Shown one piece after another: positions 1 through 54,276 of a stretch of DNA of 54,276 bases. The notes beneath the pieces were generated by a model, which was not told where the DNA came from, made no database searches, and worked only from the letters and a program-made list of their open reading frames with translations. A program made the position numbers and the translations under genes. Positions within the stretch are counted from its first letter, which is position 1. Each line of letters opens with the position of its first letter. The stretch is from a virus: IMG/VR virus record IMGVR_UViG_3300034102_000129, positions 1-54,276 of that record. One strand, given 5' to 3'.

Positions 1-98
1 TGGAGAACCTTCTGATGCGGGTTGGCGGGGCGATTATCGTCATCCTGCTGACCGCGTTTGGCACGGTGACGATGATGTGGCTGGAGTCCATTAAGTGA
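1..98 (+). CDS. partial membrane protein, C-terminal end
   Basis: Only the last 31 codons are inside the window, read from base 3 to a TGA at 96-98. They encode a hydrophobic stretch (GGAIIVILLTAFGTVTMMW) that would span a membrane once, followed by a short charged tail. The 5' part is cut off by the window edge. The stop overlaps the GTG start of the next gene as GTGA, so the two are translationally coupled and both belong to the lysis region. A small holin or spanin-like accessory is possible, but no family can be named from the tail alone. Confidence 0.5.
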   Translation, partial: ENLLMRVGGAIIVILLTAFGTVTMMWLESIK

Positions 99-382
99 AG
101 GAAGAGGGGGCCAGTTCTGTGAACTTCGGCGAGATAATGAAGATGTTGGTTCCCGTCCTGATTGCCTGCATCGCATGGCTTCTGGGGCAGGTCACATCCT
201 TCAGCACCCGTCTGACCAAGATTGAGGGTCAGATGCCTGCGCTTATCACGCCGGAGGGTGTGCCGACCGACAGCCCTGTTTCGGCAGAGCGTCGTCAGCG
301 TCAGAAGGAAGAACTGCTCGACAAGATTTATGACCTACAGATGCGGGTCAAACTGCTTGAACAGAAGGAGAAGGACAAGTGA
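95..382 (+). CDS. small membrane protein with coiled-coil tail, lysis cassette
   Basis: This is a 95-aa protein with a GTG start that overlaps the preceding stop. Residues about 16-34 form one hydrophobic helix, and residues 65-95 are a highly charged heptad-like stretch (QRQKEELLDKIYDLQMRVKLLEQ) expected to form a coiled coil. One membrane helix plus a coiled coil resembles XhlA-type or spanin-like lysis accessories, but there is no diagnostic motif. It lies directly before the 3TM holin and two genes before the endolysin, so a role in lysis is inferred from context. The next gene starts with a GTG overlapping this stop. Confidence 0.6.
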   Translation: MKEEGASSVNFGEIMKMLVPVLIACIAWLLGQVTSFSTRLTKIEGQMPALITPEGVPTDSPVSAERRQRQKEELLDKIYDLQMRVKLLEQKEKDK

Positions 383-921
383 TACCTGCCGCTATCCAAG
401 CCATCCTTACACCCCTCCTTGGTAACGGGTTGAACCTCGTTGCCAACGCCGTCATGGCAAAGGGCAAGGACTATGTCGAAAAGAAGTTGGGCGTTGAACT
501 GAAGCCGGATATGTCCAGCGAGGACTTGGCGAAGGTTCAGATCGCACAGATGGAGCATGAGGAAGAACTGCTGCGGCTCCGTATCGAAGAGGACAAACTT
601 GACCTTGCGGAGTTGGAACTCCGTTTAAAGGACACAGATTCAGCGCGGGAGCGGGAGGTACAGATCTCCACATCTGACAAAGCCCCCTTGCTCAACAAGA
701 TCGTGACCCCCGTTCTCGCGCTGTCTATTCTGCTGCTGACCTTCGTGCTGTTTGGTGTGGTCATGTTCGACGATACCCCGGTTGAGGCAAGCCGCAAGGA
801 CATCCTCATCTACATCTTGGGTGTGCTGTCTGCCATCGCCAGCCAAATCGTTAGTTACTACTTTGGTTCCAGCCAGAGCAGCAAGGACAAGACCGACGCA
901 CTCAAGGAGGCTATCAAGTGA
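379..921 (+). CDS. putative holin of the 3TM/GTA-holin type
   Basis: This 180-aa protein starts at a GTG inside the GTGA overlap with the previous gene, with GGAG upstream. The N-terminal 90 residues are amphipathic, with a strongly charged segment (EHEEELLRLRIEEDKLDLAELELRLKD read in pieces). They are followed by two clear hydrophobic helices (LNKIVTPVLALSILLLTFVL and ILIYILGVLSAIASQIVSYY) and a short polar tail, SSQSSKDK. A soluble helical N-terminus with paired C-terminal membrane helices and a serine/lysine tail is typical of the holin family named for gene transfer agent release (3TM holin). It would make the membrane lesion that lets the adjacent peptidase reach peptidoglycan. The family is recognised by pattern only. 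Confidence 0.7.
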   Translation: MIPAAIQAILTPLLGNGLNLVANAVMAKGKDYVEKKLGVELKPDMSSEDLAKVQIAQMEHEEELLRLRIEEDKLDLAELELRLKDTDSAREREVQISTSDKAPLLNKIVTPVLALSILLLTFVLFGVVMFDDTPVEASRKDILIYILGVLSAIASQIVSYYFGSSQSSKDKTDALKEAIK

Positions 922-1256
922 GTCTCGTAGCAGAACAGGCGGCGTTCCTGCTGGATGTCGCCAAACTCATCAACAAGGCGACGGAGTTGGGCTTTGTGGT
1001 GACGGGCGGTGAACTTGCCCGTACCCCGGAACAGCAAGCCATCTATGTCAAGACGGGTCGCTCCAAGACGATGAACAGCATTCATCTTAAGCGGTGCGCC
1101 ATCGACCTTAACTTCTTCAAGGACGGCAAACTGACCTACGACATCCCTGCTCTTACGCCGGTCGGTGAGTATTGGCAGAGCCTCAACCCCAAGAATCAAT
1201 GGGGCGGGTTCTGGAAGTCGTTCAAGGATGTTCCTCATTTTGAACGCAAGGTATAA
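918..1256 (+). CDS. endolysin, M15-family L-alanyl-D-glutamate-type peptidase
   Basis: This 112-aa protein is a compact single-domain M15 zinc peptidase. The zinc-site pattern H-x6-D is visible as H56...D63 (SIHLKRCAIDLNFF), and the second half as D104-V-P-H107 (KDVPHFER), matching the DxxH arrangement of this family. M15 phage endolysins cut the stem peptide of peptidoglycan. There is no signal peptide, so export depends on the holin encoded just upstream. The GTG start overlaps the holin stop (GTGA). The usual glycine after the first histidine is replaced by KR (HLKR rather than HxxG), a modest deviation. The length is normal for phage M15 endolysins. Confidence 0.85.
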   Translation: MSLVAEQAAFLLDVAKLINKATELGFVVTGGELARTPEQQAIYVKTGRSKTMNSIHLKRCAIDLNFFKDGKLTYDIPALTPVGEYWQSLNPKNQWGGFWKSFKDVPHFERKV

Positions 1257-1258
1257 CG

Positions 1259-3550
1259 ATGCCTTTGCAAAAACTGGAACTTAGACCCGGCGTAAATCGT
1301 GAGGCCACTTCGTATGCCAACGAGGGTGGCTTTTTTGCTGGTGATAAGATCCGGTTCCGTTCTGGCTACGCTGAAAAGATAGGTGGCTGGCAGAACATCA
1401 ATGTCAATGGTAGTACGTTCAAGGGCGTCTGCCGTATGTTGTGGAATTGGATCAGCACGCTTGGTCAGAACCTCGTCGGTCTGGGAACAAGTCAAAAGGT
1501 CTACATTGAGCAAGGCGGCACCTACCATGACATTACCCCGCTTGGTAACTCGCTAACCCTTTCGCAGAATCCGTTCTCAACAACGTCGGGCAGTCGGCTT
1601 GTCACGGTTACAGCCTCGGCGCACTTGTCTTCTATTGGCACCTACGTCAACTTCTCTGGAGCCACTGCGGTGGCTAGCCTAACGTTGGACGGTCAGTATG
1701 AGATTCAAGCCGTTCCAAATGCCAATACGTTCACCATCTATGCTTCTGCTACGGCAAGTTCCACGACGACTGGCGGCGGCTCGCTGGTCATTGCCAAGTT
1801 TGATATTGATGCAGGCAACGCTGTCTATAGTTCGGGCGTTGGCTGGGGTGGCCCTCCTTGGGGATCGGGCGGGTGGGGTTCCTCCACAGGTGCCGGTGTG
1901 GAGATGCGTCTCTGGTCGATGTTCAACTACGGCGATGATTTGATCTTCGCTGAACGTAGTGGCGAGATTTATTTCTGGACGATAGACACCTCTATGTGGC
2001 CCCGTGCAGTTACGCTTGAAGAAAAAGCCAACACGGTCAATAAAGGTTTGACTTTTGGCGCGTTTGCTTCGGGTGTTACCACTATCGTTCTGGACGACAC
2101 GACTGGGTTGGATACGGGCGCGGTACTGTCAGGTAGTGGCATCGTTACCGGTACATACGTCACAGAAGCATGGGACTTCGGCAACTCGGTCACGATCTCG
2201 CAGGCAACGAACGCCTCGGCTACGCTTTCGGCTATCTCGTTCAGTTACGCTGGTCGGCACGTGCCGAATGAAGTCAACACGATCATTAGTTCACCGGTCA
2301 GTGACTTCGTTATATCTTGCGGTTCTACCCCATACGATCCGACTAGTTTTGTTACAACGTTTGACCCACTTCTCGTGCGCTGGTCTGACCAAGGTGTGCC
2401 GTACGAATGGGTTCCTGCAGTGACTAACCAGTCAGGTGAACAGCGTTTGTCGAGTGGTTCGTACATTGTCACAGCCAATAATACCCGTCAGGAAGTTTTG
2501 GTCTGGACGGACACAGCCCTCTTCTCCATGCAGTACGTCGGGCCTCCGTTCGTGTGGTCGTTCACGCTGCTGGATCAAGACACTACTATCGCATCGCAGA
2601 ACTCGGTGCTTACCGTGAACAACGTGGTCTACTGGATGGGCCGCGATAAGTTCTTCATGTATTCGGGGCGCGTTGAGACGCTGCCTTGCACCCTTCGTCA
2701 GTTTGTCTATAACGACATCAACTATGACCAGTTAAGTCAGGTTGCGGCAGGGGCCAACGAGGGCTACAACGAGATCTGGTGGTTCTATCCTTCTGCTAAC
2801 AGCACCATTAATGACCGATATGTCGTTTATAACTACCTTGAACGAATTTGGTACTACGGCAATTTGAACCGCACGTTCTGGGTACAGCACACGCAACGTA
2901 CGTACCCGTTTGCGTCATTCAACGTGCAGCAGGCATACCTTGCCACGAGCATCAACTCGTCGGTCACCACGATTGCCTTGACCGACACTTCGACCTTCCC
3001 GATGACTGGGACAATTACGGTGGACTCGGAGAAGATTTTCTACGCTGCCAAAGACGGCAACACCCTGACTAATTGTGTTCGTGGGTATGACGGCACGACG
3101 GCGGCATCGCATGGTCTTTATGCTTACGTAACTTACACCGTCGCTAACCAAATCATGCTGCACGAGGTGGGTAACGATGATCAGTCGGTCAGCCCTGCCC
3201 TGCCAATTGAGGCATACGTAGAGTCGTCTGACTTTGACATCCAAGACGGGCAGAGTTTTGGTTACGTCTGGCGCATCATCCCTGACCTTAATTTCACGGG
3301 GTCTACGGGTACGAGTCCGACTGTGACCCTCACGGTACGCCCTCGCCAGAACTCAGGTTCTAACTACACGAGCGCAGACAGCCCGACTGTAACGCGCACT
3401 TCAACGGTGCCGATCCAACAGTACACGGGTCAGGTCTACACGCGAGTGCGGGGTCGTCAAATGGCCTTCAAAGTGTCTTCGGCTGATTTAGGCGTGGCGT
3501 GGCAGATGGGTGTTATGCGTATCGACGTTCGACCGGATGGACGCCGATGA
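1259..3550 (+). CDS. large virion protein, tail nozzle or stabilisation protein-like
   Basis: This 763-aa, beta-rich, soluble protein starts MPLQKLELRPGVNREATSYANEGG, an N-terminus I associate with conserved structural proteins of podovirus-like phages. It has many aromatic and glycine-rich beta-strand segments; the central part (WMGRDKFFMYSGRVETLPCTLRQFV) resembles the beta-propeller blades of packaged-DNA stabilisation or tail-needle-hub proteins. A Ser/Thr-rich insertion lies at residues about 90-185, and the C-terminal 110 residues form a second beta domain. It immediately precedes a fiber-like gene (ATGA overlap) and follows the lysis cassette. Tail tubular protein B/nozzle and P22 gp10-like stabiliser are the two main possibilities; sequence alone does not decide. 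Confidence 0.6.
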   Translation: MPLQKLELRPGVNREATSYANEGGFFAGDKIRFRSGYAEKIGGWQNINVNGSTFKGVCRMLWNWISTLGQNLVGLGTSQKVYIEQGGTYHDITPLGNSLTLSQNPFSTTSGSRLVTVTASAHLSSIGTYVNFSGATAVASLTLDGQYEIQAVPNANTFTIYASATASSTTTGGGSLVIAKFDIDAGNAVYSSGVGWGGPPWGSGGWGSSTGAGVEMRLWSMFNYGDDLIFAERSGEIYFWTIDTSMWPRAVTLEEKANTVNKGLTFGAFASGVTTIVLDDTTGLDTGAVLSGSGIVTGTYVTEAWDFGNSVTISQATNASATLSAISFSYAGRHVPNEVNTIISSPVSDFVISCGSTPYDPTSFVTTFDPLLVRWSDQGVPYEWVPAVTNQSGEQRLSSGSYIVTANNTRQEVLVWTDTALFSMQYVGPPFVWSFTLLDQDTTIASQNSVLTVNNVVYWMGRDKFFMYSGRVETLPCTLRQFVYNDINYDQLSQVAAGANEGYNEIWWFYPSANSTINDRYVVYNYLERIWYYGNLNRTFWVQHTQRTYPFASFNVQQAYLATSINSSVTTIALTDTSTFPMTGTITVDSEKIFYAAKDGNTLTNCVRGYDGTTAASHGLYAYVTYTVANQIMLHEVGNDDQSVSPALPIEAYVESSDFDIQDGQSFGYVWRIIPDLNFTGSTGTSPTVTLTVRPRQNSGSNYTSADSPTVTRTSTVPIQQYTGQVYTRVRGRQMAFKVSSADLGVAWQMGVMRIDVRPDGRR

Positions 3551-4143
3551 CCGTCGCACGTGGCATATCTACGCCGAATTTGCCGGTTGCTCCGATTCAA
3601 TACGAGCAGCGGTTTCAAGATCAATTTAGTAACGTCTTGCGGCTTTTCTTTAGGCAGGTAGCCAATCGGGTTAATTCACCGACCGCACACGCTTCGTATT
3701 TTGATACGACGACGCAGCCAAATCCGGTTGCGGATGCCGTTAATTTGTTTACTTACAATTCAGTAGTTACCCAGCAGGCTGTTACACGCGGTACCCCAAC
3801 ATCCAAAATCTACGTTGCTCAGACTGGGATTTATAACTTTCAGTTTTCTGCCCAGTTAGATAAAACGGGCGGTTCGGCAAGTGCCGTATATATCTGGCCT
3901 CGTATTAACGGGGTAAACCTGCCGGACTCGGCTACTAAAGTTGTTATTGACGGACCAAATAGCGAAATTGTTCCGGCTTGGAATTTTGTATTAGTAATGC
4001 AAGCAAACGACTATTTTGAGTTGGCTTGGCAATCTTCGGACACCGACGTAGTTATTCCGTATGTAGCCGCAACCGGCAACATCCCAGCGATCCCCTCCAT
4101 CATCTTGACGGTGGTTTGGGTATCAAATTACGAGGCTAACTAA
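3547..4143 (+). CDS. short tail fiber-like or C1q-like virion protein
   Basis: This 198-aa protein starts at an ATG within the ATGA overlap with the preceding gene; an upstream in-frame ATG at 3499 would create a 52-base overlap and is less likely. The N-terminal 60 residues look like an attachment segment. The rest alternates beta strands with a jelly-roll character (TGIYNFQFSAQLDKTGG, IWPRINGVNLPDSATKVV, NDYFELAWQSSDTDV), similar to the C1q/TNF-like head domains of many phage appendage proteins. The third codon positions are visibly richer in A and T than in the flanking genes, which could mean separate acquisition, as is common for receptor-facing proteins. Confidence 0.55.
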   Translation: MTVARGISTPNLPVAPIQYEQRFQDQFSNVLRLFFRQVANRVNSPTAHASYFDTTTQPNPVADAVNLFTYNSVVTQQAVTRGTPTSKIYVAQTGIYNFQFSAQLDKTGGSASAVYIWPRINGVNLPDSATKVVIDGPNSEIVPAWNFVLVMQANDYFELAWQSSDTDVVIPYVAATGNIPAIPSIILTVVWVSNYEAN

Positions 4144-4180
4144 TGATACTATCCATCAAACTTGACCCCGTGAGGGAGTT

Positions 4181-6946
4181 ATGAATCAGAGTCAGTCCAT
4201 GGCGGGTCTCGCCTCCCTCGTGCAGTCACGGGGCCGGAACGGCGATTCCATGCTTGTCCACATGACCCCCGGCGAAGTGAAGGGTTTACATGCGCTGGCA
4301 CTGGCCCACGGCGGTAGCCTGACCATCAACCCAGATACAGGGCTGGTAGAGGCAAACTTCCTTAAAAAACTACTGCCGACTGTCCTTGGGTTTGGGCTTA
4401 ACTTTCTTTTCCCCGGCCTTGGTGCGTTGGGTAGTGCGGCCCTTGTAGGTGCGGGTGAAACCATCCGAACAAAGGGTGACCTTGGCAAGGGTTTGATGGC
4501 TGGCCTTGGCGCGTTTGGTGGTGCCAGTCTTGGTGCGGGACTTAGTGCGGCTGCGGGTACTGCGGGCGCTACGGGCGCTGGTGCTAGTAGCACTGGGGCT
4601 TTGACTGCCGAACAAATTGCTCAGAAAGCCATCACAGATGCTGGTCAGTTCGGGTACGCAAACGCAGTTCCTGCTGCTCAAACGGCTATGACAACTGCGG
4701 CTCCTGCTTCTGCGACGGCACCCGGCTTCTTCAATCAGATGGGTCAAGGTATCTCGGCTCTTGCTAATCCTGCTGGTCGTACCGCGTTCATGAATGCTGT
4801 GCCCGGTGGCATGATGGGTATTGCGGCTGGTGGTGTGGGCATCGCTGATGCACTATCTCCCGACTACAAGATGCCGACCGGCGGGAACATGGAGATTGAC
4901 CAGTCCTACTACGAAGGTGGCGACTACGACCCTGTGACCGGGACATTCCGGCAGGGGCAGTGGCGTAAGGGCTATCCCGGCTTCCCTCCGCCGGGCATGG
5001 CAGGAGGCGGCGTAATTCCAGCCCCAAATGGTAATTATCCGTTGGCTAGGCCATCTAATTCCGTAGGTGGATATGGGCCAGACATCGACCCATATACGGG
5101 CGAAGAGCGGTTTGCCGCTGGTGGAGCGGCAGTGGGCCGACGAAGTTACGAAGAGATGCCGATAGACCCAGAGTTGGCTCGACCCAACTCAGCCAAGGCT
5201 GGTTGGATGCAGTACATGCAGCAGAACCCGGCAGAGCAACAGCGGTTTATTGATTCGGGTTATCCGGCAGAGTTTTTCCAACAGAACCCAGAGACCTTTA
5301 CTGGGAATCGCCCGTTTATTGCCGGTAAAGACGAGGCAACTAGAGCCTCTGAACAAGCACGGTTAGCGCAGCAGGGTATTACCTCTCCGTCTGCGATGCC
5401 GCAGTACCAGTCTGCTCCTCAAAGCGCAGACTCTTTTGCTTCTTATTTGCAGAACCTTAACCAGTACGTCACTTCGCCTGTCGCTGCTCCCACACCTCCC
5501 GCGCAGCAGCCTCCTCCTGCTAGGGTAACCCCTCCGGGCGCTGGTGGTAGACCGGTTGCTGGTGGTAGTTACTCTGGCGATGGCAGGATGCGTTGGGATT
5601 CGACTCAAGGCCGCTTCGTTGCTGATGCTCCGCAAGGTCGTTTCGGCGGCACTGACCCGTTCTCGGATATTGGCAACATAGATTTGTCCAACTTTGGCAA
5701 CATAGATTTTTCTAGGTTGCAAGAACTTATGGGCGGAATGAGTGGGGCCAGAGGCGGTAATACCCCCGGCCCAAGGGATAGGAACATGTACGACCAGTTT
5801 ACTGGTGACATGGGCGACGATATGGGTGACATGGGTAGTAGAGGTGTTCCCCCAACAACTTCGATGGGAGGCGGGATGTATGGCCCAACTACCGGTAATC
5901 AGCAGATAGAAATGGGTGACATGGGCGATGTTGCCTACGCTGGCGGTACACCCGGCTTTGATATGACTGGCGGTATGGGCGGTATGGGTGACATGGGCGA
6001 GGGAAGTTACGCTCCTGATATGTCTATGTACGGGCAGCAGCCTTCTGCTGATCTCCAAGCGCTAATGAATCTTCAATCTCAAGGGTTTGGACGTACTGAT
6101 TCTCCTGAGATGCAAGGGCCATTTCGGTCGATTGAGTCACCTGTGCCACAGTATCAACGTGAACTTGCACCTGACCTCAATCCGTACTCGCCTCGTATCA
6201 TCGAGGAAGAGCCTTCGGCTATGGCTCACGTCTATCAGCCGCCTGCCATGACTCCGTTCAGCGAACCTGAGCGTAATTACATGCCCGAGCCTTCGGCTAT
6301 GGCTCACGTCTATCAGCCGCCTGCCATGACTCCGTTCAGCGAACCTGAGCGTAATTACATGCCCGAGCCTTATATGTCAGAAATGCAAGGAGGGTTCGGA
6401 AGTATGGGTGATATGCAGCAACCGGCTCCGCAACCCGTATCTGATATGGGCGGCTTCGGTATGTTTGGCGGTGGCGATGGTGGGCTGGGCTTTAGTGGTA
6501 TGGGGCAACCGGCTCCGCAGCAGCCTGCTCCCTCGTTTGATATGAGCGGCTTTGGTGGGTTTGGCGGAATGCCACAGCAGCCTGCTCCCTCGTTTGATAT
6601 GAACGGTATGAGCGGGGGCATGGATTTCGGTGGCGGTATGGACTATAGCGACGGAGGCTTTGCTGGCGGTGGCGCGATCCAATACGCTGCGGGTGGTAAG
6701 TTCCTGCGCGGCCCCGGCGATGGCATGTCGGATGACATCAAGGCCAACATCAACGGTGAGCAAGAAGCCCGGCTGGCTGATGGCGAGTTCGTCATCCCTG
6801 CCGATGTGGTTTCTCATATCGGTAACGGCTCAAGCGAAGCCGGTGCTGATCGGCTCTACAAGATGATGGCCGATGTGCGTCGGGCAAGAACGGGTAAGCG
6901 TAAACAAGCCCCGGCAATTAAGGCTGGGAAGTACATTCCAAAATGA
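4181..6946 (+). CDS. large glycine/methionine/proline-rich virion protein
   Basis: This 921-aa protein has a strong site (GAGGGAG) before its ATG. The N-terminal 45 residues are globular; residues about 60-130 are hydrophobic and glycine/alanine-rich (LPTVLGFGLNFLFPGLGALGSAALVGAG), suggesting membrane interaction. A very long low-complexity region rich in G, M, D, P and Q follows, and the last 100 residues are globular again (GEFVIPADVVSHIGNGSSEAGADRLYKMM). Hydrophobic plus disordered long proteins at this position in podovirus-like genomes are usually internal or ejected virion proteins. The disordered region contains an exact 78-bp tandem duplication (26 residues twice). No catalytic motif was seen. 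The next gene overlaps by ATGA. Confidence 0.6.
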   Translation: MNQSQSMAGLASLVQSRGRNGDSMLVHMTPGEVKGLHALALAHGGSLTINPDTGLVEANFLKKLLPTVLGFGLNFLFPGLGALGSAALVGAGETIRTKGDLGKGLMAGLGAFGGASLGAGLSAAAGTAGATGAGASSTGALTAEQIAQKAITDAGQFGYANAVPAAQTAMTTAAPASATAPGFFNQMGQGISALANPAGRTAFMNAVPGGMMGIAAGGVGIADALSPDYKMPTGGNMEIDQSYYEGGDYDPVTGTFRQGQWRKGYPGFPPPGMAGGGVIPAPNGNYPLARPSNSVGGYGPDIDPYTGEERFAAGGAAVGRRSYEEMPIDPELARPNSAKAGWMQYMQQNPAEQQRFIDSGYPAEFFQQNPETFTGNRPFIAGKDEATRASEQARLAQQGITSPSAMPQYQSAPQSADSFASYLQNLNQYVTSPVAAPTPPAQQPPPARVTPPGAGGRPVAGGSYSGDGRMRWDSTQGRFVADAPQGRFGGTDPFSDIGNIDLSNFGNIDFSRLQELMGGMSGARGGNTPGPRDRNMYDQFTGDMGDDMGDMGSRGVPPTTSMGGGMYGPTTGNQQIEMGDMGDVAYAGGTPGFDMTGGMGGMGDMGEGSYAPDMSMYGQQPSADLQALMNLQSQGFGRTDSPEMQGPFRSIESPVPQYQRELAPDLNPYSPRIIEEEPSAMAHVYQPPAMTPFSEPERNYMPEPSAMAHVYQPPAMTPFSEPERNYMPEPYMSEMQGGFGSMGDMQQPAPQPVSDMGGFGMFGGGDGGLGFSGMGQPAPQQPAPSFDMSGFGGFGGMPQQPAPSFDMNGMSGGMDFGGGMDYSDGGFAGGGAIQYAAGGKFLRGPGDGMSDDIKANINGEQEARLADGEFVIPADVVSHIGNGSSEAGADRLYKMMADVRRARTGKRKQAPAIKAGKYIPK
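6209..6364 (+). repeat. perfect 78-bp tandem duplication inside a virion gene
   Basis: Two adjacent 78-bp units (6209-6286 and 6287-6364) are identical base for base and each encodes 26 residues beginning EPSAMAHVYQPPAMTPF. A third copy begins at 6365 (GAGCCT) but diverges after two codons. Identity at every base, including third positions, indicates a recent slippage or recombination event. The length keeps the reading frame. Confidence 0.95.
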
Positions 6947-7398
6947 TTGTACGCCAAATTAAAAACGAAGATAGCGACTTGAAGAAGGTAATTGAACTTC
7001 TTGCAGGGCATTTTGTGCCGGAGCACAAGATGGGGCCATTGAGCGCGATTAACGTAAATCTTGAGAAAGGTATTAAGTGGGTTATTTATAATGTTAATGA
7101 GGCGGCGTTTGGCGTAGAAGAAGACGGTAAACTTGTAGGTTCACTCGGCCTTCACCGTACGTCGCCTTGGTATTCTGATTCCGAGTATTTAGCAGACGGC
7201 TGGTTTTATGTTCTGCCTGAATACCGCAAAACCGGAGTGGGCAAAATGCTAATTGATGCGGCCAAACACCACGCCGAAGAGGCAAAAGTCCCACTCATTA
7301 TAGGGGTCTTCACCAGCGAAGATGCGGATACTAAAGCGCAGGTCATGCAGAAACTTGGCCTGACCATGGTCGGCGGTTTGTTCGCCGCAGGAGTTTAA
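6943..7398 (+). CDS. GNAT-family N-acetyltransferase
   Basis: This 151-aa protein has the GNAT fold order. Residues 62-71 (DGKLVGSLGL) form the beta-2/beta-3 hairpin, residues 86-94 (GWFYVLPEY) are the central strand, and Y94-R-K-T-G-V-G-K101 is the acetyl-CoA pyrophosphate-binding loop in its R/QxxGxG/A form. The fold ends with IIGVFTSEDADTKAQVMQKLG. Enzymes of this family transfer acetyl from acetyl-CoA to amines; the acceptor cannot be read here. It overlaps the preceding virion gene by ATGA and lies between two internal-virion-type genes, so it may modify a virion or host protein. It is A/T-richer than its neighbours. Confidence 0.75.
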   Translation: MIVRQIKNEDSDLKKVIELLAGHFVPEHKMGPLSAINVNLEKGIKWVIYNVNEAAFGVEEDGKLVGSLGLHRTSPWYSDSEYLADGWFYVLPEYRKTGVGKMLIDAAKHHAEEAKVPLIIGVFTSEDADTKAQVMQKLGLTMVGGLFAAGV

Positions 7399-7400
7399 TT

Positions 7401-9344
7401 ATGTGTGGCGGTGGCGGCGGTTCATCACAACCAACTAGTCAAACAGTAACTCAGGTCACGATACCGCCTGAGTTGATGCCGTATGCCAAGAAAGCACTTG
7501 GCACTGCGGAAAGTCTTGTTTACGGCAAACCGTACGAAACCTTCCAAGGTCAGCGTTTTGCGGGGCTTAACCCCCTCCAGATGCAGGCCATGCAGCAGAT
7601 TCAGCAGCAGCAACTTGCACCTCAGATAGGTCAAGCGACTGGTATGGCAGGACTTGCTGGCCTGCAGGCGCAACAACTGGGCCAATACGCCCCCTCGCAG
7701 TATCAAGGGCTGGACGTTAGTTATCTTGGCGCTCAGGCTCCTAACTTGCAGCAGTATCAAATGGGGCCAGCGGAGCGCGTTGGTGCTGATACCGTTTCTG
7801 CACAGAACTTGCAGCAGTACCAGATGGAGGGGCCGGAAAGCGTTGCGGCTCAAACTGATTTTGGTTCTGTCTCTGCGCCCGGTCTTCGTGACATTCAGAT
7901 GGGTGGGCCACAACAGGTTCAAGCACCGTCTGACCTTGAGCGATTGCAGATGGGGCCAGCCGAACGTGTCGGCACCCAAGCCCTTGAACAGTACCAGATG
8001 GGGCCAGCCGAGCAGGTTCAAGCCGAGAAGTTTGGGCTGTCCTCGCTTCAGCCATACATGTCTCCGTACATGCAGGATGTCGTGGAGACCCAGAAGCGCG
8101 AGGCGATGCGCGATGTGGCCCGTCAGATTCCCGGTATGGGCGCTGCCGCTGCTCGTGCGGGTGGGCGTGGCGGTAGCCGTGAAGCATTGCTTCAGTCAGA
8201 GTCTCGCCGCAACCTTGCTAATCAGTTGCAGGGCATTCAGGCCACGGGTACGCAGCAGGCGTTCCAGCAGGCTCAGCAGCAGTATGGCGTTGACCGTGCT
8301 CAAGCGTTGCAGGCGGCGCTGGCTAACCAACAAGCGGGTCTTACCACGGGCCAGCAGAATCTGGCTGCACGACTTGGCGTCCAGCAGTTAGGCGCACAAC
8401 AGGGACTGCAGGCGGCTCTCGCCAATCAGGCGGCGGGTATGCAGGTCGGCCAGCAGAATCTGTCTGCGGCACAGGCTCGCCAGCAGTTGATGGCTCAACA
8501 GGGGCTGGAGGCTCAGCGGCTCAATCAGGCGGCTGGGCTTACTGCCGGTCAGGCCAATCTTCAGGCTGCGCTTCAGACGCAGGGGCTTGGCGCACAGCAG
8601 GGTATGCAGGCTGCGTTGGCTAACCAGCAGGCGCGTATTACTGGGGGCCAGATGGGCCTCCAAGCGTCGTTGGCTAATCAGCAGGCTCGACAGAGAGCGG
8701 CTGAGCAGAACCTTCAGGCTAGACTCGGCGTTCAGCAGTTGGGCGCACAGCAAGGGTTGCAGGCCGGACTCGCTAATCAACAGGCTAGAATGCAGGCTGC
8801 ACTTGCCAACCAGCAGGCGGGTCTGACCACTGGTCAGCAGAACCTCGCGGCTAGACTCGGTGTTCAGCAGTTGGGAGCGCAGCAGGGTCTACAGGCTCAG
8901 TTGGCTAACCAGCAGTCTCAACTTCAGGCTCAGCAGCAAGCGTTGCAGCAGCGTCAATTTGGTACTCAGTTTGGCGAACAGTCGCGGCAGTTCGGTGCCA
9001 ATCTTGGACTGCAGGGTATCCAGCAACAGTTGGCTGCGGCGGGTATGCTTGGCAACCTTGGACAACAGCAGTTTGGTCAGCAGTCTGCAATCAATCAAGC
9101 GCAAGCGGCGGCGGGGCAGCAGTTGCAGGCGCAGGAGCAGCAGAGACTTCAGGCTTCGTACGAAGACTTCCTTGCCCGTCAGCGTTACCCGTACACGCAA
9201 CTTGGTTTCATGTCTGACCTCATCCGTGGTACGCCCACGGCTGGTGGTATCCAGACCATGTATCAAACGCCGCCTAGTATGCTGAGTCAAGTTGCTGGCG
9301 CGGGTCTTGGGTTAGCCGGTCTCTACGGCGCGGGTAGGGGTTAA
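7401..9344 (+). CDS. Gln/Ala-rich repetitive internal virion protein
   Basis: This 647-aa protein starts MCGGGGGSSQP and is followed by a globular PPELMPYAKKALGTAESLVYG segment. Residues about 115-210 carry five loose repeats around QMGPAE-V (QQYQMGPAERVGA, ERLQMGPAERVGT, EQYQMGPAEQVQA and relatives). Residues about 280-540 are a long helical region of Gln/Ala repeats of the type ANQQAGLTTGQQNLAARLGVQQLGAQQGLQ. The C-terminal 80 residues become globular again (YPYTQLGFMSDLIRGTPTAGG). Long Gln/Ala coiled regions of this kind occur in podovirus internal or ejected proteins that build the periplasm-crossing tube. There is a good site GGAGTTTAATT before the ATG. No enzyme motif is visible. Confidence 0.6.
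   Translation: MCGGGGGSSQPTSQTVTQVTIPPELMPYAKKALGTAESLVYGKPYETFQGQRFAGLNPLQMQAMQQIQQQQLAPQIGQATGMAGLAGLQAQQLGQYAPSQYQGLDVSYLGAQAPNLQQYQMGPAERVGADTVSAQNLQQYQMEGPESVAAQTDFGSVSAPGLRDIQMGGPQQVQAPSDLERLQMGPAERVGTQALEQYQMGPAEQVQAEKFGLSSLQPYMSPYMQDVVETQKREAMRDVARQIPGMGAAAARAGGRGGSREALLQSESRRNLANQLQGIQATGTQQAFQQAQQQYGVDRAQALQAALANQQAGLTTGQQNLAARLGVQQLGAQQGLQAALANQAAGMQVGQQNLSAAQARQQLMAQQGLEAQRLNQAAGLTAGQANLQAALQTQGLGAQQGMQAALANQQARITGGQMGLQASLANQQARQRAAEQNLQARLGVQQLGAQQGLQAGLANQQARMQAALANQQAGLTTGQQNLAARLGVQQLGAQQGLQAQLANQQSQLQAQQQALQQRQFGTQFGEQSRQFGANLGLQGIQQQLAAAGMLGNLGQQQFGQQSAINQAQAAAGQQLQAQEQQRLQASYEDFLARQRYPYTQLGFMSDLIRGTPTAGGIQTMYQTPPSMLSQVAGAGLGLAGLYGAGRG
8310..8897 (+). repeat. diverged coding repeats with identical 35-aa copies
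   Basis: Copies at 8310-8414 and 8793-8897 encode the same 35 residues (start QAALANQQAGLTTGQQNLAA). At the DNA level, 24 of the 35 codons differ, all synonymously. Shorter relatives lie between them. The repeat is therefore old and its protein sequence appears to be under strong constraint. Confidence 0.9.
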
Positions 9345-9355
9345 GGAGAACAAAC

Positions 9356-11335
9356 ATGATTGACAAAAACTACAACCCGCTTAACCCGATGGTTGATCAG
9401 GTCAAGAAGTTTCTTGACCAGAAGAAAGTCCCGCAGGAACAGGTCGTGCCGTTCCTGATGTCGCTGGGCTACCGTGGTTTAGCCGGTGCCGTGGCAGGGC
9501 GTATGCGGCTTGAGAAGGCTAGCGAGGGCATAAAGACTCTTCAACAAGCGCAGGGTCAAGCCCCAGCCCCGCCGAATGTTATCCAAGAAAATGCTATGCA
9601 GGCTCAGCAGATGCAGCAGGGCATTCAGCAAGCGTTGGCTTCGCGGCGACCCCCGATGCCGCCTCAACAGGCTCAACCTCCCGGCATGGCGGGTGGGGGT
9701 ATCGTTGCATTTAGTAATGGCGGTGGCCCGACTTCTTCCCAAACTTTTGACGAACTTGAAGACATGTTCCGCACCGGTACTCCTGCAGAACAGGCGCGAA
9801 TACTTCAGTGGGCAGAAAAAAATATGCCTACGTTTGCTCAATATTTGAGAAGCCCCGCTGTTGGTACAATTGCTAGCGGAGCAAAAAAAGTTGCTAAGGG
9901 TGCTCCAGCAATCGGCGGTTTAGCCGGTTTGTATGGCATGTCTCAGACCGACCCTAGAAATTTACAGAGCGAGTCTCGGCTTGCTCAACTTGGTATGGAC
10001 GTTGATCCAAATAGCGCAATAAAAACTTATGCAGCGGGATTAGCAGGTATAGCAGAATCGGCAATACCTTTTGCTGGGCTGTTCTACGACACCCCGCTTG
10101 ATAAAGCACAAGCCGCGTCTGATAAGCGTAGGCAGTTTATTTTGAATGCGCCGGGAGCGCAGACTAACCTCAATCCCCAAGAAACCGGGATTGCTCAAAA
10201 CTACATGGCGATTGTTCGTCAATACGGTGCCAATTCAAAAGAAGCGAAAGACTTTGAAACCAGATACCGTGATGCAATGGGTCGCGCTGCACCGGAAGCC
10301 GAAGACGCTTTGGCACAATATATGACTCAGTCTGCGGCTGGTGGACGAGGAGCGGGTGGTGGACAAGGAGCGGGTGGTGGACAAGGAGCGGGTGGTGGAC
10401 AAGGTGCAGGTGGTGGGCCTCGTTTGCCTAGCGTTTCTACTACAGCACAAGAGACCAAAACATTATCTGATTTGCGTGAACGGCTAAAAGGCATGGAAGA
10501 TGTATCCAAGCCCGAAGCGCGTGAAACAGCGATTGACAGAGAGATTGCTGCCCGTATGAAGCGTTACACCGATATGGGCATCATGAAGCCGTTTGACGAT
10601 GCCAAGGCTAACGTGCAAGGGCGTTTGAAAGAACTTGACGGCATCAAGGATAAGAACTTCTACAAGGCTATGGCTATGATGGGTTTCACCATGGCAGGAA
10701 CCCGTGGGTCGTTCTTCCAAGCCCTTGCAGCCGGTGGCGCAGCGGGACTGTCAGCCTACGAGACATTTGAAGAACGGCGTCAGGCTACGCTTGATAAGTT
10801 GCAAGACCGCATGATGAATATTGACATGGGTATTGCGAACATAAAGGAGAGGGCTGGCGCTGGCGCAGAAACGCGGGTAGACAAACTTGAGTCTGAACGC
10901 AACCGAGTTCAGGATCAAATTACTAATTTGCAATCGGCCCAAGAGACACTTGCTCAAACGCAGTCGTTTCAGTTGGCAATGTCAGACCGCGAAATTGCTG
11001 CAAGAGCGGGTCTACAGGAACGCCAGATTGCCGCCGATGCTGCACGAGACGATTCTCGATATGGCGGCTTGGGCAAGGAAATTGAACAAGAAATTAGTCG
11101 GTTTCGTCAGATTGCTCAAGATCCGAAAGCCCCAGCAAACGTGCGTGAAGCAGCGCGTAAACGTGTGGAAGAACTGTATAAAGAACGTGAACGTGCTACA
11201 CAGGTTGGTAGCGGCGGCTATCAGTCGGCCCTTGCGAGACTCGCGGGTAATCAAATCCTCGGATACAATTACCCTCAAATCGGGGCTGAAGGCCAAGGTT
11301 CTACCGAAGGCTGGGGCGATGTAACTGTTAGGTAA
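9356..11335 (+). CDS. internal virion protein-like, coiled-coil rich
   Basis: This 659-aa protein has a clear AAGGAG site seven bases before the ATG. Residues 1-60 form a helical N-terminal domain (MIDKNYNPLNPMVDQVKKFLDQ), then comes a proline/glutamine linker ending GMAGGGIVAFSNGGG, a phrase also echoed in the 921-aa protein (GMAGGGVIPAP). The middle holds a glycine-rich tandem repeat (GAGGGQ). Residues about 370-600 are strongly helical and charged (ETRVDKLESERNRVQDQITNLQSAQ). It sits between the Gln/Ala-rich protein and the 2201-aa polyvalent-type protein, so a role inside the virion or in DNA ejection is inferred. No catalytic residues were recognised. Confidence 0.6.
   Translation: MIDKNYNPLNPMVDQVKKFLDQKKVPQEQVVPFLMSLGYRGLAGAVAGRMRLEKASEGIKTLQQAQGQAPAPPNVIQENAMQAQQMQQGIQQALASRRPPMPPQQAQPPGMAGGGIVAFSNGGGPTSSQTFDELEDMFRTGTPAEQARILQWAEKNMPTFAQYLRSPAVGTIASGAKKVAKGAPAIGGLAGLYGMSQTDPRNLQSESRLAQLGMDVDPNSAIKTYAAGLAGIAESAIPFAGLFYDTPLDKAQAASDKRRQFILNAPGAQTNLNPQETGIAQNYMAIVRQYGANSKEAKDFETRYRDAMGRAAPEAEDALAQYMTQSAAGGRGAGGGQGAGGGQGAGGGQGAGGGPRLPSVSTTAQETKTLSDLRERLKGMEDVSKPEARETAIDREIAARMKRYTDMGIMKPFDDAKANVQGRLKELDGIKDKNFYKAMAMMGFTMAGTRGSFFQALAAGGAAGLSAYETFEERRQATLDKLQDRMMNIDMGIANIKERAGAGAETRVDKLESERNRVQDQITNLQSAQETLAQTQSFQLAMSDREIAARAGLQERQIAADAARDDSRYGGLGKEIEQEISRFRQIAQDPKAPANVREAARKRVEELYKERERATQVGSGGYQSALARLAGNQILGYNYPQIGAEGQGSTEGWGDVTVR
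10343..10414 (+). repeat. four tandem 18-bp glycine-rich coding repeats
   Basis: Four consecutive 18-bp units of the type ggacaaggagcgggtggt encode (G-R/Q-G-A-G-G)4. Units two and three are identical; the first and last differ by one and two bases. They form a flexible linker in the internal virion protein. Confidence 0.9.
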
Positions 11336-11340
11336 AGCAA

Positions 11341-14300
11341 ATGCCTATTTACGAAATTCGTGGGCCTGACGGTAAAACGTACAGCATCGAAGGGCCGCCG
11401 GGTGCTACTCGTGAGCAGGTTATTGCTGCTATCCAGTCACGTATGGCAACCAAGCAGGCCCGGTCAGAACAAGCCGGGTTCCTTGAGTCTTTCCGTGAGT
11501 CGGCACTTGGGCTAGGTAAGGCTCCAGAGGCTGCACGTTTTGCAGCGGCTGAACCCGGCACGGATGAGGCTAGAAAAGCCTTCCTTGAGGCGAATCGTCC
11601 CAAGAAAGAAACGACTAGTTTTGAGGAAGTCAAAGACCTCTCCTCGCTTGTTGACTGGGCTAAGCAAACCGCCGGTACTTCGACGGGTTATCTCGTTGCT
11701 CCTGCCGCTGCCGCTACGGTCGGCAAAATGCTTACCAAAGCCCCCGGTGCTGCCAAGGCTCTAGGTTACGGCACGCTCGGAGCGCAGTACCTCATCGATA
11801 ATCTAAGTCGTCAAGCCGCGACACAGGAAGAACAAATACAACGTGGCGAAGGCCCATCTGAGACCTCGTTGGCTAAAGCAGGTGCTGCAGCAGTTGGACA
11901 AACCGCGTTGGACGCGGTGGGTATCAGATTCTTCAAACCGTTGTTTGGGCAATTCCCGATCCTTCGCAATCTGCTAGGTGAGTCTGGTGAGAAGGCTGCG
12001 AAGGAGGCTGAAGACGCGCTGCTTGAGTCCGTACGTAATGGTACGTTGACTCGCGGTAGGGGAATCGTATCTGGCGCTGTCAAAGGTGCGGCGTTTGAAA
12101 TTCCGCAAGAAATTGCTCAAACCGTTCTTGAACGTGCTCAAGCCGGTTTGTCTCTGACAGATCGTGAAGCGCGGCGCGAATACACGGAGGCTGCAGCAGG
12201 TGCGGTGCTGTTGGGTTCGCCGTTGGGCGGTGCTTCGCAGTACTACCAGAACAAGGAAAAGATTGAAGAAGCGCAGCAGATTCAGTTTGCACGCGAGATT
12301 GAGCGAGAAGAGGCGCGGCAGAAAACAGAAGCGGCTAGAAAAAAAGCCGCCGAAGCCGAGCGTGAGACAGAAAAGGGTGTCAAGAAAGAGACCCGTGAAG
12401 CCAAGATTAGCGAACAACTCGACGCTGCCCGTAACGTTCTTTTTAACCTGACCAACCCTGACGGTACTCCGATTACGGTGGAGGCCGAACCGGGACAGTT
12501 TGAACGTGCATTGATTGGCTCAGGCATTCCGGCAAGGGACGCTAACAGGTTGCTTGGACGGCTCAAAAGAGAGTCTGTCATCACCGAGCGTAACCCTGTC
12601 ACGGGCATTCGTAGCATCATTCCTGAAGCCAAGCAATATGATTTGACGAAAGGGACAGAAGAAGTTACCACTGCTGCGGCTCCACCTGCTTCTGCACTGG
12701 CTGCGGCTCAAGTTACAACTGCGGCTGCCCCGGCCCCGGTTGCCGCTGAACCGGATAGAGGTACGACTGATGAATCAACAAGAATTGTGGCTCCAGCAGC
12801 AGGTATTGCAGAAACTGACACTGGAGCAATTCGAGCAGGCGTTGCACAGCCTGTACAAGAACGAAGAGCCACACGACCCCCTGCTACAGAGGTTGCAGAT
12901 ACCGGAGTGGTTAGCGTTGATGAAACTGCTGGGCAACCTGTTAATCGAGAAGAACCAGTCAAGCCTGCACTAAGTGATCTAAAACTTGAGACTTGGCAGC
13001 AGCGATTTGAACAGACGAAATCCCGATTTGATGAGGCTGATCCCGAGTCGCCCATCAATCTGCTTACTCGCATCAATCAACTTAAGCAAAAACTACCGGA
13101 TGGCGAGGGCGTAAAGTACTTAAACGACATCGAAAACATCGTTTCGTACCTCCGTAAAGGTGCGGATGTTGAGACTATTGCAGACAAGTTGGGCATGGAT
13201 CTGCCCGAAATTGAGTCCTATCTGGACGATTTGCGGAATCCTGAAGCCGAAGGGCTTCCTCCCATCATCGACGCAAATAACAAGCCGATACCTGAAGCGT
13301 TTGTAGAACAGAAAACTACTACCAAAGAAGGTCAAAAGGGTCGCACTATTGAGTCGGTATACAACCGTTTTTTGACGGCTAACGAAACGCCGTTGATAAC
13401 AGCAGCACGTTCACTTGATAGTCTGATCGACAAGTACGATGCGGATGACGTAATCAAAAACACTGGTGAATTGCGTGCGCGTCTCAACGAACGACTCAGC
13501 GAAATTGAAAAAGACCTAGCCGACCAAAAGGCTCTTCGCGCTGCACAGCGTGCTGCTAAAACAGAACGTGTCGGTGGGGAGACTGAAACCGAACTTGAGC
13601 AAAGAGAGGTTGCTGCCAGTCAACGCGCTCAAGCAAAAATTGAATCAGCAAACCAAACGGCAGGCATGGGGCCGGTTGTTAGCACGGAGTTGGCTAAAGC
13701 AAATGTAAACCTGCCCGACGTAGATCAGCAGGTCAAAGACGCCGTTGCTCAGAAAGACGCAAACAAGATTCTTGACGTTCTGTATGGGCTAAACGAAGAA
13801 CTTGGCAACGCAATTCCCGTAGGTGAAGCCCCTACTCCGCAGGTCGAGCGCGTCAAGCAAACGCCAAAGGAAATGACAAAGGGTCAACGAGCCAAGTTGA
13901 TCCGCAGCATTTTTGAAAAATCTATACCCACTGCTGAAAGCACCTCAAATCTGTTCGGTGAGCGTCCTGCTGTCGCCGTATCTGAGCGTGGCGCTGCCAA
14001 GCGTAGGATTGACGTAACCAAGTCTCTAATTGATACGCTAAGAAAAGTTGATCTTAGCGACCTTGGATTTGAACTTGAAGGCGATACCGAAGCCGATGCG
14101 GACGCTTTTGAGCGTATGCGTAAGCAGAACCGCCTTGCTGAATACGACCCCAAAACCAACGTCATCCGTCTGCGTGCTGAAGGTGTAAAGCAGAAAACAC
14201 TGCTGCACGAAATAGTTCACGCCGTCACTGTAAAAGTGCTGCGGCAGTATGAGACCGACCCGAATTCGTTGCCAGACAGTCAGCGCGAAGCAGCCGAACA

Positions 14301-17300
14301 TATCAACAAGATATATGGTTTGGCTAGCAAGAAACTCAAGACGCGGTACCCAAATGCGTTTGAGAGCGTGTACGAGTTTGTTTCGTATGCAATGACTGAG
14401 AACGCTTTCCAAAAAGATCTGTCCGAGTTGCGATCACCCAATCTGGCGAAGTACGCGACAAAGGCTGTCAAGGATTTCTGGACGCAGTTTGTAGAAGCGT
14501 TGATGCACATGTTTGACCTGTATCCGCTTGGGGGCCGCGAAGCCCTGTTTCAAGCAGAGAAAGCCATCAAACTTGAGCGTGATATCAACGATCCAAACAC
14601 ATCTGAAGCAAAAAAGAATTTGCTACGGCAACAGTTGGCCCGTATCCGTAAAGAGCGTATTCAGACCAGAGCGGGGAACTACCTGCTTGAGACTGCAGGA
14701 GCGTTTGAAGAGATACTGTCACCGCCACAAAAGGGCGTAGACGTTGCTCCGCTTGCTGCCAAGGCCGCACCTCCTGCAGAAGAACGTGATGTAAGTAAGA
14801 TCAAAGCCGAGTATCGCCGCAAACTTGAGAAAAAGCATCCTACGGAACCCGCCGTTCGTGGTGCCGTCAAGTTCCTCAAGACCCATGAAGGGTCAGAGTG
14901 GCTGATTCGCAAGTTCCAGAACGACCGTCGCCCACTCAAAGTGCTGCAGGACATCCTCGTTCGAGCAGGCAAGTTGATCGTAGGCGAGGAGAACTTTAAC
15001 AACCTGTATAGCCTCATCTCACTGTCGTCTGGCAATGCATTCCATGTCATGACACAGTATTTCCAGAAGGACATGCACGATGTCCACGAGGCTGTGGAAG
15101 CCTACGCCAAGGCTCGCAATTTAAATTTGATGGATGCCTTGAGCGACTTGAATCTTTACATGGTTGCCCGGCACGAACCAGAACGCAGGCTCATCAAATT
15201 CTTGCGTAACGTACCGCTTGATAACACCAAGTTGATTACGTTCGGTGGCGTAAGTAGAACTGCTGCCGAGCACCGTCGTGAGATTTTCAATCTGCTGCGT
15301 ACTAACGTTGCCTTGACCAAGGGCCAAGCCACGGCGTTGCGTAACTTCGTTGAAGGTCTTGCCGGATACAAGAACGGCAAAAAAGTTGGCATTGGGTCTA
15401 TTGATGTGAAGGCGGGCAAGTCCATGGATGCCCGTGCTAAACCCGGTAAATACACTGACGATATCAACGATGGCGTATACAACGTAGCCGGTGAGTTCAC
15501 ACCCAGCGAGTTGGAAAAGTTACGCAGTGCGTATCAGGTTGACCCACAGAAGGCGCTTGTTGATCGCATAACTGCGTCTATGAAGCGTATTCAAGACAAT
15601 ACTATTGAACGCGACAAGCAGGCTAACTACTGGTCGCAGCCTGTTGAAAACATCGTCAACTTCTACAACTTCCAGAACTACGTCCCGCTCAAGGGTAAGC
15701 CGGGGCAGGGTGAGACGGAAGATGAAAGCGAGTACAACTACACCGGCAGACGGCTGAGTGGTGAGTTGGCTGAGACTACGCAATCGTTTGAGGGTCGTAT
15801 CTCTGATGCCGATAACGTCATCATGCAGACGCTCGTTGACGGAGCCAAGTCTGCAATGCGTGCTGGCCGCAAAGATGTGACTCAAGCCATTAAGAACTTA
15901 ATTGAGCAAGGCTATATCGATGGCGTAAATTTGAATGGCGGCAGGAAGAACAAACCAATCCCGTTCCAAGACCGTGAAAGTCAACTTGAGTTGTCGAAAT
16001 ACAAAGGCGACGACAAGATCTATCACTACAACCCAGATGGGTCGGTTGAAGTTCTCAAAATCAACGATAAGCGTATGCTTGAGTCCATACGCCGTGTATA
16101 CCGCGAGAAGTCGCCGTTCATTGATATGGCTAACCGCATAACCAGCGGCATCGGTCAGTCTCACACCCGATACAACCCGGCCTTCCATCCGTACAACTTT
16201 GTCCGTGACGTACTGACCAACGCCTTCACGATGGGGGCTGAATTTGGGCCGGATAAGTCGCTGAAGTTTATTGGGCATATTTCGACCCGAGTTGCTGAAG
16301 GTGGCATGGCTAAAGCAGCCAAAGTCTCAAAACTCTATGCCGATGGCGATGTTGGCAAAATACAAGAACTTGCCAAGAAAGACTCCTTCACTGCCAGCAT
16401 ACTTGAGTACCTGCAAGAAGGCGGTCGCGTCTCCTACGTGCAGGGTCTAGCCATTCAAGGTCAGATTGACGAACTTGTCAAAGATATCAACCGTGGTAAG
16501 TGGGTTCGCGGTAAGGAAAAGATAGACAAGTGGGTCGATATCTGGACTGACATGTTTGAATTGACGAGCCGCGCTGCCGCTTACGAAACGGCAAAGGCCG
16601 AAGCCTTGGCACGGGGTATGTCAGAGAAAGCGGCACGGCAAGAAGGCGCTGCATACGCCAAGAACCTCGCCAACTTTGAACAAGTCGGTGAGTGGGGTCG
16701 CCAAGCCGGTGCGTTGTACATGTTCTTCCGGCCTGCTGCGACTGGTGCTGTTCGTGCGATTGATGCACTGATTCCAGCAATTCAAGATGTGCAGACAGCC
16801 GTTGATAGACTGCCAGAGTCAATTCGGAAAGATTCTGCGGCAGTTAATCGGTTCCGCGCCAATTTCATGAAAGAGAAAAAGAATGCTCAAGCGATGGCGC
16901 TTGGTCTTCTTGGAGCCGGGTTCACGTTGTACGTCATGGCGTTCATGGCTGCTGACGATGATGAGTTGGGTCGCAATGTAGTTTCTACGGAAGACATGTC
17001 GCTTTGGACACGTAATCTCCGTCTGCCGCTCGGCTTCTTGGGTATTGAACGCCTAAAGGACAGTTTCCTGCAGTGGCCGTGGGGCTTTGGTCTTGGCGCG
17101 TTTGGAGCCATGGGAGCGCAGGTTGCCGGTATGGCGATGGGTAGAGCGTCTCTGGCTGACGGCCTTGCCAATGCTACGACGATTGCTCTGGACTCCTTCA
17201 TCCCCCTGCCGGTTGCCCGGTTCAACCCGACTGACAATTTCCCAGCATGGATGCTTGACTCACTTGCTCCTAGCCTTGCGCGTCCGTTCCTTGAGTACAC

Positions 17301-17946
17301 CATGAACGTAGACACGTTTGGTCGTGAGATATACAACAACCGCATGAGTCGATATGGCGATGCGTTCACGGGCGGTAGGCACGTGCCAGAGTTATACAAC
17401 CAAGCAGCCCGTAAGTTGTTTGAAGTGAGCAACGCACAAGTCGATGTCTCGCCCAACACAATGTACTTCTTTGCCAACAACTACGTTGATGGCTTGAGCC
17501 GCATAATCCACAACGGGCATGGCATGTTCTTCACGCTGTTTGGGCAAAAAGAGTTTGACCCCAAACGAGACCTTATCTTCATGGATAGTTTCTTCGGCAG
17601 GAAGTCGAGCGTAGACGCCCGTGAGTTTGCTCAAATTGAGAAACGCATCCAAGAGAAAGAGCAGCGGCTGCGTACGGTCAAAGACAGACCTGAACTGATG
17701 CAGCGGTACTTGGAGTCAAACCCGAACGATCCTGCGCTTGTGTATATCTACAACAAGTTGAAGAATCAGCAGTTGAAGCGTGTCCGAGAAGAGATGAACA
17801 AGGTCAAGGCGGCGGACATCGGGCCAGACAAGGAAATCAAGTCTGTTAAGGATCGGCAAGAACGACTGCGTGACCTTGAGCGGATACGTGATATGACGAT
17901 GCGTAGCATTATCGATACGTTTGAACAGTACGGGCTAGAACCCTAA
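11341..17946 (+). CDS. 2201-aa polyvalent-type ejected protein with zincin domain
   Basis: This is the largest gene of the window. The first 45 residues (MPIYEIRGPDGKTYSIEGPP...) match a short N-terminal domain shared by large phage proteins. Residues about 320-360 are a charged helix, followed by an Ala/Pro/Glu-rich linker to about 560. A metallopeptidase-like site reads H956-E-I-V-H960 with a plausible third zinc ligand at E1012 (SVYEFVSYAMTE), as in zincins of phage polyvalent proteins. Residues about 1600-1900 (NPAFHPYNFVRDVLTNAFTMG... MFFRPAATGAVRAID) resemble a large polyvalent protein associated domain. Such proteins are thought to be packaged and delivered with the DNA to protect or remodel the new host. 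The target is unknown. The last codons meet a convergent gene. Confidence 0.7.
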   Translation: MPIYEIRGPDGKTYSIEGPPGATREQVIAAIQSRMATKQARSEQAGFLESFRESALGLGKAPEAARFAAAEPGTDEARKAFLEANRPKKETTSFEEVKDLSSLVDWAKQTAGTSTGYLVAPAAAATVGKMLTKAPGAAKALGYGTLGAQYLIDNLSRQAATQEEQIQRGEGPSETSLAKAGAAAVGQTALDAVGIRFFKPLFGQFPILRNLLGESGEKAAKEAEDALLESVRNGTLTRGRGIVSGAVKGAAFEIPQEIAQTVLERAQAGLSLTDREARREYTEAAAGAVLLGSPLGGASQYYQNKEKIEEAQQIQFAREIEREEARQKTEAARKKAAEAERETEKGVKKETREAKISEQLDAARNVLFNLTNPDGTPITVEAEPGQFERALIGSGIPARDANRLLGRLKRESVITERNPVTGIRSIIPEAKQYDLTKGTEEVTTAAAPPASALAAAQVTTAAAPAPVAAEPDRGTTDESTRIVAPAAGIAETDTGAIRAGVAQPVQERRATRPPATEVADTGVVSVDETAGQPVNREEPVKPALSDLKLETWQQRFEQTKSRFDEADPESPINLLTRINQLKQKLPDGEGVKYLNDIENIVSYLRKGADVETIADKLGMDLPEIESYLDDLRNPEAEGLPPIIDANNKPIPEAFVEQKTTTKEGQKGRTIESVYNRFLTANETPLITAARSLDSLIDKYDADDVIKNTGELRARLNERLSEIEKDLADQKALRAAQRAAKTERVGGETETELEQREVAASQRAQAKIESANQTAGMGPVVSTELAKANVNLPDVDQQVKDAVAQKDANKILDVLYGLNEELGNAIPVGEAPTPQVERVKQTPKEMTKGQRAKLIRSIFEKSIPTAESTSNLFGERPAVAVSERGAAKRRIDVTKSLIDTLRKVDLSDLGFELEGDTEADADAFERMRKQNRLAEYDPKTNVIRLRAEGVKQKTLLHEIVHAVTVKVLRQYETDPNSLPDSQREAAEHINKIYGLASKKLKTRYPNAFESVYEFVSYAMTENAFQKDLSELRSPNLAKYATKAVKDFWTQFVEALMHMFDLYPLGGREALFQAEKAIKLERDINDPNTSEAKKNLLRQQLARIRKERIQTRAGNYLLETAGAFEEILSPPQKGVDVAPLAAKAAPPAEERDVSKIKAEYRRKLEKKHPTEPAVRGAVKFLKTHEGSEWLIRKFQNDRRPLKVLQDILVRAGKLIVGEENFNNLYSLISLSSGNAFHVMTQYFQKDMHDVHEAVEAYAKARNLNLMDALSDLNLYMVARHEPERRLIKFLRNVPLDNTKLITFGGVSRTAAEHRREIFNLLRTNVALTKGQATALRNFVEGLAGYKNGKKVGIGSIDVKAGKSMDARAKPGKYTDDINDGVYNVAGEFTPSELEKLRSAYQVDPQKALVDRITASMKRIQDNTIERDKQANYWSQPVENIVNFYNFQNYVPLKGKPGQGETEDESEYNYTGRRLSGELAETTQSFEGRISDADNVIMQTLVDGAKSAMRAGRKDVTQAIKNLIEQGYIDGVNLNGGRKNKPIPFQDRESQLELSKYKGDDKIYHYNPDGSVEVLKINDKRMLESIRRVYREKSPFIDMANRITSGIGQSHTRYNPAFHPYNFVRDVLTNAFTMGAEFGPDKSLKFIGHISTRVAEGGMAKAAKVSKLYADGDVGKIQELAKKDSFTASILEYLQEGGRVSYVQGLAIQGQIDELVKDINRGKWVRGKEKIDKWVDIWTDMFELTSRAAAYETAKAEALARGMSEKAARQEGAAYAKNLANFEQVGEWGRQAGALYMFFRPAATGAVRAIDALIPAIQDVQTAVDRLPESIRKDSAAVNRFRANFMKEKKNAQAMALGLLGAGFTLYVMAFMAADDDELGRNVVSTEDMSLWTRNLRLPLGFLGIERLKDSFLQWPWGFGLGAFGAMGAQVAGMAMGRASLADGLANATTIALDSFIPLPVARFNPTDNFPAWMLDSLAPSLARPFLEYTMNVDTFGREIYNNRMSRYGDAFTGGRHVPELYNQAARKLFEVSNAQVDVSPNTMYFFANNYVDGLSRIIHNGHGMFFTLFGQKEFDPKRDLIFMDSFFGRKSSVDAREFAQIEKRIQEKEQRLRTVKDRPELMQRYLESNPNDPALVYIYNKLKNQQLKRVREEMNKVKAADIGPDKEIKSVKDRQERLRDLERIRDMTMRSIIDTFEQYGLEP

Positions 17947-18137
17947 CGTACCCGCCACACGCGCACTCCAAGGTGTCCATCCTTGGACGAGGTATATGAT
18001 TTGACCCGTATACCTGCTGCCTTGGAGCGCGAGTCTATAACGTAGTGCATCTCTGCCGGTTTGAGCGTTGGCACGAAGAAACTATCGCCAACTTTCATGA
18101 ACTCAAACGGGAAGAGCCATTCAGGTTCCTTTATCAT
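17943..18137 (-). CDS. conserved small phage protein
   Basis: This 64-aa protein starts MIKEPEWLFPFEFMKVGDSFFVP. I recognise the pattern of FxxMxVGDSFFVPTLKPAEM...IDSRSKAAGIRVKS...GVRVWR from small proteins in many podovirus and siphovirus replication modules, but no function is known to me. The chosen ATG gives a 17-base overlap with the end of the primase gene; an upstream in-frame ATG at 18173 would add 12 residues with a longer overlap. It is the last gene of the leftward operon, and its stop codon overlaps the stop of the convergent 2201-aa gene. Confidence 0.65.
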   Translation of the reverse strand: MIKEPEWLFPFEFMKVGDSFFVPTLKPAEMHYVIDSRSKAAGIRVKSYTSSKDGHLGVRVWRVR

Positions 18138-20964
18138 CGAAGAAGTTTTCTGGCAGTTCTGACTTAAAGACATAGCAAGACACGGCTGACATGTGTGTGC
18201 CTTGCTTCCATCCTGTAGTCAAACGTTGCTTTTTCTGGTCAACGAGGATGCCAGACTTCCGCCACTCTTCCTCTGCTGCACGGGCGCTGACTTGCAGTCC
18301 CGGCTGCGCCAAAAACTTACGCATCTCGCTCTTGGAGATGTAGTGCAGGTTCTTGTCTGCTTCAATACGCCCCACGATGATGTTGCCGTACGGCTCAGCA
18401 ATCACCTTGTCTTCGTTGAAGATGAGGTAGTTCTTGTGATTGTTATTGAAGAATAGTCCGAACAGTTCCTTGTAGTCGGTGCTGTTGAGACTAAAGATCG
18501 TACGGCGAGACTTGTTCATCTCCTCCATCACGACATCAAATATACGTTGCAAATCTAAGTTGACAATACCCGCAGCAACGGCGATTTCGCCACCAGCAAA
18601 TGAGGTGGCTATTGTATTCTCGTAGAACCTGTAGGCTTCATCAGCCCCGTAACTAGCGCGGAACTTGTCTGACCAGTCGCTGATCACTTCGCGCACTCGC
18701 GGCAAGCCAAGTTTGTATACAGTACGGATAAAATCTGGCCCGGCGTGTCCGTAGTTGTGGTTGAACGGATCAACGATCTTCTTGGAGATAGTCGGGTCTT
18801 CGCTGAACCATTGCGGCTTCTGCAGTCGGAACTCGATGATACGAGCCATCTCGCCGTCTGGACTGTTCTTCAACCCAGACAACTTGTCATAGAGCGACTG
18901 GTTCGTGGTCATGACCGCAATCAATGACGCTGCAAACTCAATCTCACGTTCAGCATTGACGCTCGACTGCATACGTAACTTGGCACGACCTTGCGAAATG
19001 CGGTGAATGAGCCGTGCCAGAAGTTCGTTGGGGATGTTCGTAGCCTCATCAAGCCCAAACAACATGTTCTTGAGAGACAGGTAACGACCGAGCAGAGCAT
19101 TGTCTGTAGCATTACCTTCAGACAGGCTCAGGTAAAACGGGTTACCGAATATGCTAACACCTGCATACATGGAGCCGGTCTTACCCACACCAGATTCCGG
19201 TGACATATACGAAATAGTGCAGCCGGGGGTGTTGGTCAAGGCCATGAGCGGTGAGCCGAACCCTGCCAAAAGTCCCATAGCGTGTAGTTCCAACCCTACA
19301 TGATTGAACGCATTGGCTGACTTCTTCCAGATCTCATAGTCGCCTTCGGGTTTAATGAACTTGGATACGTTTTTGGCAAGCGGGGACGTTGCTGCAGGTT
19401 GCGTGTCTCCGTTGATCAGTATCTCTGTCATGCCAGCAACAAAGCCTTCGTTGTTCTCTGTCCAACCCATCTGCTGCCGCATGACTTCAGCCGCTTTCTG
19501 TAACTGCATATATTCGTCCCATTTGATGATGTATTCGGAAACAAACTTCGCCATAGATGGCATGAAGTTCACGCTGTTAGAACTCAGCAGTTCTTTCATC
19601 TTATCCAGCGCGTAAGCGTATTTGACTGGAAAAATAAACTCTTTCAACGGGTCTTTCGGCATGATGTGTCGCATCAGAAGGCATTCGCCATCCGTAGGGC
19701 TGAACATCCGCTTGACCGGAAAGAAATCGTGCGTCGTGATACGCAGTAGTTCATCGGGTTCTTTCTCACCCGACTCGTTTATTTTCCCACGTTGGAGGAA
19801 GAAGACTCCTCCGTTTCGTCCTCGTACATAGGGGAGGATGGCTGAAGGAAATAACGGAATTTCTTCGGAATTCTCTTGGCCCCGAACTGCGTCCTCCGAA
19901 CTAACTTCTTCAAGCGTTGGAGCCGGTCTGAATTCCCGTCCAAGTTCGATAGGGCCGTAGATTTTTCCTCTGTGGGGACATCCATCGCAGACTCCGGGGT
20001 TTAATTGATTGAACGCTTCGCAACCGTAGGCACTTGTCGCCTTGAGTGTTGATTGTGCTTTTGCTTCGGTCAGTTTCGGGCTGTACTCGGGATGCCCTTT
20101 GGACATCGTATGGATGGCCTCGCCCCCGTCCACGCACCGTATGGCAACGGATAGCCCTGCTCTCCACAAAGGTTCAGCAAGCGTTGCCGCATTGACCAAT
20201 ACATGTTTTATCTGAGCGCAGCCCTCATTACTCTGCAAACTTTTGATTGCAATCGGCTTGAACGTGTATTCGTAGTTATCGAACTTGGCAAGTTTGGCGA
20301 TGATCTCAGTGTCGCTATCTAGCCCCTTGGCAATACCAGACAGTACCGATTCCGTCGTCTGCTCAACCGGCCCCATAAACTCCTTGAACCTATCCCACGA
20401 ATAGACATTGATAAGTTCATCTAAAATACGAGTTTGAGTCCCTTGAGTTTTCTTGTAGTTCGTAGTATTGGGGCAACGCATGACCCGCGCCGTGTCGCCC
20501 ATGACGGCAGGGTCAATCTTGATGTAGTCAAGGCAGAACTTCTTGAACGCCAAGGAGTACTCTTTCCACTCGACGCTCGGGATGTCTTGATCAAAAACCC
20601 AATAGGCGTGGACACCTCCACCGGAGTCCAACCGGACGGGCGGGGGCAGTTTTGATATCTTGATGAAGTCATCTAACGCGGCTAGTGCTTCATCTTTGGT
20701 GGTGTACTTTTTGCTATCTTCACCAACGTCTAGGTCGATGAACAGCGTCCTGCAGTATTCGGCGTTGTCTGCCTTTCGGCTGTAGTTCTGGTAAGTGTTG
20801 GGTGCAAAAAATACGTTTGATTCAGACTGTTTAAGTTCATCGATGATCTCAAGCATGTCGCCAAGTGTTTCAGCAAACCGATTGATGGCCTTGCCATCCT
20901 TGATTCCGGTAACACAGTAAACACCCTGCGACGGTAATGCTTTCTCATAAAATTGTTGTGTCAT
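18121..20964 (-). CDS. AEP-type DNA primase-helicase
   Basis: This 947-aa protein has an N-terminal archaeo-eukaryotic primase domain. The metal-binding pair D77-L-D79 lies in TLFIDLDVG, and S-G-G-G-x-H119 (DSGGGVHAYWVF) supplies the histidine motif. A cysteine cluster (CEAFNQLNPGVCDGCPH, residues about 310-332) suggests a zinc ribbon. The C-terminal half is a P-loop ATPase with Walker A SPESGVGKTG near residue 590 and Walker B LFGLDEAT near 636. It should prime and unwind at the phage fork with the family A polymerase. ATG at 20964 is preferred (GGAAACGGTC upstream) over an in-frame TTG at 20982, because the TTG lies in the U-tract of a terminator-like hairpin. Confidence 0.85.
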   Translation of the reverse strand: MTQQFYEKALPSQGVYCVTGIKDGKAINRFAETLGDMLEIIDELKQSESNVFFAPNTYQNYSRKADNAEYCRTLFIDLDVGEDSKKYTTKDEALAALDDFIKISKLPPPVRLDSGGGVHAYWVFDQDIPSVEWKEYSLAFKKFCLDYIKIDPAVMGDTARVMRCPNTTNYKKTQGTQTRILDELINVYSWDRFKEFMGPVEQTTESVLSGIAKGLDSDTEIIAKLAKFDNYEYTFKPIAIKSLQSNEGCAQIKHVLVNAATLAEPLWRAGLSVAIRCVDGGEAIHTMSKGHPEYSPKLTEAKAQSTLKATSAYGCEAFNQLNPGVCDGCPHRGKIYGPIELGREFRPAPTLEEVSSEDAVRGQENSEEIPLFPSAILPYVRGRNGGVFFLQRGKINESGEKEPDELLRITTHDFFPVKRMFSPTDGECLLMRHIMPKDPLKEFIFPVKYAYALDKMKELLSSNSVNFMPSMAKFVSEYIIKWDEYMQLQKAAEVMRQQMGWTENNEGFVAGMTEILINGDTQPAATSPLAKNVSKFIKPEGDYEIWKKSANAFNHVGLELHAMGLLAGFGSPLMALTNTPGCTISYMSPESGVGKTGSMYAGVSIFGNPFYLSLSEGNATDNALLGRYLSLKNMLFGLDEATNIPNELLARLIHRISQGRAKLRMQSSVNAEREIEFAASLIAVMTTNQSLYDKLSGLKNSPDGEMARIIEFRLQKPQWFSEDPTISKKIVDPFNHNYGHAGPDFIRTVYKLGLPRVREVISDWSDKFRASYGADEAYRFYENTIATSFAGGEIAVAAGIVNLDLQRIFDVVMEEMNKSRRTIFSLNSTDYKELFGLFFNNNHKNYLIFNEDKVIAEPYGNIIVGRIEADKNLHYISKSEMRKFLAQPGLQVSARAAEEEWRKSGILVDQKKQRLTTGWKQGTHMSAVSCYVFKSELPENFFDDKGT

Positions 20965-20980
20965 GACCGTTTCCGCAGAC

Positions 20981-21006
20981 AAAAAAGGCGGGGTCGAACC
21001 CCCGCC
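20981..21006 (-). terminator. rho-independent terminator or attenuator before the primase
   Basis: On the minus strand a 7-bp GC stem (GGCGGGG/CCCCGCC) closes a short loop and is followed by six T. It lies after the HTH gene and only 16 bases before the primase ATG, too close for a new promoter in between, so it more likely attenuates than fully stops transcription. Confidence 0.8.
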
Positions 21007-21025
21007 AACATAAAAACCTATGATG

Positions 21026-21337
21026 TCAGATTGTGATGCCTACCATTTCCTCTATGTACCTCTTTGCATTGAACAAAGTCGGGGCCGGTAAAAGCCCCTT
21101 CTCCATGTCTTGCTTGACCAAATCCATGAAGACTTCAACTGTCTTGCGCTTGTTCTCTCGCACACCACGACCTCTGAACCACTTATACACGGTCATGCGT
21201 GAAGTCTCCAAAGCACGGGCTACATAGGCGGCAGGAAGGTTTGCCTCGACGCACAGCCTACCTAGTTGCACCCCAAGACGAGTTGGGTCTGCACGTTGTA
21301 AATCAAGTAAAAATTCTTCGCTGTACGAACGTGGCAC
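21026..21337 (-). CDS. helix-turn-helix DNA-binding protein
   Basis: This 103-aa protein has a GTG start with GAGGT four bases upstream. Residues about 20-58 (LGVQLGRLCVEANLPAAYVARALETSRMTVYKWFRGRG) are an HTH: a helix, the LPAAYVARALETS turn and a recognition helix MTVYKWFRG, as in XRE/Cro-like or transposase-like phage regulators. The following VRENKRKTVEVFMDLVKQ is basic and helical. It lies in the replication operon between the putative ssDNA-binding protein and the primase-helicase, followed by a hairpin terminator. It may control the operon or mark the origin; either role is inference. Confidence 0.75.
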   Translation of the reverse strand: MPRSYSEEFLLDLQRADPTRLGVQLGRLCVEANLPAAYVARALETSRMTVYKWFRGRGVRENKRKTVEVFMDLVKQDMEKGLLPAPTLFNAKRYIEEMVGITI

Positions 21338-21344
21338 AACAACC

Positions 21345-22187
21345 TCACTTACTAGTCCATTCCTTGATTACGTCAGACACATCCGCTGCCGGAGCAGCAG
21401 TCTGTTTCTTGGTCTCACGCAACTTCGGTTCCTTGGCGGGAGCAGGGGCTGCTGCAGCAGCGACCTCTGTTTCATCGTTCTGATAGACCGTCAGTTTGAT
21501 AGACGCTTCAGCAGTAGCACTCTTGCTCTGACTGGTCAGCGTATCAAGGTCATTCGGATTGATGCCCGACACAGGCGAGAACACCACGCGAGGCACAGGC
21601 GACTTGGTGTCGAACTGCATCTTGGTGATGACCCGACCCGCTGCAATGTTGTGATTGGCAAGCATCTTCACGTATTCACGGAAGGGCCACTTTCCGTTCT
21701 CTTCCTTACCAAACACCGACGTAGCGGGGAGAACCAACTGCATGATGTCGCCACCGGGATCACCCGGCAACACAACTGCCGTACGCCAAGACAGACGGCA
21801 AGCCGTACCGTTACCGCCCTGTCCCGAACCCTTGACCGACATAGGGCAGGACTCACAACGTGCTGCAAGAGGATTCTTTACCTCTGCATCGGGAGTCTCA
21901 GAATTGCTTGACCAACAGACCGGCGCGACCTTCTCACCTTCACGGTACGTGCCGCTGTAGTAAGTACGGCTCGGCTTGTGAGACATCTTCACAAAGATGA
22001 TGTTCATGTGCCGATCTTCGATGGAGCCGATCTCCTTGCCACCGGTCATCTTGCGGAACACGCCACCCTTGATGGAGATGCGCTTGTTACCGCCAAGTGA
22101 ACCACCGGCAATAGCCTTGGTGTCTTCATCCAAGCCGCCAATGAGGGCAAGATCGTTCTTCAAACTGGCAATGATATCTGTACTCAT
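21345..22187 (-). CDS. putative ssDNA-binding protein with zinc-ribbon-like cysteines
   Basis: This 280-aa protein starts with a good AGGAG site. Residues 35-85 (KRISIKGGVFRKMTGGKE...EDRHMNIIFVKMSHKPSRTYYSG) and the cysteine set C91, C110, C113 and C128 (VCWSS, ARCESCPM, ACRLS) fit a conserved phage family found beside primase, helicase and polymerase genes. The last 50 residues are an Ala/Pro/Lys linker ending in an acidic-aromatic tail (AADVSDVIKEWTSK), comparable to the disordered tails of phage SSBs. The SSB role is inferred from position, fold hints and tail; an alternative is a recombination mediator. Confidence 0.6.
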   Translation of the reverse strand: MSTDIIASLKNDLALIGGLDEDTKAIAGGSLGGNKRISIKGGVFRKMTGGKEIGSIEDRHMNIIFVKMSHKPSRTYYSGTYREGEKVAPVCWSSNSETPDAEVKNPLAARCESCPMSVKGSGQGGNGTACRLSWRTAVVLPGDPGGDIMQLVLPATSVFGKEENGKWPFREYVKMLANHNIAAGRVITKMQFDTKSPVPRVVFSPVSGINPNDLDTLTSQSKSATAEASIKLTVYQNDETEVAAAAAPAPAKEPKLRETKKQTAAPAADVSDVIKEWTSK

Positions 22188-22212
22188 AACTGACTCCTAC
22201 TAAATAACTGTG

Positions 22213-22608
22213 TTAACTGACTTTACGAACAGTGATGCCGAACTCGCGCATCACACTCACACCGGGAGGCAACCCGTCATTAGTCCGGTCGGACAAATGC
22301 TGCTTGAAGTTGCTCTGGTGTATACGGCGCTCAAGAAGTTCCACAGCCTCGTTCTCAAGCACGTACTTTCTAAAATTGTCCCAATCGTTGCAGTAGAACC
22401 GCTCACTCAACTTACGGATCACCGTACCGTAAGTCGTCTTGATGCTATCCGCGTTGATGTCATTGCACACGCTAAGAAGCGCGGCCTCAATCTTCGCCAT
22501 ATCTTCTTTAAATCGTGCGTCTTGCGCTTCGTATTCACGCAGAATTTTTTCGCGTTGACCGCGAATGGCAAGATACGCATCTACCATCTGCTCTGTGTTC
22601 ACCGACAT
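22213..22608 (-). CDS. conserved phage protein of the recombination/replication module
   Basis: This 131-aa protein has a helical N-terminal half (MVDAYLAIRGQREKILREYEAQDARFKEDMAKIEAALL) and a compact C-terminal half with the phrase IKTTYGTVIRKLSERFYCNDWDNFRKYVLENEAVELLERRIHQSNFKQHL...LPPGVSVMREFGITVRK. I have seen this C-terminal pattern in conserved hypothetical proteins of many phages near nuclease or ssDNA-annealing genes, loosely like Gp157. Start choice: GGAGGA sits seven bases before the second ATG at 22608, whereas the first ATG (22614, ATGA overlap) directly abuts the ribosome site. Function unknown. Confidence 0.6.
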   Translation of the reverse strand: MSVNTEQMVDAYLAIRGQREKILREYEAQDARFKEDMAKIEAALLSVCNDINADSIKTTYGTVIRKLSERFYCNDWDNFRKYVLENEAVELLERRIHQSNFKQHLSDRTNDGLPPGVSVMREFGITVRKVS

Positions 22609-22610
22609 GT

Positions 22611-24188
22611 TCATTCCTCCAGTTCTTGTTTATACAAATCCACCAACTTTTGGTGGCTATCCACTTTGCCCTGCAGCATGTTGTACATTTTATTCTCGAC
22701 ATCGGAGCCTTGGAGATGAACCACCGTCATCTTGTTGACTTGTCCGACGCGATCAATACGCGCAACACATTGCAAGTACGTCTCAACACTCATCACGGGC
22801 GACCAAAAGACGACAGTATCTGCAGCCGTCAGCGTAATACCATGTGACGCTGACTGTGGTTGGATGATAAGAATCTTTGGATCGTTTTGTTTCTGAAATC
22901 TGCCAATGATTGCAGTGCGTTCTTTAGGAGATACGGAGCCTTTGATGACTTCGACCGTGTAGTTTTCTCCAAGCAAGAACTTCTCTACAACATCAATAGT
23001 GTGTATGTACGGTACGAATACTACTACCTTGTTATACGTTTCATCAAGCACTTCTTTGAGCGTGTTGAGTCGCGGTGAAATGTCGAACTCAACCACTTCG
23101 CGTGTGTCGGTGTAGACCGCACCACCAGATATCTGTAATAACTTGTTTAGACTAGCCGCTGCATTGACTGCCGAGATCTGTTCTCCGGCGGCTTCAATCA
23201 AGAGTTGACGCTTTAAGTCTTTATAGTAACGCTCGACTTGTGTCGTAAGTGGCACATCGCGTGTCTGATACACAACATCTGGTAGGTCTAAGCATTCGCT
23301 TTTGGTAAAACGAATTGCAGGTTGCAGTGCTTTGTAGACTTCATCCCGCGCATTGAATTTGGGCGACCACTTGAAGCGGCTGATTTGCGTCATCACACGG
23401 TCGCGCCATGCAGTACTATACTTTGGAACGCGCCACGGTGAGATAAGTTTGGCTAGACCAAACGCATCAGTAGGTGACTGAGCCGCAGGCGTGCCGGTCA
23501 TCATCCATAGTCTAGTATTTGGTGTAACCAACTTGGCAAGGGTGCGCCACCGCCGAGTCTGTGTAGATTTGTATGCATTAGCCTCGTCAACAATGATCAG
23601 GTCGAACGCTGCCTTTTCTAGTGCATCGAATACGGTATGCACACCATCGAAGTTGATGATAACGAAGTCGTACTCTGAGTCGATAACCTTCTTACGCTTG
23701 GACGTATCGCCGTGGGCTACGCCGCACGTTCTGTGCATCGCGGTTTTGAAGATGTCGGCTTGCCATGCCGAATACATAATGGACAACGGGCAGATGACCA
23801 GCACACGTTTAATCTGACCTATGTTCATCAGATAGTCAACGGCCCAGATGGCAGCGGATGTCTTACCTGTTCCTGCCTCGTTGAAGCAGAAAGCGCGGGG
23901 GCGCAGACTCAAGAAACTTGCCGTAGTTATTTGATGGCTGAACGGGCGATAGATACCGGGCCACTTATAGTCTCGCGTCATCGGGGAAGGGAACTGTATC
24001 GGTGTCACAGATGCCACATCGGAATAGGTGGCTAACTTGACCATCTCATCATAGTCCCAATACACCACAATCTCTTTCGTGTACTCATTTTCACCAACCA
24101 ACTTGCTGCGCTCAACCGTATCTAATACTTGATCAGCGGCTTGATTAGGCAGTACAACCCTCACTGCTGCGTCTTGAATTATCTGCAT
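22611..24188 (-). CDS. SNF2/DEAD-like superfamily 2 helicase
   Basis: This 525-aa protein has both RecA-like lobes of an SF2 ATPase. Motif I is E104-A-G-T-G-K-T110, motif II is D201-E-A-N204, motif III is TGTP (231-234), and motif VI is QCVARIDRVGQ near residue 490. The order and the VARIDRVGQ ending are typical of phage SNF2-like helicases. Motif II reads DEAN rather than DEAH/DEAD, an uncommon variant. It would use ATP to move along or remodel DNA during replication or recombination. An AGGA site precedes the ATG, and the stop overlaps the next gene. Confidence 0.85.
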   Translation of the reverse strand: MQIIQDAAVRVVLPNQAADQVLDTVERSKLVGENEYTKEIVVYWDYDEMVKLATYSDVASVTPIQFPSPMTRDYKWPGIYRPFSHQITTASFLSLRPRAFCFNEAGTGKTSAAIWAVDYLMNIGQIKRVLVICPLSIMYSAWQADIFKTAMHRTCGVAHGDTSKRKKVIDSEYDFVIINFDGVHTVFDALEKAAFDLIIVDEANAYKSTQTRRWRTLAKLVTPNTRLWMMTGTPAAQSPTDAFGLAKLISPWRVPKYSTAWRDRVMTQISRFKWSPKFNARDEVYKALQPAIRFTKSECLDLPDVVYQTRDVPLTTQVERYYKDLKRQLLIEAAGEQISAVNAAASLNKLLQISGGAVYTDTREVVEFDISPRLNTLKEVLDETYNKVVVFVPYIHTIDVVEKFLLGENYTVEVIKGSVSPKERTAIIGRFQKQNDPKILIIQPQSASHGITLTAADTVVFWSPVMSVETYLQCVARIDRVGQVNKMTVVHLQGSDVENKMYNMLQGKVDSHQKLVDLYKQELEE

Positions 24189-24209
24189 GTCCGTTTCCTG
24201 TTAGTTATT

Positions 24210-24228
24210 AAAAGCCCCTTACGGGGGC
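24210..24228 (-). terminator. rho-independent terminator
   Basis: On the minus strand GCCCC, a 5-base loop CGTAA and GGGGC are followed by TTTTAA. It lies after the 85-aa gene and about 20 bases before the helicase start. It also forms the 3' end of a possible structured RNA. Confidence 0.75.
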
Positions 24229-24301
24229 CAGTCGTCTGAATCACCGTCTGGAAACACGAGGTGCGAGAGACGGCTTCAGATGGCATGGTTACGCGCCATG
24301 T
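24229..24301 (-). ncRNA. candidate structured small RNA upstream of a terminator
   Basis: The 182-base gap before the helicase gene has no supported reading frame. On the minus strand it can fold, in order, into a CATGG/CCATG hairpin (24283-24301) and a two-part stem, TCTGAA-x-CCGTCT pairing with AGACGG-xxx-TTCAGA around an 18-base loop (24235-24280). The terminator at 24210-24228 follows. Two hairpins and a terminator are the usual plan of a small regulatory RNA or an RNA-processing leader. No clear promoter was found, so it may be released from the operon transcript. Confidence 0.35.
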
Positions 24302-24370
24302 CTATTAACGCGAGAGGGGGAAGTGGGTGGAAACCCCTCCTACTCCTGCACACTCATGCCTTGTGCGGAA

Positions 24371-24628
24371 TTATTTCATCGCTCCAGTCGATTTGCGACG
24401 GAACGAACGATTCTTGGCGGGTGGCTCTAGCCTAGTGCCATCTTTGTTAGTACCGCCTTTCGACAAGGCTTTCACGTGAGCAACGTCTTTACCTTTGCGG
24501 TTCACGCCTTTCTTGTCGTATGACCGACGCGCTCGTTGACGCTCCATACGGTCGCCGTGTTCGTCACGCTCAACTTGTTGCTTGTACTCTTTTTTGTATG
24601 GTCTTGCTTTATTAACGTAAGGCATCAT
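24371..24628 (-). CDS. small basic HNH-like protein, probably degenerate
   Basis: This 85-aa, very basic protein has an N-terminal ARPYKKEYKQQVERDEHGDRMERQRARRSYDKKGV and a C-terminal GKDVAHVKALSKGGTNKDGTRLEPPAKNRSFRRK. The second part follows the HNH scaffold (DH..PLSKGG...N...N) seen in small phage proteins, but the usual D before the first H is A and the CxxC zinc knuckles are absent. It is probably DNA-binding and may not cleave. It starts at overlapping ATGATG after the Cas4-like gene (GGAG upstream). A terminator-like hairpin follows about 140 bases later. Confidence 0.6.
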   Translation of the reverse strand: MMPYVNKARPYKKEYKQQVERDEHGDRMERQRARRSYDKKGVNRKGKDVAHVKALSKGGTNKDGTRLEPPAKNRSFRRKSTGAMK

Positions 24629-25281
24629 CGTTCTCCATTAAATCTGCATGTTGTTACTGGACACCATCTGCGGCACAAAAAACCGGGGTTCTCGGGCCAC
24701 ATGTTATTGGCGTACGCCATTTGCAAACGGTTCAAGTCTGGTGTGAATGTTTCCCACAACTTTTGTTGATCTTCTCGCTCGTACTCTTCAAACACCAACG
24801 TATTGTGAGCGACAAACATGAGACTGGCCTTGATAGTTTTAAGGTCGGGGAAGTGGGAATAAGCCATCAACGCCATCAACTTCAACTGATTCGGGTCGGG
24901 GTTCCGTGCGCTACCTGTCTTGTAGTCCACGATGAACGCATGGTCATTGTCTACGATCATCAAGTCTACGATACCGCGTACCCAATACTCAGAGGCATCA
25001 AATGCACAGGGTTGCTTGTTCTGATCCAACGCCATCTGATACTCAGCGTAACGTTCGCCAGAGACAGTGAGCAGCGGGTCAACGAATTTCTTGTATTGTT
25101 GATAGTTTTTTGGCAGAGGACTGCCGTCTCTTACGTAGTCTTCCAACGCCTTGTGTACAGCAGTGCCATAGGTCATCTGCTCAGACACACGCTTGGTATA
25201 GTTTTGTGCAATCTTGACTTCATAGAACTGCCGTGGGCAGTTGATGAAATCCTTCAACCCGCTGAATGACCACTTAATCAT
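24625..25281 (-). CDS. Cas4/RecB-type PD-(D/E)XK nuclease with probable Fe-S cluster
   Basis: This 218-aa protein is a single-domain RecB-family nuclease. The helix carrying H43 (GTAVHKALE), the metal ligand D106 (RGIVDLMIV) and D119-Y-K121 (FIVDYKTG) give the catalytic set, and Q132 follows in the QLKLMALMAY helix. Four cysteines, C15 near the N-terminus and C203, C207 and C212 near the C-terminus, match the iron-sulfur cluster spacing of Cas4 and AddB-like nucleases. Phage relatives act as recombination or end-processing exonucleases. No cas genes or CRISPR repeats are nearby, so a CRISPR role is not suggested. ATG at 25281 is preferred over the TTG one codon earlier. Confidence 0.85.
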   Translation of the reverse strand: MIKWSFSGLKDFINCPRQFYEVKIAQNYTKRVSEQMTYGTAVHKALEDYVRDGSPLPKNYQQYKKFVDPLLTVSGERYAEYQMALDQNKQPCAFDASEYWVRGIVDLMIVDNDHAFIVDYKTGSARNPDPNQLKLMALMAYSHFPDLKTIKASLMFVAHNTLVFEEYEREDQQKLWETFTPDLNRLQMAYANNMWPENPGFLCRRWCPVTTCRFNGER

Positions 25282-25759
25282 CAAACCTACCTGCCATCAC
25301 TTCGTTGTAGTCGAACAATTTATCAAAGCATTCGTCTATGCGTACGACTTCTTCGCTGTAACCTTCAACTATGTTGTTGTAGGTAAACGCCTTTTGGGGA
25401 ACCTTGATCCCGCCACGATAGAAATCCCAACCCTTTGCAGTCGGCCTCCACAGGCCGCTATATTTTGCGCCACCTTCATTGGGATTCTTGGGGCAACGTT
25501 CGACAAGTCCCCAAGATGTTAAAATAGGAAGTTGATTGCTGCGAATGACAAATCGTGGGCCTGTGTTCGGCACATCGATCCAATCGTTGCCTGTCCGTGC
25601 CTTCTCTTGGCACAACCAGATCAACGACTTCGCCATCGTCTTGTTCAAGATACGAGCGTAGACCTTGCCCCACCGATCACAGACAGGGCAGTGGCCCCCG
25701 TCCTTTTCAGTCATCCCTCTCCACCTTTTTCGCAGCGTATGCACTGTGTCCAAAAACAT
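25274..25759 (-). CDS. conserved phage protein with one zinc-knuckle-like CxxC
   Basis: This 161-aa protein starts at ATG 25759 (GGAGAG seven bases upstream); an in-frame TTG at 25786 has no ribosome site. Residues 18-30 (EKDGGHCPVCDRW) give a CPxC pair, followed by KVYARILNKTMAKSLIWLCQE, a helical segment, and a winged-helix-like IRSNQLPILTSWGLVERCPK...GLWRPTAKGWDFYRG. The order suggests a small DNA-binding protein of wHTH type. It is packed between the polymerase and the Cas4-like nuclease with overlaps at both ends. I recognise the pattern from phage replication modules but no characterised member. Confidence 0.6.
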   Translation of the reverse strand: MFLDTVHTLRKRWRGMTEKDGGHCPVCDRWGKVYARILNKTMAKSLIWLCQEKARTGNDWIDVPNTGPRFVIRSNQLPILTSWGLVERCPKNPNEGGAKYSGLWRPTAKGWDFYRGGIKVPQKAFTYNNIVEGYSEEVVRIDECFDKLFDYNEVMAGRFDD

Positions 25760-25760
25760 G

Positions 25761-27620
25761 TCAGCACTCTCCGTAGGATTGTCCAAACTTGGCCTCGCAA
25801 GCCACCGGTAGCCCCGCCGCCCAAGCCGGGGGCGTAGACATAATACTAGTAATGTATACTAATGCGTCCTGTAATTCACTAGTGGGTACAACACAAACTG
25901 CGGCATCGTGGACGGTCAAGACGGGTCGGTACCGCTTATTTATCTGAAGCATCTGTTCACCCACGATGATACGGGCCAGCGCCTGAACGATGTTTTCTAC
26001 CATCGCGCCGCCCCAGATACTTACCTTGCCCTTCCGAGATTCGTAAAAGTACTGCCGGTTTTCTAACGTTAACTTGGGATAACGCATGTACAACCCATTT
26101 GGTAGCCGGATACCGTGTGCGCTAACCCACACAGCGTTATGTTCGCCAAGGGTGTACTCCTGCGAACCCGTAGGCCATGCCGCCAAATGCCCCAAAGCGT
26201 TATCACACTCGCGCCAAAGGGCGGGAATTTTATCGTTCTCCTGCCGGTAAAGATCTACGATACGCTTTGCTTCATCCTCGCTGACAACAGCGCCGGGCGG
26301 CTGCGTCTTCAAAGTATGTCTTAATTTCGCTGCGCCAGTGCCATACCCTAGTCCGAGGATACAAGTCTTGCCGACAAAGCGTTCGACCGGATTGGCCTTG
26401 CTGATGGGCTGCTTATAGATCTTGGACGCGAAGACGCTATACACATCCTCACCGTTGGCGAACTGCTTGACCACATCGTCCTGTCCTGCAAGCCACGCCA
26501 AGACCCGCGCCTCGATCTGTGATGAGTCGCAGTTGATGACGTAGTGACCTGCCGGGGCCATGATGGCGTTCTTCAACGCCTTCTTTTTCTTGTCACGGCT
26601 AGGCAGGTTCTGCAGGTTCACGGAGTCAAGCCCAGACCACCGACCTGTGTGTGCGCCGTAATACTTCAGCGGGATGGGCAGCAGCCCCTTGTTCCTAGCA
26701 CCGATGCCGATGAACCGCTCGACACGCGACTCCTCGATGGTGGACTTAGTACCCAGACGCACCGCGCAAAGGTGTTGGACAACGGGGTCATCGTGTTCTT
26801 GAAGTGTGATGAAGCCTTCATCGTTCTTGGCGAGAGCATAGGTCTCCTTGCCCGTGGTCAGGCTCGTCTTCATGGGCGGCTCGATACCGAACGAGCGCAG
26901 CACCTCAGCAAACTGCGGGTTGCTTGCCAACTTGGCGCGGACTTCTTCCTCTGTACCAACCTTCAGCACGTCCATGAGGCTACGCAAGAGCGCGGCCTTC
27001 TCTTGTCTAATCTCATCTAAGCGATCTACAAGCAGCGCGTCGTTGATACGCAGCACGGGTTGGGTGTACATACGCAGCGTCATGTCGATCAGATGCAACT
27101 CGGATGTAGGGAAACCTTCAGCCAGAAGTGCGTTGAACAACTTGAACGTAAGTTGAGTATCGTTGATGCAGTATGCGCCGTAACGCGCTAAGTCTTCTGG
27201 CGTGAAGTCTTTGCGGTACTTGCCCAGAGCGTTGATGACCTCGGTACCCTTCTCGCCCAACTGATACCGCTCAGCCAGAGCCTTGAGAGAGCCACCCGCA
27301 TCCACGCCATGAATGGCACGAGCCATGCACAGCGTATCGAAATACTTAGCCGGGACGATGCCGTACGTGAACGCCAAGATAGCCCCATCAAAGAGCATGT
27401 TATGACAGAGCAGTGCGCTGTTTGCCCAGTCGATCTTGTCGAGATACGCCTTGACCTCGGCCTTGGTACCGCTGAACCACTCAGGTTCACCATCGTCAAT
27501 CTTTACGCTGACACCGATGACCTCAAAGCGCGGGTCGCGGATGTACTCCTCCGTTGTCATACGAGACAGGGAGAAGTCCTTGGCGTAGTACGTCTCGAAA
27601 TCAAGCGTAACAAAACTCAT
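25761..27620 (-). CDS. family A DNA polymerase with 3'-5' exonuclease domain
   Basis: This 619-aa protein begins with a DnaQ-like exonuclease (D7-F-E9-T, then LLCHNMLFDG and YCINDTQL with later acidic ligands). A family A polymerase domain follows: motif A DSSQIEARV near residue 365, motif B RFVGKTCILGLGYG near 400-415, and motif C VHDAAVC near 571. The SGLDSVNLQNLPSRDKKKK phrase is typical of the palm-fingers entry. Motif C has HDA instead of HDE: the catalytic Asp is present but the following Glu is not. There is no 5' nuclease domain, as expected for phages. Its ATG overlaps the previous stop (ATGA). Confidence 0.93.
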   Translation of the reverse strand: MSFVTLDFETYYAKDFSLSRMTTEEYIRDPRFEVIGVSVKIDDGEPEWFSGTKAEVKAYLDKIDWANSALLCHNMLFDGAILAFTYGIVPAKYFDTLCMARAIHGVDAGGSLKALAERYQLGEKGTEVINALGKYRKDFTPEDLARYGAYCINDTQLTFKLFNALLAEGFPTSELHLIDMTLRMYTQPVLRINDALLVDRLDEIRQEKAALLRSLMDVLKVGTEEEVRAKLASNPQFAEVLRSFGIEPPMKTSLTTGKETYALAKNDEGFITLQEHDDPVVQHLCAVRLGTKSTIEESRVERFIGIGARNKGLLPIPLKYYGAHTGRWSGLDSVNLQNLPSRDKKKKALKNAIMAPAGHYVINCDSSQIEARVLAWLAGQDDVVKQFANGEDVYSVFASKIYKQPISKANPVERFVGKTCILGLGYGTGAAKLRHTLKTQPPGAVVSEDEAKRIVDLYRQENDKIPALWRECDNALGHLAAWPTGSQEYTLGEHNAVWVSAHGIRLPNGLYMRYPKLTLENRQYFYESRKGKVSIWGGAMVENIVQALARIIVGEQMLQINKRYRPVLTVHDAAVCVVPTSELQDALVYITSIMSTPPAWAAGLPVACEAKFGQSYGEC

Positions 27621-28159
27621 GGGTCAACGCTCCATGTCTCCGTCTGCCGTTGCAACTTAGGCCACGCAACCTCGGTCGTGAAAGACTTATCCTTCACAAG
27701 AACATGGTTTGTTGGCTGCGCTGTGAATCTGCCGTTGTCTAACTTGACGAAATAAAACTCTTTGGATTGCTCTGGCTCTAGGCTGAACCCATCAAGCATA
27801 GGTACCGCCGTGAACATATACCGACCTTCATGCTCTGTCTTGTCTCGTAATTTTATTCGCATCGGCACGGCTTCAAGAAACGGATACTCCACTACACTGA
27901 ATTGATGCCCGTAGCAGTCCCAAGTTTGAGCGTCCCACGGTTCCCACCCTACGTCGTTGACCCTGTGCGCCATGTGATGAAGCGGTACGTTACGATATAC
28001 CGCTCCGCACTCCAACATGACGTGACATCCCCACGTTCTGCCGGGATGACTGACCAGACCAAACCACGCCACACGCTCCCAACCATCGTTGCCAAAAACG
28101 TTTGGTTCTACGTAGCAATATGTATGTCGGGGTAACGGCCCCGCCCCTGAGTAAATCAT
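27617..28159 (-). CDS. conserved phage protein of unknown function
   Basis: This 180-aa protein is rich in Trp, Tyr and His (YCYVEPNVFGNDGWERVAWFGLVSHPGRTWGCHVMLECGAVYRNVPLHHMAH). These features recur in conserved hypothetical proteins adjacent to phage polymerases, but no catalytic motif is evident. It is translationally coupled to the polymerase (ATGA) and to the upstream zinc-finger-like gene (ATGA). The segment FYFVKLDNGRFTAQPTNHVLVKDKSFT may form a small beta domain. No function is assigned. Confidence 0.6.
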   Translation of the reverse strand: MIYSGAGPLPRHTYCYVEPNVFGNDGWERVAWFGLVSHPGRTWGCHVMLECGAVYRNVPLHHMAHRVNDVGWEPWDAQTWDCYGHQFSVVEYPFLEAVPMRIKLRDKTEHEGRYMFTAVPMLDGFSLEPEQSKEFYFVKLDNGRFTAQPTNHVLVKDKSFTTEVAWPKLQRQTETWSVDP

Positions 28160-28353
28160 TTTGTCACCACCTCATTTAACTTGGGTTTACCCACGCCTTG
28201 TAACCACCCCTTGGGAGTCAGGGTATACCCTGCGGCCTTCAACTCTTCTTCAGTGCGGCACCGCCCACCTATCAGACGATGTAGCCTTATGGACTCAGGA
28301 CTGGCAAACAAATGCCAACACTCATTACATCTTCTTTCGCGTTTTTGTTTCAC
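28156..28353 (-). CDS. small C2H2-like zinc-finger protein
   Basis: This 65-aa protein has a GTG start with GAGG seven bases before it. Residues 9-32 (CNECWHLFASPESIRLHRLIGGRC) place C9, C12, H25 and C32 like a C2H2/C2HC zinc finger with an amphipathic helix. The tail EELKAAGYTLTPKGWLQGVGK is a conserved companion. Zinc-finger microproteins of this kind are common in phage early operons; a nucleic-acid-binding role is inferred. It overlaps the next upstream gene by 29 bases. Confidence 0.6.
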   Translation of the reverse strand: MKQKRERRCNECWHLFASPESIRLHRLIGGRCRTEEELKAAGYTLTPKGWLQGVGKPKLNEVVTK

Positions 28354-28516
28354 TCTTCAACCTCTGGTTCTCTGCACGTAGCCGCTTGATCTCGTCGTGG
28401 CACGCCCAGAGCACACTGCCTACGGTCAAGAACTTGAACTCGGTCGTAGTCCCAGAGTTGTTGATCTCACCCGGTAACTCACGGATCAGATCTAGGATGT
28501 CTTCTTCAGTTCCCAC
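28325..28516 (-). CDS. small coiled-coil protein
   Basis: This 63-aa protein starts at GTG with GGGGAAG before it. The N-terminus is acidic (MGTEEDILDLIRELPGEI) and the C-terminus is a heptad helix (CHDEIKRLRAENQRLKSETKTRKKM). It overlaps both neighbours (11 and 29 bases), consistent with operon compaction. No family is recognised. Confidence 0.5.
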   Translation of the reverse strand: MGTEEDILDLIRELPGEINNSGTTTEFKFLTVGSVLWACHDEIKRLRAENQRLKSETKTRKKM

Positions 28517-28754
28517 TGTCTTCCCCTATCACAAAGATCGGGGTGTACTCACCGACATATGAACCGACCACGTTGAACTCCATCCACTCGATGGCCTCTT
28601 CGTGCGTCATCTCTTGATCATAGATAAGTATCTCCACGCACTTTTTGTAGTCGTACACGGCGATCAGTTTGGTGTGTTGCCACCCAAGCCCGATCAAGGC
28701 TTTCTCAAACCCGTCAGCGTACAGCGTGTTCGGGTCAAGTGGTTCGTCGCTCAT
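28506..28754 (-). CDS. conserved small phage protein
   Basis: This 82-aa protein has an ATG start in an ATGA overlap. The segment YADGFEKALIGLGWQHTKLIAVYDYKKCVEILI is followed by MTHEEAIEWMEFNVVGSYVGEYTPIFV, a pattern familiar from conserved small proteins encoded near phage polymerases. It reads as a compact alpha/beta domain. Function unknown. Confidence 0.6.
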   Translation of the reverse strand: MSDEPLDPNTLYADGFEKALIGLGWQHTKLIAVYDYKKCVEILIYDQEMTHEEAIEWMEFNVVGSYVGEYTPIFVIGEDSGN

Positions 28755-28942
28755 CGCTGCCTCTCCATCCGTTCCATCTCGCTGCTCAAAGCGTCCAAGT
28801 CAGCGCGAAGTCCTTCCAACTCCTTGGCGTACTTGTAGCACCGCTCACGCAGTTGCCGGATCTCCCGGCGGTACTCATCTGGAGTGTGTGCCAGTTTGTC
28901 CCACTCGTCGTCGAACAGGTCAGGTTGATATTGCATGGTCAT
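28751..28942 (-). CDS. small helical protein
   Basis: This 63-aa protein uses the ATG at 28942, which is preceded by GGAGGT with a six-base gap; longer in-frame starts give an unnatural cysteine-rich leader. The sequence MTMQYQPDLFDDEWDKL is followed by a continuous charged helix (EYRREIRQLRERCYKYAKELEGLRADLDALSSEMERMERQ), so a coiled coil is expected. The ribosome site lies in the stop region of the upstream membrane-protein gene, so translation is coupled. Confidence 0.55.
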   Translation of the reverse strand: MTMQYQPDLFDDEWDKLAHTPDEYRREIRQLRERCYKYAKELEGLRADLDALSSEMERMERQR

Positions 28943-28946
28943 GGCT

Positions 28947-29180
28947 TCACCTCCACCATTGCACAGTGAACAACAACACAGCAATGAACATGAGAAGCAC
29001 AACTCCAAGCATGATGCTGAGAACATTGATCGTGTTGTCGGCTTCCGTCAGTTTGTCTTGAAGGGCAGTGGCTTCTTTGTCCTTAATAAACAGCGAATTC
29101 TTGAGCAGCGAGTTCTCGCGCAGCAAGCCCCGTATCTCTTGGTTCAGCCTGTCCTTGTTGTACTGCATCTCTTGTTGCAT
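28947..29180 (-). CDS. small coiled-coil membrane protein
   Basis: This 77-aa protein has a charged N-terminal coiled coil (KDRLNQEIRGLLRENSLLKNSLFIKDKEATALQDKL) and one C-terminal membrane helix (INVLSIMLGVVLLMFIAVLLFTVQWW). It would be anchored in the inner membrane with the coil in the cytoplasm or periplasm. GAGGTGA before the ATG overlaps the stop of the methyltransferase gene. Early-gene membrane proteins of this type often act on host exclusion or takeover, but nothing here shows the role. Confidence 0.6.
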   Translation of the reverse strand: MQQEMQYNKDRLNQEIRGLLRENSLLKNSLFIKDKEATALQDKLTEADNTINVLSIMLGVVLLMFIAVLLFTVQWWR

Positions 29181-29183
29181 AAC

Positions 29184-29891
29184 TCACCTCTTTTTGATCA
29201 CAAGTATCTGTGGGTAGTAGCGTATCTCTGCAATAGACCCTCTTGCATCTACTTCCATCAGCATCTGATCAATCAGCGAAACGATACGACCCCTGTCATT
29301 CACAGCGTCTTTTCTGAAATGTTCACGGAACTGCTTTGTGTATGCATGATTGTACGTGCAGCCCATATCTTCGATGACGTAATAGCCACCCTCTGCTACG
29401 TTTTTGAAGCAATTTCCAAACATATCCATCATGTCTTCAGTGATATGCGATGCATCATCTACGAACAGATCGACCTCTTCTGCTAGACCTTTTTTACACA
29501 AGTCGTCTATGCGGATCTCAACGTTCATCATGTCTTCGCATAACTTGGAACACTCTGGACGGGTGTCGTAGCCAATGATCTGCGATGCAGGGAGATAGTT
29601 ACCCCACATACGGAGTGACGCGCCACACGCCACACCTGCTTCCACAATAGACAAAGACGCAGACTTACGATGCAAACCGCCGTACGCTGTGTCCAAAATG
29701 TCTTGGATGATGTGCTCGTAATGCTTTGTGTAATTATGCTTGATCGTACCTTTGTCGCTGCCGTAAAGGTCAGCAAGCCCCGTCAATGAGAGTTCGGTAA
29801 GGTCTACCTCGCCGGTACTAGGTTTGTACTCTTCGGGGTTGACCGTATCCAAATAACGGCGAACACCGCCCCGTGCGTTGGAATCGTTCAT
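29184..29891 (-). CDS. class I SAM-dependent methyltransferase
   Basis: This 235-aa protein has motif I at residues 83-95 (VEAGVACGASLRMW), the motif II acidic residue in IIGYDTRPE, and motif IV in VDLFVDDASHITEDMMDMF. The N-terminal LADLYGSDKGTIKHNYTKHYEHI phrase is a signature of sugar or polyketide-type methyltransferases found in surface-glycan clusters. It forms an island with another methyltransferase and two glycosyltransferases, so a small-molecule or glycan acceptor is more likely than DNA. It overlaps the upstream gene by ATGA. Confidence 0.75.
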   Translation of the reverse strand: MNDSNARGGVRRYLDTVNPEEYKPSTGEVDLTELSLTGLADLYGSDKGTIKHNYTKHYEHIIQDILDTAYGGLHRKSASLSIVEAGVACGASLRMWGNYLPASQIIGYDTRPECSKLCEDMMNVEIRIDDLCKKGLAEEVDLFVDDASHITEDMMDMFGNCFKNVAEGGYYVIEDMGCTYNHAYTKQFREHFRKDAVNDRGRIVSLIDQMLMEVDARGSIAEIRYYPQILVIKKR

Positions 29892-30178
29892 ACATTCTCC
29901 TGTTTAGACAGTACCAAATCTCGCTTCACTTGCTCCCGCACTAGTACAAGCAACTTACAAATCACATGCGTCTGTGACTTGTTCTTACCGTTGCGATTCA
30001 GTGAGTCAAACTCTGCGGCGTACATCTCAATGATGTCCCATCGCAGCACCTCTAACTTTCCATCATCGTCAATCTTCGCCCATACCGTTTCGGGCATGGC
30101 GACTTTCTTCACATGTTCTTCTGGGACAATTAAATACGCCTCGTCGTCTTCCAGAATCTCTTTGTTAATCTCACTCAT
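29888..30178 (-). CDS. hypothetical acidic protein
   Basis: This 96-aa protein has an acidic N-terminal part (EINKEILEDDEAYLIVPEEHVKKV) and a helical C-terminal part (KSQTHVICKLLVLVREQVKRDLVLSKQ). It starts with GAGGTGACCT before the ATG, overlaps the glycosyltransferase gene by eight bases and the methyltransferase by four. I do not recognise a family; its place inside the glycosyl/methyltransferase island suggests an accessory role. Confidence 0.5.
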   Translation of the reverse strand: MSEINKEILEDDEAYLIVPEEHVKKVAMPETVWAKIDDDGKLEVLRWDIIEMYAAEFDSLNRNGKNKSQTHVICKLLVLVREQVKRDLVLSKQENV

Positions 30179-30851
30179 AGGTCACCTCTTTGGCTACGTT
30201 CATCCACTCTTTACCGTATTCAACGTCCGTCCAGTCCTTGAACCACGGCCCACCTCGCGTGAAATGTACCGCTTGCGGATTCGAGCAGTCTTCGCGGGTG
30301 TGCCATCCTTCCAGATAGTTGTAGGCAATCGGCAGATCGCCTATGCATGCGTCCCACAAGAACCTCAGTTGATGAAGGTACATGCCAGACTCACGGTTCA
30401 CGACCTCGGGGGTCAGCGCCTTCACGTGCAGGTGCTCACAGTTCCACAGAATCATGCTCGACCAATTCTTGCGCGGATACTGGTGCTGAAACTTGCCGTC
30501 CATCTTGGTGGCTTCCTTCGGCTTATAGTCATGCTTGACCACGACGGCACCATAGTACGGGTTCATGTAGTCCTGCAGCGCAGCGACATCACCTCGCCAC
30601 AAGAAGTCGCAGTCCATGAACACCGCCCACCCTTTGTACCCTGCAAGATGCGGCACCAAGAAGCGTGTGAAGGAGAACTCCGTGGACGAAAGCGGGTCAT
30701 GCTCACGCCAGTACAAGTTCTTCTCACGCATCTCCTGTTGTTTGATTGGCTGAATGTCGAGCGGCACAGACGTGTGCTTCTCCAACGACCGTTTGCAAGC
30801 ACGATACGCAACGTCCTCGCGGCTATCCCAACCAATAAAGATTTTCATCAT
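30171..30851 (-). CDS. GT-A-type glycosyltransferase, GT8-like
   Basis: This 226-aa protein begins with the nucleotide-sugar-binding start of GT-A enzymes (MKIFIGWDSREDVAYRACKRSL). The metal-binding motif D80-C-D82 lies in WAVFMDCDFLWRGDV, and the acceptor/donor-side histidine region is GGPWFKDW near the C-terminus. Phage proteins of this pattern are found in marine and freshwater phages and probably transfer a sugar to a host glycan, phage structure or small molecule. The ATG lies in an ATGATG that overlaps the stop of the next upstream gene. Confidence 0.75.
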   Translation of the reverse strand: MMKIFIGWDSREDVAYRACKRSLEKHTSVPLDIQPIKQQEMREKNLYWREHDPLSSTEFSFTRFLVPHLAGYKGWAVFMDCDFLWRGDVAALQDYMNPYYGAVVVKHDYKPKEATKMDGKFQHQYPRKNWSSMILWNCEHLHVKALTPEVVNRESGMYLHQLRFLWDACIGDLPIAYNYLEGWHTREDCSNPQAVHFTRGGPWFKDWTDVEYGKEWMNVAKEVTYE

Positions 30852-32710
30852 ATTGCCTCAAACAGTTGCTTACGGCTCGGCCCCTTGTAGTGCAGTATTT
30901 TCGCATCGTCTGTCTTGTGTTCGGGTAGACACGCATATACTGACTCGTCGAACTCGGCACAGCCGTACTTCTCGGCGTAGATGCGTAACACTTCTTGATC
31001 ACCGTACCACTTGCGGTACTTCGGATGCAGTTCCTCGTAGATTTTTAACATCTCTACCCACACTTGCGAATCCTTGACCGCCACAGCGCAGCCCACATAC
31101 GGGTACAGTTCTCCCATAGTTTTACCCTTGTGCTCATCAAACGTCAGCCCACGCTGCTCGATGTTGAACTCCGTGTCGATGTTGAATGACCTCTTACAGA
31201 ACGCAATCTCTGTGCCGCTCAACATCTCTTCGATATCAACCCAACTCTGCACGATCATATCGGTGTCCAGATAGAGTGCAGGGCCATTGATGTCGAGCCG
31301 TGCATACGCCTTGGCTCTTGAGTACATCAAGTTGTTTGGGTCTACTTCTATCTCAAACCTGTCAGTCACGCCCATCACATCGGGTGTCGCGCTGTCCGTA
31401 CACATGATGATGTCAGCACTTGGGTTGTACCGCAGCAGGGACTTGACCATCTTCTGTGGATAAGAAATGTCTTTGCCCACGTGGAAGAAAACAAAAGTCT
31501 GCCGTTGTCGTTGGCGTTCACCCAACATCACTTCAAGTTCTTCTTGGACTTGACTCAACTGCAAATCCCACGGCGCGTTCATGTTCTCGCGCTGATAAAC
31601 CCTCACGCCGCTGTACCACAGACTCTGGTTGCCGACTCGGTTGTTCCAGTACCAGAGTTTGTTGGCATCAAGTAATAAAACATCCTTGCCCATCGCCCCT
31701 GCCAGATGCACGGTCGTACAGGATGGCGAGATGACCACACTGCATATCTCCATGAGTGCAGCCACGTTCTCCAGATCAAAGAACGTATCAATATGCGTAG
31801 TGATTAGGTTCGGATGGAAGTCCCGGCCTTGCTCTTGAACCTCACCAAACTGAAGGTTGATGAACTTCAAGTTCGGCTTATCCAGAATCGGACGGAACGC
31901 CTCCAACGGCACAGACTTGTGCTGCCCGATCACAGGTGCGGTACTTGTCCAAGAAAGTCCTACTACAAAGTCATCCTCATGCAGCCCGTACTCTTTGCGG
32001 AGCATGGCTACGCGCTCTGGGTCAGCCTTGAGATAACGGAACGACACGCTCGGTGCTATATCACGCACTGAGTTGATGAAGTATTTACCCAAGGACGCAA
32101 TCGGTATGTGCGAATCATGCTCACTCATCTTGACCCGTGCATTGTGCGATAGGAACTTGACGTTCTTCGCCCTGCATCCACGTTGGAAGAGATTTGCCAT
32201 ACGCAGGTCAACCATGACGGTGACCTCATCGACCTCCCGTGCCAACGCTTCGATCAGCGAACCATACAAAATCTGATCACCAATGCCTTGCTCACACCAG
32301 ACAATCGGACGGCGCAGTCCCTTGCCACGCTCCCACTGTGGGTGCTTGGTGTGCAACTTCGGAGACTTGAAAGACTTACTTCCCCATCGCCGCTCGTAAC
32401 CTTCCCAACCCTTCTTGAAGTCGCCCATTTGAAGAGCAAGAAGACCCACAGTCCATCCTGCATCGTCGTTGTGCGGCTCTAGTTGGGCAGCAATCTCAAA
32501 GTGCTGTCGTGCAAGATTCCAACGGTGCATCTCCCAGTGGCATCGTCCAATCTGCAATTCGACTGCCGTCATGATTGGCAACGCAACGTGTACGTTACTC
32601 AAGATGCCGATAGCCTCGTCGTAGTTACCGCTTTCAGCCGCTTCGACGCCCATCTTGTAGATGGCCTGTGCAAACTCAGCAAGACTTTTCTGCTTGGGTT
32701 CTCCGCTCAC
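30848..32710 (-). CDS. TPR plus dual glycosyltransferase fusion protein
   Basis: This 620-aa protein has three parts. Residues 5-105 are TPR-like helices (MGVEAAESGNYDEAIGILSN, RWNLARQHFEIAAQLEP). Residues about 125-390 are a GT-B-like domain of the GT9/heptosyltransferase-like class, with WCEQGIGDQILYG (140-145) and SPSCTTVHLAGAMGK (328-342). Residues about 405-620 are a GT-A domain with L-D-T-D-M (481-485) and PYVGCAVAVKD. The true start is the GTG at 32710, which overlaps the stop of a 42-aa gene (GTGA) and has GAGGGGG upstream. The ATG at 32779 would overlap most of that small gene. Confidence 0.75.
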   Translation of the reverse strand: MSGEPKQKSLAEFAQAIYKMGVEAAESGNYDEAIGILSNVHVALPIMTAVELQIGRCHWEMHRWNLARQHFEIAAQLEPHNDDAGWTVGLLALQMGDFKKGWEGYERRWGSKSFKSPKLHTKHPQWERGKGLRRPIVWCEQGIGDQILYGSLIEALAREVDEVTVMVDLRMANLFQRGCRAKNVKFLSHNARVKMSEHDSHIPIASLGKYFINSVRDIAPSVSFRYLKADPERVAMLRKEYGLHEDDFVVGLSWTSTAPVIGQHKSVPLEAFRPILDKPNLKFINLQFGEVQEQGRDFHPNLITTHIDTFFDLENVAALMEICSVVISPSCTTVHLAGAMGKDVLLLDANKLWYWNNRVGNQSLWYSGVRVYQRENMNAPWDLQLSQVQEELEVMLGERQRQRQTFVFFHVGKDISYPQKMVKSLLRYNPSADIIMCTDSATPDVMGVTDRFEIEVDPNNLMYSRAKAYARLDINGPALYLDTDMIVQSWVDIEEMLSGTEIAFCKRSFNIDTEFNIEQRGLTFDEHKGKTMGELYPYVGCAVAVKDSQVWVEMLKIYEELHPKYRKWYGDQEVLRIYAEKYGCAEFDESVYACLPEHKTDDAKILHYKGPSRKQLFEAI

Positions 32711-32835
32711 CAGTAGTTTCCCCCTCGTCCGATACTGCCCCGACTGCACCGCCAGTTGGGTGGCGGCACCCTGCGCCATGCGTAGTGAGCCTCGTACTCA
32801 CTACGCTTCCACCAGTTGATCAATGCACGGATCAT
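32707..32835 (-). CDS. 42-aa protein between two island genes
   Basis: This short gene starts at an ATG in an ATGA overlap with the preceding methyltransferase and ends at a TGA that overlaps the GTG start of the TPR-glycosyltransferase. The product begins MIRALINWWKRSEYEAHYAW and continues RRVPPPNWRC to a Gly-rich tail ending GNYW. It has seven Trp and Tyr pairs in a basic frame. The perfect stop/start coupling at both ends, the same as in neighbouring genes, is the main evidence that it is real. Confidence 0.6.
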   Translation of the reverse strand: MIRALINWWKRSEYEAHYAWRRVPPPNWRCSRGSIGRGGNYW

Positions 32836-33482
32836 GTGGCCTCCTGCGGAACAAGTTGGATTAGTCCAACGGGCATTGACACAGCGGTCTTGTTGTCCGC
32901 ACGCGGGTAGATCAGTACACGACTTGGATGCTCAAGCATCAGCGCGTTAGCCACGCCCTTCTCAATGCCCTCAAAGTCATCCAACACGAACACGGTCTTC
33001 TCGCAGACAATTTTAGACAAGGGTTCGATGTCGGGCTGACTCAAGCGACCATCCAGATAGATCAGATCGATACTAGGATTTTCCTCTTCTGCCAACTTCT
33101 TGAACATCTCTGTTGATGAAGTTTTTGGAAAGTAAGTCACCATACCTTTGGTGTCTTCAAACAAGTTAGGAATGTCGTTTGATATGTCACAAGTGTCGAT
33201 AGACACATATTTGTCGGCCATGTACATCGCCATCGTAGATACACCAATAAACGTACCTACCTCAGCAATAGTGCTTGGCTTAAAAAACTTTACCAGACGA
33301 TACAACTCAGCAGCATCGTCCACACTCAGCGACCCGGTGTTGTATTCAGCCTTGCGGCGGTACTCCTGCCTACCCGCAATCATGTCTTCGATTTCTTGCC
33401 ACGGTACATCGCTCACCTTCTCGTCTATGATGTCCCAGAAAAATTTACTGAATCGCTCTCGACCAATTTGTAAGGTGTTCAT
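32832..33482 (-). CDS. class I SAM-dependent methyltransferase
   Basis: This 216-aa protein has motif I at residues 72-83 (IAEVGTFIGVST), motif II near CDISNDI, and the acidic motif IV DLIYLDGRLSQPD followed by VFVLDDFEG. The pattern is that of Methyltransf_24/O-methyltransferase-type enzymes acting on small molecules or glycans. GGGAGGGTGC precedes the ATG. It heads the glycosyl/methyltransferase island in transcription order and is coupled to the 42-aa gene. Confidence 0.75.
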   Translation of the reverse strand: MNTLQIGRERFSKFFWDIIDEKVSDVPWQEIEDMIAGRQEYRRKAEYNTGSLSVDDAAELYRLVKFFKPSTIAEVGTFIGVSTMAMYMADKYVSIDTCDISNDIPNLFEDTKGMVTYFPKTSSTEMFKKLAEEENPSIDLIYLDGRLSQPDIEPLSKIVCEKTVFVLDDFEGIEKGVANALMLEHPSRVLIYPRADNKTAVSMPVGLIQLVPQEAT

Positions 33483-33988
33483 GCACCCTCCCGCGCAAAG
33501 ATTTCACGGTCAAGATACCAACGCGCTTTCTTCAGATCGACAAGCGGGTCGGAGTCCTTCTTACCGGCACGGCTCACGTACTTCACCACGTTGCCCAAGC
33601 GATAGTTCAAGTCCTTCGCTTCGATGAAGTCGATGGTCTCGATACCACCGTCACGATAGTGCGGGGGACTATTGACGATATCAAGTTTCTTTTCAGCCGC
33701 TTCAAGTTCTTTGATCAGTCTGTCGTTCACGCTCATCGGCTTCAGCAGCGCATCGACTTCCTTCTTCGTAAGGATGGCAGACTTGTAGAGCCGGGTCGCC
33801 TTCTTGATGTATTTTTTCTCTGCCTTTTGCACCTTGGGATCGGTGCTGCGTTCGGGCATCGCCTTCTTTTTCTTTGCTTGCCACTTGACTTGATGCACCA
33901 AATTAACGGAAAACTTCGTTTGCTTGACGATTTCTTTGACACTCAAACCACGCGCCAATAAACGGCGAATCTTTTCAGACTTACTCAT
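33479..33988 (-). CDS. HTH plus DUF3310 protein
   Basis: This 169-aa protein has an N-terminal HTH-like region (SEKIRRLLARGLSVKEIVKQTKFSVNLVHQVKWQ), a long basic linker, and a C-terminal DUF3310/SaV-like domain. The latter reads VNSPPHYRDGGIETIDFIEAKDLNYRLGNVVKYVSRAGKK...DLKKARWYLDREI, which I recognise well. DUF3310 proteins are widespread in phages and are sometimes called nucleotide-kinase-like, without a proven reaction. Its fusion to a DNA-binding head is consistent with a regulator. GGAG lies before the ATG. Confidence 0.75.
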   Translation of the reverse strand: MSKSEKIRRLLARGLSVKEIVKQTKFSVNLVHQVKWQAKKKKAMPERSTDPKVQKAEKKYIKKATRLYKSAILTKKEVDALLKPMSVNDRLIKELEAAEKKLDIVNSPPHYRDGGIETIDFIEAKDLNYRLGNVVKYVSRAGKKDSDPLVDLKKARWYLDREIFAREGA

Positions 33989-34265
33989 GACTAAACTCCT
34001 TGCGTAGGGTTTCTACGTTTGTTTCATCTATCAACAATGCGATGCCACCTGTTTTGCGGATGTCATCGAGATGCTTCAATTGAAGCGCGGTGGGCTTGCC
34101 ACCGTTGGCTTTACACTCTATACCATAAAATTTTCCGCGTAAACAAACTAAAAAATCGGGAACCCCGGCGTTCCCGAAACCAGTTCCTACCGGCATGGCG
34201 TAGTACGCCCCCACCTCCAATAAGATTTGCTTAACACGTTTTTTAACTTTTGCTTCTGGGGTCAT
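33981..34265 (-). CDS. VRR-NUC domain nuclease
   Basis: This 94-aa protein is a minimal VRR-NUC (PD-(D/E)XK) nuclease. It has G-V-P-D37 (GNAGVPDFLVCLRG), E50-C-K52 (FYGIECKANGG) and Q62 (TALQLKHLDDIRKTGG). These small enzymes in phages cut branched DNA, as Holliday-junction-resolvase-like nucleases. It overlaps both neighbours and lies near the polymerase and recombination genes, so a late step of replication or packaging is plausible. Confidence 0.85.
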   Translation of the reverse strand: MTPEAKVKKRVKQILLEVGAYYAMPVGTGFGNAGVPDFLVCLRGKFYGIECKANGGKPTALQLKHLDDIRKTGGIALLIDETNVETLRKEFSHE

Positions 34266-35302
34266 ATTCTATCCACCAACATCCAGTAAGCGCCCATCCC
34301 ATGCACACTGTCTGAGCAAGAATTTGCATCAATCGACAAAGTAAGCGATGACGGGATCAGTCGTTCGGGATCGTAGTAGTCCACTCTGTTCGTACCGCCT
34401 TCAAGATACATCTTCGTCATGGCGACAGAGGCAAGCAAACTCTTGCGTATGTCTTCGGGAATATCTTGAAATGTGCGGTAGTACTCAATCGGCATCGTCA
34501 TGTCGCAGCCATTTGTATCGTCAGCGATAGAGTGGACACTATCGATATGTGAGTAGTTGTCGAATGTATGTTTGAAATGCGCTGCACCAATAAAGTAGCC
34601 GACATCTTTGCCGTAGCCAAACATCCACTTCTCACGATCAAAGAACTCACCAAGTTTTACAACGTTCGAGGAGTGATTAGAGCGAGATGCTGTTATGGCA
34701 GAGTACGCTTTGTTAATCGCATCACGTATGCGCGAGGGGATATCTGCTTCGGCAACATCGTTGAAGTAACGCTTGATCAACCAAGTCGCTGACTCGCTGT
34801 TGATGTCCGACATCACGGAATAACTAGCAGGAAACTTCTCCCGCAAGTGATTGGTCACGGCTCGTCCCATGTTGTTGGCAATATGGTTGTGGTAGTTCAA
34901 CGCTGTGGACAGCGCACGATCAAATGTCGCCCCGGCAGAATTTGCAGAGTTGAGTATGCGATTGACCAGATACATACACTTCTCAGAGTTACCCAAGTGC
35001 GTCGAGAATCGCGGCAGTGCGTCGGGAGTGTCGTATGAACAAATACGGAAGTTCCCGCCAGACATCCCTATGTAAGCCACACGGAAGTTGTTGGGCAGAC
35101 CAAGGTGTACGGTAATCTGCGAATTATCTCGGTCGTTATTGTGTGCTATTTCCACACAACGCAGTTTGGTCTTGGAATACACTTTCAAAAACGGGAGATA
35201 CAACGGCGACTGCTTCAGTGCATTCTGTGCCGTTACCGGAACCCATGGCGCGAAAAGGTCAGTCGCGTTTAGGGCAAATGATTTGCTGATTCTTTTAGAC
35301 AT
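34262..35302 (-). CDS. hypothetical protein, 346 aa
   Basis: This 346-aa soluble protein begins MSKRISKSFALNATDLFAPWVPV. It contains mixed alpha/beta segments such as ITVHLGLPNNFRVAYIGMSGGNFRICSYD and a helix-rich middle (AINKAYSAITASRSNHSSNVVKLGEFFDREKW). I do not recognise it. A good GGGAGATGTGAG precedes the ATG, one base after the stop of the neighbouring small gene. A role in host takeover or in nucleotide metabolism cannot be distinguished. Confidence 0.55.
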   Translation of the reverse strand: MSKRISKSFALNATDLFAPWVPVTAQNALKQSPLYLPFLKVYSKTKLRCVEIAHNNDRDNSQITVHLGLPNNFRVAYIGMSGGNFRICSYDTPDALPRFSTHLGNSEKCMYLVNRILNSANSAGATFDRALSTALNYHNHIANNMGRAVTNHLREKFPASYSVMSDINSESATWLIKRYFNDVAEADIPSRIRDAINKAYSAITASRSNHSSNVVKLGEFFDREKWMFGYGKDVGYFIGAAHFKHTFDNYSHIDSVHSIADDTNGCDMTMPIEYYRTFQDIPEDIRKSLLASVAMTKMYLEGGTNRVDYYDPERLIPSSLTLSIDANSCSDSVHGMGAYWMLVDRI

Positions 35303-35303
35303 C

Positions 35304-35474
35304 TCACATCTCCCTCAAAAAGTATTTGCGGCCTTTGCTGTCCTCAAGCAGGTCAGCCTCGTCGTACCAATCGGTGTCGTAGTCCCAGATTTCGACATCG
35401 ACATTATCCGGTGCCTCGATGACTTCGGGGATACCACCTTCGATGGTGATGATTACTCGTTTCTTGTCGCTCAT
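35304..35474 (-). CDS. small acidic protein
   Basis: This 56-aa protein uses the ATG at 35474, with GGAGG seven bases upstream. The sequence MSDKKRVIITIEGGIPEVIEAPDNVDVEIWDYDTDW is strongly acidic, with a predicted beta-hairpin start. It is coupled to the upstream gene by ATGA. No family is recognised. Confidence 0.6.
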   Translation of the reverse strand: MSDKKRVIITIEGGIPEVIEAPDNVDVEIWDYDTDWYDEADLLEDSKGRKYFLREM

Positions 35475-35638
35475 GCCTTGTCCTCCTCTGTTGCCTTGGC
35501 GATGGCGGCGCGGTATCGGTTGAAGTCCATAGCGTAGGGGTCGCCGTCTGCGTCGAGAACATCGAGAACGCACCCCAACAATTCTGTGTTGACCTCTCGC
35601 AGCCGCTCGATCTCAGCAGTCAACTCTTCGTTGCTCAT
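35471..35638 (-). CDS. small acidic protein, 55 aa
   Basis: This 55-aa protein (MSNEELTAEIERLREVNTEL...) has a helical start and ends in EEDKA, where the last codons (GAGGAGGACAAGGCA) double as the ribosome binding site of the next gene. The ATG is coupled to the preceding gene by ATGA. No family is recognised. Confidence 0.6.
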   Translation of the reverse strand: MSNEELTAEIERLREVNTELLGCVLDVLDADGDPYAMDFNRYRAAIAKATEEDKA

Positions 35639-35790
35639 GCCTTGTCCTCCTCATCGAAACTAGCCAAGTCGTTATCAGCGTAGGCCAACGCTTCTGCAAT
35701 GTAGCCATGCGCCTCGCTGCCTTCTTCGACTAACTCATACGCCGCACGCAAAGCGATAGCGATGCGGTTGAGTCGTTCTTGTTCGTTCAT
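35635..35790 (-). CDS. small helical protein, 51 aa
   Basis: This 51-aa protein (MNEQERLNRIAIALRAAYEL...) is predicted to be helical and acidic. It also ends in EEDKA encoded by the next gene's ribosome site. It overlaps its upstream neighbour by ATGA. No family is recognised; the coupling and the shared tail with the next gene support it as real. Confidence 0.6.
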   Translation of the reverse strand: MNEQERLNRIAIALRAAYELVEEGSEAHGYIAEALAYADNDLASFDEEDKA

Positions 35791-36197
35791 GTCTTGTCCC
35801 CCTCTTTGATCTGCACGTCGCAGGTCACAGTCCAGTTGATGAACTCGTACTTGTTGGGGTCAACGAACCATCGTCGGCGCAGTTCCTCCGCCAACAACTT
35901 GGCGACCTTCTCCTCATCGACCCTGCCCGTTGAGTCCACAGCATCCGCCAACTCGACGCTAACCTTGTTCGGAGCCGGGTCATCCTCGTCCACCATGTAC
36001 TCGTCCGGGTCCTCGTCCCATGTCGTCCAACATGAGTCCCCGTCGCCGTCGTTGTACAACTCGTCCCATTCCTTGGGCGTGATTTCCTTGTACAGGCAGA
36101 CATCGGAGCAGTAGTACTCGCCGCATTCGATGTAGTACCCCTCGTTCATCCCCGCGCCACACTTGTCGCAATTACGGGCGTATTTCTTGTAAGCCAT
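35787..36197 (-). CDS. acidic protein with N-terminal zinc ribbon
   Basis: This 136-aa protein begins MAYKKYARNCDKCGAGMNEGYYIECGEYYCSDVCLYK, a clear four- to five-cysteine zinc ribbon of the CxxC...C...CxxxC type. A long acidic, aspartate-rich middle (DGDGDSCWTTWDEDPDEYMVDEDDP) precedes a small C-terminal domain. GGAGGTGTGAC lies before the ATG. Such small zinc proteins are common in phage early operons; the acidic stretch could mimic DNA, but that is speculation. Confidence 0.65.
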   Translation of the reverse strand: MAYKKYARNCDKCGAGMNEGYYIECGEYYCSDVCLYKEITPKEWDELYNDGDGDSCWTTWDEDPDEYMVDEDDPAPNKVSVELADAVDSTGRVDEEKVAKLLAEELRRRWFVDPNKYEFINWTVTCDVQIKEGDKT

Positions 36198-36198
36198 G

Positions 36199-37374
36199 TC
36201 ACACCTCCACTTTTACTGTTTTGCCACCGTTCGGCGGCACAAAGTCACGCTTGCTTGTCACAAGCCACAATGTCGGACACATCACATCCCATTTGATATC
36301 GCTCTCAACGTAACCATCGGTGAACACCAACACACAGTCGGCTTTGTAGTTACGCTTGAGCATATGTTCGCTCACGCACGATACATGCGTGCCACCTCCG
36401 CCCGTGGGTTTCAACAACTTGGATATATCGTTGAACCCGTCTGGTGTGAACACCTGCTCGCTACTGACCGTCGTATCCCACCACATGACGCGCAGTGCAT
36501 CGGGGTGTACTTGCTCACAGATAGACTGCAACTCAGCGGCGAACTCGTTAATCATCGCAGCATTGATGCTGCCAGACGTATCGATGGCGACCACGATGTC
36601 GCCCACCTTCTCGCTGATGACTCCCGGCTGAATGATGTCATCCAGAATCATCCGTTTGTCGAACTTGCGATAGGTATGCTCATCGTTGCCTTGAGCAACG
36701 CTTGAAACGAACTCACGCAAGGCAGTCGCCCAATCGACCTGCGGCTGCAACGTCTCGGTGACCGACCTTGGCAACTTCTGACCAAACCGCCCTGCCAACA
36801 ACCCACCTTGGTGGATGGCTTCGTTGACTTGCTCGACATACTCCTTCATCTCCTTTGCCGACATCTGCTCAGCATTGCTCATGTCATGTTCATCAAGCGG
36901 CTGGCCCGCACCGTTGCTTTGCCCGCCCTGTCCACCGCCTTGTTCTTCCTCCTTCTCCAAGTGTCGGTAGATTTCGGGGTAAGACCATCCGTGGAACTTG
37001 GGGTCATACAAGCCACCGTCCGGTAACTTGATGAACGCCTTGTCCTTGATGTTCATGATTACATCATTGACTACATAGTCAGCCGCCATGTTCGCCAACT
37101 TGGAGTTCTTCTTCCAATACGGCAAGCCACGCACCGTGTGCTTGAACACTTTGTGTAGACCTTCGTGCAACTTCAAGCCGCGCACCTCGGGTAACATGAG
37201 TTTGTTGAGGAACGCCTCGCCATACTTCTCGTTGACACCATCCGTACAAGCGGTTGGTACGTTGTCCACGACAGTTGTCTTGCCCATCACCAACACACCG
37301 GCATACGCCGCCGTCTCGGGGTGACGCAACAGGTCAACCGTTGCTTTCTCCAGTTTTTTGATCGCTTCTTGCAT
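36199..37374 (-). CDS. VWA-like protein with metallopeptidase-like N-terminus
   Basis: This 391-aa protein has an N-terminal domain with H70-E-G-L-H74 (GLKLHEGLHKVF), as in the putative metallopeptidase half of DUF2201-type proteins. A glycine/glutamine-rich linker follows at residues about 143-160. The C-terminal VWA-like domain has a MIDAS motif D265-T-S-G-S269 (VVAIDTSGSINAAM), a threonine in GGGGTHVSC, and an aspartate in LVFTDGYVES. VWA proteins of this type partner MoxR AAA+ ATPases, and here such an ATPase is encoded just upstream. The target is unknown. Confidence 0.75.
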   Translation of the reverse strand: MQEAIKKLEKATVDLLRHPETAAYAGVLVMGKTTVVDNVPTACTDGVNEKYGEAFLNKLMLPEVRGLKLHEGLHKVFKHTVRGLPYWKKNSKLANMAADYVVNDVIMNIKDKAFIKLPDGGLYDPKFHGWSYPEIYRHLEKEEEQGGGQGGQSNGAGQPLDEHDMSNAEQMSAKEMKEYVEQVNEAIHQGGLLAGRFGQKLPRSVTETLQPQVDWATALREFVSSVAQGNDEHTYRKFDKRMILDDIIQPGVISEKVGDIVVAIDTSGSINAAMINEFAAELQSICEQVHPDALRVMWWDTTVSSEQVFTPDGFNDISKLLKPTGGGGTHVSCVSEHMLKRNYKADCVLVFTDGYVESDIKWDVMCPTLWLVTSKRDFVPPNGGKTVKVEV

Positions 37375-37389
37375 GATGCACCTCGTTAG

Positions 37390-38508
37390 TTAGACCAACA
37401 GTTCCGGGTTATCCTTTACAAACTGCGACACCGCCGCATTGTTCTTGGCGAGTTTGTGTAACTTCGGAGCGTAGACCATCGATACAAAGATGGACTGCAA
37501 CTCCTTCGTCGTGGCTCGTTTGATGAACATCATCGCGCTCGTCATCTCGTCGTTCGTACTGATGGCATCCACCAGATTGAACATCGTCATGAACAGCGCA
37601 GCGGTTTTCTCTGGCAAGCGAACGCTCTCGGGGTTGGTGAAGATGTCGTTCGGTTTGATCAAATCACTGTTCATCTTGAAGAAGTTCGCCATGGACTCGG
37701 CTGCTGCTTGACCCACGATGCCGCACATTGCAGCAAGTGATAAATCAAACCCAAGCACCTCCCACAACTTGACCACAGAGTCGTTCTTCTCAAGCGAACG
37801 GGGTGATACGAACGACACATTGGTCGAGCGTGGGCTGAACACGTACGGATTGCCCGACACATCCCCGTCTTTGTATGACGCAAACGCAGAGTCATTGAGC
37901 GACACCCAAGCGCGGGTCAGCGCACTGATGTTGTTCTCACCCGCCCACGCTGCCCACTGCCTTGAACTTGGCCCACGCATGTTGAGCAAGCCAATGCGAT
38001 TGCCAACGTGTGCTTCGATGTTGTCGTTCACACCGTCTGACGAATAGTTAGATGTGCCGAACACCCTGCTGCCATCCGGCAATCTACGGTCACCGATGTA
38101 CCGCTCAAGAATCAAGCGAGTGACCAGTGGCTTCAACAACTTCGGCAATTTGAGTATCTCGTCAATCATCACCACCTTCGGTCGCGGGTCAGTGAAGTCA
38201 ATCAGCCCACTGACATACTGCTCGATAGTCTTCGTCTCGCGGTCTGGCATATACATTGACAGGTCGTTCTCGCGCAGCGTACCGCCGTCGATATAGACAT
38301 ACTGATATTTGTCAGTCGGGAAGTTATCCCCCGGCTTGCGCCACTTGTCACCGTTGCGTTGGGCAAGCAACTTCAAGATGGAAGTCTTGCCTTGACCCGG
38401 TGATGACTGGATGACATAAGTCACGCTCTCGCCAGTCAACTCAATGAGTCGGGCGGCCTCGTTGATGTCAACGGATGGCGCAGTGTTGATAGTTGTAGAT
38501 TTAGACAT
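37390..38508 (-). CDS. MoxR-type AAA+ ATPase
   Basis: This 372-aa protein has Walker A S35-P-G-Q-G-K-T42 (VIQSSPGQGKTS) and Walker B V-V-M-I-D116-E117 (KVVMIDEILKLP), and the sensor/arginine region ALTRAWVSLND follows. It fits the MoxR-like family, which works with VWA proteins to remodel or insert cofactors into targets. A strong GAGGAG precedes the ATG. The 18-bp palindrome lies 20 bases upstream. It is the only AAA+ ATPase in the window besides the primase-helicase. Confidence 0.75.
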   Translation of the reverse strand: MSKSTTINTAPSVDINEAARLIELTGESVTYVIQSSPGQGKTSILKLLAQRNGDKWRKPGDNFPTDKYQYVYIDGGTLRENDLSMYMPDRETKTIEQYVSGLIDFTDPRPKVVMIDEILKLPKLLKPLVTRLILERYIGDRRLPDGSRVFGTSNYSSDGVNDNIEAHVGNRIGLLNMRGPSSRQWAAWAGENNISALTRAWVSLNDSAFASYKDGDVSGNPYVFSPRSTNVSFVSPRSLEKNDSVVKLWEVLGFDLSLAAMCGIVGQAAAESMANFFKMNSDLIKPNDIFTNPESVRLPEKTAALFMTMFNLVDAISTNDEMTSAMMFIKRATTKELQSIFVSMVYAPKLHKLAKNNAAVSQFVKDNPELLV

Positions 38509-38527
38509 GTGTTTCTCCTCGTTGTGA

Positions 38528-38545
38528 TTCCACCCATGGGTGGAA
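38528..38545. promoter_or_regulatory. 18-bp palindrome, exact copy
   Basis: TTCCACCCATGGGTGGAA, a perfect inverted repeat, lies 20 bases upstream of the MoxR ATG, between two genes. The same sequence occurs exactly at 40433 and 41077 and in close variants at 39479 and 41961. In RNA it would form a seven-bp stem with a CAUG loop. Confidence 0.85.
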
Positions 38546-38549
38546 GTGA

Positions 38550-39458
38550 TTAATTGCCAAACCCAAACTTCGACAGGATGTCATCGACCTCTGCCTTGAC
38601 GTAGGCGCGGGTCGAGTCGTTCTTCTTCAACTCGTCCATGTCCACGCCAGTCAGCACCCGCTCCAGTTCAATGCGTATGGCATCCAACCGTGTGTCCCCG
38701 GCAGGGTTGAACTTCTTGAAGGTGTCGCAGAAAGCCAATGCTTTCTTGAGTGTTTCAGTATGCAAGCGACCGCGAGTGACCTTGAGTGAACCATCTTCAC
38801 GCTCGACCACATTCTCGCCACATGTGTGGGATATCGACTGCATGACCTCGACCAACTGATTGACCTGTTGATTGAGCATGTTGTCGATGGTGGACTGCGC
38901 TTGCTTGTTGAAATGATTGGTCAAGTCCTCGGCAAGGTCGTGGGCAATCTGCACACGGAAGTCACCCTGCGGTACTTCGGCGGTATACAGCCGCATGGTG
39001 AATTTGTTGCGTAGTTCTTCCACCGTGGGGTAGTCTTCGCGCCGAAACATCCCGTTCAACTTGAACGCCATGTCGCTCACCTTGTTGGGATATGCATTGA
39101 GGAAGTCCTCGCGCAACTCAATCAGTTTGGCTTCGAGTGCCTTGTACTCTTCGTTGAATGCGGGGTAGTTCACAATCGGCAAGATTCCCCACTGCCCTGC
39201 CCATGAATATGTTCGACGCTTGAACCAATTGCGTACGGTCTGGCGATGGTTCACCAACTTCTTGTGCTGCGGGTCACCGGCAAGCAAGTGTTTAGCGAAC
39301 TTACCGGCATCACGGTCAGTGTTCTTGAGCGCGGTAATCTCGTCGCTCACCTCGTCGTCGGTCTGTGTGCCAGTCCACACGGTCGTGCGGACATTGACCA
39401 GAATCGCAGATGTAGACAGATCGATCAGGCTCTTCGGCTTTGTCAATTGGATAGACAT
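38550..39458 (-). CDS. putative third component of the MoxR/VWA set, 302 aa
   Basis: This 302-aa helical protein begins MSIQLTKPKSLIDLSTSAILVNVRTTVWTG and continues with KALEAKLIELREDFLNAYPN, a long coiled segment (HFNKQAQSTIDNMLNQQVNQLVEVMQSI) and a C-terminal RAYVKAEVDDILSKFGFGN. Its place beside a MoxR ATPase and a VWA protein, and its N-terminal L..L.i.vWtG style, recall the DUF3150 proteins that accompany such pairs in phages and bacteria, but I am not certain. AAAGGAG lies before the ATG. The promoter at 39546 and the variant palindrome at 39479 lie just upstream. Confidence 0.5.
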   Translation of the reverse strand: MSIQLTKPKSLIDLSTSAILVNVRTTVWTGTQTDDEVSDEITALKNTDRDAGKFAKHLLAGDPQHKKLVNHRQTVRNWFKRRTYSWAGQWGILPIVNYPAFNEEYKALEAKLIELREDFLNAYPNKVSDMAFKLNGMFRREDYPTVEELRNKFTMRLYTAEVPQGDFRVQIAHDLAEDLTNHFNKQAQSTIDNMLNQQVNQLVEVMQSISHTCGENVVEREDGSLKVTRGRLHTETLKKALAFCDTFKKFNPAGDTRLDAIRIELERVLTGVDMDELKKNDSTRAYVKAEVDDILSKFGFGN

Positions 39459-39478
39459 TTGTTTGCTCCTTTGTGGAA

Positions 39479-39496
39479 TTCCACTCTTGGGTGGAA
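39479..39496. promoter_or_regulatory. 18-bp palindrome, variant copy
   Basis: TTCCACTCTTGGGTGGAA keeps the outer arms of the 18-bp palindrome but differs at three central positions. It lies 21 bases before the 302-aa gene and 43 bases downstream of the expected start of the promoter at 39546-39574. Confidence 0.7.
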
Positions 39497-39545
39497 AATT
39501 AATTACTTGATATCGGCCAAAAGTTTACGCTCTACCAGTATGAAT

Positions 39546-39574
39546 AGTATATCAAAAGTGTACATATAAGTCAA
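39546..39574 (-). promoter_or_regulatory. sigma70-like promoter for the 302-aa gene
   Basis: On the minus strand TTGACT (-35) and TATACT (-10) are separated by 17 bases. The intervening sequence is nearly the same as in the promoter at 40500-40528. The -35 overlaps the stop of the upstream gene, so this promoter adds transcription inside the leftward operon. Confidence 0.8.
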
Positions 39575-39960
39575 GCAACCATCGAACGATTGTTCGGCAT
39601 GAGCGGCACGTCGTTCATGGTCAGCCAGTCGTGCAGCACATGGACTGCATCACTGCTGTGTCCACCGACATGCCACACCTCGTTGAACTCGGGTTCAATG
39701 CCCTCCTCTGGGCCACAATAAGACGGGCCAACCTTCCAGTCGTAGATGGTCACGATGATGTATCGGTGTGCGTTGTAGTCGTGGAAGCGCAACACCCACT
39801 CGGCTTCAGTCTTGTAGGCATCTCCCGGCAGTGGCTGACCAAACAGTCGCACTAGGTCGCCGTACCGGACATTGATTACGCCTTGGTAGCATGTGCCACT
39901 TATTGCGTGGGGGTAGTCTTGGAACGCTTCGACTGACAACACTCTGTTCTGTAATGACAT
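39571..39960 (-). CDS. conserved phage protein, 129 aa
   Basis: This 129-aa protein begins MSLQNRVLSVEAFQDYPHAISGTCYQG and is rich in aromatic residues and histidine (WVLRFHDYNAHRYIIVTIYDWKVGPSYCG, FNEVWHVGGHSSDAVHVLHDWL). A compact alpha/beta fold is likely. I recall similar proteins of unknown role in phage early regions. GAAGGAG precedes the ATG. Confidence 0.55.
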   Translation of the reverse strand: MSLQNRVLSVEAFQDYPHAISGTCYQGVINVRYGDLVRLFGQPLPGDAYKTEAEWVLRFHDYNAHRYIIVTIYDWKVGPSYCGPEEGIEPEFNEVWHVGGHSSDAVHVLHDWLTMNDVPLMPNNRSMVA

Positions 39961-40012
39961 GATTAGGTCTCCTTCTATTAATTAAGTGATAGGCACGGCC
40001 AACTTGGTTGGC

Positions 40013-40216
40013 TCAAAACGGATGGACAGGGCGTGGCTGTGGCGGCTCGTCGAGCGGCAGTTCCATCTGCTCCCAACGCTCGTTGAGTTCGCGCCCAAAC
40101 TGGCGCATGGCGTCTTCAATGGCTTCGTAGTGCATCTGCTCCATCTGCCGTTGCCATGCCTCGTCGCTGTCCTGTGCAACCCACCAATCGGCGGGAATGT
40201 CTCGCGGGGTAGTCAT
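40013..40216 (-). CDS. small acidic helical protein
   Basis: This 67-aa protein (MTTPRDIPADWWVAQDSDEAWQRQMEQMHYEAIEDAMRQF...) is helical, Trp-rich near the start and proline-rich at the end. GGAGGATTTTACCG precedes its ATG, which overlaps the upstream stop by ATGA. No family is recognised. The 52 bases after it, before the next gene, hold a weak GCCAA/TTGGC hairpin without a T-run. Confidence 0.5.
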   Translation of the reverse strand: MTTPRDIPADWWVAQDSDEAWQRQMEQMHYEAIEDAMRQFGRELNERWEQMELPLDEPPQPRPVHPF

Positions 40217-40476
40217 CGGTAAAATCCTCCTTTGTTGTTGATGCCTTTCAAGTCTTCCAAGTCAGTGACCAGTATGTAGTTTGATTTGTGTAGGGGAACT
40301 ACACACCGTACTACCTGCTGGGCATTCGCTTCGCCACACGGCATACACAGGTAGATGCCAAGCGCCCATCGCCTAGCATCTACCGCTTCGCCGCACTTCA
40401 CACACAAGTCACTTGTCTCGTCAGATTCCGTTTTCCACCCATGGGTGGAAACATAATTAAGCGTTGCTCGCGTCAT
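40213..40476 (-). CDS. small zinc-binding protein, first gene after promoter
   Basis: This 87-aa protein starts at ATG 40476 with GGGGAG six bases upstream. Its codons 9-15 (STHGWKT) are written over an exact copy of the 18-bp palindrome, so the operator-like site is inside the gene. Residues 25-45 (CVKCGEAVDARRWALGIYLCMPCG) form a CxxC...CxxC zinc ribbon. The tail is KSNYILVTDLEDLKGINNKGG. No characterised family was recognised. Confidence 0.65.
   Translation of the reverse strand: MTRATLNYVSTHGWKTESDETSDLCVKCGEAVDARRWALGIYLCMPCGEANAQQVVRCVVPLHKSNYILVTDLEDLKGINNKGGFYR
40433..40450. promoter_or_regulatory. 18-bp palindrome, exact copy inside the 87-aa gene
   Basis: TTCCACCCATGGGTGGAA lies 43 bases downstream of the expected start site of the promoter at 40500-40528, the same spacing as at 39479/39546. 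It is translated as part of the 87-aa protein. Confidence 0.85.
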
Positions 40477-40499
40477 GATTTTCTCCCCATTTCCCATAT

Positions 40500-40528
40500 A
40501 GTATACCAAAGGTAGACATATAAGTCAA
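40500..40528 (-). promoter_or_regulatory. sigma70-like promoter for the small-gene cluster
   Basis: On the minus strand TTGACT, a 17-base spacer and TATACT stand 24 bases before the 87-aa ATG. The spacer begins TATATGT like the second promoter. It should drive leftward transcription away from the iteron region. Confidence 0.85.
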
Positions 40529-40566
40529 TACTTCAAAGAACGAAAGTTGTGGAACGCGGATCGAGT

Positions 40567-40961
40567 TTGTTCCAGTTGTTCCAGTCTTGTTCCAGTTTTT
40601 TGTTTACATATGCGACAGAGTTTGGAAAACGGAGCGGGAGTGAGAGAAGTGTAAGTGATTGAATTTATTAGATAGAATAGAATTAAGTTTATATATAGTA
40701 GTAGAAAGTAGTGAAAAATGGTGCCTTTGTTCCGTTGTTCCAGTGTTTTAGGGGGAGAGCGGTTGGCAAAATGATAAGTTGATTCACCGCGCTGCAAACT
40801 TTCTCGCGCACGATTTTAAAATGCTTTCCCCCGCCCTATCCCGAAAAAACTGGAACAGTGGAACAAACCCGTTTTTTCTTAATGTAATCAAGCACTTGCG
40901 TGTTCCAGTCGATTTTGGAAACTGGAACAAAACTGGAACAAACACCTAAAAACTGGAACAA
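40567..40961. repeat. iteron array around an AT-rich core, candidate origin
   Basis: TTGTTCCAGT or its complement occurs about eleven times. The plus orientation has exact copies at 40567, 40576, 40587 and 40735, a weak copy at 40727 and a 9/10 copy at 40900. The minus orientation has exact copies at 40921, 40932 and 40952 and 9/10 copies at 40849 and 40857. Between the two clusters lies an AT-rich stretch (about 40650-40720). Opposed clusters around an AT-rich segment are the plan of a replication origin. The region has no supported gene. Confidence 0.75.
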
Positions 40962-40999
40962 AACATGATTGATTATATAATTAATCAACTTCAACCCAA

Positions 41000-41027
41000 T
41001 TTATAGGTTAATTACGTAATCAATCAA
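41000..41027 (-). promoter_or_regulatory. possible leftward promoter in the origin region
   Basis: On the minus strand TTGATT, a 16-base spacer and TATAAA are in a good arrangement. A transcript from it would run through the iterons towards the 87-aa gene and could prime replication. It overlaps one of the TGATTA-type palindromes, which could control it. Evidence is limited to the motif match. Confidence 0.4.
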
Positions 41028-41076
41028 TTTTGACCCCATCTAAAATGGCTAATTACGGCAAAATCTCAATTTGATT

Positions 41077-41094
41077 TTCCACCCATGGGTGGAA
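41077..41094. promoter_or_regulatory. 18-bp palindrome, exact copy in the origin region
   Basis: TTCCACCCATGGGTGGAA occurs between the iterons and the 203-aa gene. No matching promoter is visible at the 43-base spacing found for other copies, so a role other than promoter control (for example origin control) is possible. Confidence 0.8.
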
Positions 41095-41212
41095 TGGCCT
41101 GAATGGTGCGGCGGTTGATTGATTACATAATCAGCCACGCGATGTCGCGCAGCCTCGCACGCTCACACAAACAAGGAACTGGCATCGAAGATGCGCCCTG
41201 CAAAACGCAGGG

Positions 41213-41250
41213 CAAAAAAAAAGCCCCGACCGGACTAGTCCGGTCGGGGC
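41213..41250 (-). terminator. strong terminator of the 203-aa gene
   Basis: On the minus strand a perfect 28-base palindrome (41223-41250, arms GCCCCGACCGGAC) is followed by nine T and then a second GC hairpin (CCCTGC/GCAGGG). It stands 16 bases after the stop of the 203-aa gene and should separate that transcript from the origin and the downstream operon. Confidence 0.9.
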
Positions 41251-41266
41251 AAGGTAGGCGCGTTAG

Positions 41267-41878
41267 TTACTTCTTGGTGTAGGTTTCAATTTTGGCAAGG
41301 TATGCTGCTTCTGCTGCTTTAATAGCCTCTTGAGGCCATGCAGCGGGGACACCCTTCGACCTAGCCGTGGCGTGCATCTTATCGATACCGGCTAGTGCTT
41401 TCATGCTGCGAGTAATCAGTTCGCCGGGAACTCTAGCCACCCCGGTTATGCCGCGTTCGCGTCGGGCTATCGTTTCAATGTAGGTATAGCGGTTTGATGC
41501 GTTAGTCTGCACCGCCTTACGCATTGCAGCGACCACCTTGTGACGGCCCGGCTCCGATGTTTTCATCTGACCAAGTTCGTGCGGGGTCGTTCTCATCACG
41601 GTGTCGGCATTGAACGACAGCACTCTACTAGTGTCTGCTTTCTTGGCATCAGCAGGTGTGACCATTGTGTAGGTGTCACCTTCCCGCAGGAAGAATCGCG
41701 TCGGGAATTTAGCCTTCGCACGATTCAACAGACCGGCGCGGATATCGGCCTCATCCTGTTCGGTTACCTTTTCGGGGAAGGTAGGTACGATAGCGACGAT
41801 AGCCATTACTGCGTCGATAAGTGAGTCGGCAGAGTCATAGGCTTTTTCTGCAGCGGTAATAAGTTTAGCGTTAGACAT
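41267..41878 (-). CDS. control-region protein of unknown function, 203 aa
   Basis: This 203-aa protein starts at ATG 41878 with CGGAG eight bases upstream; longer in-frame starts lie inside the promoter. It is helical (MSNAKLITAAEKAYDSADSLIDAVMAIVAIVP), with a basic middle (GQMKTSEPGRHKVVAAMRKAVQTNASNRYTYIETIARRERG) and a C-terminal helix (AIKAAEAAYLAKIETYTKK). I do not recognise a family. It is transcribed alone: its own promoter with a palindrome copy, and a strong terminator. It is a candidate for the protein that binds the palindromes or iterons, or an early host-takeover protein. Confidence 0.6.
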   Translation of the reverse strand: MSNAKLITAAEKAYDSADSLIDAVMAIVAIVPTFPEKVTEQDEADIRAGLLNRAKAKFPTRFFLREGDTYTMVTPADAKKADTSRVLSFNADTVMRTTPHELGQMKTSEPGRHKVVAAMRKAVQTNASNRYTYIETIARRERGITGVARVPGELITRSMKALAGIDKMHATARSKGVPAAWPQEAIKAAEAAYLAKIETYTKK

Positions 41879-41930
41879 GATGTAGTCTCCGATTGTGTGA
41901 ACGGGGTGCGATATTGCAACCCGTGAGTTA

Positions 41931-41959
41931 CTTATAGGGTAACGCATTGCTCAAATCAA
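41931..41959 (-). promoter_or_regulatory. sigma70-like promoter for the 203-aa gene
   Basis: TTGATT, a 17-base spacer and TATAAG on the minus strand. A start near 41924 gives a leader of about 46 bases before the 203-aa ATG. A variant palindrome lies one base upstream of the -35. Confidence 0.8.
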
Positions 41960-41960
41960 G

Positions 41961-41978
41961 TTCCACCTATGGGGGGAA
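41961..41978. promoter_or_regulatory. 18-bp palindrome, variant beside the 203-aa promoter
   Basis: TTCCACCTATGGGGGGAA differs from the consensus at two positions. It abuts the -35 of the 203-aa gene promoter, a position suited to an activator or a repressor. Confidence 0.7.
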
Positions 41979-41989
41979 AGGCTATCAGG

Positions 41990-42118
41990 CCCGACCCTAC
42001 CCCATCCCGCCCACCCGCTGCTGTTTGGGACTCCGGCCAACCCCCCATACCCCTGAATTCGCACAAACCACTTCACAAATTTTGACCCCCCACCCCTACT
42101 GTATAGAAACCCACCCCC
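41990..42118 (-). other. G-quadruplex-prone tract between divergent promoters
   Basis: The minus strand carries about twelve runs of three to six G. In 41990-42016 six runs are separated by only one or two bases, a textbook four-tetrad-capable arrangement. Longer runs continue to 42118. The tract has no gene and lies between the leftward promoter and the first late gene. Confidence 0.75.
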
Positions 42119-42126
42119 TTTTCTTT

Positions 42127-42154
42127 TTGGTACCATGCTGTTTTTATATATAGT
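42127..42154 (+). promoter_or_regulatory. possible late promoter giving a leaderless mRNA
   Basis: TTGGTA, a 16-base spacer and TATAGT (or an overlapping TATATA) end just before the ATG of the 188-aa gene, which has no ribosome site. Transcription would begin at or near the ATG itself. The -35 is weak, so this is tentative. Confidence 0.35.
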
Positions 42155-42157
42155 TAT

Positions 42158-42724
42158 ATGAACGTGGACGCATTCGTACCTGACATAGAAGAGGGCATAC
42201 CTCTGCCAAGCAATGCTTTGGAAGCGTTGCCAGACTTGACATCGACCGAAGAGATTGAAATGCGTGCCAAAACCATTAAGTTCTTCTCGGACTTGAGCGG
42301 GATTCTGATTGAGCCAAACAAAGACCAGCAGTTAGCCGCTGCTGATTTAGCACATCAAATGGTGCATGACCCCAAGATCAAACATGACTTTGCCAAATAC
42401 CCCAACGAAACCATCGCTTTTCTGGCAGGGCTTGTTGCTAAAACCAACCATGCCCTCGTTGAAGACCTTGCCACGCTTAAAAATTACGTCATAACGAACC
42501 TCGTTAAAGAGATTGAGATGACGAGTGACAGCAAACTTCGCGTGCAGGCGTTGAAGACGCTGGGCGAAGTAGACGGGATCGACGCTTTCAAGAAGCGAAG
42601 CGAGATCACACACGTGATCAAGCCCATCGAAGAGGTCGAAAAAGAACTCATTCAGGTTATATCTGTGCTAGAGAACGTTGAATACCACGTTGTAGATGGC
42701 GAGAATGCAGCAGATAACGCCTGA
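42158..42724 (+). CDS. putative small terminase subunit or terminase-linked protein
   Basis: This 188-aa acidic, helical protein (PDIEEGIPLPSNALEALPDLTSTEEIEMRAKTIKFFSDLSGI...) ends with coiled segments (EEVEKELIQVISVLENV) and overlaps the large terminase start. Its position directly before the large terminase, and its size, are those of a small terminase subunit that recognises the packaging site, but an HTH is not obvious. It has no clear ribosome binding site before ATG 42158, in agreement with a possible leaderless start. The downstream in-frame ATG at codon 35 is an alternative. Confidence 0.5.
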   Translation: MNVDAFVPDIEEGIPLPSNALEALPDLTSTEEIEMRAKTIKFFSDLSGILIEPNKDQQLAAADLAHQMVHDPKIKHDFAKYPNETIAFLAGLVAKTNHALVEDLATLKNYVITNLVKEIEMTSDSKLRVQALKTLGEVDGIDAFKKRSEITHVIKPIEEVEKELIQVISVLENVEYHVVDGENAADNA

Positions 42725-44216
42725 AGGGTTGCAGAAACTGCGACTAGCCCTGCCAACAATGCCTGAAAAGGAGAAGCGGCGCATCGCTGACCTCCTAAAA
42801 CAGTACCAGAATCAACTGACGCAGCGTTTAGGCAAGGATTCCTTCTTAGATTTCATTACCCACGTATATCCCGGCTACAAAGTCGGGCCTCACCATCAAA
42901 AATTGGCTAGGATTTTCGAGGAAATTGCAGAGGGCAAGAAAAAACGGGTCATCGTTAACATCGCCCCGCGTCATGGTAAGAGCGAGATGATCTCCTACCT
43001 CGCTCCAGCGTGGTTTTTAGGCAAATTTCCGCAGAAAAAGGTCATCATGGCCTCTCACACTGCAGACCTTGCCGTGAATTTCGGGCGTCGAGTCAGAAAC
43101 CTAGTTGGATCGGAGCCTTATCGTGAGATTTTTCCGGGCGTGGCTCTCCAAGTTGACAGCAAGTCTGCTTCTCGTTGGGGTACGAATTTTAACGGTGAGT
43201 ACTTCGCTATTGGCGTTGGCGGCGCTCTTGCTGGCCGTGGTGCCGATCTCTTTATTATTGATGATCCTCACTCTGAACAGGAGGCTAAGCAGGGTCGTGC
43301 GGACGTATTTGAGCCAGCATGGGAGTGGTTCCAGTCAGGCCCGGTCCAACGACTGATGCCGGGTGGTGCAATCATCGTGGTTATGACCCGGTGGTCGAAG
43401 ATGGACCTGACCGGCAAGATCGTGGACCACATGACCCGCGAAGAAGACGCGGAGGAGTGGGAGGTCGTCGAGTTCCCAGCGATCCTGAACGACAAACCGC
43501 TCTGGCCTGAGTTCTGGAGTATCGAGGAGTTGCTGGCTAAGAAAGCCAGCATGGATGTGCGGTACTGGCAGGCCCAGTACATGCAGCAGCCGACCTCCGA
43601 AGAGGGGGCGCTCATCAAGCGGGAGTGGTGGCGGGTCTGGGAGAAGGAAGACCCACCCCACTGTGAGCACATCATCCTGTCGCTTGACGCTGCCCAAGAG
43701 AAGAACAACCGGTCAGACTACAACGCCTTGTTGACTTGGGGCGTGTTTTTCAACGAAGAGACTAAAAACTACAACATTATCCTGTTGAACGCCATCAAGC
43801 AGCGGTTGGAGTTCCCTGAACTGAAAGCCCTCGTACTTGAGGAGTACAAAAGTTGGCAACCGGACTCGTTTATCGTGGAAAAGAAGTCCAATGGTGCGGC
43901 GCTTTATCAAGAGTTCCGTCGCATGGGCGTGCCGATTAGTGAGTTCACGCCGGGTAAGGGGCAGGACAAGATCAGCCGCGTAAATGCCGTATCTGACCTG
44001 TTTTCTTCAGGTATAGTCTGGTCGCCTGACCGGCGTTGGGCGCATGAAGTTATTGAGGAATGTAATGATTTCCCCTCTGGCCGAAATGACGACTTGGTTG
44101 ACGCCACTACCTTGGCTCTCATGAGGTTTAGGCAGGGCGGGTTTCTCCGCTTGCCCAATGATGAGCCAGAACCGACACGGTGGTTCAAGAATCGTCGCGG
44201 TGCTGGATACTATTAG
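42696..44216 (+). CDS. terL: terminase large subunit
   Basis: This 506-aa protein is a packaging ATPase-nuclease. Walker A is P91-R-H-G-K-S96 (NIAPRHGKSEM), Walker B is L-F-I-I-D189-D190 (GADLFIIDDPHSE), and the coupling motif is VVMTRWS. The C-terminal RNase H-like nuclease has D331 (LSLDAAQ), an acidic V-E-K-K-S-N (SFIVEKKSNG) and N-D-D-L-V-D-A (DDLVDATTLALM). It pumps DNA into the prohead through the portal encoded next. The first ATG (42696) overlaps the previous gene by 29 bases; ATG 42705 is an alternative. Confidence 0.97.
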   Translation: MARMQQITPEGLQKLRLALPTMPEKEKRRIADLLKQYQNQLTQRLGKDSFLDFITHVYPGYKVGPHHQKLARIFEEIAEGKKKRVIVNIAPRHGKSEMISYLAPAWFLGKFPQKKVIMASHTADLAVNFGRRVRNLVGSEPYREIFPGVALQVDSKSASRWGTNFNGEYFAIGVGGALAGRGADLFIIDDPHSEQEAKQGRADVFEPAWEWFQSGPVQRLMPGGAIIVVMTRWSKMDLTGKIVDHMTREEDAEEWEVVEFPAILNDKPLWPEFWSIEELLAKKASMDVRYWQAQYMQQPTSEEGALIKREWWRVWEKEDPPHCEHIILSLDAAQEKNNRSDYNALLTWGVFFNEETKNYNIILLNAIKQRLEFPELKALVLEEYKSWQPDSFIVEKKSNGAALYQEFRRMGVPISEFTPGKGQDKISRVNAVSDLFSSGIVWSPDRRWAHEVIEECNDFPSGRNDDLVDATTLALMRFRQGGFLRLPNDEPEPTRWFKNRRGAGYY

Positions 44217-44226
44217 GAGAATCTAA

Positions 44227-46803
44227 ATGGCCGTCGATAAAAGTTTGATGCAGGCTCCGCAGGGTCTTGAAGCACTTGCTGCTCCTGAACCGATTGAAAT
44301 CGTGATTGAAGACCCTGAAAGCGTGGCTATCGGGGTTGATGGCATGGTGGTCGAAATGGTTAAAGACGACCCACGTGCCGAGGATTTTGATGCCAACCTC
44401 GCTGACTTCATGAGTGAAGGCGAACTTGGGTCGCTTTCTGGCGAGTTGATCGGCCAGTATGAGCAAGACCTTGCTTCGCGTAAGGATTGGCTTGATACCT
44501 ACGTCAAGGGCTTGAAGATCCTAGGGATCAGGTATGAAGAGCGTACGGAGCCGTGGCCGGGCGCGTGTGGCGTGTTCCACCCCCTCCTCATGGAGTCGGC
44601 GGTCAAGTTTCAGTCCGAGACCATCATGGAGACTTTCCCGGCGGCAGGGCCGGTCAAGACCAAGATCATTGGTAAGGAGACCTCGGAGAAGAAAGCCTCC
44701 GCCATCCGTGTCTCGGATGACATGAACTATCAGTTGACCGAGGTGATGAAGGAGTACCGCCCTGAGCACGAGCGGATGCTGCTCAGCCTCGCCTTGGCAG
44801 GTAACGCCTTCAAGAAGGTCTACTTCGACCCCAGCCTTGACCGTCAGACTGCGATCTATATCCCGGCTGAAGACATCATCGTGCCGTATGGCGCGGCGAA
44901 TCTGGAGGGTGCTGAACGTGTTACGCATCGGATGCGTAAGACGAAGAACGAACTGATCAAACTGCAGTACGCAGGGTTCTATCGGGACATTGACTTGGGC
45001 GACCCGGTTCGCACGATGGACGAGGTAGAGAAGCAAAAGGCTGAAGATCAAGGCTTCTCAGCCACGATGGACGACAGGTTTCAGTTGCTTGAGATGCACG
45101 TGAGTATCGACCTGCCGGGTTATCCCGATGTCGATAAGGACAACAACGAGACAGGGATTGCGTTGCCGTATGTGGTGACGATTGAGAAGGGGACAGGGAC
45201 GGTTCTGGCGATTAGGCGGAACTGGAACGAAGATGACAAACTCAAATCAAAGCGACAGCACTTTGTGCATTACGGGTATATCCCCGGCTTTGGCTTCTAC
45301 TATTTTGGACTTATTCATCTCATCGGCGGCCACTCTAAGGCAGCCACCTCGCTCCTTCGTCAACTTATCGACGCAGGAACTCTTAGCAATCTTCCGGGTG
45401 GTCTCAAGTCACGTGGCCTGCGTATCAAGGGGGACGATACCCCCATTGCTCCCGGAGAGTTCCGCGACGTAGACGTGCCTTCGGGTGCGATCCGCGACAA
45501 CATCCTGCCCTTGCCGTACAAGGAGCCGAGCCAGACCCTTGCTATGTTGATGGACAAGGTGGTCGAGGATGGCCGTCGTTTCGCTGCGGTGTCAGATCTG
45601 AAGATCTCTGACATGTCCTCGCAGGCTCCGGTCGGCACGACCCTTGCTGTGCTTGAGCGTGTCCTCAAGGTCATGACGGCGGTTCAGGCCCGCATCTATT
45701 ACACGATGAAGCAGGAGTTCAAACTCCTCGCTGCGATCATCCGCGACAACACCCCGGATGAGTATTCGTACGAACCAGAGGTCGGTGATCGCAAGGCTAA
45801 GAAGGCTGACTACGATGATGTGGATGTCATCCCGGTCAGTGACCCGAACGCGGCCACGATGTCGCAGAAGATCGTGCAGTATCAAGCCGTGCTGCAGTTG
45901 AGCCAGTCTGCTCCCGCCATCTATGACATGCCGTATTTGCATCGGCAGATGATTGAGACGCTTGGCGTTAAGAACGCTGAGAAGATCATTCCGAATCTAG
46001 ATGACATGAAGCCCCGCGATCCGGTAACCGAGAACATGGACATCATGACGGGCAAACCCGCCAAAGCGTTCATCTATCAGGACCACGAAGCGCATCTGCA
46101 GGTTCACTTGTCGGCTATCCAAGACCCAAAGTTGCGGGAGATGATCGGTCAGAACCCGAAGGCGCAGGAGATCATGGGCGCTGCGATGGCGCACATCATG
46201 GAGCACGTAGCCTTCCAATATCGCCGTGAGATTGAGAAGCAGTTGGGCGCTTCGCTTCCGCCCCCGCCGAAAGATAAAGACGATAAGGAGATGGTGTTGC
46301 CAGAGGCTGTCGAGATTGAGATATCTCGCCTTGCCGCACAGGCTGCAGCCAAACTGCTCCAAAAGGATGTGCAGGAGGCTCAAGCCAAACAGGCCCAGCA
46401 ACAGGCTCAAGACCCCATCATTCAGATGCAGCAGATGGAGTTGCAACTTCGCCAGCAGGAACTACAACTCAAGGCGCAGCAGATCCAGATGGAGGCTCAG
46501 AACAAACAGACAGAACTGCAACTTGAGGCACAACTCAAACAGGCAGAACTGCAGCGCAAACAGCAAGAGATGCAGATCATGGCGGCGACCAAGGCCGATG
46601 AACTCGACCTTCGCAAACAAGAGATCGCCAACAGGACGCAGATCGATGCTGCACGACTCGGTGTGGATGTTCAGAAGCACAAGACCGGGCTGTCTGCTAA
46701 GCAGCAGGAAGCAGGGGTGCGTATGGGTATCGACATCGCAAAAACCAGAGACGCAGCCATGCGGGCTGCGCTACGACCGCCGAAAGGTGCAAAGGAGGAG
46801 TAA
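44227..46803 (+). CDS. portal protein
   Basis: This 858-aa protein follows the large terminase with TAGGAGAATCTAA before the ATG. The central SLALAGNAFKKVYFDPSLDRQ, VPYGAANLEGAERVTHRMRKTKNELI and DAGTLSNLPGGLKSRGLRIKGDDTPIAPGEFRDVDVP segments match podovirus-type portals. The last 200 residues are a long Gln-rich coiled coil (MELQLRQQELQLKAQQIQMEAQNKQTELQLE), giving a long crown or barrel. The portal forms a dodecamer at one vertex and is the entry for DNA and the seat of the adaptor. Confidence 0.93.
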   Translation: MAVDKSLMQAPQGLEALAAPEPIEIVIEDPESVAIGVDGMVVEMVKDDPRAEDFDANLADFMSEGELGSLSGELIGQYEQDLASRKDWLDTYVKGLKILGIRYEERTEPWPGACGVFHPLLMESAVKFQSETIMETFPAAGPVKTKIIGKETSEKKASAIRVSDDMNYQLTEVMKEYRPEHERMLLSLALAGNAFKKVYFDPSLDRQTAIYIPAEDIIVPYGAANLEGAERVTHRMRKTKNELIKLQYAGFYRDIDLGDPVRTMDEVEKQKAEDQGFSATMDDRFQLLEMHVSIDLPGYPDVDKDNNETGIALPYVVTIEKGTGTVLAIRRNWNEDDKLKSKRQHFVHYGYIPGFGFYYFGLIHLIGGHSKAATSLLRQLIDAGTLSNLPGGLKSRGLRIKGDDTPIAPGEFRDVDVPSGAIRDNILPLPYKEPSQTLAMLMDKVVEDGRRFAAVSDLKISDMSSQAPVGTTLAVLERVLKVMTAVQARIYYTMKQEFKLLAAIIRDNTPDEYSYEPEVGDRKAKKADYDDVDVIPVSDPNAATMSQKIVQYQAVLQLSQSAPAIYDMPYLHRQMIETLGVKNAEKIIPNLDDMKPRDPVTENMDIMTGKPAKAFIYQDHEAHLQVHLSAIQDPKLREMIGQNPKAQEIMGAAMAHIMEHVAFQYRREIEKQLGASLPPPPKDKDDKEMVLPEAVEIEISRLAAQAAAKLLQKDVQEAQAKQAQQQAQDPIIQMQQMELQLRQQELQLKAQQIQMEAQNKQTELQLEAQLKQAELQRKQQEMQIMAATKADELDLRKQEIANRTQIDAARLGVDVQKHKTGLSAKQQEAGVRMGIDIAKTRDAAMRAALRPPKGAKEE

Positions 46804-46998
46804 ATGTCCTATTCAAACGCTCTGGAGTACTTGGACTCAAAACTCCAAGAAGAGCGCATGTTGATCGTAGACACCCTTATCCAAGGCAAATTGGACGAAG
46901 GTGAATACAAACGTCTTTGCGGGGTATTACAGGGTCTTGAACTCGCAAAGAACCACATAAAAGACCTTGCAAAACGCTTGGAGCGCGACGATGAGTAG
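46804..46998 (+). CDS. small helical protein
   Basis: This 64-aa protein (MSYSNALEYLDSKLQEERMLIVDTLIQGKLDEGEYKRLCGVLQGLELAKNHIKDL) is helical throughout and follows the portal with one base between TAA and ATG (GGAGGAGTAA). Small proteins of this type often lie between portal and capsid-assembly genes. No function is known; its end overlaps the GroES-like gene by eight bases. Confidence 0.7.
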   Translation: MSYSNALEYLDSKLQEERMLIVDTLIQGKLDEGEYKRLCGVLQGLELAKNHIKDLAKRLERDDE

Positions 46999-47368
46999 CA
47001 TCAATGTAGAGAAGACACAGGAAGAAGCCACCAAGGCCAAACTCCTGCCAGAACCGAAAGGCTACCGAATCCTGTGTGCCGTGCCACACGTGGAGGAGGA
47101 GTACGAAGGCGGCATCATCAAGGCCGAGGATACCAAGAAGGTCGAGGAGCAGACGACGGTCGTCCTGTTCGTCGTCAAATTGGGAGACCTCGCCTACAAG
47201 GATGAGACCCGCTTCCCGACCGGTGCGTGGTGTAAGGAGGGGGATTTTGTGCTGACACGACCCTATTCCGGCACCCGCGTGGTCATCCACGGACGTGAGT
47301 TTCGCATCATCAACGACGACACGGTGGAAGCGGTGGTTGAAGACCCCCGTGGCATCCGTCGCGCATAG
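46991..47368 (+). CDS. GroES-like co-chaperonin
   Basis: This 125-aa protein has the Cpn10 fold pattern. L18-L-P...G-Y-R-I-L forms the first strand, E39-G-G-I-I-K-A-E-D is the mobile loop that docks on GroEL, and KEGDFVLTRPYSGTRVVIHGREFRIINDDTVEAVVE is the C-terminal barrel with the typical IxxDDxxAV ending. It probably caps the host GroEL to fold the capsid or another late protein. Its ATG at 46991 overlaps the previous gene (GGAG seven bases before it). Cpn10 homologs occur in several phage groups next to capsid genes. Confidence 0.8.
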   Translation: MSSINVEKTQEEATKAKLLPEPKGYRILCAVPHVEEEYEGGIIKAEDTKKVEEQTTVVLFVVKLGDLAYKDETRFPTGAWCKEGDFVLTRPYSGTRVVIHGREFRIINDDTVEAVVEDPRGIRRA

Positions 47369-47377
47369 GAGTAATTT

Positions 47378-48358
47378 ATGGCTACTGAACAAACCGAGTT
47401 CAAATTTCCTGATGAAATTGAGTCAGAAAAAACTCAATCAAAACAGGAGTTTAACGACGAAATTGAAGTAAAGGTTGAGGATGACACACCCGAGGAAGAC
47501 CGAGGTCGTAAGCCACTGCCTAAAGAGGTAGTTAACGATTTGGAGAATGACGACCTTGAGGAGTATTCCGATAAGGTCAAAAAGCGTCTTGGTCAGATGA
47601 AAAAGGCGTGGCATGACGAGCGCCGCGAAAAAGAGCGTGCAGCGCGGGAGCGGGAGGAAACCTACCGTTTTGCCCAAGCCCAGATGGAGGAGAACCGTCG
47701 CCTCAAACAACGTCTTGGGGTGGGGGAGAGAGCCTTTGTTAATGAGATGACTAAGGCGGCTAATACCGACCTAGGTGTAGCGAAAGATAAACTAAAGACT
47801 GCTTATGAGTCTGGCGATGCTGAGCAAATCGCCGTTGCTCAAGAAATGCTGACTGATGCAAAACTCAAGTTGCAACAGTTCGCCCGGTTCCAGCCTGCTT
47901 TACAACAGCAGGATTCAGGAGTACAAGTAAACCAACAGGTACCGACGTTACCTACGTATTCGGCTCCAGTCATTGACCAAAAGGCCGAGGCTTGGAAGCA
48001 AAAAAATACGTGGTTTAACGTGGACGAGGAGATGACTGCCCTTGCGCTCGGCCTGCATGAAAAATTAGTCCGGTCTGGTGTAGATCCGCGTAGCGATGAT
48101 TATTACCGCCGAGTTGACGAGACAATGAGGAAGCGATTCCCCGAGGCGTTTGACAACGATGAAGGGGATACCGTGACTCAAACGAGGGAGCCTGATAAGC
48201 CCTCTCGCACAAAACCAGCCAATGTAGTGGCTCCGGTAACGCGGGGAACCGCGCCGCGTCAGGTACGCCTGACACCGACTCAAGTTGCTATCGCCAAGAA
48301 ATTGGGCCTGAGCAATGAACAGTACGCAAAAGAACTTATGAAACTGGAGGCTAACTAA
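47378..48358 (+). CDS. scaffold-like protein
   Basis: This 326-aa, very charged, helical protein begins with an acidic disordered segment (MATEQTEFKFPDEIESEKTQSKQEFNDEIEVKVEDD). A long coiled coil (DKVKKRLGQMKKAWHDERREKERAAREREETYRFAQAQMEENRRLKQRL) follows, and the end is a small basic helix (RQVRLTPTQVAIAKKLGLSNEQYAKELMKL). The acid-coil-basic-tail plan, and the place directly before capsid genes, are typical of phage scaffolding proteins that template prohead assembly and then leave or are cleaved. Confidence 0.75.
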   Translation: MATEQTEFKFPDEIESEKTQSKQEFNDEIEVKVEDDTPEEDRGRKPLPKEVVNDLENDDLEEYSDKVKKRLGQMKKAWHDERREKERAAREREETYRFAQAQMEENRRLKQRLGVGERAFVNEMTKAANTDLGVAKDKLKTAYESGDAEQIAVAQEMLTDAKLKLQQFARFQPALQQQDSGVQVNQQVPTLPTYSAPVIDQKAEAWKQKNTWFNVDEEMTALALGLHEKLVRSGVDPRSDDYYRRVDETMRKRFPEAFDNDEGDTVTQTREPDKPSRTKPANVVAPVTRGTAPRQVRLTPTQVAIAKKLGLSNEQYAKELMKLEAN

Positions 48359-48359
48359 A

Positions 48360-48809
48360 ATGGCTGAGAATAGACTCGCACGTGAACTCGAAAATCGGGA
48401 ATCCGCACAGCGCAAAATGGATTGGAAACCCCCTCAGACGCTCCCTGAACCGGAGCCGCAAGATGGTTGGGTCTTCCGCTGGATACGGACTAGTATTATG
48501 GGTCAGGCCGATCCCTCTAATACAGCCGCAAAATTTCGGGAAGGTTGGGAGCCTGTAAAGGTTTCTGAACAGCCTAAATTGATGATGCAAGCCGATCCTA
48601 ATGGACGTTTCAAAGACAACATTGAGATCGGCGGGTTGTTGTTGTGTAAGGCTCCGGCTGAACTAATGCAGCAGCGTGAGGACTATTACGCTAAGCAAGC
48701 AAAGGCTCAGTTGCAGTCTGTGGACAACAACTTTATGAGGCTGAACGATGAGCGTATGCCCCTCTTCAGTGAGAAGAAGACTACGGTCTCGTTTGGCAAA
48801 GGCAAATAA
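48360..48809 (+). CDS. conserved head-region protein
   Basis: This 149-aa protein (ENRLARELENRESAQRKMDWKPPQTLPEPEPQDGWVFRWIRTSIMGQADPSNTAAKFREGWEPVKVSEQPKL) has a conserved middle (GWVFRWIRTS...PSNTAAKFREGWEPV) that I have seen in genes between scaffold and capsid. It ends in KKTTVSFGKGK. It may be a minor head protein. GGAGG precedes the ATG. Confidence 0.65.
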   Translation: MAENRLARELENRESAQRKMDWKPPQTLPEPEPQDGWVFRWIRTSIMGQADPSNTAAKFREGWEPVKVSEQPKLMMQADPNGRFKDNIEIGGLLLCKAPAELMQQREDYYAKQAKAQLQSVDNNFMRLNDERMPLFSEKKTTVSFGKGK

Positions 48810-48829
48810 CTTCTTTTTTGGAGTAACTA

Positions 48830-49492
48830 ATGGCATATCCTACTGTTGACAAGCCGTATGGCTTGAAGCCGATCAACTTGATCGGCGGGCAGGTGTTTGC
48901 CGGGGCAACTCGCCAGCGTCGTATTGCGTCCAGTGCTGCGAGCATTGGCTACGGCGATCCGGTTCAGTTGACTTCGAGCGGCACTATTTCTGTTTCCACC
49001 TCGACGACGACGCCCCCGGACGCTGGCTTTGCCGGTGTGTTCTTGGGCTGTTCGTTCGTGTCCACTGTGACGGGTCAGCCGACCTTCTCGCAGGCTTGGA
49101 TTTCGGGCACTTCGGTGAAGTCCGGCACGTACGTTACGGCGTATGTGGCTGATGATCCGAACACCCTGTTCAAGGCTGTGGGCGTTTCGGCGTCCCTGAA
49201 CGTCTCGACCACGAGCGGGTTCACGTACGAGGATATCGGTGCCAACGTTGCACTGGTTGACGAGGCGCTGAACACGACGACGAACGACTCGCAGCGGGGT
49301 CTCCTGCTGTCTTCGGTTGCGACCACCCGGTCTCTGCCGATGCGTATCGTCGATGTAGTCGAAGACACGGCGTTTGTTTCGAGCGGCACTACCTACTATC
49401 CCGAAGTTATCGTGAAGTTCAATGCACCGTACCTCACGAGCGTTTCGTTGATTGTTGGTGGTCACGCTTACAACTGCCCCGTCGGCGTTTAA
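48830..49492 (+). CDS. probable head decoration or capsid-stabilising protein
   Basis: This 220-aa, Gly/Ser/Thr/Val-rich beta protein (MAYPTVDKPYGLKPINLIGGQVFAGATRQRRIASSAAS...) lies directly before the major capsid gene and has good GGAGTAACTA before the ATG. Proteins starting with this phrase are commonly encoded immediately before gpT-like capsid proteins and are abundant virion proteins. The decoration role is inferred from position and beta-rich composition. Confidence 0.65.
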   Translation: MAYPTVDKPYGLKPINLIGGQVFAGATRQRRIASSAASIGYGDPVQLTSSGTISVSTSTTTPPDAGFAGVFLGCSFVSTVTGQPTFSQAWISGTSVKSGTYVTAYVADDPNTLFKAVGVSASLNVSTTSGFTYEDIGANVALVDEALNTTTNDSQRGLLLSSVATTRSLPMRIVDVVEDTAFVSSGTTYYPEVIVKFNAPYLTSVSLIVGGHAYNCPVGV

Positions 49493-49509
49493 TAAGGGAG
49501 TTCTAAGAC

Positions 49510-50418
49510 ATGGCTATTTCACGCGCACAACTGCTCAAGGAACTCCTTCCGGGTTTGAACGCCCTGTTTGGCCTTGAGTACAAAAACTATGGCGAAGAGC
49601 ACAAGGAGATCTACGAAACTGAGACCTCCGAACGCTCGTTTGAAGAGGAGACCAAACTTTCTGGTTTCAGTGCTGCTCCGGTTAAGTCGGAAGGCGCTGC
49701 AATTGCGTATGACAACGCACAGGAAGCGTGGACTGCTCGCTACAGCCACGAGACGATTGCTCTCGGCTTCTCCATCACGGAAGAAGCGGTTGAAGACAAC
49801 CTGTACGATTCGCTGTCCAAGCGATACACCAAGGCGCTCGCCCGAGCGATGGCGTACACGAAGCAGGTCAAGGCGGCTTCTGTCCTGAACAATGGCTTCT
49901 CGTCGTCCTACGTTGGTGGCGACGGTGTGGCTCTGTTCAGTGCGAATCACCCGCTTGTTTCTGGTGGCACCAACAGCAACCGTCTGACGGCTTCTGACCT
50001 CAACGAGACTTCGTTGGAAGCGGCTGTCATCCAGATTGCTGGTTGGACGGACGAGCGTGGACTTCTGATCGCGGCGAAACCCGGTAAACTCATCGTGCCC
50101 CCGCCGTTGATGTTTACCGCTAAGCGCCTCCTCGATACGGAACTTCGCGTGGCAACTGCGGACAACGACATCAACGCTCTCAAGGCGATGGGGTCGATTC
50201 CCGGTGGCTACACGGTGAATCACTACCTGACGGATACGAACGCTTGGTTCCTGACCACGGACGTTCCGAATGGTATGAAGCACTTCGTTCGTACCCCGCT
50301 GCAGAACTCCATGGACGGTGACTTTGATACCGGGAATGTCCGTTATAAGAGCCGCGAGCGTTACTCGTTCGGCTGGTCGGACCCCCTTGGTATGTTTGGT
50401 TCGCCGGGTTCGTCCTGA
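49510..50418 (+). CDS. major capsid protein, gpT/Mu-like HK97 fold
   Basis: This 302-aa protein begins MAISRAQLLKELLPGLNALFGLEYKNYGEEH and contains ERSFEEETKLSGFSAAPVKSEGAAIAYDNAQEAWTARYSHETIALGFSITEEAVEDNLYDSLSKRYTKALARAMAYTKQVKAASVLN, which I recognise as the Mu gpT-type major head subunit pattern. The later KPGKLIVPPPLMFTAKRLLDTE and DVPNGMKHFVRTPLQNSMDGDFDTGNVRYKSRERYSFGW segments are typical of HK97-fold capsid proteins. GGAG precedes the ATG. A strong terminator follows 26 bases after the stop. Confidence 0.93.
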   Translation: MAISRAQLLKELLPGLNALFGLEYKNYGEEHKEIYETETSERSFEEETKLSGFSAAPVKSEGAAIAYDNAQEAWTARYSHETIALGFSITEEAVEDNLYDSLSKRYTKALARAMAYTKQVKAASVLNNGFSSSYVGGDGVALFSANHPLVSGGTNSNRLTASDLNETSLEAAVIQIAGWTDERGLLIAAKPGKLIVPPPLMFTAKRLLDTELRVATADNDINALKAMGSIPGGYTVNHYLTDTNAWFLTTDVPNGMKHFVRTPLQNSMDGDFDTGNVRYKSRERYSFGWSDPLGMFGSPGSS

Positions 50419-50443
50419 TAAATCAGTATATTACGCTGATTGG

Positions 50444-50471
50444 AAGGGGGGCTTCGGCCCCCTTTCTTTTT
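50444..50471 (+). terminator. strong terminator after the capsid gene
   Basis: A nine-bp stem with a UUCG tetraloop (AAGGGGGGC/GCCCCCTTT) is followed by CTTTTTG. It should end most late transcripts after the capsid gene and so raise the capsid amount relative to downstream genes. Confidence 0.9.
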
Positions 50472-50474
50472 GTC

Positions 50475-50503
50475 TTGACGTTCTAAACTAACCAAGTTAG
50501 TCT
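50475..50503 (+). promoter_or_regulatory. possible promoter for the HNH gene and downstream genes
   Basis: TTGACG, 17 bases and TAGTCT (TAnnnT type) lie just after the capsid terminator and before the HNH gene. It would restart transcription downstream. The -10 match is weak. Confidence 0.45.
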
Positions 50504-50532
50504 TTACCTGTATCAAAGTCCTAGAGGTAAAG

Positions 50533-51183
50533 ATGGATACTTCAACGCTGCCCAAATCCCGCGCCGAGGCTAAAGCCAAAGGTGCCAAGTACTACTTCAC
50601 GGGGGCGCCGTGCAAACACGGTCATGTCGCCCCGCGCAAGACCAAGGGGGCTTGTGTGGAATGCCTAAAGGTTGAATGGGAAAAGGGTAACGTTGCCCGT
50701 GCCGAATACTTCAGGCAATACAATCAATCTGAAGCAGGCAAAAAAGCCAAACAGGAGTATTACGAAAAGAACAAAGGGCTAGTCAAACTCAAAGCCCTTG
50801 CTCGCCCAAATGAAATTAGGCGTGAGTATCGTAAAAAACATAAACAAAACAATCCTGATATGTATCGGGCATTGACCCGCTCTAGACGTAGAAAACACCG
50901 TAACGCCACCCCCAAATGGCTTACTGCGGAGCAAAAACGGGCGATGCGGCAGTTGTACATCGACGCCATGACAGTGACCCGTATTACTAAAGTGCCATAT
51001 GTCGTGGATCACATCATCCCGTTAAATGGCGAAAGCGTGTCCGGGCTGCACGTGCCTTGGAACCTGCGAGTTATCACGCGGGAAGAGAATTTGAGAAAGT
51101 CAAACCAACTTGTTGACATCCCCCAAGTCACGGCGTATATAGAGTCATCGGGAAAAATCCGCTTGCCAGACAGCCCCGACTGA
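50533..51183 (+). CDS. HNH homing-type endonuclease
   Basis: This 216-aa protein has a basic N-terminus with a zinc-knuckle phrase (GAPCKHGHVAPRKTKGACVECLK) common in phage homing endonucleases. A long Lys/Arg-rich middle and a C-terminal HNH active site follow: V-D-H-I-I-P-L-N-G...GLHVPWNLRVITREENLRKSN, with H for the metal-side nucleophile position and N residues downstream. Free-standing HNH genes insert between conserved late genes, as here between capsid and small virion genes. GAGG precedes the ATG. Confidence 0.85.
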   Translation: MDTSTLPKSRAEAKAKGAKYYFTGAPCKHGHVAPRKTKGACVECLKVEWEKGNVARAEYFRQYNQSEAGKKAKQEYYEKNKGLVKLKALARPNEIRREYRKKHKQNNPDMYRALTRSRRRKHRNATPKWLTAEQKRAMRQLYIDAMTVTRITKVPYVVDHIIPLNGESVSGLHVPWNLRVITREENLRKSNQLVDIPQVTAYIESSGKIRLPDSPD

Positions 51184-51228
51184 CGACATGCAGACTGGCA
51201 GGCTTGACTCGCATGTGAGGTATTTTCA

Positions 51229-51462
51229 ATGGCTAGAACTTCATTCACGGGGCCGGTAACTTCGGCAAATGGCTTTGAAGGCCCAATTGCTGGCGATTCC
51301 GCCGTCATCACCAACCTGCTTTGCACGACTCTGACGATTGGCAGCACTAAACTGACGACCGGTTCGGTTTCGGGCACGGTATCGGTTCAGGCAGGTCGTA
51401 TTCCGGTTCTCATCGGCAGCACCACGCTCTACATCGGCCTGTACGCCAGTCTCGTCCCGTAA
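51229..51462 (+). CDS. small virion-like beta protein
   Basis: This 77-aa protein (MARTSFTGPVTSANGFEGPIAGDSAVITNLLCTTLTIGSTKLTTGSVSG...) is short, Thr/Gly/Ser-rich and beta-prone, starting in a style seen in small structural proteins following capsid genes. GAGG precedes the ATG by nine bases. The role (decoration or minor head protein) is inferred only from position. Confidence 0.6.
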   Translation: MARTSFTGPVTSANGFEGPIAGDSAVITNLLCTTLTIGSTKLTTGSVSGTVSVQAGRIPVLIGSTTLYIGLYASLVP

Positions 51463-51470
51463 GATTTCGT

Positions 51471-51487
51471 GGGGGGCGTAAGCCCCC
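51471..51487 (+). other. GC hairpin between small virion genes
   Basis: GGGGGGC-GTAA-GCCCCC forms a strong hairpin in the 49-base gap. It lacks a T-run (TTCAT follows), so it may stabilise the mRNA or weakly terminate rather than act as a full terminator. Confidence 0.5.
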
Positions 51488-51511
51488 TTCATCCATTACA
51501 GGAGACTCAGA

Positions 51512-51817
51512 ATGGGTATGCAGACAGATGTCTTAGCCAGCAAAGTTGCTACGACTGCGGGTGACTTGTTAGATCAAAATAGCCTTGTTATTGGTCGCTC
51601 TCGTGTAAAGGCGATTTACATCGTCCCAGATAGCGGCGCAGGCACCGTGACGTTCTATGACGGTGGGGCAAGCGGCCCGGTCAAGATTGCAGTGAACACC
51701 AAGGCGAGTTCCACTGCGCCGGACTACGTGCTGTTGCCCGGTGAGGGTCTGCTTTTTCAGACCAGCATCTACATCGTCCCGTCAGCCGTTATCTCGACGA
51801 TGGTGATTTATGGCTAA
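51512..51817 (+). CDS. small virion-like protein, 101 aa
   Basis: This 101-aa protein (MGMQTDVLASKVATTAGDLLDQNSLVIGRSRVKAIYIVPDSGAGTVTFYDGGASGPVKIAVNTKASS...) looks like a small beta-sandwich, with repeated YIVP phrases. Similar small proteins lie between capsid and tail-adaptor genes in related phages. GGAGACTCAGA precedes the ATG. The end overlaps the next gene by eight bases. Confidence 0.65.
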   Translation: MGMQTDVLASKVATTAGDLLDQNSLVIGRSRVKAIYIVPDSGAGTVTFYDGGASGPVKIAVNTKASSTAPDYVLLPGEGLLFQTSIYIVPSAVISTMVIYG

Positions 51818-52064
51818 GTCCCCTGCTTGGCAGCGCAAGGAAGGGAAAAATCCTGCTGGCGGATTGAATGCCAAAGGCAGGGCTTCGTATAACGCAGCCA
51901 ACCCCGGCAAGCCGGGTCTGAAGCGCCCTCAACCGGAAGGTGGGCCTCGCAAGAAGTCATTCTGTGCCCGTATGACAGGCATGAAGAAGAAACTGACAAG
52001 TGCCAAGACGGCAAACGACCCGAACAGCCGGATCAACAAGTCGCTCAGGGCATGGAAGTGCTGA
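51810..52064 (+). CDS. small basic protein, conserved in phages
   Basis: This 84-aa, Lys/Pro/Gly-rich protein (MAKSPAWQRKEGKNPAGGLNAKGRASYNAANPGKPGLKRPQPEGGPRKKSFCARMTGMKKKL...) is a pattern I have seen in conserved small proteins of phages with this gene order. Its basic, flexible nature suggests binding of nucleic acid or attachment inside the head. It is first in a run of small basic genes. Confidence 0.7.
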   Translation: MAKSPAWQRKEGKNPAGGLNAKGRASYNAANPGKPGLKRPQPEGGPRKKSFCARMTGMKKKLTSAKTANDPNSRINKSLRAWKC

Positions 52065-52065
52065 G

Positions 52066-52215
52066 ATGCCAAGCAAGTCCAAAGCACAGGCAAATCTGAT
52101 GCGGGCAGCCGCCCATAATCCAACCTTCGCTAAAAAAGTCGGGGTCCCGACCAAGGTGGCGAAGGAATTTACCAAGGCCGACAAAGGCCGTAAATTCAGG
52201 AGTAAGTCGAAATGA
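52066..52215 (+). CDS. small basic protein, DUF3008-like
   Basis: This 49-aa protein (MPSKSKAQANLMRAAAHNPTFAKKVGVPTKVAKEFTKADKGRKFRSKSK) starts at ATG 52066 just after the previous stop; the longer reading frame upstream is not supported. The MP-KSKAQ...AAAHNP-FAKK-GVP-KVAKEF phrase matches small proteins of the DUF3008 type. It is strongly basic. Confidence 0.65.
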   Translation: MPSKSKAQANLMRAAAHNPTFAKKVGVPTKVAKEFTKADKGRKFRSKSK

Positions 52216-52409
52216 AGATGAAAATGAAAGGTATGGCTGACAAGGCCGGTCGCGCCATGAAGCGTCGTACGCCGGACACGATGGGCCGTGCAATGATGAA
52301 GGGCTACAAGGAAGGCGGCGCGGTCTACCGCAAGGGTGCCGATGGCATCACTGCTAAGGGCAAGACCAAGGGCAAGATGGTCAAGATGGCTCATGGCGGT
52401 AAGTGCTAA
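52212..52409 (+). CDS. small basic protein
   Basis: This 65-aa, Lys/Arg/Met-rich protein has a C-terminal GAVYRKGADGITAKGKTKGKMVKMAHGGK whose KGKTKG phrase recurs in the next gene's end (RADGIAVKGKTKGRF). A glycine-rich tail is common in this cluster. It overlaps both neighbours by four bases or fewer. No enzymatic function is expected. Confidence 0.65.
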   Translation: MKMKMKGMADKAGRAMKRRTPDTMGRAMMKGYKEGGAVYRKGADGITAKGKTKGKMVKMAHGGKC

Positions 52410-52960
52410 TGGCCGGGCCGCAACGCGGTACTGCTGCGCGTGGAAAACGGCAGGGGAATATTGAACGTACTCTTCGGGAATATGAGGAGACTACGGGATC
52501 GCCAAGAAGTAAATATTTTCGCAAGATAATTGACGAGAATATTGATACGGATACGGCTCCGTCTTCTTTGCGTGGTCCCGCGCCTAGAACTATGGGGCCA
52601 AAAGACGAAGAAGAATATCTTCGAGTTGGTGCGGCTTTGGAAGACGCTAGTGACGGAGTTGTGGACGCAAAGTACTCACGTATACGGCGGAATAAAGAAG
52701 CACTCGACCGTTCTATGCGTGGCGCTGCAAAGCGATTTGGGCGCAGTTCTGAATCTGATTCTCCGGGCTACAAAAAGGGCGGTATGCCTGACTTGACTGG
52801 CGACGGTAAGGTGACCCGCGCTGACGTTCTCAAGGGGCGTGGCGTGTTCAAGCATGGCGGCAAAGTCAAGAAGTACGCTTCTGGCGGCTCGGTCTCTTCG
52901 GCTTCTAAGCGGGCTGATGGCATCGCCGTCAAGGGCAAGACTAAGGGAAGATTTGTCTGA
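52409..52960 (+). CDS. basic protein with EF-hand/dockerin-like loop
   Basis: This 183-aa protein starts at ATG 52409, overlapping the previous TAA (TAATG). The first 130 residues are charged and helical. Residues about 129-142 (GGMPDLTGDGKVTRADVL) resemble a calcium-binding dockerin/EF-hand loop (D-x-T-x-D-G-K-x-T-x-x-D). The C-terminus is Lys/Gly-rich (GGKVKKYASGGSVSS...GIAVKGKTKGRF). The loop is a common feature of phage virion proteins at this site, and the role may be structural. Confidence 0.6.
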   Translation: MAGPQRGTAARGKRQGNIERTLREYEETTGSPRSKYFRKIIDENIDTDTAPSSLRGPAPRTMGPKDEEEYLRVGAALEDASDGVVDAKYSRIRRNKEALDRSMRGAAKRFGRSSESDSPGYKKGGMPDLTGDGKVTRADVLKGRGVFKHGGKVKKYASGGSVSSASKRADGIAVKGKTKGRFV

Positions 52961-53259
52961 TGATGCCGTCGCGTGGTATGGGTGCTATGTCTCCTAGCAA
53001 GATCCCCCGTGCCAAGCGTCGTGGGGACAACAAGCCCGTGATTGGCACGGGTGAGCCGATTCGTCATGCCGAGGGTGGCAAGGTGAAGAGCAAGGTCAAT
53101 CAGGCCGGGAACTACACCAAGCCGGGTATGCGCGAGAGCCTCTTCAAGTCCATCAAGTCCCGTGCGGTGCAGGGTACTGGCGCAGGGCAATGGAGCGCCC
53201 GCAAGGCACAGTTGCTGGCGAAGCAGTATAAGGCCAAAGGCGGCGGGTATCGCGGATGA
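52960..53259 (+). CDS. small basic virion-like protein
   Basis: This 99-aa protein (MMPSRGMGAMSPSKIPRAKRRGDNKPVIGTGEPIRHAEGGKVKSKVNQAGNYTKPGMRESLFKSIKSRAVQGTGAGQWSARKAQLLAKQYKAKGG) is basic. The phrase GNYTKPGMRESLFKSIKS...GTGAGQWSARKAQLLAKQYKAKGGGYR recurs in phage structural regions and seems to be a conserved small protein. Its first ATG overlaps the previous stop (TGATG). Confidence 0.65.
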   Translation: MMPSRGMGAMSPSKIPRAKRRGDNKPVIGTGEPIRHAEGGKVKSKVNQAGNYTKPGMRESLFKSIKSRAVQGTGAGQWSARKAQLLAKQYKAKGGGYRG

Positions 53260-53501
53260 AGGCTCCTCAACAGTCCCTCAAGGCTTGGGGGCAGCAGAAA
53301 TGGAGAACAAAGAGTGGTAAACGATCTTCTGACACGGGCGAAAGGTATCTTCCAGAGGCTGCGATTAAGGCTCTCTCGCCTTCGGAATATGCCCGTACCA
53401 CCGCAGCCAAGCGTAAGGGTAAAGCCCAAGGCAAGCAGTTCGTCGCGCAGCCCAAAGGTGTTAAAGAAAAAGTGAAGCCGTACAGACGGCGAGGGATGTA
53501 A
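53256..53501 (+). CDS. small basic protein, DUF5872-like
   Basis: This 81-aa protein contains KWRTKSGKRSSDTGERYLPEAAIKALSPSEYARTTAAKRKGKAQGKQFVAQPK, a pattern matching small conserved DUF5872-type proteins encoded in tailed phages and algal viruses. It overlaps the previous gene by four bases. Its function is unknown, and the basic character fits nucleic-acid contact. Confidence 0.7.
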   Translation: MKAPQQSLKAWGQQKWRTKSGKRSSDTGERYLPEAAIKALSPSEYARTTAAKRKGKAQGKQFVAQPKGVKEKVKPYRRRGM

Positions 53502-54227
53502 ATGGCCGACAAAACTACAGCCACAACCGAGTTCAACCTTGATCTTAATACGATCATTGAGGAGGCTTTTGAGCGTTGTGGGGCTGAGTTGCGTACGGGC
53601 TATGACTTCCGTACCTCTAAGCGCAGCCTTGCCTTGTTGTTCATGGACTGGGCGAACCGGGGTATTAACCTTTGGACGCTTGAGACGGGTACGCAGACCC
53701 TAACCTACAACCAAGGCACGTATGACCTTCCTGTCGATACGGTTGACCTGCTTGACCATGTGATCCGCACAGGCACGGGAACAAATCAACAGGACATCAA
53801 CATCTCGCGTATCTCCTCTTCGACCTACCTGTCCATCCCAAACAAGAACGCGACGGGTCGCCCCATCCAGATCTGGATCAATCGGCGTACTGGAGCCACG
53901 GGTGCTGATAACGTCATCGTGTACCCGCAGTACACGGTATGGCCGAAGCCTGATAACACGACCACTTGGACGCTCGTCTACACGCGCCTTGTGCGGATGT
54001 TTGATCCCGGTGTGGGTTCTAACGGTCAGGATATCCCGTTTCGGTTTATGCCCTGCTTGGTAGCGGGGTTAGCCTACATGCTCTCCATGAAGATTCCGGG
54101 TGCAGATGTCCGCACACAGATCCTGAAAGCCCAGTACGACGAGGCTTGGGACTTGGCGGCAGGGGAAGACCGGGAGAAGGCGGCAGTGCGGTTTGTGCCC
54201 CGCCAGAGTTTCTTGGGTGGCTACTAA
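53502..54227 (+). CDS. head-to-tail adaptor, tail tubular protein A-like
   Basis: This 241-aa protein begins with an N-terminal domain (LDLNTIIEEAFERCGAELRTGYDFRTSKRSLALLFMDWANRGINLWTLETGTQTLTYNQGTYDLPVDTVDLLDHVIRT) that is the known start of podovirus adaptor/tubular A-type proteins. A beta-rich middle (NRRTGATGADNVIVYPQYTVWPKPDNTTTWTLVYTRLVR) and a helical end with RFMPCLVAGLAYMLSMKI follow. It forms the ring under the portal. It starts just after the previous stop. Confidence 0.85.
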   Translation: MADKTTATTEFNLDLNTIIEEAFERCGAELRTGYDFRTSKRSLALLFMDWANRGINLWTLETGTQTLTYNQGTYDLPVDTVDLLDHVIRTGTGTNQQDINISRISSSTYLSIPNKNATGRPIQIWINRRTGATGADNVIVYPQYTVWPKPDNTTTWTLVYTRLVRMFDPGVGSNGQDIPFRFMPCLVAGLAYMLSMKIPGADVRTQILKAQYDEAWDLAAGEDREKAAVRFVPRQSFLGGY

Positions 54228-54276
54228 TGCCAAATCGGTTTGCAAGTGGCAAACATGCTATCGCGGAGTGCGACCG
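54227..54276 (+). CDS. partial zinc-ribbon-like protein, N-terminus
   Basis: The last 50 bases encode MPNRFASGKHAIAECD with a TAATG overlap to the adaptor gene. The start and the first cysteine match a conserved phage protein with a C-terminal zinc ribbon encoded after the adaptor. The rest of the gene is outside the window. Confidence 0.65.
   Translation, partial: MPNRFASGKHAIAECD

Follow-up and report, generated by a model that had tools for sequence, protein, structure and literature searches.

The early region of phage phiC31 is surrounded by multi-copy palindromic operators, the conserved inverted repeats (CIRs). In the L5-type (cluster A) mycobacteriophages, a short repressor site recurs in many copies, the stoperators, some of which lie at promoters and most in short intergenic gaps. 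Stoperators are oriented with transcription, one of them is found at the repressor gene, and their consensus diverges together with the repressor between subclusters (PMC9283540, PMC6550527). The controller protein C.Kpn2I binds next to a -35 element as well as within a coding sequence, and at the latter position it stalls RNA polymerase (PMC6237814). More generally, protein roadblocks to RNA polymerase are known, although many DNA-bound repressors do not block it (reviewed in PMC10310618).

Here we describe five copies of one palindrome in the leftward early module of an uncultivated phage. The array is strongly conserved and very probably regulatory. Its sites most likely serve a phage regulator as DNA operators, and they probably act as roadblocks. 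An open-access literature search for this array retrieved no matching description.

The palindrome array and its surroundings

The window, that is, the whole 54,276-bp record analysed, belongs to a phage, as Pfam/PHROGs scans of its ORFs recognised a large terminase, portal, head protein, DNA polymerase, helicase and exonuclease. The phage is described as freshwater-type. A scan of the record located the 18-bp palindrome TTCCACCCATGGGTGGAA, with the arm formula TTCCACC-N4-GGTGGAA, exactly at 38528-38545, 40433-40450 and 41077-41094 and with two mismatches each at 39479-39496 (TTCCACTCTTGGGTGGAA) and 41961-41978 (TTCCACCTATGGGGGGAA). The five copies of the original prediction are thus borne out, and of the "two or three mismatches" that it gave for the imperfect pair, two is correct and three is not. 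Chance does not produce such sites (0 in 100 shuffles), and no sixth match with up to three mismatches was found in the whole record. Moreover, an agnostic whole-genome search for repeated palindromes with 6-bp arms ranked TTCCACCCATGGGTGGAA first, with 4 copies against a maximum of 2 in simulated sequence. The sites (S1-S5), the predicted promoters (P2, P3, P5) and the genes concerned are as follows.

21026-21337, minus strand: 103-aa XRE-type HTH protein; second, weaker regulator candidate
36199-37374, minus strand: VWA/DUF2201 metallopeptidase-like protein; next gene downstream of the ATPase gene
37390-38508, minus strand: ATPase (phrog_1297, N4 gp24-like); gene behind S1
38528-38545: S1, exact; intercistronic, with the 302-aa stop codon on one side and the RBS and ATG (38508) of the ATPase gene on the other
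38550-39458, minus strand: 302-aa protein; gene behind S2
39479-39496: S2, two mismatches (sense TTCCACCCAAGAGTGGAA); about +44 to +61 of P2, in the leader of the 302-aa gene
39546-39574, minus strand: predicted promoter P2, TTGACT-17-TATACT with TG before the -10 (extended -10); -35 at 39574
40213-40476, minus strand: 87-aa zinc-ribbon protein (DksA-like, weak match); S3 in frame
40433-40450: S3, exact; codons 9-15 (nt 27-44) of the 87-aa ORF, about +44 to +61 of P3
40500-40528, minus strand: predicted promoter P3, TTGACT-17-TATACT with TG before the -10; -35 at 40528
40567-40961, both orientations: TTGTTCCAGT iterons; possible replication origin
41038-41131: segment centred on S4, inverted relative to L020, L023, L006 and L010
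41077-41094: S4, exact; noncoding, pivot of the segment inverted between clades
41267-41878, minus strand: 203-aa protein, candidate regulator; gene behind S5 and P5
41931-41959, minus strand: predicted promoter P5, TTGATT-17-TATAAG; weaker match, conserved in relatives
41961-41978: S5, two mismatches; adjoins the -35 hexamer of P5, promoter of the 203-aa gene

The sites had been described as near gene starts, and this holds for four of the five: S1 lies 20 nt before the ATG at 38508, S2 21 nt before that at 39458 and S5 83 nt before that at 41878, and S3 is found 27 nt downstream of the ATG at 40476, inside the 87-aa coding region as predicted. The exception is S4, situated far from any start in a noncoding stretch of about 740 nt behind the 203-aa gene, with no clear promoter or gene start beside it. 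AT-rich palindromes and the iterons are found next to S4, in the possible origin.

P2 and P3 are the two best sigma70-type promoter matches in the genome and are near-copies of each other. In both cases 64 bp separate the palindrome centre from the first base of the -10, and the distance is 58-64 bp in relatives. As the ATG precedes the palindrome in the 87-aa gene and follows it in the 302-aa gene, the constant spacing is to the promoter and not to the start codon. The score of P5 is not significant by itself, 9/12 matches being expected several times by chance in such a region, and the 40 bp adjoining S5 are 70-100% identical between relatives.

Conservation among close relatives

When 2.9 million viral contigs (IMG/VR) were scanned for exact matches, only ten contained the palindrome, all of the same phage group and with 2-6 sites each at homologous positions. 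Among these relatives are some in which identity is 80-84% for the 302-aa protein and 65-72% for the 203-aa protein. At S3 and S4 the other subclade has the same palindrome as the window, while the adjacent 20-bp flanks are 15-55% identical (ungapped): the sites are retained while their flanks drift or even invert. Outside the group closest to the window, S5 of the relatives has one mismatch instead of two. An equal density of the motif elsewhere in the genome was found neither in the window, where it is absent from the rest of the record, nor in the near-complete relative G001.

Two contigs are particularly informative. At S3 of L019 the encoded residues change from STHGW to STQEW (HG to QE) with the outer arms unchanged, and the resulting site is the allele of L019's own S2. 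Read from the sequences, S3 is under constraint at the nucleotide level, and its match to S2 suggests exchange between copies. In L020, a gene was inserted and a sixth site is placed before the next small gene.

The same module with a different palindrome in a sister clade

Comparison phages were gathered by shared HTH, replication or structural genes. One of them, G019 (64,980 bp), carries the ATPase/VWA/302-aa module at 34-50% identity, and there the palindrome is TTTATTAACAGNTGTTAATAAA, present at 12 places (up to three mismatches; 0-3 expected), many of them immediately ahead of an RBS and ATG, and some in frame within a coding sequence. A scan for TTTATTAACAGNTGTTAATAAA brought up over 20 more contigs that carry this module; most have 2-11 sites apiece, and sites of the window type are essentially absent from them. 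The consensus of 110 sites from 18 such contigs, some of which overlap one another, is AATTTATTAACAGNTGTTAATAAA, an extended palindrome. An RBS-like sequence and a start codon are found within 80 nt of 82 of these 110 sites, against 49% for random sense positions, and in 67 of the 82 the start is within 21 nt; the usual distance from site to gene start is 2-21 nt. The centre is of the sense type in 65 sites of 11 representatives and of the antisense type in 9; the window sites are too symmetric for an orientation call. Judged by sequence, the layout is conserved and the palindrome word is clade-specific.

Three other phages with replication genes similar to the window's (G012, G014 and G016) have neither the ATPase/VWA/302-aa/203-aa module nor the palindrome. 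The search for palindromes with 6-bp arms found no repeated ones in G014, G020, G021 and G022. A weak TGACA-N3-[TC]GTCA pattern was seen in G021.

DNA sites or RNA hairpins

The original prediction left two readings side by side, that is, sites of one regulator or RNA hairpins that control processing. The first is supported by the shared sequence of the sites, their nucleotide-for-nucleotide conservation and their tie to promoters and gene starts. The second would have hairpins with a 7-bp stem and a 4-nt loop read by an RNA-binding protein or nuclease of the phage, resulting in control of processing or translation. Transcription probably runs through most of the sites, an RBS follows closely on S1, S2 and the extra site of L020, and the sister-clade sites run with transcription and sit before RBSs, all of which would suit hairpins. 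Additionally, the exact copies S1, S3 and S4 have predicted folds of -9.9 to -14.8 kcal/mol.

The variation among sites points the other way. In ten distinct site sequences (including five from the unrelated phage G010, described below) there is no covariation: 5 of the 7 pairs are invariant and departures in the remaining 2 are always unpaired combinations, the arm variants placing C opposite A or U in the sense RNA. The arms of the window-type sites are fixed and the four central bases, which would form the loop, are the variable part. Such a pattern would be expected of a dimer reading two half-sites and is the reverse of that of most protein-bound RNA hairpins. S5 is located upstream of its conserved promoter, with read-through from upstream genes possible in L020 and L010. 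In the sister clade, the hairpins are weak (-2.8 to -5.1 kcal/mol), arm variation is mostly uncompensated and covariation is not convincing; a search of Rfam gave no family matching the palindrome. The sequence comparison thus disfavours hairpins controlling processing, and we consider it unlikely that the sites act as RNA.

Candidate binding proteins

If the palindromes are DNA operators, the best candidate for their binder would be the 203-aa protein. Among the compared phages that share parts of the genome, its family is found only with TTCCACC palindromes. In TTAACA-type contigs, the corresponding position, where found, is occupied by a different family, of 171 aa in G019, whose members are 40-55% identical to the G019 protein. 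Remote homology between the two families was not detected. The 87-aa, 302-aa, ATPase and VWA proteins are common to both clades and therefore do not alone explain the switch of palindrome; it is the change of the positional counterpart together with the palindrome that singles out the 203-aa gene. On the strength of this co-occurrence, S5 would be an autoregulatory site. The AlphaFold models are poor (pLDDT 64 for the 203-aa protein and 47 for the 302-aa protein), and a PDB search with the 203-aa model returned no significant match.

The candidacy of the 203-aa protein is weakened by G010 (122,894 bp, 64% GC), as this phage has the same palindrome without such a gene. Within a 3.2-kb stretch, leftward genes of G010 are preceded by five sites of the TTCCACC-N4-GGTGGAA form, four of them perfect and the fifth near-perfect; all five fit TTCCAC-N6-GTGGAA. 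Only the terminase is common to G010 and the window, at 33% identity, and neither a 203-aa nor an HTH homologue is detectable in G010. A regulator shared by the two phages was looked for and none was found.

The palindromes might instead be operators of the 103-aa XRE-type protein, the sole clear HTH protein among the ORFs scanned, which is present in every relative long enough to include it. XRE dimers bind palindromes of such size. This assignment is doubtful, given that G012, G014 and G016 possess an HTH protein 73-77% identical to that of the window without the palindrome, and that G010 has the palindrome without a detectable HTH counterpart. The recognition helix of the three HTH proteins differs at three positions, and in these phages the module is absent too. 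On the whole, the 73-77% identical proteins in palindrome-less phages disfavour the HTH protein as the binder.

A host transcription factor hijacked by the phage would account for the arms that G010 shares at five sites upstream of leftward genes in spite of the lack of a shared regulator in our search. Against this, the exact CATG-centred word gave 2 singleton matches among 84,980 bacterial and archaeal species (one genome each), which is the chance level, and related phages bearing the module use a different palindrome. As a host-factor motif the CATG-centred word, the form in which the search was made, is thus not enriched in bacterial or archaeal genomes, and we regard a host factor as quite improbable.

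A DNA element without a regulatory role (one used in replication, in packaging or by a nuclease, or a small mobile palindrome) is very improbable. S4 does lie at the point about which a segment is inverted, in the possible origin with its iterons and AT-rich palindromes, but the remaining sites go with promoters and gene starts, and G019 keeps the iterons although its palindrome differs. This persistence of the iterons in G019 also disfavours a single protein for iterons and palindromes, in the manner of a plasmid Rep.

Proposed mechanism

We propose that the palindromes are dimer-bound operators of one phage-encoded regulator of the leftward early module and work as stoperator-like roadblocks, a reading to which we assign a probability of about 0.6. 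It is based on the identity and conservation of the sites, their position with respect to promoter-like sequences and gene starts, the lack of covariation and the change of palindrome from clade to clade within the same layout. A regulator dimer, presumably encoded by the phage itself and possibly the 203-aa protein, would bind TTCCACC-N4-GGTGGAA. Most sites would act downstream of the transcription start, that is, at about +44 to +61 of P2 and P3, within the 87-aa gene and between genes 5' of the RBS. Sites about 50 bp past promoters, in a gene or between genes are poorly placed against initiation and well placed against elongation, so that the bound dimer may repress the module by forming a roadblock to the host RNA polymerase and shutting it down. 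S5, adjoining the -35 of P5, suggests autoregulation of the 203-aa gene, through either repression or activation.

Pfam/PHROGs scans of the main ORFs recognised no integrase, known repressor or lysogeny genes. The use of the array may therefore be an early-to-late shut-off rather than lysogeny, and the proposed block would probably accompany the switch from early to later transcription.

If these suggestions are correct, they would add a further phage, from an uncultivated group, which silences a gene module via many copies of one site at gene starts. The occurrence of the same module with different sites in two clades would allow a direct test of repressor and operator specificity changing together. 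It would also leave a short list of proteins as possible new DNA-binding regulators, with the 203-aa and 171-aa families at its head. A broader reading, which we offer tentatively and hold to be less likely than the operator reading itself, is that a widespread uncultivated phage group keeps the module under palindromic, transcription-oriented stoperators, whose word (TTCCACC-N4-GGTGGAA or TTTATTAACAGNTGTTAATAAA) is swapped along with a fast-replaced candidate regulator at a fixed place (203 or 171 aa). This would amount to an L5-like system outside the actinophages and to a new DNA-binding family.

Comparison with known systems

Palindromic sites at early promoters are shared with operators of the lambda/P22 type, but most sites of the present array follow a promoter by about 50 bp or are intergenic, instead of forming adjacent clusters over divergent promoters. 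The CIRs of phiC31 differ in sequence and belong to an unrelated phage. S5 at a -35 and S3 in a coding region recall the two binding positions of C.Kpn2I; that protein, however, is part of a restriction-modification system and reads another motif, and no controller-protein homologue was identified in the phage.

The closest resemblance is to the L5 stoperators, as multiple copies of one conserved site are found at promoters and in short intergenic gaps both here and in the sister clade, where orientation also follows transcription (65 versus 9). The L5 site, in contrast, is 13 bp, asymmetric and bound by a monomer, whereas the sites described here are 18-bp palindromes, with 5-6 of them in one module as opposed to 20-30 across the L5 genome. 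No L5-like repressor was recognised in Pfam/PHROGs scans of the searched ORFs. Although they are not members of that family, the present sites may, by analogy, work alike, and the L5 stoperators are their nearest phage precedent.

Inversion around S4 and apparent exchange among the palindrome copies

A segment of about 94 bp centered on the palindrome copy S4 (window positions 41038-41131) was found flipped in orientation between subclades. Comparison of the relatives showed one orientation in the window phage and the related contig L019, and the other in L020, L023, L006 and L010, with opposite-strand identities of 74-79% (E 1e-10 to 1e-15) between the two sets. The flanks on either side are collinear between subclades, and in the window inverted repeats of about 22 bp border the segment.

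In L019, the palindromes at 9009-9026 and 9963-9980, together with the promoters that precede them, look homogenized. The core of its P2, the promoter upstream of S2, equals P3 of the window (that upstream of S3), and its S3 equals its own S2, so that, judging from these sequences, promoter and palindrome copies appear to have been homogenized by exchange.

Other features of the window are:

27617-28159, ferredoxin-like gene (phrog_3704), within the replication cluster
40567-40961, TTGTTCCAGT iteron cluster, both orientations
40970-41133, TGATTANNTAATCA palindromes, adjoining the iterons
41223-41250, intrinsic terminator following the 203-aa candidate regulator gene, strong, with a T tract and a stem of 12 bp

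The iterons, with the adjoining palindromes, are a possible replication origin; TTGTTCCAGT iterons are also present at 5.2-5.5 kb in G019, a module relative with a different palindrome. An imperfect inverted repeat of about 170 bp (40713-40878), which matches its reverse complement at roughly 62%, is found in relatives as well.

Palindromes in other phages

The unrelated high-GC phage L158 (IMGVR_UViG_3300037467_001050) carries five TTCCAC-N6-GTGGAA sites at 11367-14517, upstream of leftward genes; a search for a regulator common to this phage and the window phage found none. TGACA-N3-[TC]GTCA-like palindromes, perhaps a third type, occur in L226 (G021) at 10214, 12346, 14326 and 15860, two of the four lying a short way ahead of genes in this phage, the 87-aa-like gene and the ATPase gene.

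Follow-up and report, generated by a model that had tools for sequence, protein, structure and literature searches.

Gene context of the repeat array

The window, which is the entire IMG/VR record (54,276 bases), has no exact terminal repeat of 20–399 bases. At 40567–40961 it contains a non-coding array of short repeats (iterons) of 395 bp, bordered on one side by a promoter at 40528 and on the other by the terminator of a gene for a 203-aa protein (Table 1). This agrees with the first-pass annotation, which had placed the repeats between leftward promoters and that terminator. No conserved ORF was seen across the array. The TTGACT and TATACT boxes of the promoter are also present in three relatives (L084, L085 and L087). 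A tRNA search found none, and Rfam gave sub-threshold matches only, located at the terminator.

Table 1. Coordinates of the array, its elements and the genes discussed in the text.
Feature	Position	Strand	Remarks
AEP primase + DUF927 helicase + C-terminal winged helix, 953 aa, proposed initiator	18121–20982	-	PF06048, PDB profile matches, AlphaFold2 model
First gene of early operon	40213–40476	-	adjoins array in most relatives
Sigma-70-like promoter of leftward early operon, TTGACT-17-TATACT	40500–40528	-	promoter boxes
Outer left iteron triplet (40567, 40576, 40587), TTGTTCCAGT	40567–40596	+	conserved in relatives
AT-rich core, likely DNA unwinding element	40640–40719	.	lowest stability; contains TAGTAGTAG at 40696–40704
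E element 1, GTAAGTGATTGAATT, inward-facing	40651–40665	+	24/24 E positions identical in 80% relatives
Inner iteron pair, degenerate TTGTTCCG then TTGTTCCAGT	40727–40744	+
G+C-richer spacer separating inner pairs	40745–40848	.
Inner iteron pair, opposite strand	40849–40866	-	one mismatch each
E element 2, GCAAGTGCTTGATT on minus strand, inward-facing	40886–40899	-	24/24 E positions identical in 80% relatives
Single iteron abutting E element 2	40900–40909	+
Outer right iteron triplet (40921, 40932, 40952)	40921–40961	-
Intrinsic terminator, insulates array from 203-aa gene	41223–41250	-	leftward terminator
203-aa neighbour, alternative binder or accessory factor	41267–41878	-	syntenic with array in many relatives

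Several other features were noticed in the window. The leftward promoter-like sites at 39574 and 40528 (minus strand) are near-identical (TTGACTTATATGT...TATACT), suggesting duplicated early promoters. The palindrome TTCCACCCATGGGTGGAA occurs at 38528–38545, 40433–40450, 41077–41094 and, imperfectly, 41961–41978, with copies lying where leftward genes begin and next to the array; conserved in relatives, it is likely bound as an operator by a regulator of the phage. Between the array and the terminator there are three copies of TGATTGATTAnnTAATnAATCA, an AT-rich palindromic element (40966–40987, 41006–41028 and 41115–41136), one of which is retained in relatives. A 643-aa TPR-containing protein (30848–32779), 60–100% conserved in many viral contigs, is a good marker of the family.

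GC skew across the window has a broad minimum at 38–43 kb (exact minimum 42502) and a maximum at 17934. The minimum spans the array, as anticipated for an origin, but it coincides with the switch in gene strand, where replication and transcription are inseparable, and thus lends the origin no support.

Architecture of the array

The iteron TTGTTCCAGT, with up to one mismatch, has 17 matches in the window against 3.6 expected (the largest count in 100 shuffles was 10), and 10 of the 17 fall inside 40567–40961. An eleventh, degenerate copy, TTGTTCCG, lies at 40727–40734. Copies on the plus strand start at 40567, 40576, 40587, 40727, 40735 and 40900, and those on the minus strand at 40849, 40857, 40921, 40932 and 40952. 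The earlier count of about eleven copies therefore stands (ten plus one degenerate), but their arrangement in outer triplets and inner pairs is finer than the two opposed clusters first described. We found in addition a second element, E (YAAGTGNTTGATT), absent from the first-pass annotation, with two inward-facing copies. From left to right, the array consists of an outer triplet, E, the AT-rich core, an inner pair, a G+C block, the minus-strand inner pair, E, the single iteron and the other outer triplet, with both outer triplets pointing inward. The AT-rich core is present as claimed, but off-centre, between the left triplet and the plus-strand inner pair. No other 80 bp of the window are as unstable (-85.2, compared with a mean of -114.1 and a standard deviation of 5.6).

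The placement of two iteron sets around an AT-rich melting region is that of SaPI-, SCC- and PICI-type origins. The lambda-type arrangement, in which the iterons lie within the initiator gene, does not apply, the array being intergenic and the initiator candidate distal. Nor does that of RepA/RepE plasmids: there is no adjacent RepA-type gene, no Rep domain was found in the genes neighbouring the array, and no DnaA box (up to one mismatch) occurs in 38–44 kb.

The array is directly upstream of a promoter with conserved boxes and has further operator-like palindromes close by, so that the iterons might be no origin at all but operators through which a regulator controls the leftward early promoter (40528). 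We regard this as improbable, since operator clusters need neither a melt-prone core nor opposed flanking iterons nor E elements at fixed spacing. As an operator, the TTCCACCCATGGGTGGAA palindrome is the more convincing candidate, with copies near several leftward genes, whereas the iteron cluster is found here only. A centromere-like partition site of a phage-plasmid would likewise fit the repeats, partition sites being typically arrays of short repeats. This reading is barely plausible, as no ParA/ParB family member was found among the proteins scanned (part of the ORFs), and a melt-prone core is not expected of such a site.

Conservation and iteron exchange among relatives

In two relatives with about 80% DNA identity over the array (L084 and L085), the iterons (70/70 positions) and the E elements (24/24) are identical, while the rest of the array (spacers) is 75% identical and the flanking non-coding DNA 51–55%. 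In L029/L087, 66/70 iteron positions and 24/24 E positions are identical. Distant relatives, with terminases down to about 53% and primase-helicases down to 42% identity, retain opposed TGTTCCA arrays in the syntenic place, often with the terminase side on one flank and the g98-g302-ATPase-DUF2201 cluster on the other. In 40 records that were related or array-bearing, we counted about 100 TGTTCCA pairs versus two for a reversed-pattern control. Thus, the iterons are conserved in related phages in sequence, layout and position, the opposite of the result named earlier as speaking against an origin.

In some relatives, TGTTCCA is replaced by another opposed heptamer at the equivalent place: TGTGTCA in G003 and G010, and TGTACGC in G020. 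A probable TGTTTCA iteron, in a less complete array, is found in G002, and G012/L045 seem to mix TGTTCCA and TGTGCCA. Each swapped core begins with TTGT or TGT, and none of the swapped relatives lacks E-type elements, (C/T)AAGTNNTTGATT: G003 has two inward-facing copies and the others have at least one. Furthermore, of 11 relatives compared, 10 have the least stable 80-bp stretch of their available sequence within the array, among them the iteron-swapped G020 and G010. The exchange of the iteron core with retention of the E-type elements and the melt-prone core points to an origin of replication and not to a terminase site, and the earlier proposal of a candidate origin gains support from these relatives, which share the layout with a different iteron.

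The terminase large subunit (TerL) gene is about 1.7 kb away on a divergent boundary, and the array might accordingly be read as a pac or cos site recognized for packaging. However, the TerL proteins of G020 and G010 are 87% identical to that of the window and their iterons are entirely different, showing that the iterons do not follow the terminase; a packaging site is therefore highly improbable.

No opposed iteron array was detectable in G016 (42 kb) and G017 (63 kb), both of which have the primase-helicase, and no clear array was seen in the stretches read of the named isolates HTVC027P, DSL-LC04, Rollin and a Rhizobium phage, which carry more distant primase or terminase homologues. The composite motif gave 55 matches in bacterial genomes, none in an array and none with homologous phage genes nearby, and thus provides no prophage or host clue.

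E elements and trinucleotide tracts

The E motif, written as AAGTNNTTG, occurs 47 times in 33 distinct TGTTCCA arrays, a set dominated by the window's own phage family, against five times in shuffles. In arrays of a control heptamer it is at background (3 versus 2.75 expected). The copies are mostly inward-facing and about 195–236 bp apart. In the window, the core YAAGTNNTTG occurs nine times and YAAGTNNTTGA four times, two of them within the array, the only place where copies face inward from both sides. The template start of the NrS-1 PrimPol is at TTTGGTTA, one base upstream of this sequence (PMC8718748), and the start preference of the SCCmec primase resembles its origin repeat (PMC7581432). 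By analogy with these two preferences, E is plausible as a priming start site and may be where the phage primase begins.

Many cores have a period-3 tract (TAG, AAG or TAA) adjoining E. Such a tract of at least 12 nt is present in 13 of 26 arrays, and the mean length is 12.1 nt compared with 6.5 nt in shuffles. When arrays are oriented, the trinucleotide tract follows E and precedes the iteron pair. The window's own tract is TAGTAGTAG only, that is, three TAG units. The unit classes of these tracts resemble the DnaA-trio of bacterial origins, 3'-(G/A)AT-5' (PMC10797057). Tentatively, the arrays could hold three separable codes: swappable iterons read by the winged helix, an invariant E from which the AEP primase would start on either strand, and, between E and the inner iterons, a tract of the TA(G/A) type that would act like a DnaA-trio for an MCM-like, non-DnaA initiator. 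We consider this triple assignment possible but rather doubtful.

The proposed initiator and the 203-aa neighbour

As the first-pass annotation had stated, the phage encodes an AEP primase-helicase, the 953-aa AEP–DUF927 protein. Its AEP catalytic signatures are conserved, with D83 and D85 invariant and H125 near-invariant. In a search of the PDB, a profile of 23 homologues matched significantly only SCCmec Cch (5dgk, E 4e-20) and a SaPI protein (8tch, E 7e-15), and four of the 23 homologues matched the HTH domain of Cch, HTH_56. The AlphaFold2 model (mean pLDDT 81.8) has a C-terminal winged-helix arrangement at residues 879–940. In fold comparison, the model matches Cch (5dgk) over residues 376–950 with a Z-score of 30.4 and SaPIbov1 Rep (8tch) over residues 377–948 with a Z-score of 25.8. 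The N-terminal AEP half matches the S-2L PrimPol (Z 19.1) and RSF1010 RepB' (3h25, solved with initiator DNA; Z 14.8). The protein thus has the make-up of the Cch/SaPIbov1 Rep (DUF927) family of initiator helicases with a C-terminal winged helix. In at least 12 records, the primase-helicase is encoded on a contig that also has a TGTTCCA array. Few parts of the protein evolve as fast as its C-terminal region, a pace that would befit a specificity domain. Co-variation of iteron type with winged-helix divergence is weak: G003 and G023 are 79% alike in the winged helix and have different iterons. In a Rhizobium phage (RHph_TM3_14A, MN988472.1), a homologue of this protein at 42239–45322 is annotated as 'putative integrase', and the gene order ATPase, metallopeptidase, Pol I, exonuclease, SNF2, primase-helicase parallels that of the window.

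The gene of the proposed initiator is about 20 kb from the array, so that, unlike in SaPI, SCC and PICI elements, the origin is not directly downstream of it. An adjacent reader of the iterons is offered by the 203-aa protein, which, as in iteron plasmids, might be a dedicated initiator that recruits the primase-helicase to the origin. Its gene is directed toward the array, and in seven relatives (G007, G028, L209, L162, L225, L221 and L037) the corresponding place is occupied by a diverged homologue; it also evolves fast, which would suit a specificity factor. On the other hand, no known domain or fold match, and no DNA-binding domain, was found for this protein, and in several relatives with TGTTCCA iterons a homologue is undetectable, an ORF of similar size occupying its place. 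We therefore think it unlikely that the 203-aa protein is the reader. The notion that this protein is confined to close relatives was rejected, as profile iteration recovered distant homologues. Among the binders suggested earlier (the 203-aa protein, an HTH protein and the primase), the AEP primase-helicase is strongly favoured for its modelled Cch/SaPIbov1 Rep fold and winged helix, with the 203-aa protein as a possible candidate.

Opposed arrays in other viral contigs

Opposed arrays of the shuffled control heptamer TGTCTCA were found at 27 of 120 loci in viral contigs and those of TGTTCCA at 25 of 120. A shared initiator for TGTTCCA arrays in unrelated viral contigs was rejected, the control being equally frequent, and an array found elsewhere is therefore no evidence for the 953-aa protein as initiator. 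Control arrays occur in contigs L257, L267, L273, L289, L291, L304, L333 and others. Several TGTTCCA arrays in other viral families are near genes for D5/DUF5906, DUF927 or AEP-RecA primase-helicases; the A1 profile matched in two of 20 other array-bearing records with TGTTCCA and in one of 27 with the control heptamer (AEP part only). That the control heptamer gave as many opposed arrays makes it doubtful that iteron origins are unusual for podovirus-like phages, as had been remarked earlier. With opposed arrays so common among viral contigs, the phage array does not define a new class; it would be one instance of a widespread type of iteron origin. Judged from sequence, its variant features are a fused AEP–DUF927 protein as putative initiator, encoded about 20 kb away, constant E elements and swappable iterons. 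As such arrays can be found by a simple de novo scan for opposed heptamers, many viral origins could be located in this way.

Proposed mechanism

We consider it probable, on sequence grounds, that 40567–40961 is the replication origin of the phage and that the 953-aa primase-helicase is its reader. In the layout, iterons frame a melt-prone core and two inward E elements. The winged-helix tails of several copies of the 953-aa protein would bind the iteron DNA (TTGTTCCA) and assemble hexamers, an assembly that we propose because SaPI Rep and Cch are so described. The core at 40640–40719 would then melt, and helicases would be loaded facing outward. The AEP domain would prime divergently, possibly with E as the template start on opposite strands, since a primase copying toward the 5' end of the template would give two outward leading strands. 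The family A polymerase of the phage would then extend both strands. Because relatives swap the iterons and keep E, iteron recognition and priming are separately testable. If this proposal is true, it provides an origin and a named initiator for a large family of uncultivated freshwater phages, from which dozens of contigs were recovered, and AEP–DUF927 primase-helicases would be origin-bound, self-loading initiators.

Comparison with known systems

SaPI Rep recognizes an iteron origin via its C-terminal domain, and Cch2 likewise binds iterons with its C-terminal domain (PMC7581432). SaPIbov1, an S. aureus pathogenicity island, resembles the phage in having iterons near an AT-rich region and a self-loading helicase that is DUF927/MCM-like and carries a DNA-binding domain at its C-terminus. 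It differs in that the phage primase is of the AEP type and fused to the helicase, some 20 kb lie between the phage origin and the initiator gene, and the phage element is not a satellite or an island lacking packaging and structural genes, since the window encodes a terminase, a portal and structural proteins. To our knowledge, the E elements have no reported counterpart. In SCCmec, Cch is the closest fold of the phage helicase half (Z 30.4), and the direct repeat ACCACTTA, which resembles preferred priming sites, shares CACTTA with the complement of E. However, SCCmec is an integrated cassette with three AAGTG iterons downstream of cch2 and a separate primase, CCPol-MP.

The alpha protein of phage P4 is likewise a primase, helicase and origin binder that reads short iterons (TGTTCACC in ori and crr), whereas P4 is a satellite and alpha has an SF3 helicase. 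The primase of alpha, a further difference, is of the Toprim type (PMC4234260). RSF1010 has iterons plus opposite single-strand initiation sites (PMC4234260). The iterons with opposed ssiA/ssiB recall the iterons and E elements of the phage, and the AEP domain resembles RepB' (3h25, Z 14.8); by contrast, RepC (for the iterons), RepA (the helicase) and RepB' (at ssiA/ssiB) are separate proteins, and the ssi sites are hairpins, which E is not. The origins of Gram-negative PICIs always have two iteron sets flanking an AT-rich region (PMC6092414). The phage shares this arrangement and a Pri-Rep initiator, and differs in that PICIs are satellite islands whose origin and pri-rep were tested together as a single unit. 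By analogy, the array may work as origins of the SaPI/PICI kind do, but some 20 kb separate it from its initiator gene, and the phage has packaging genes of its own.
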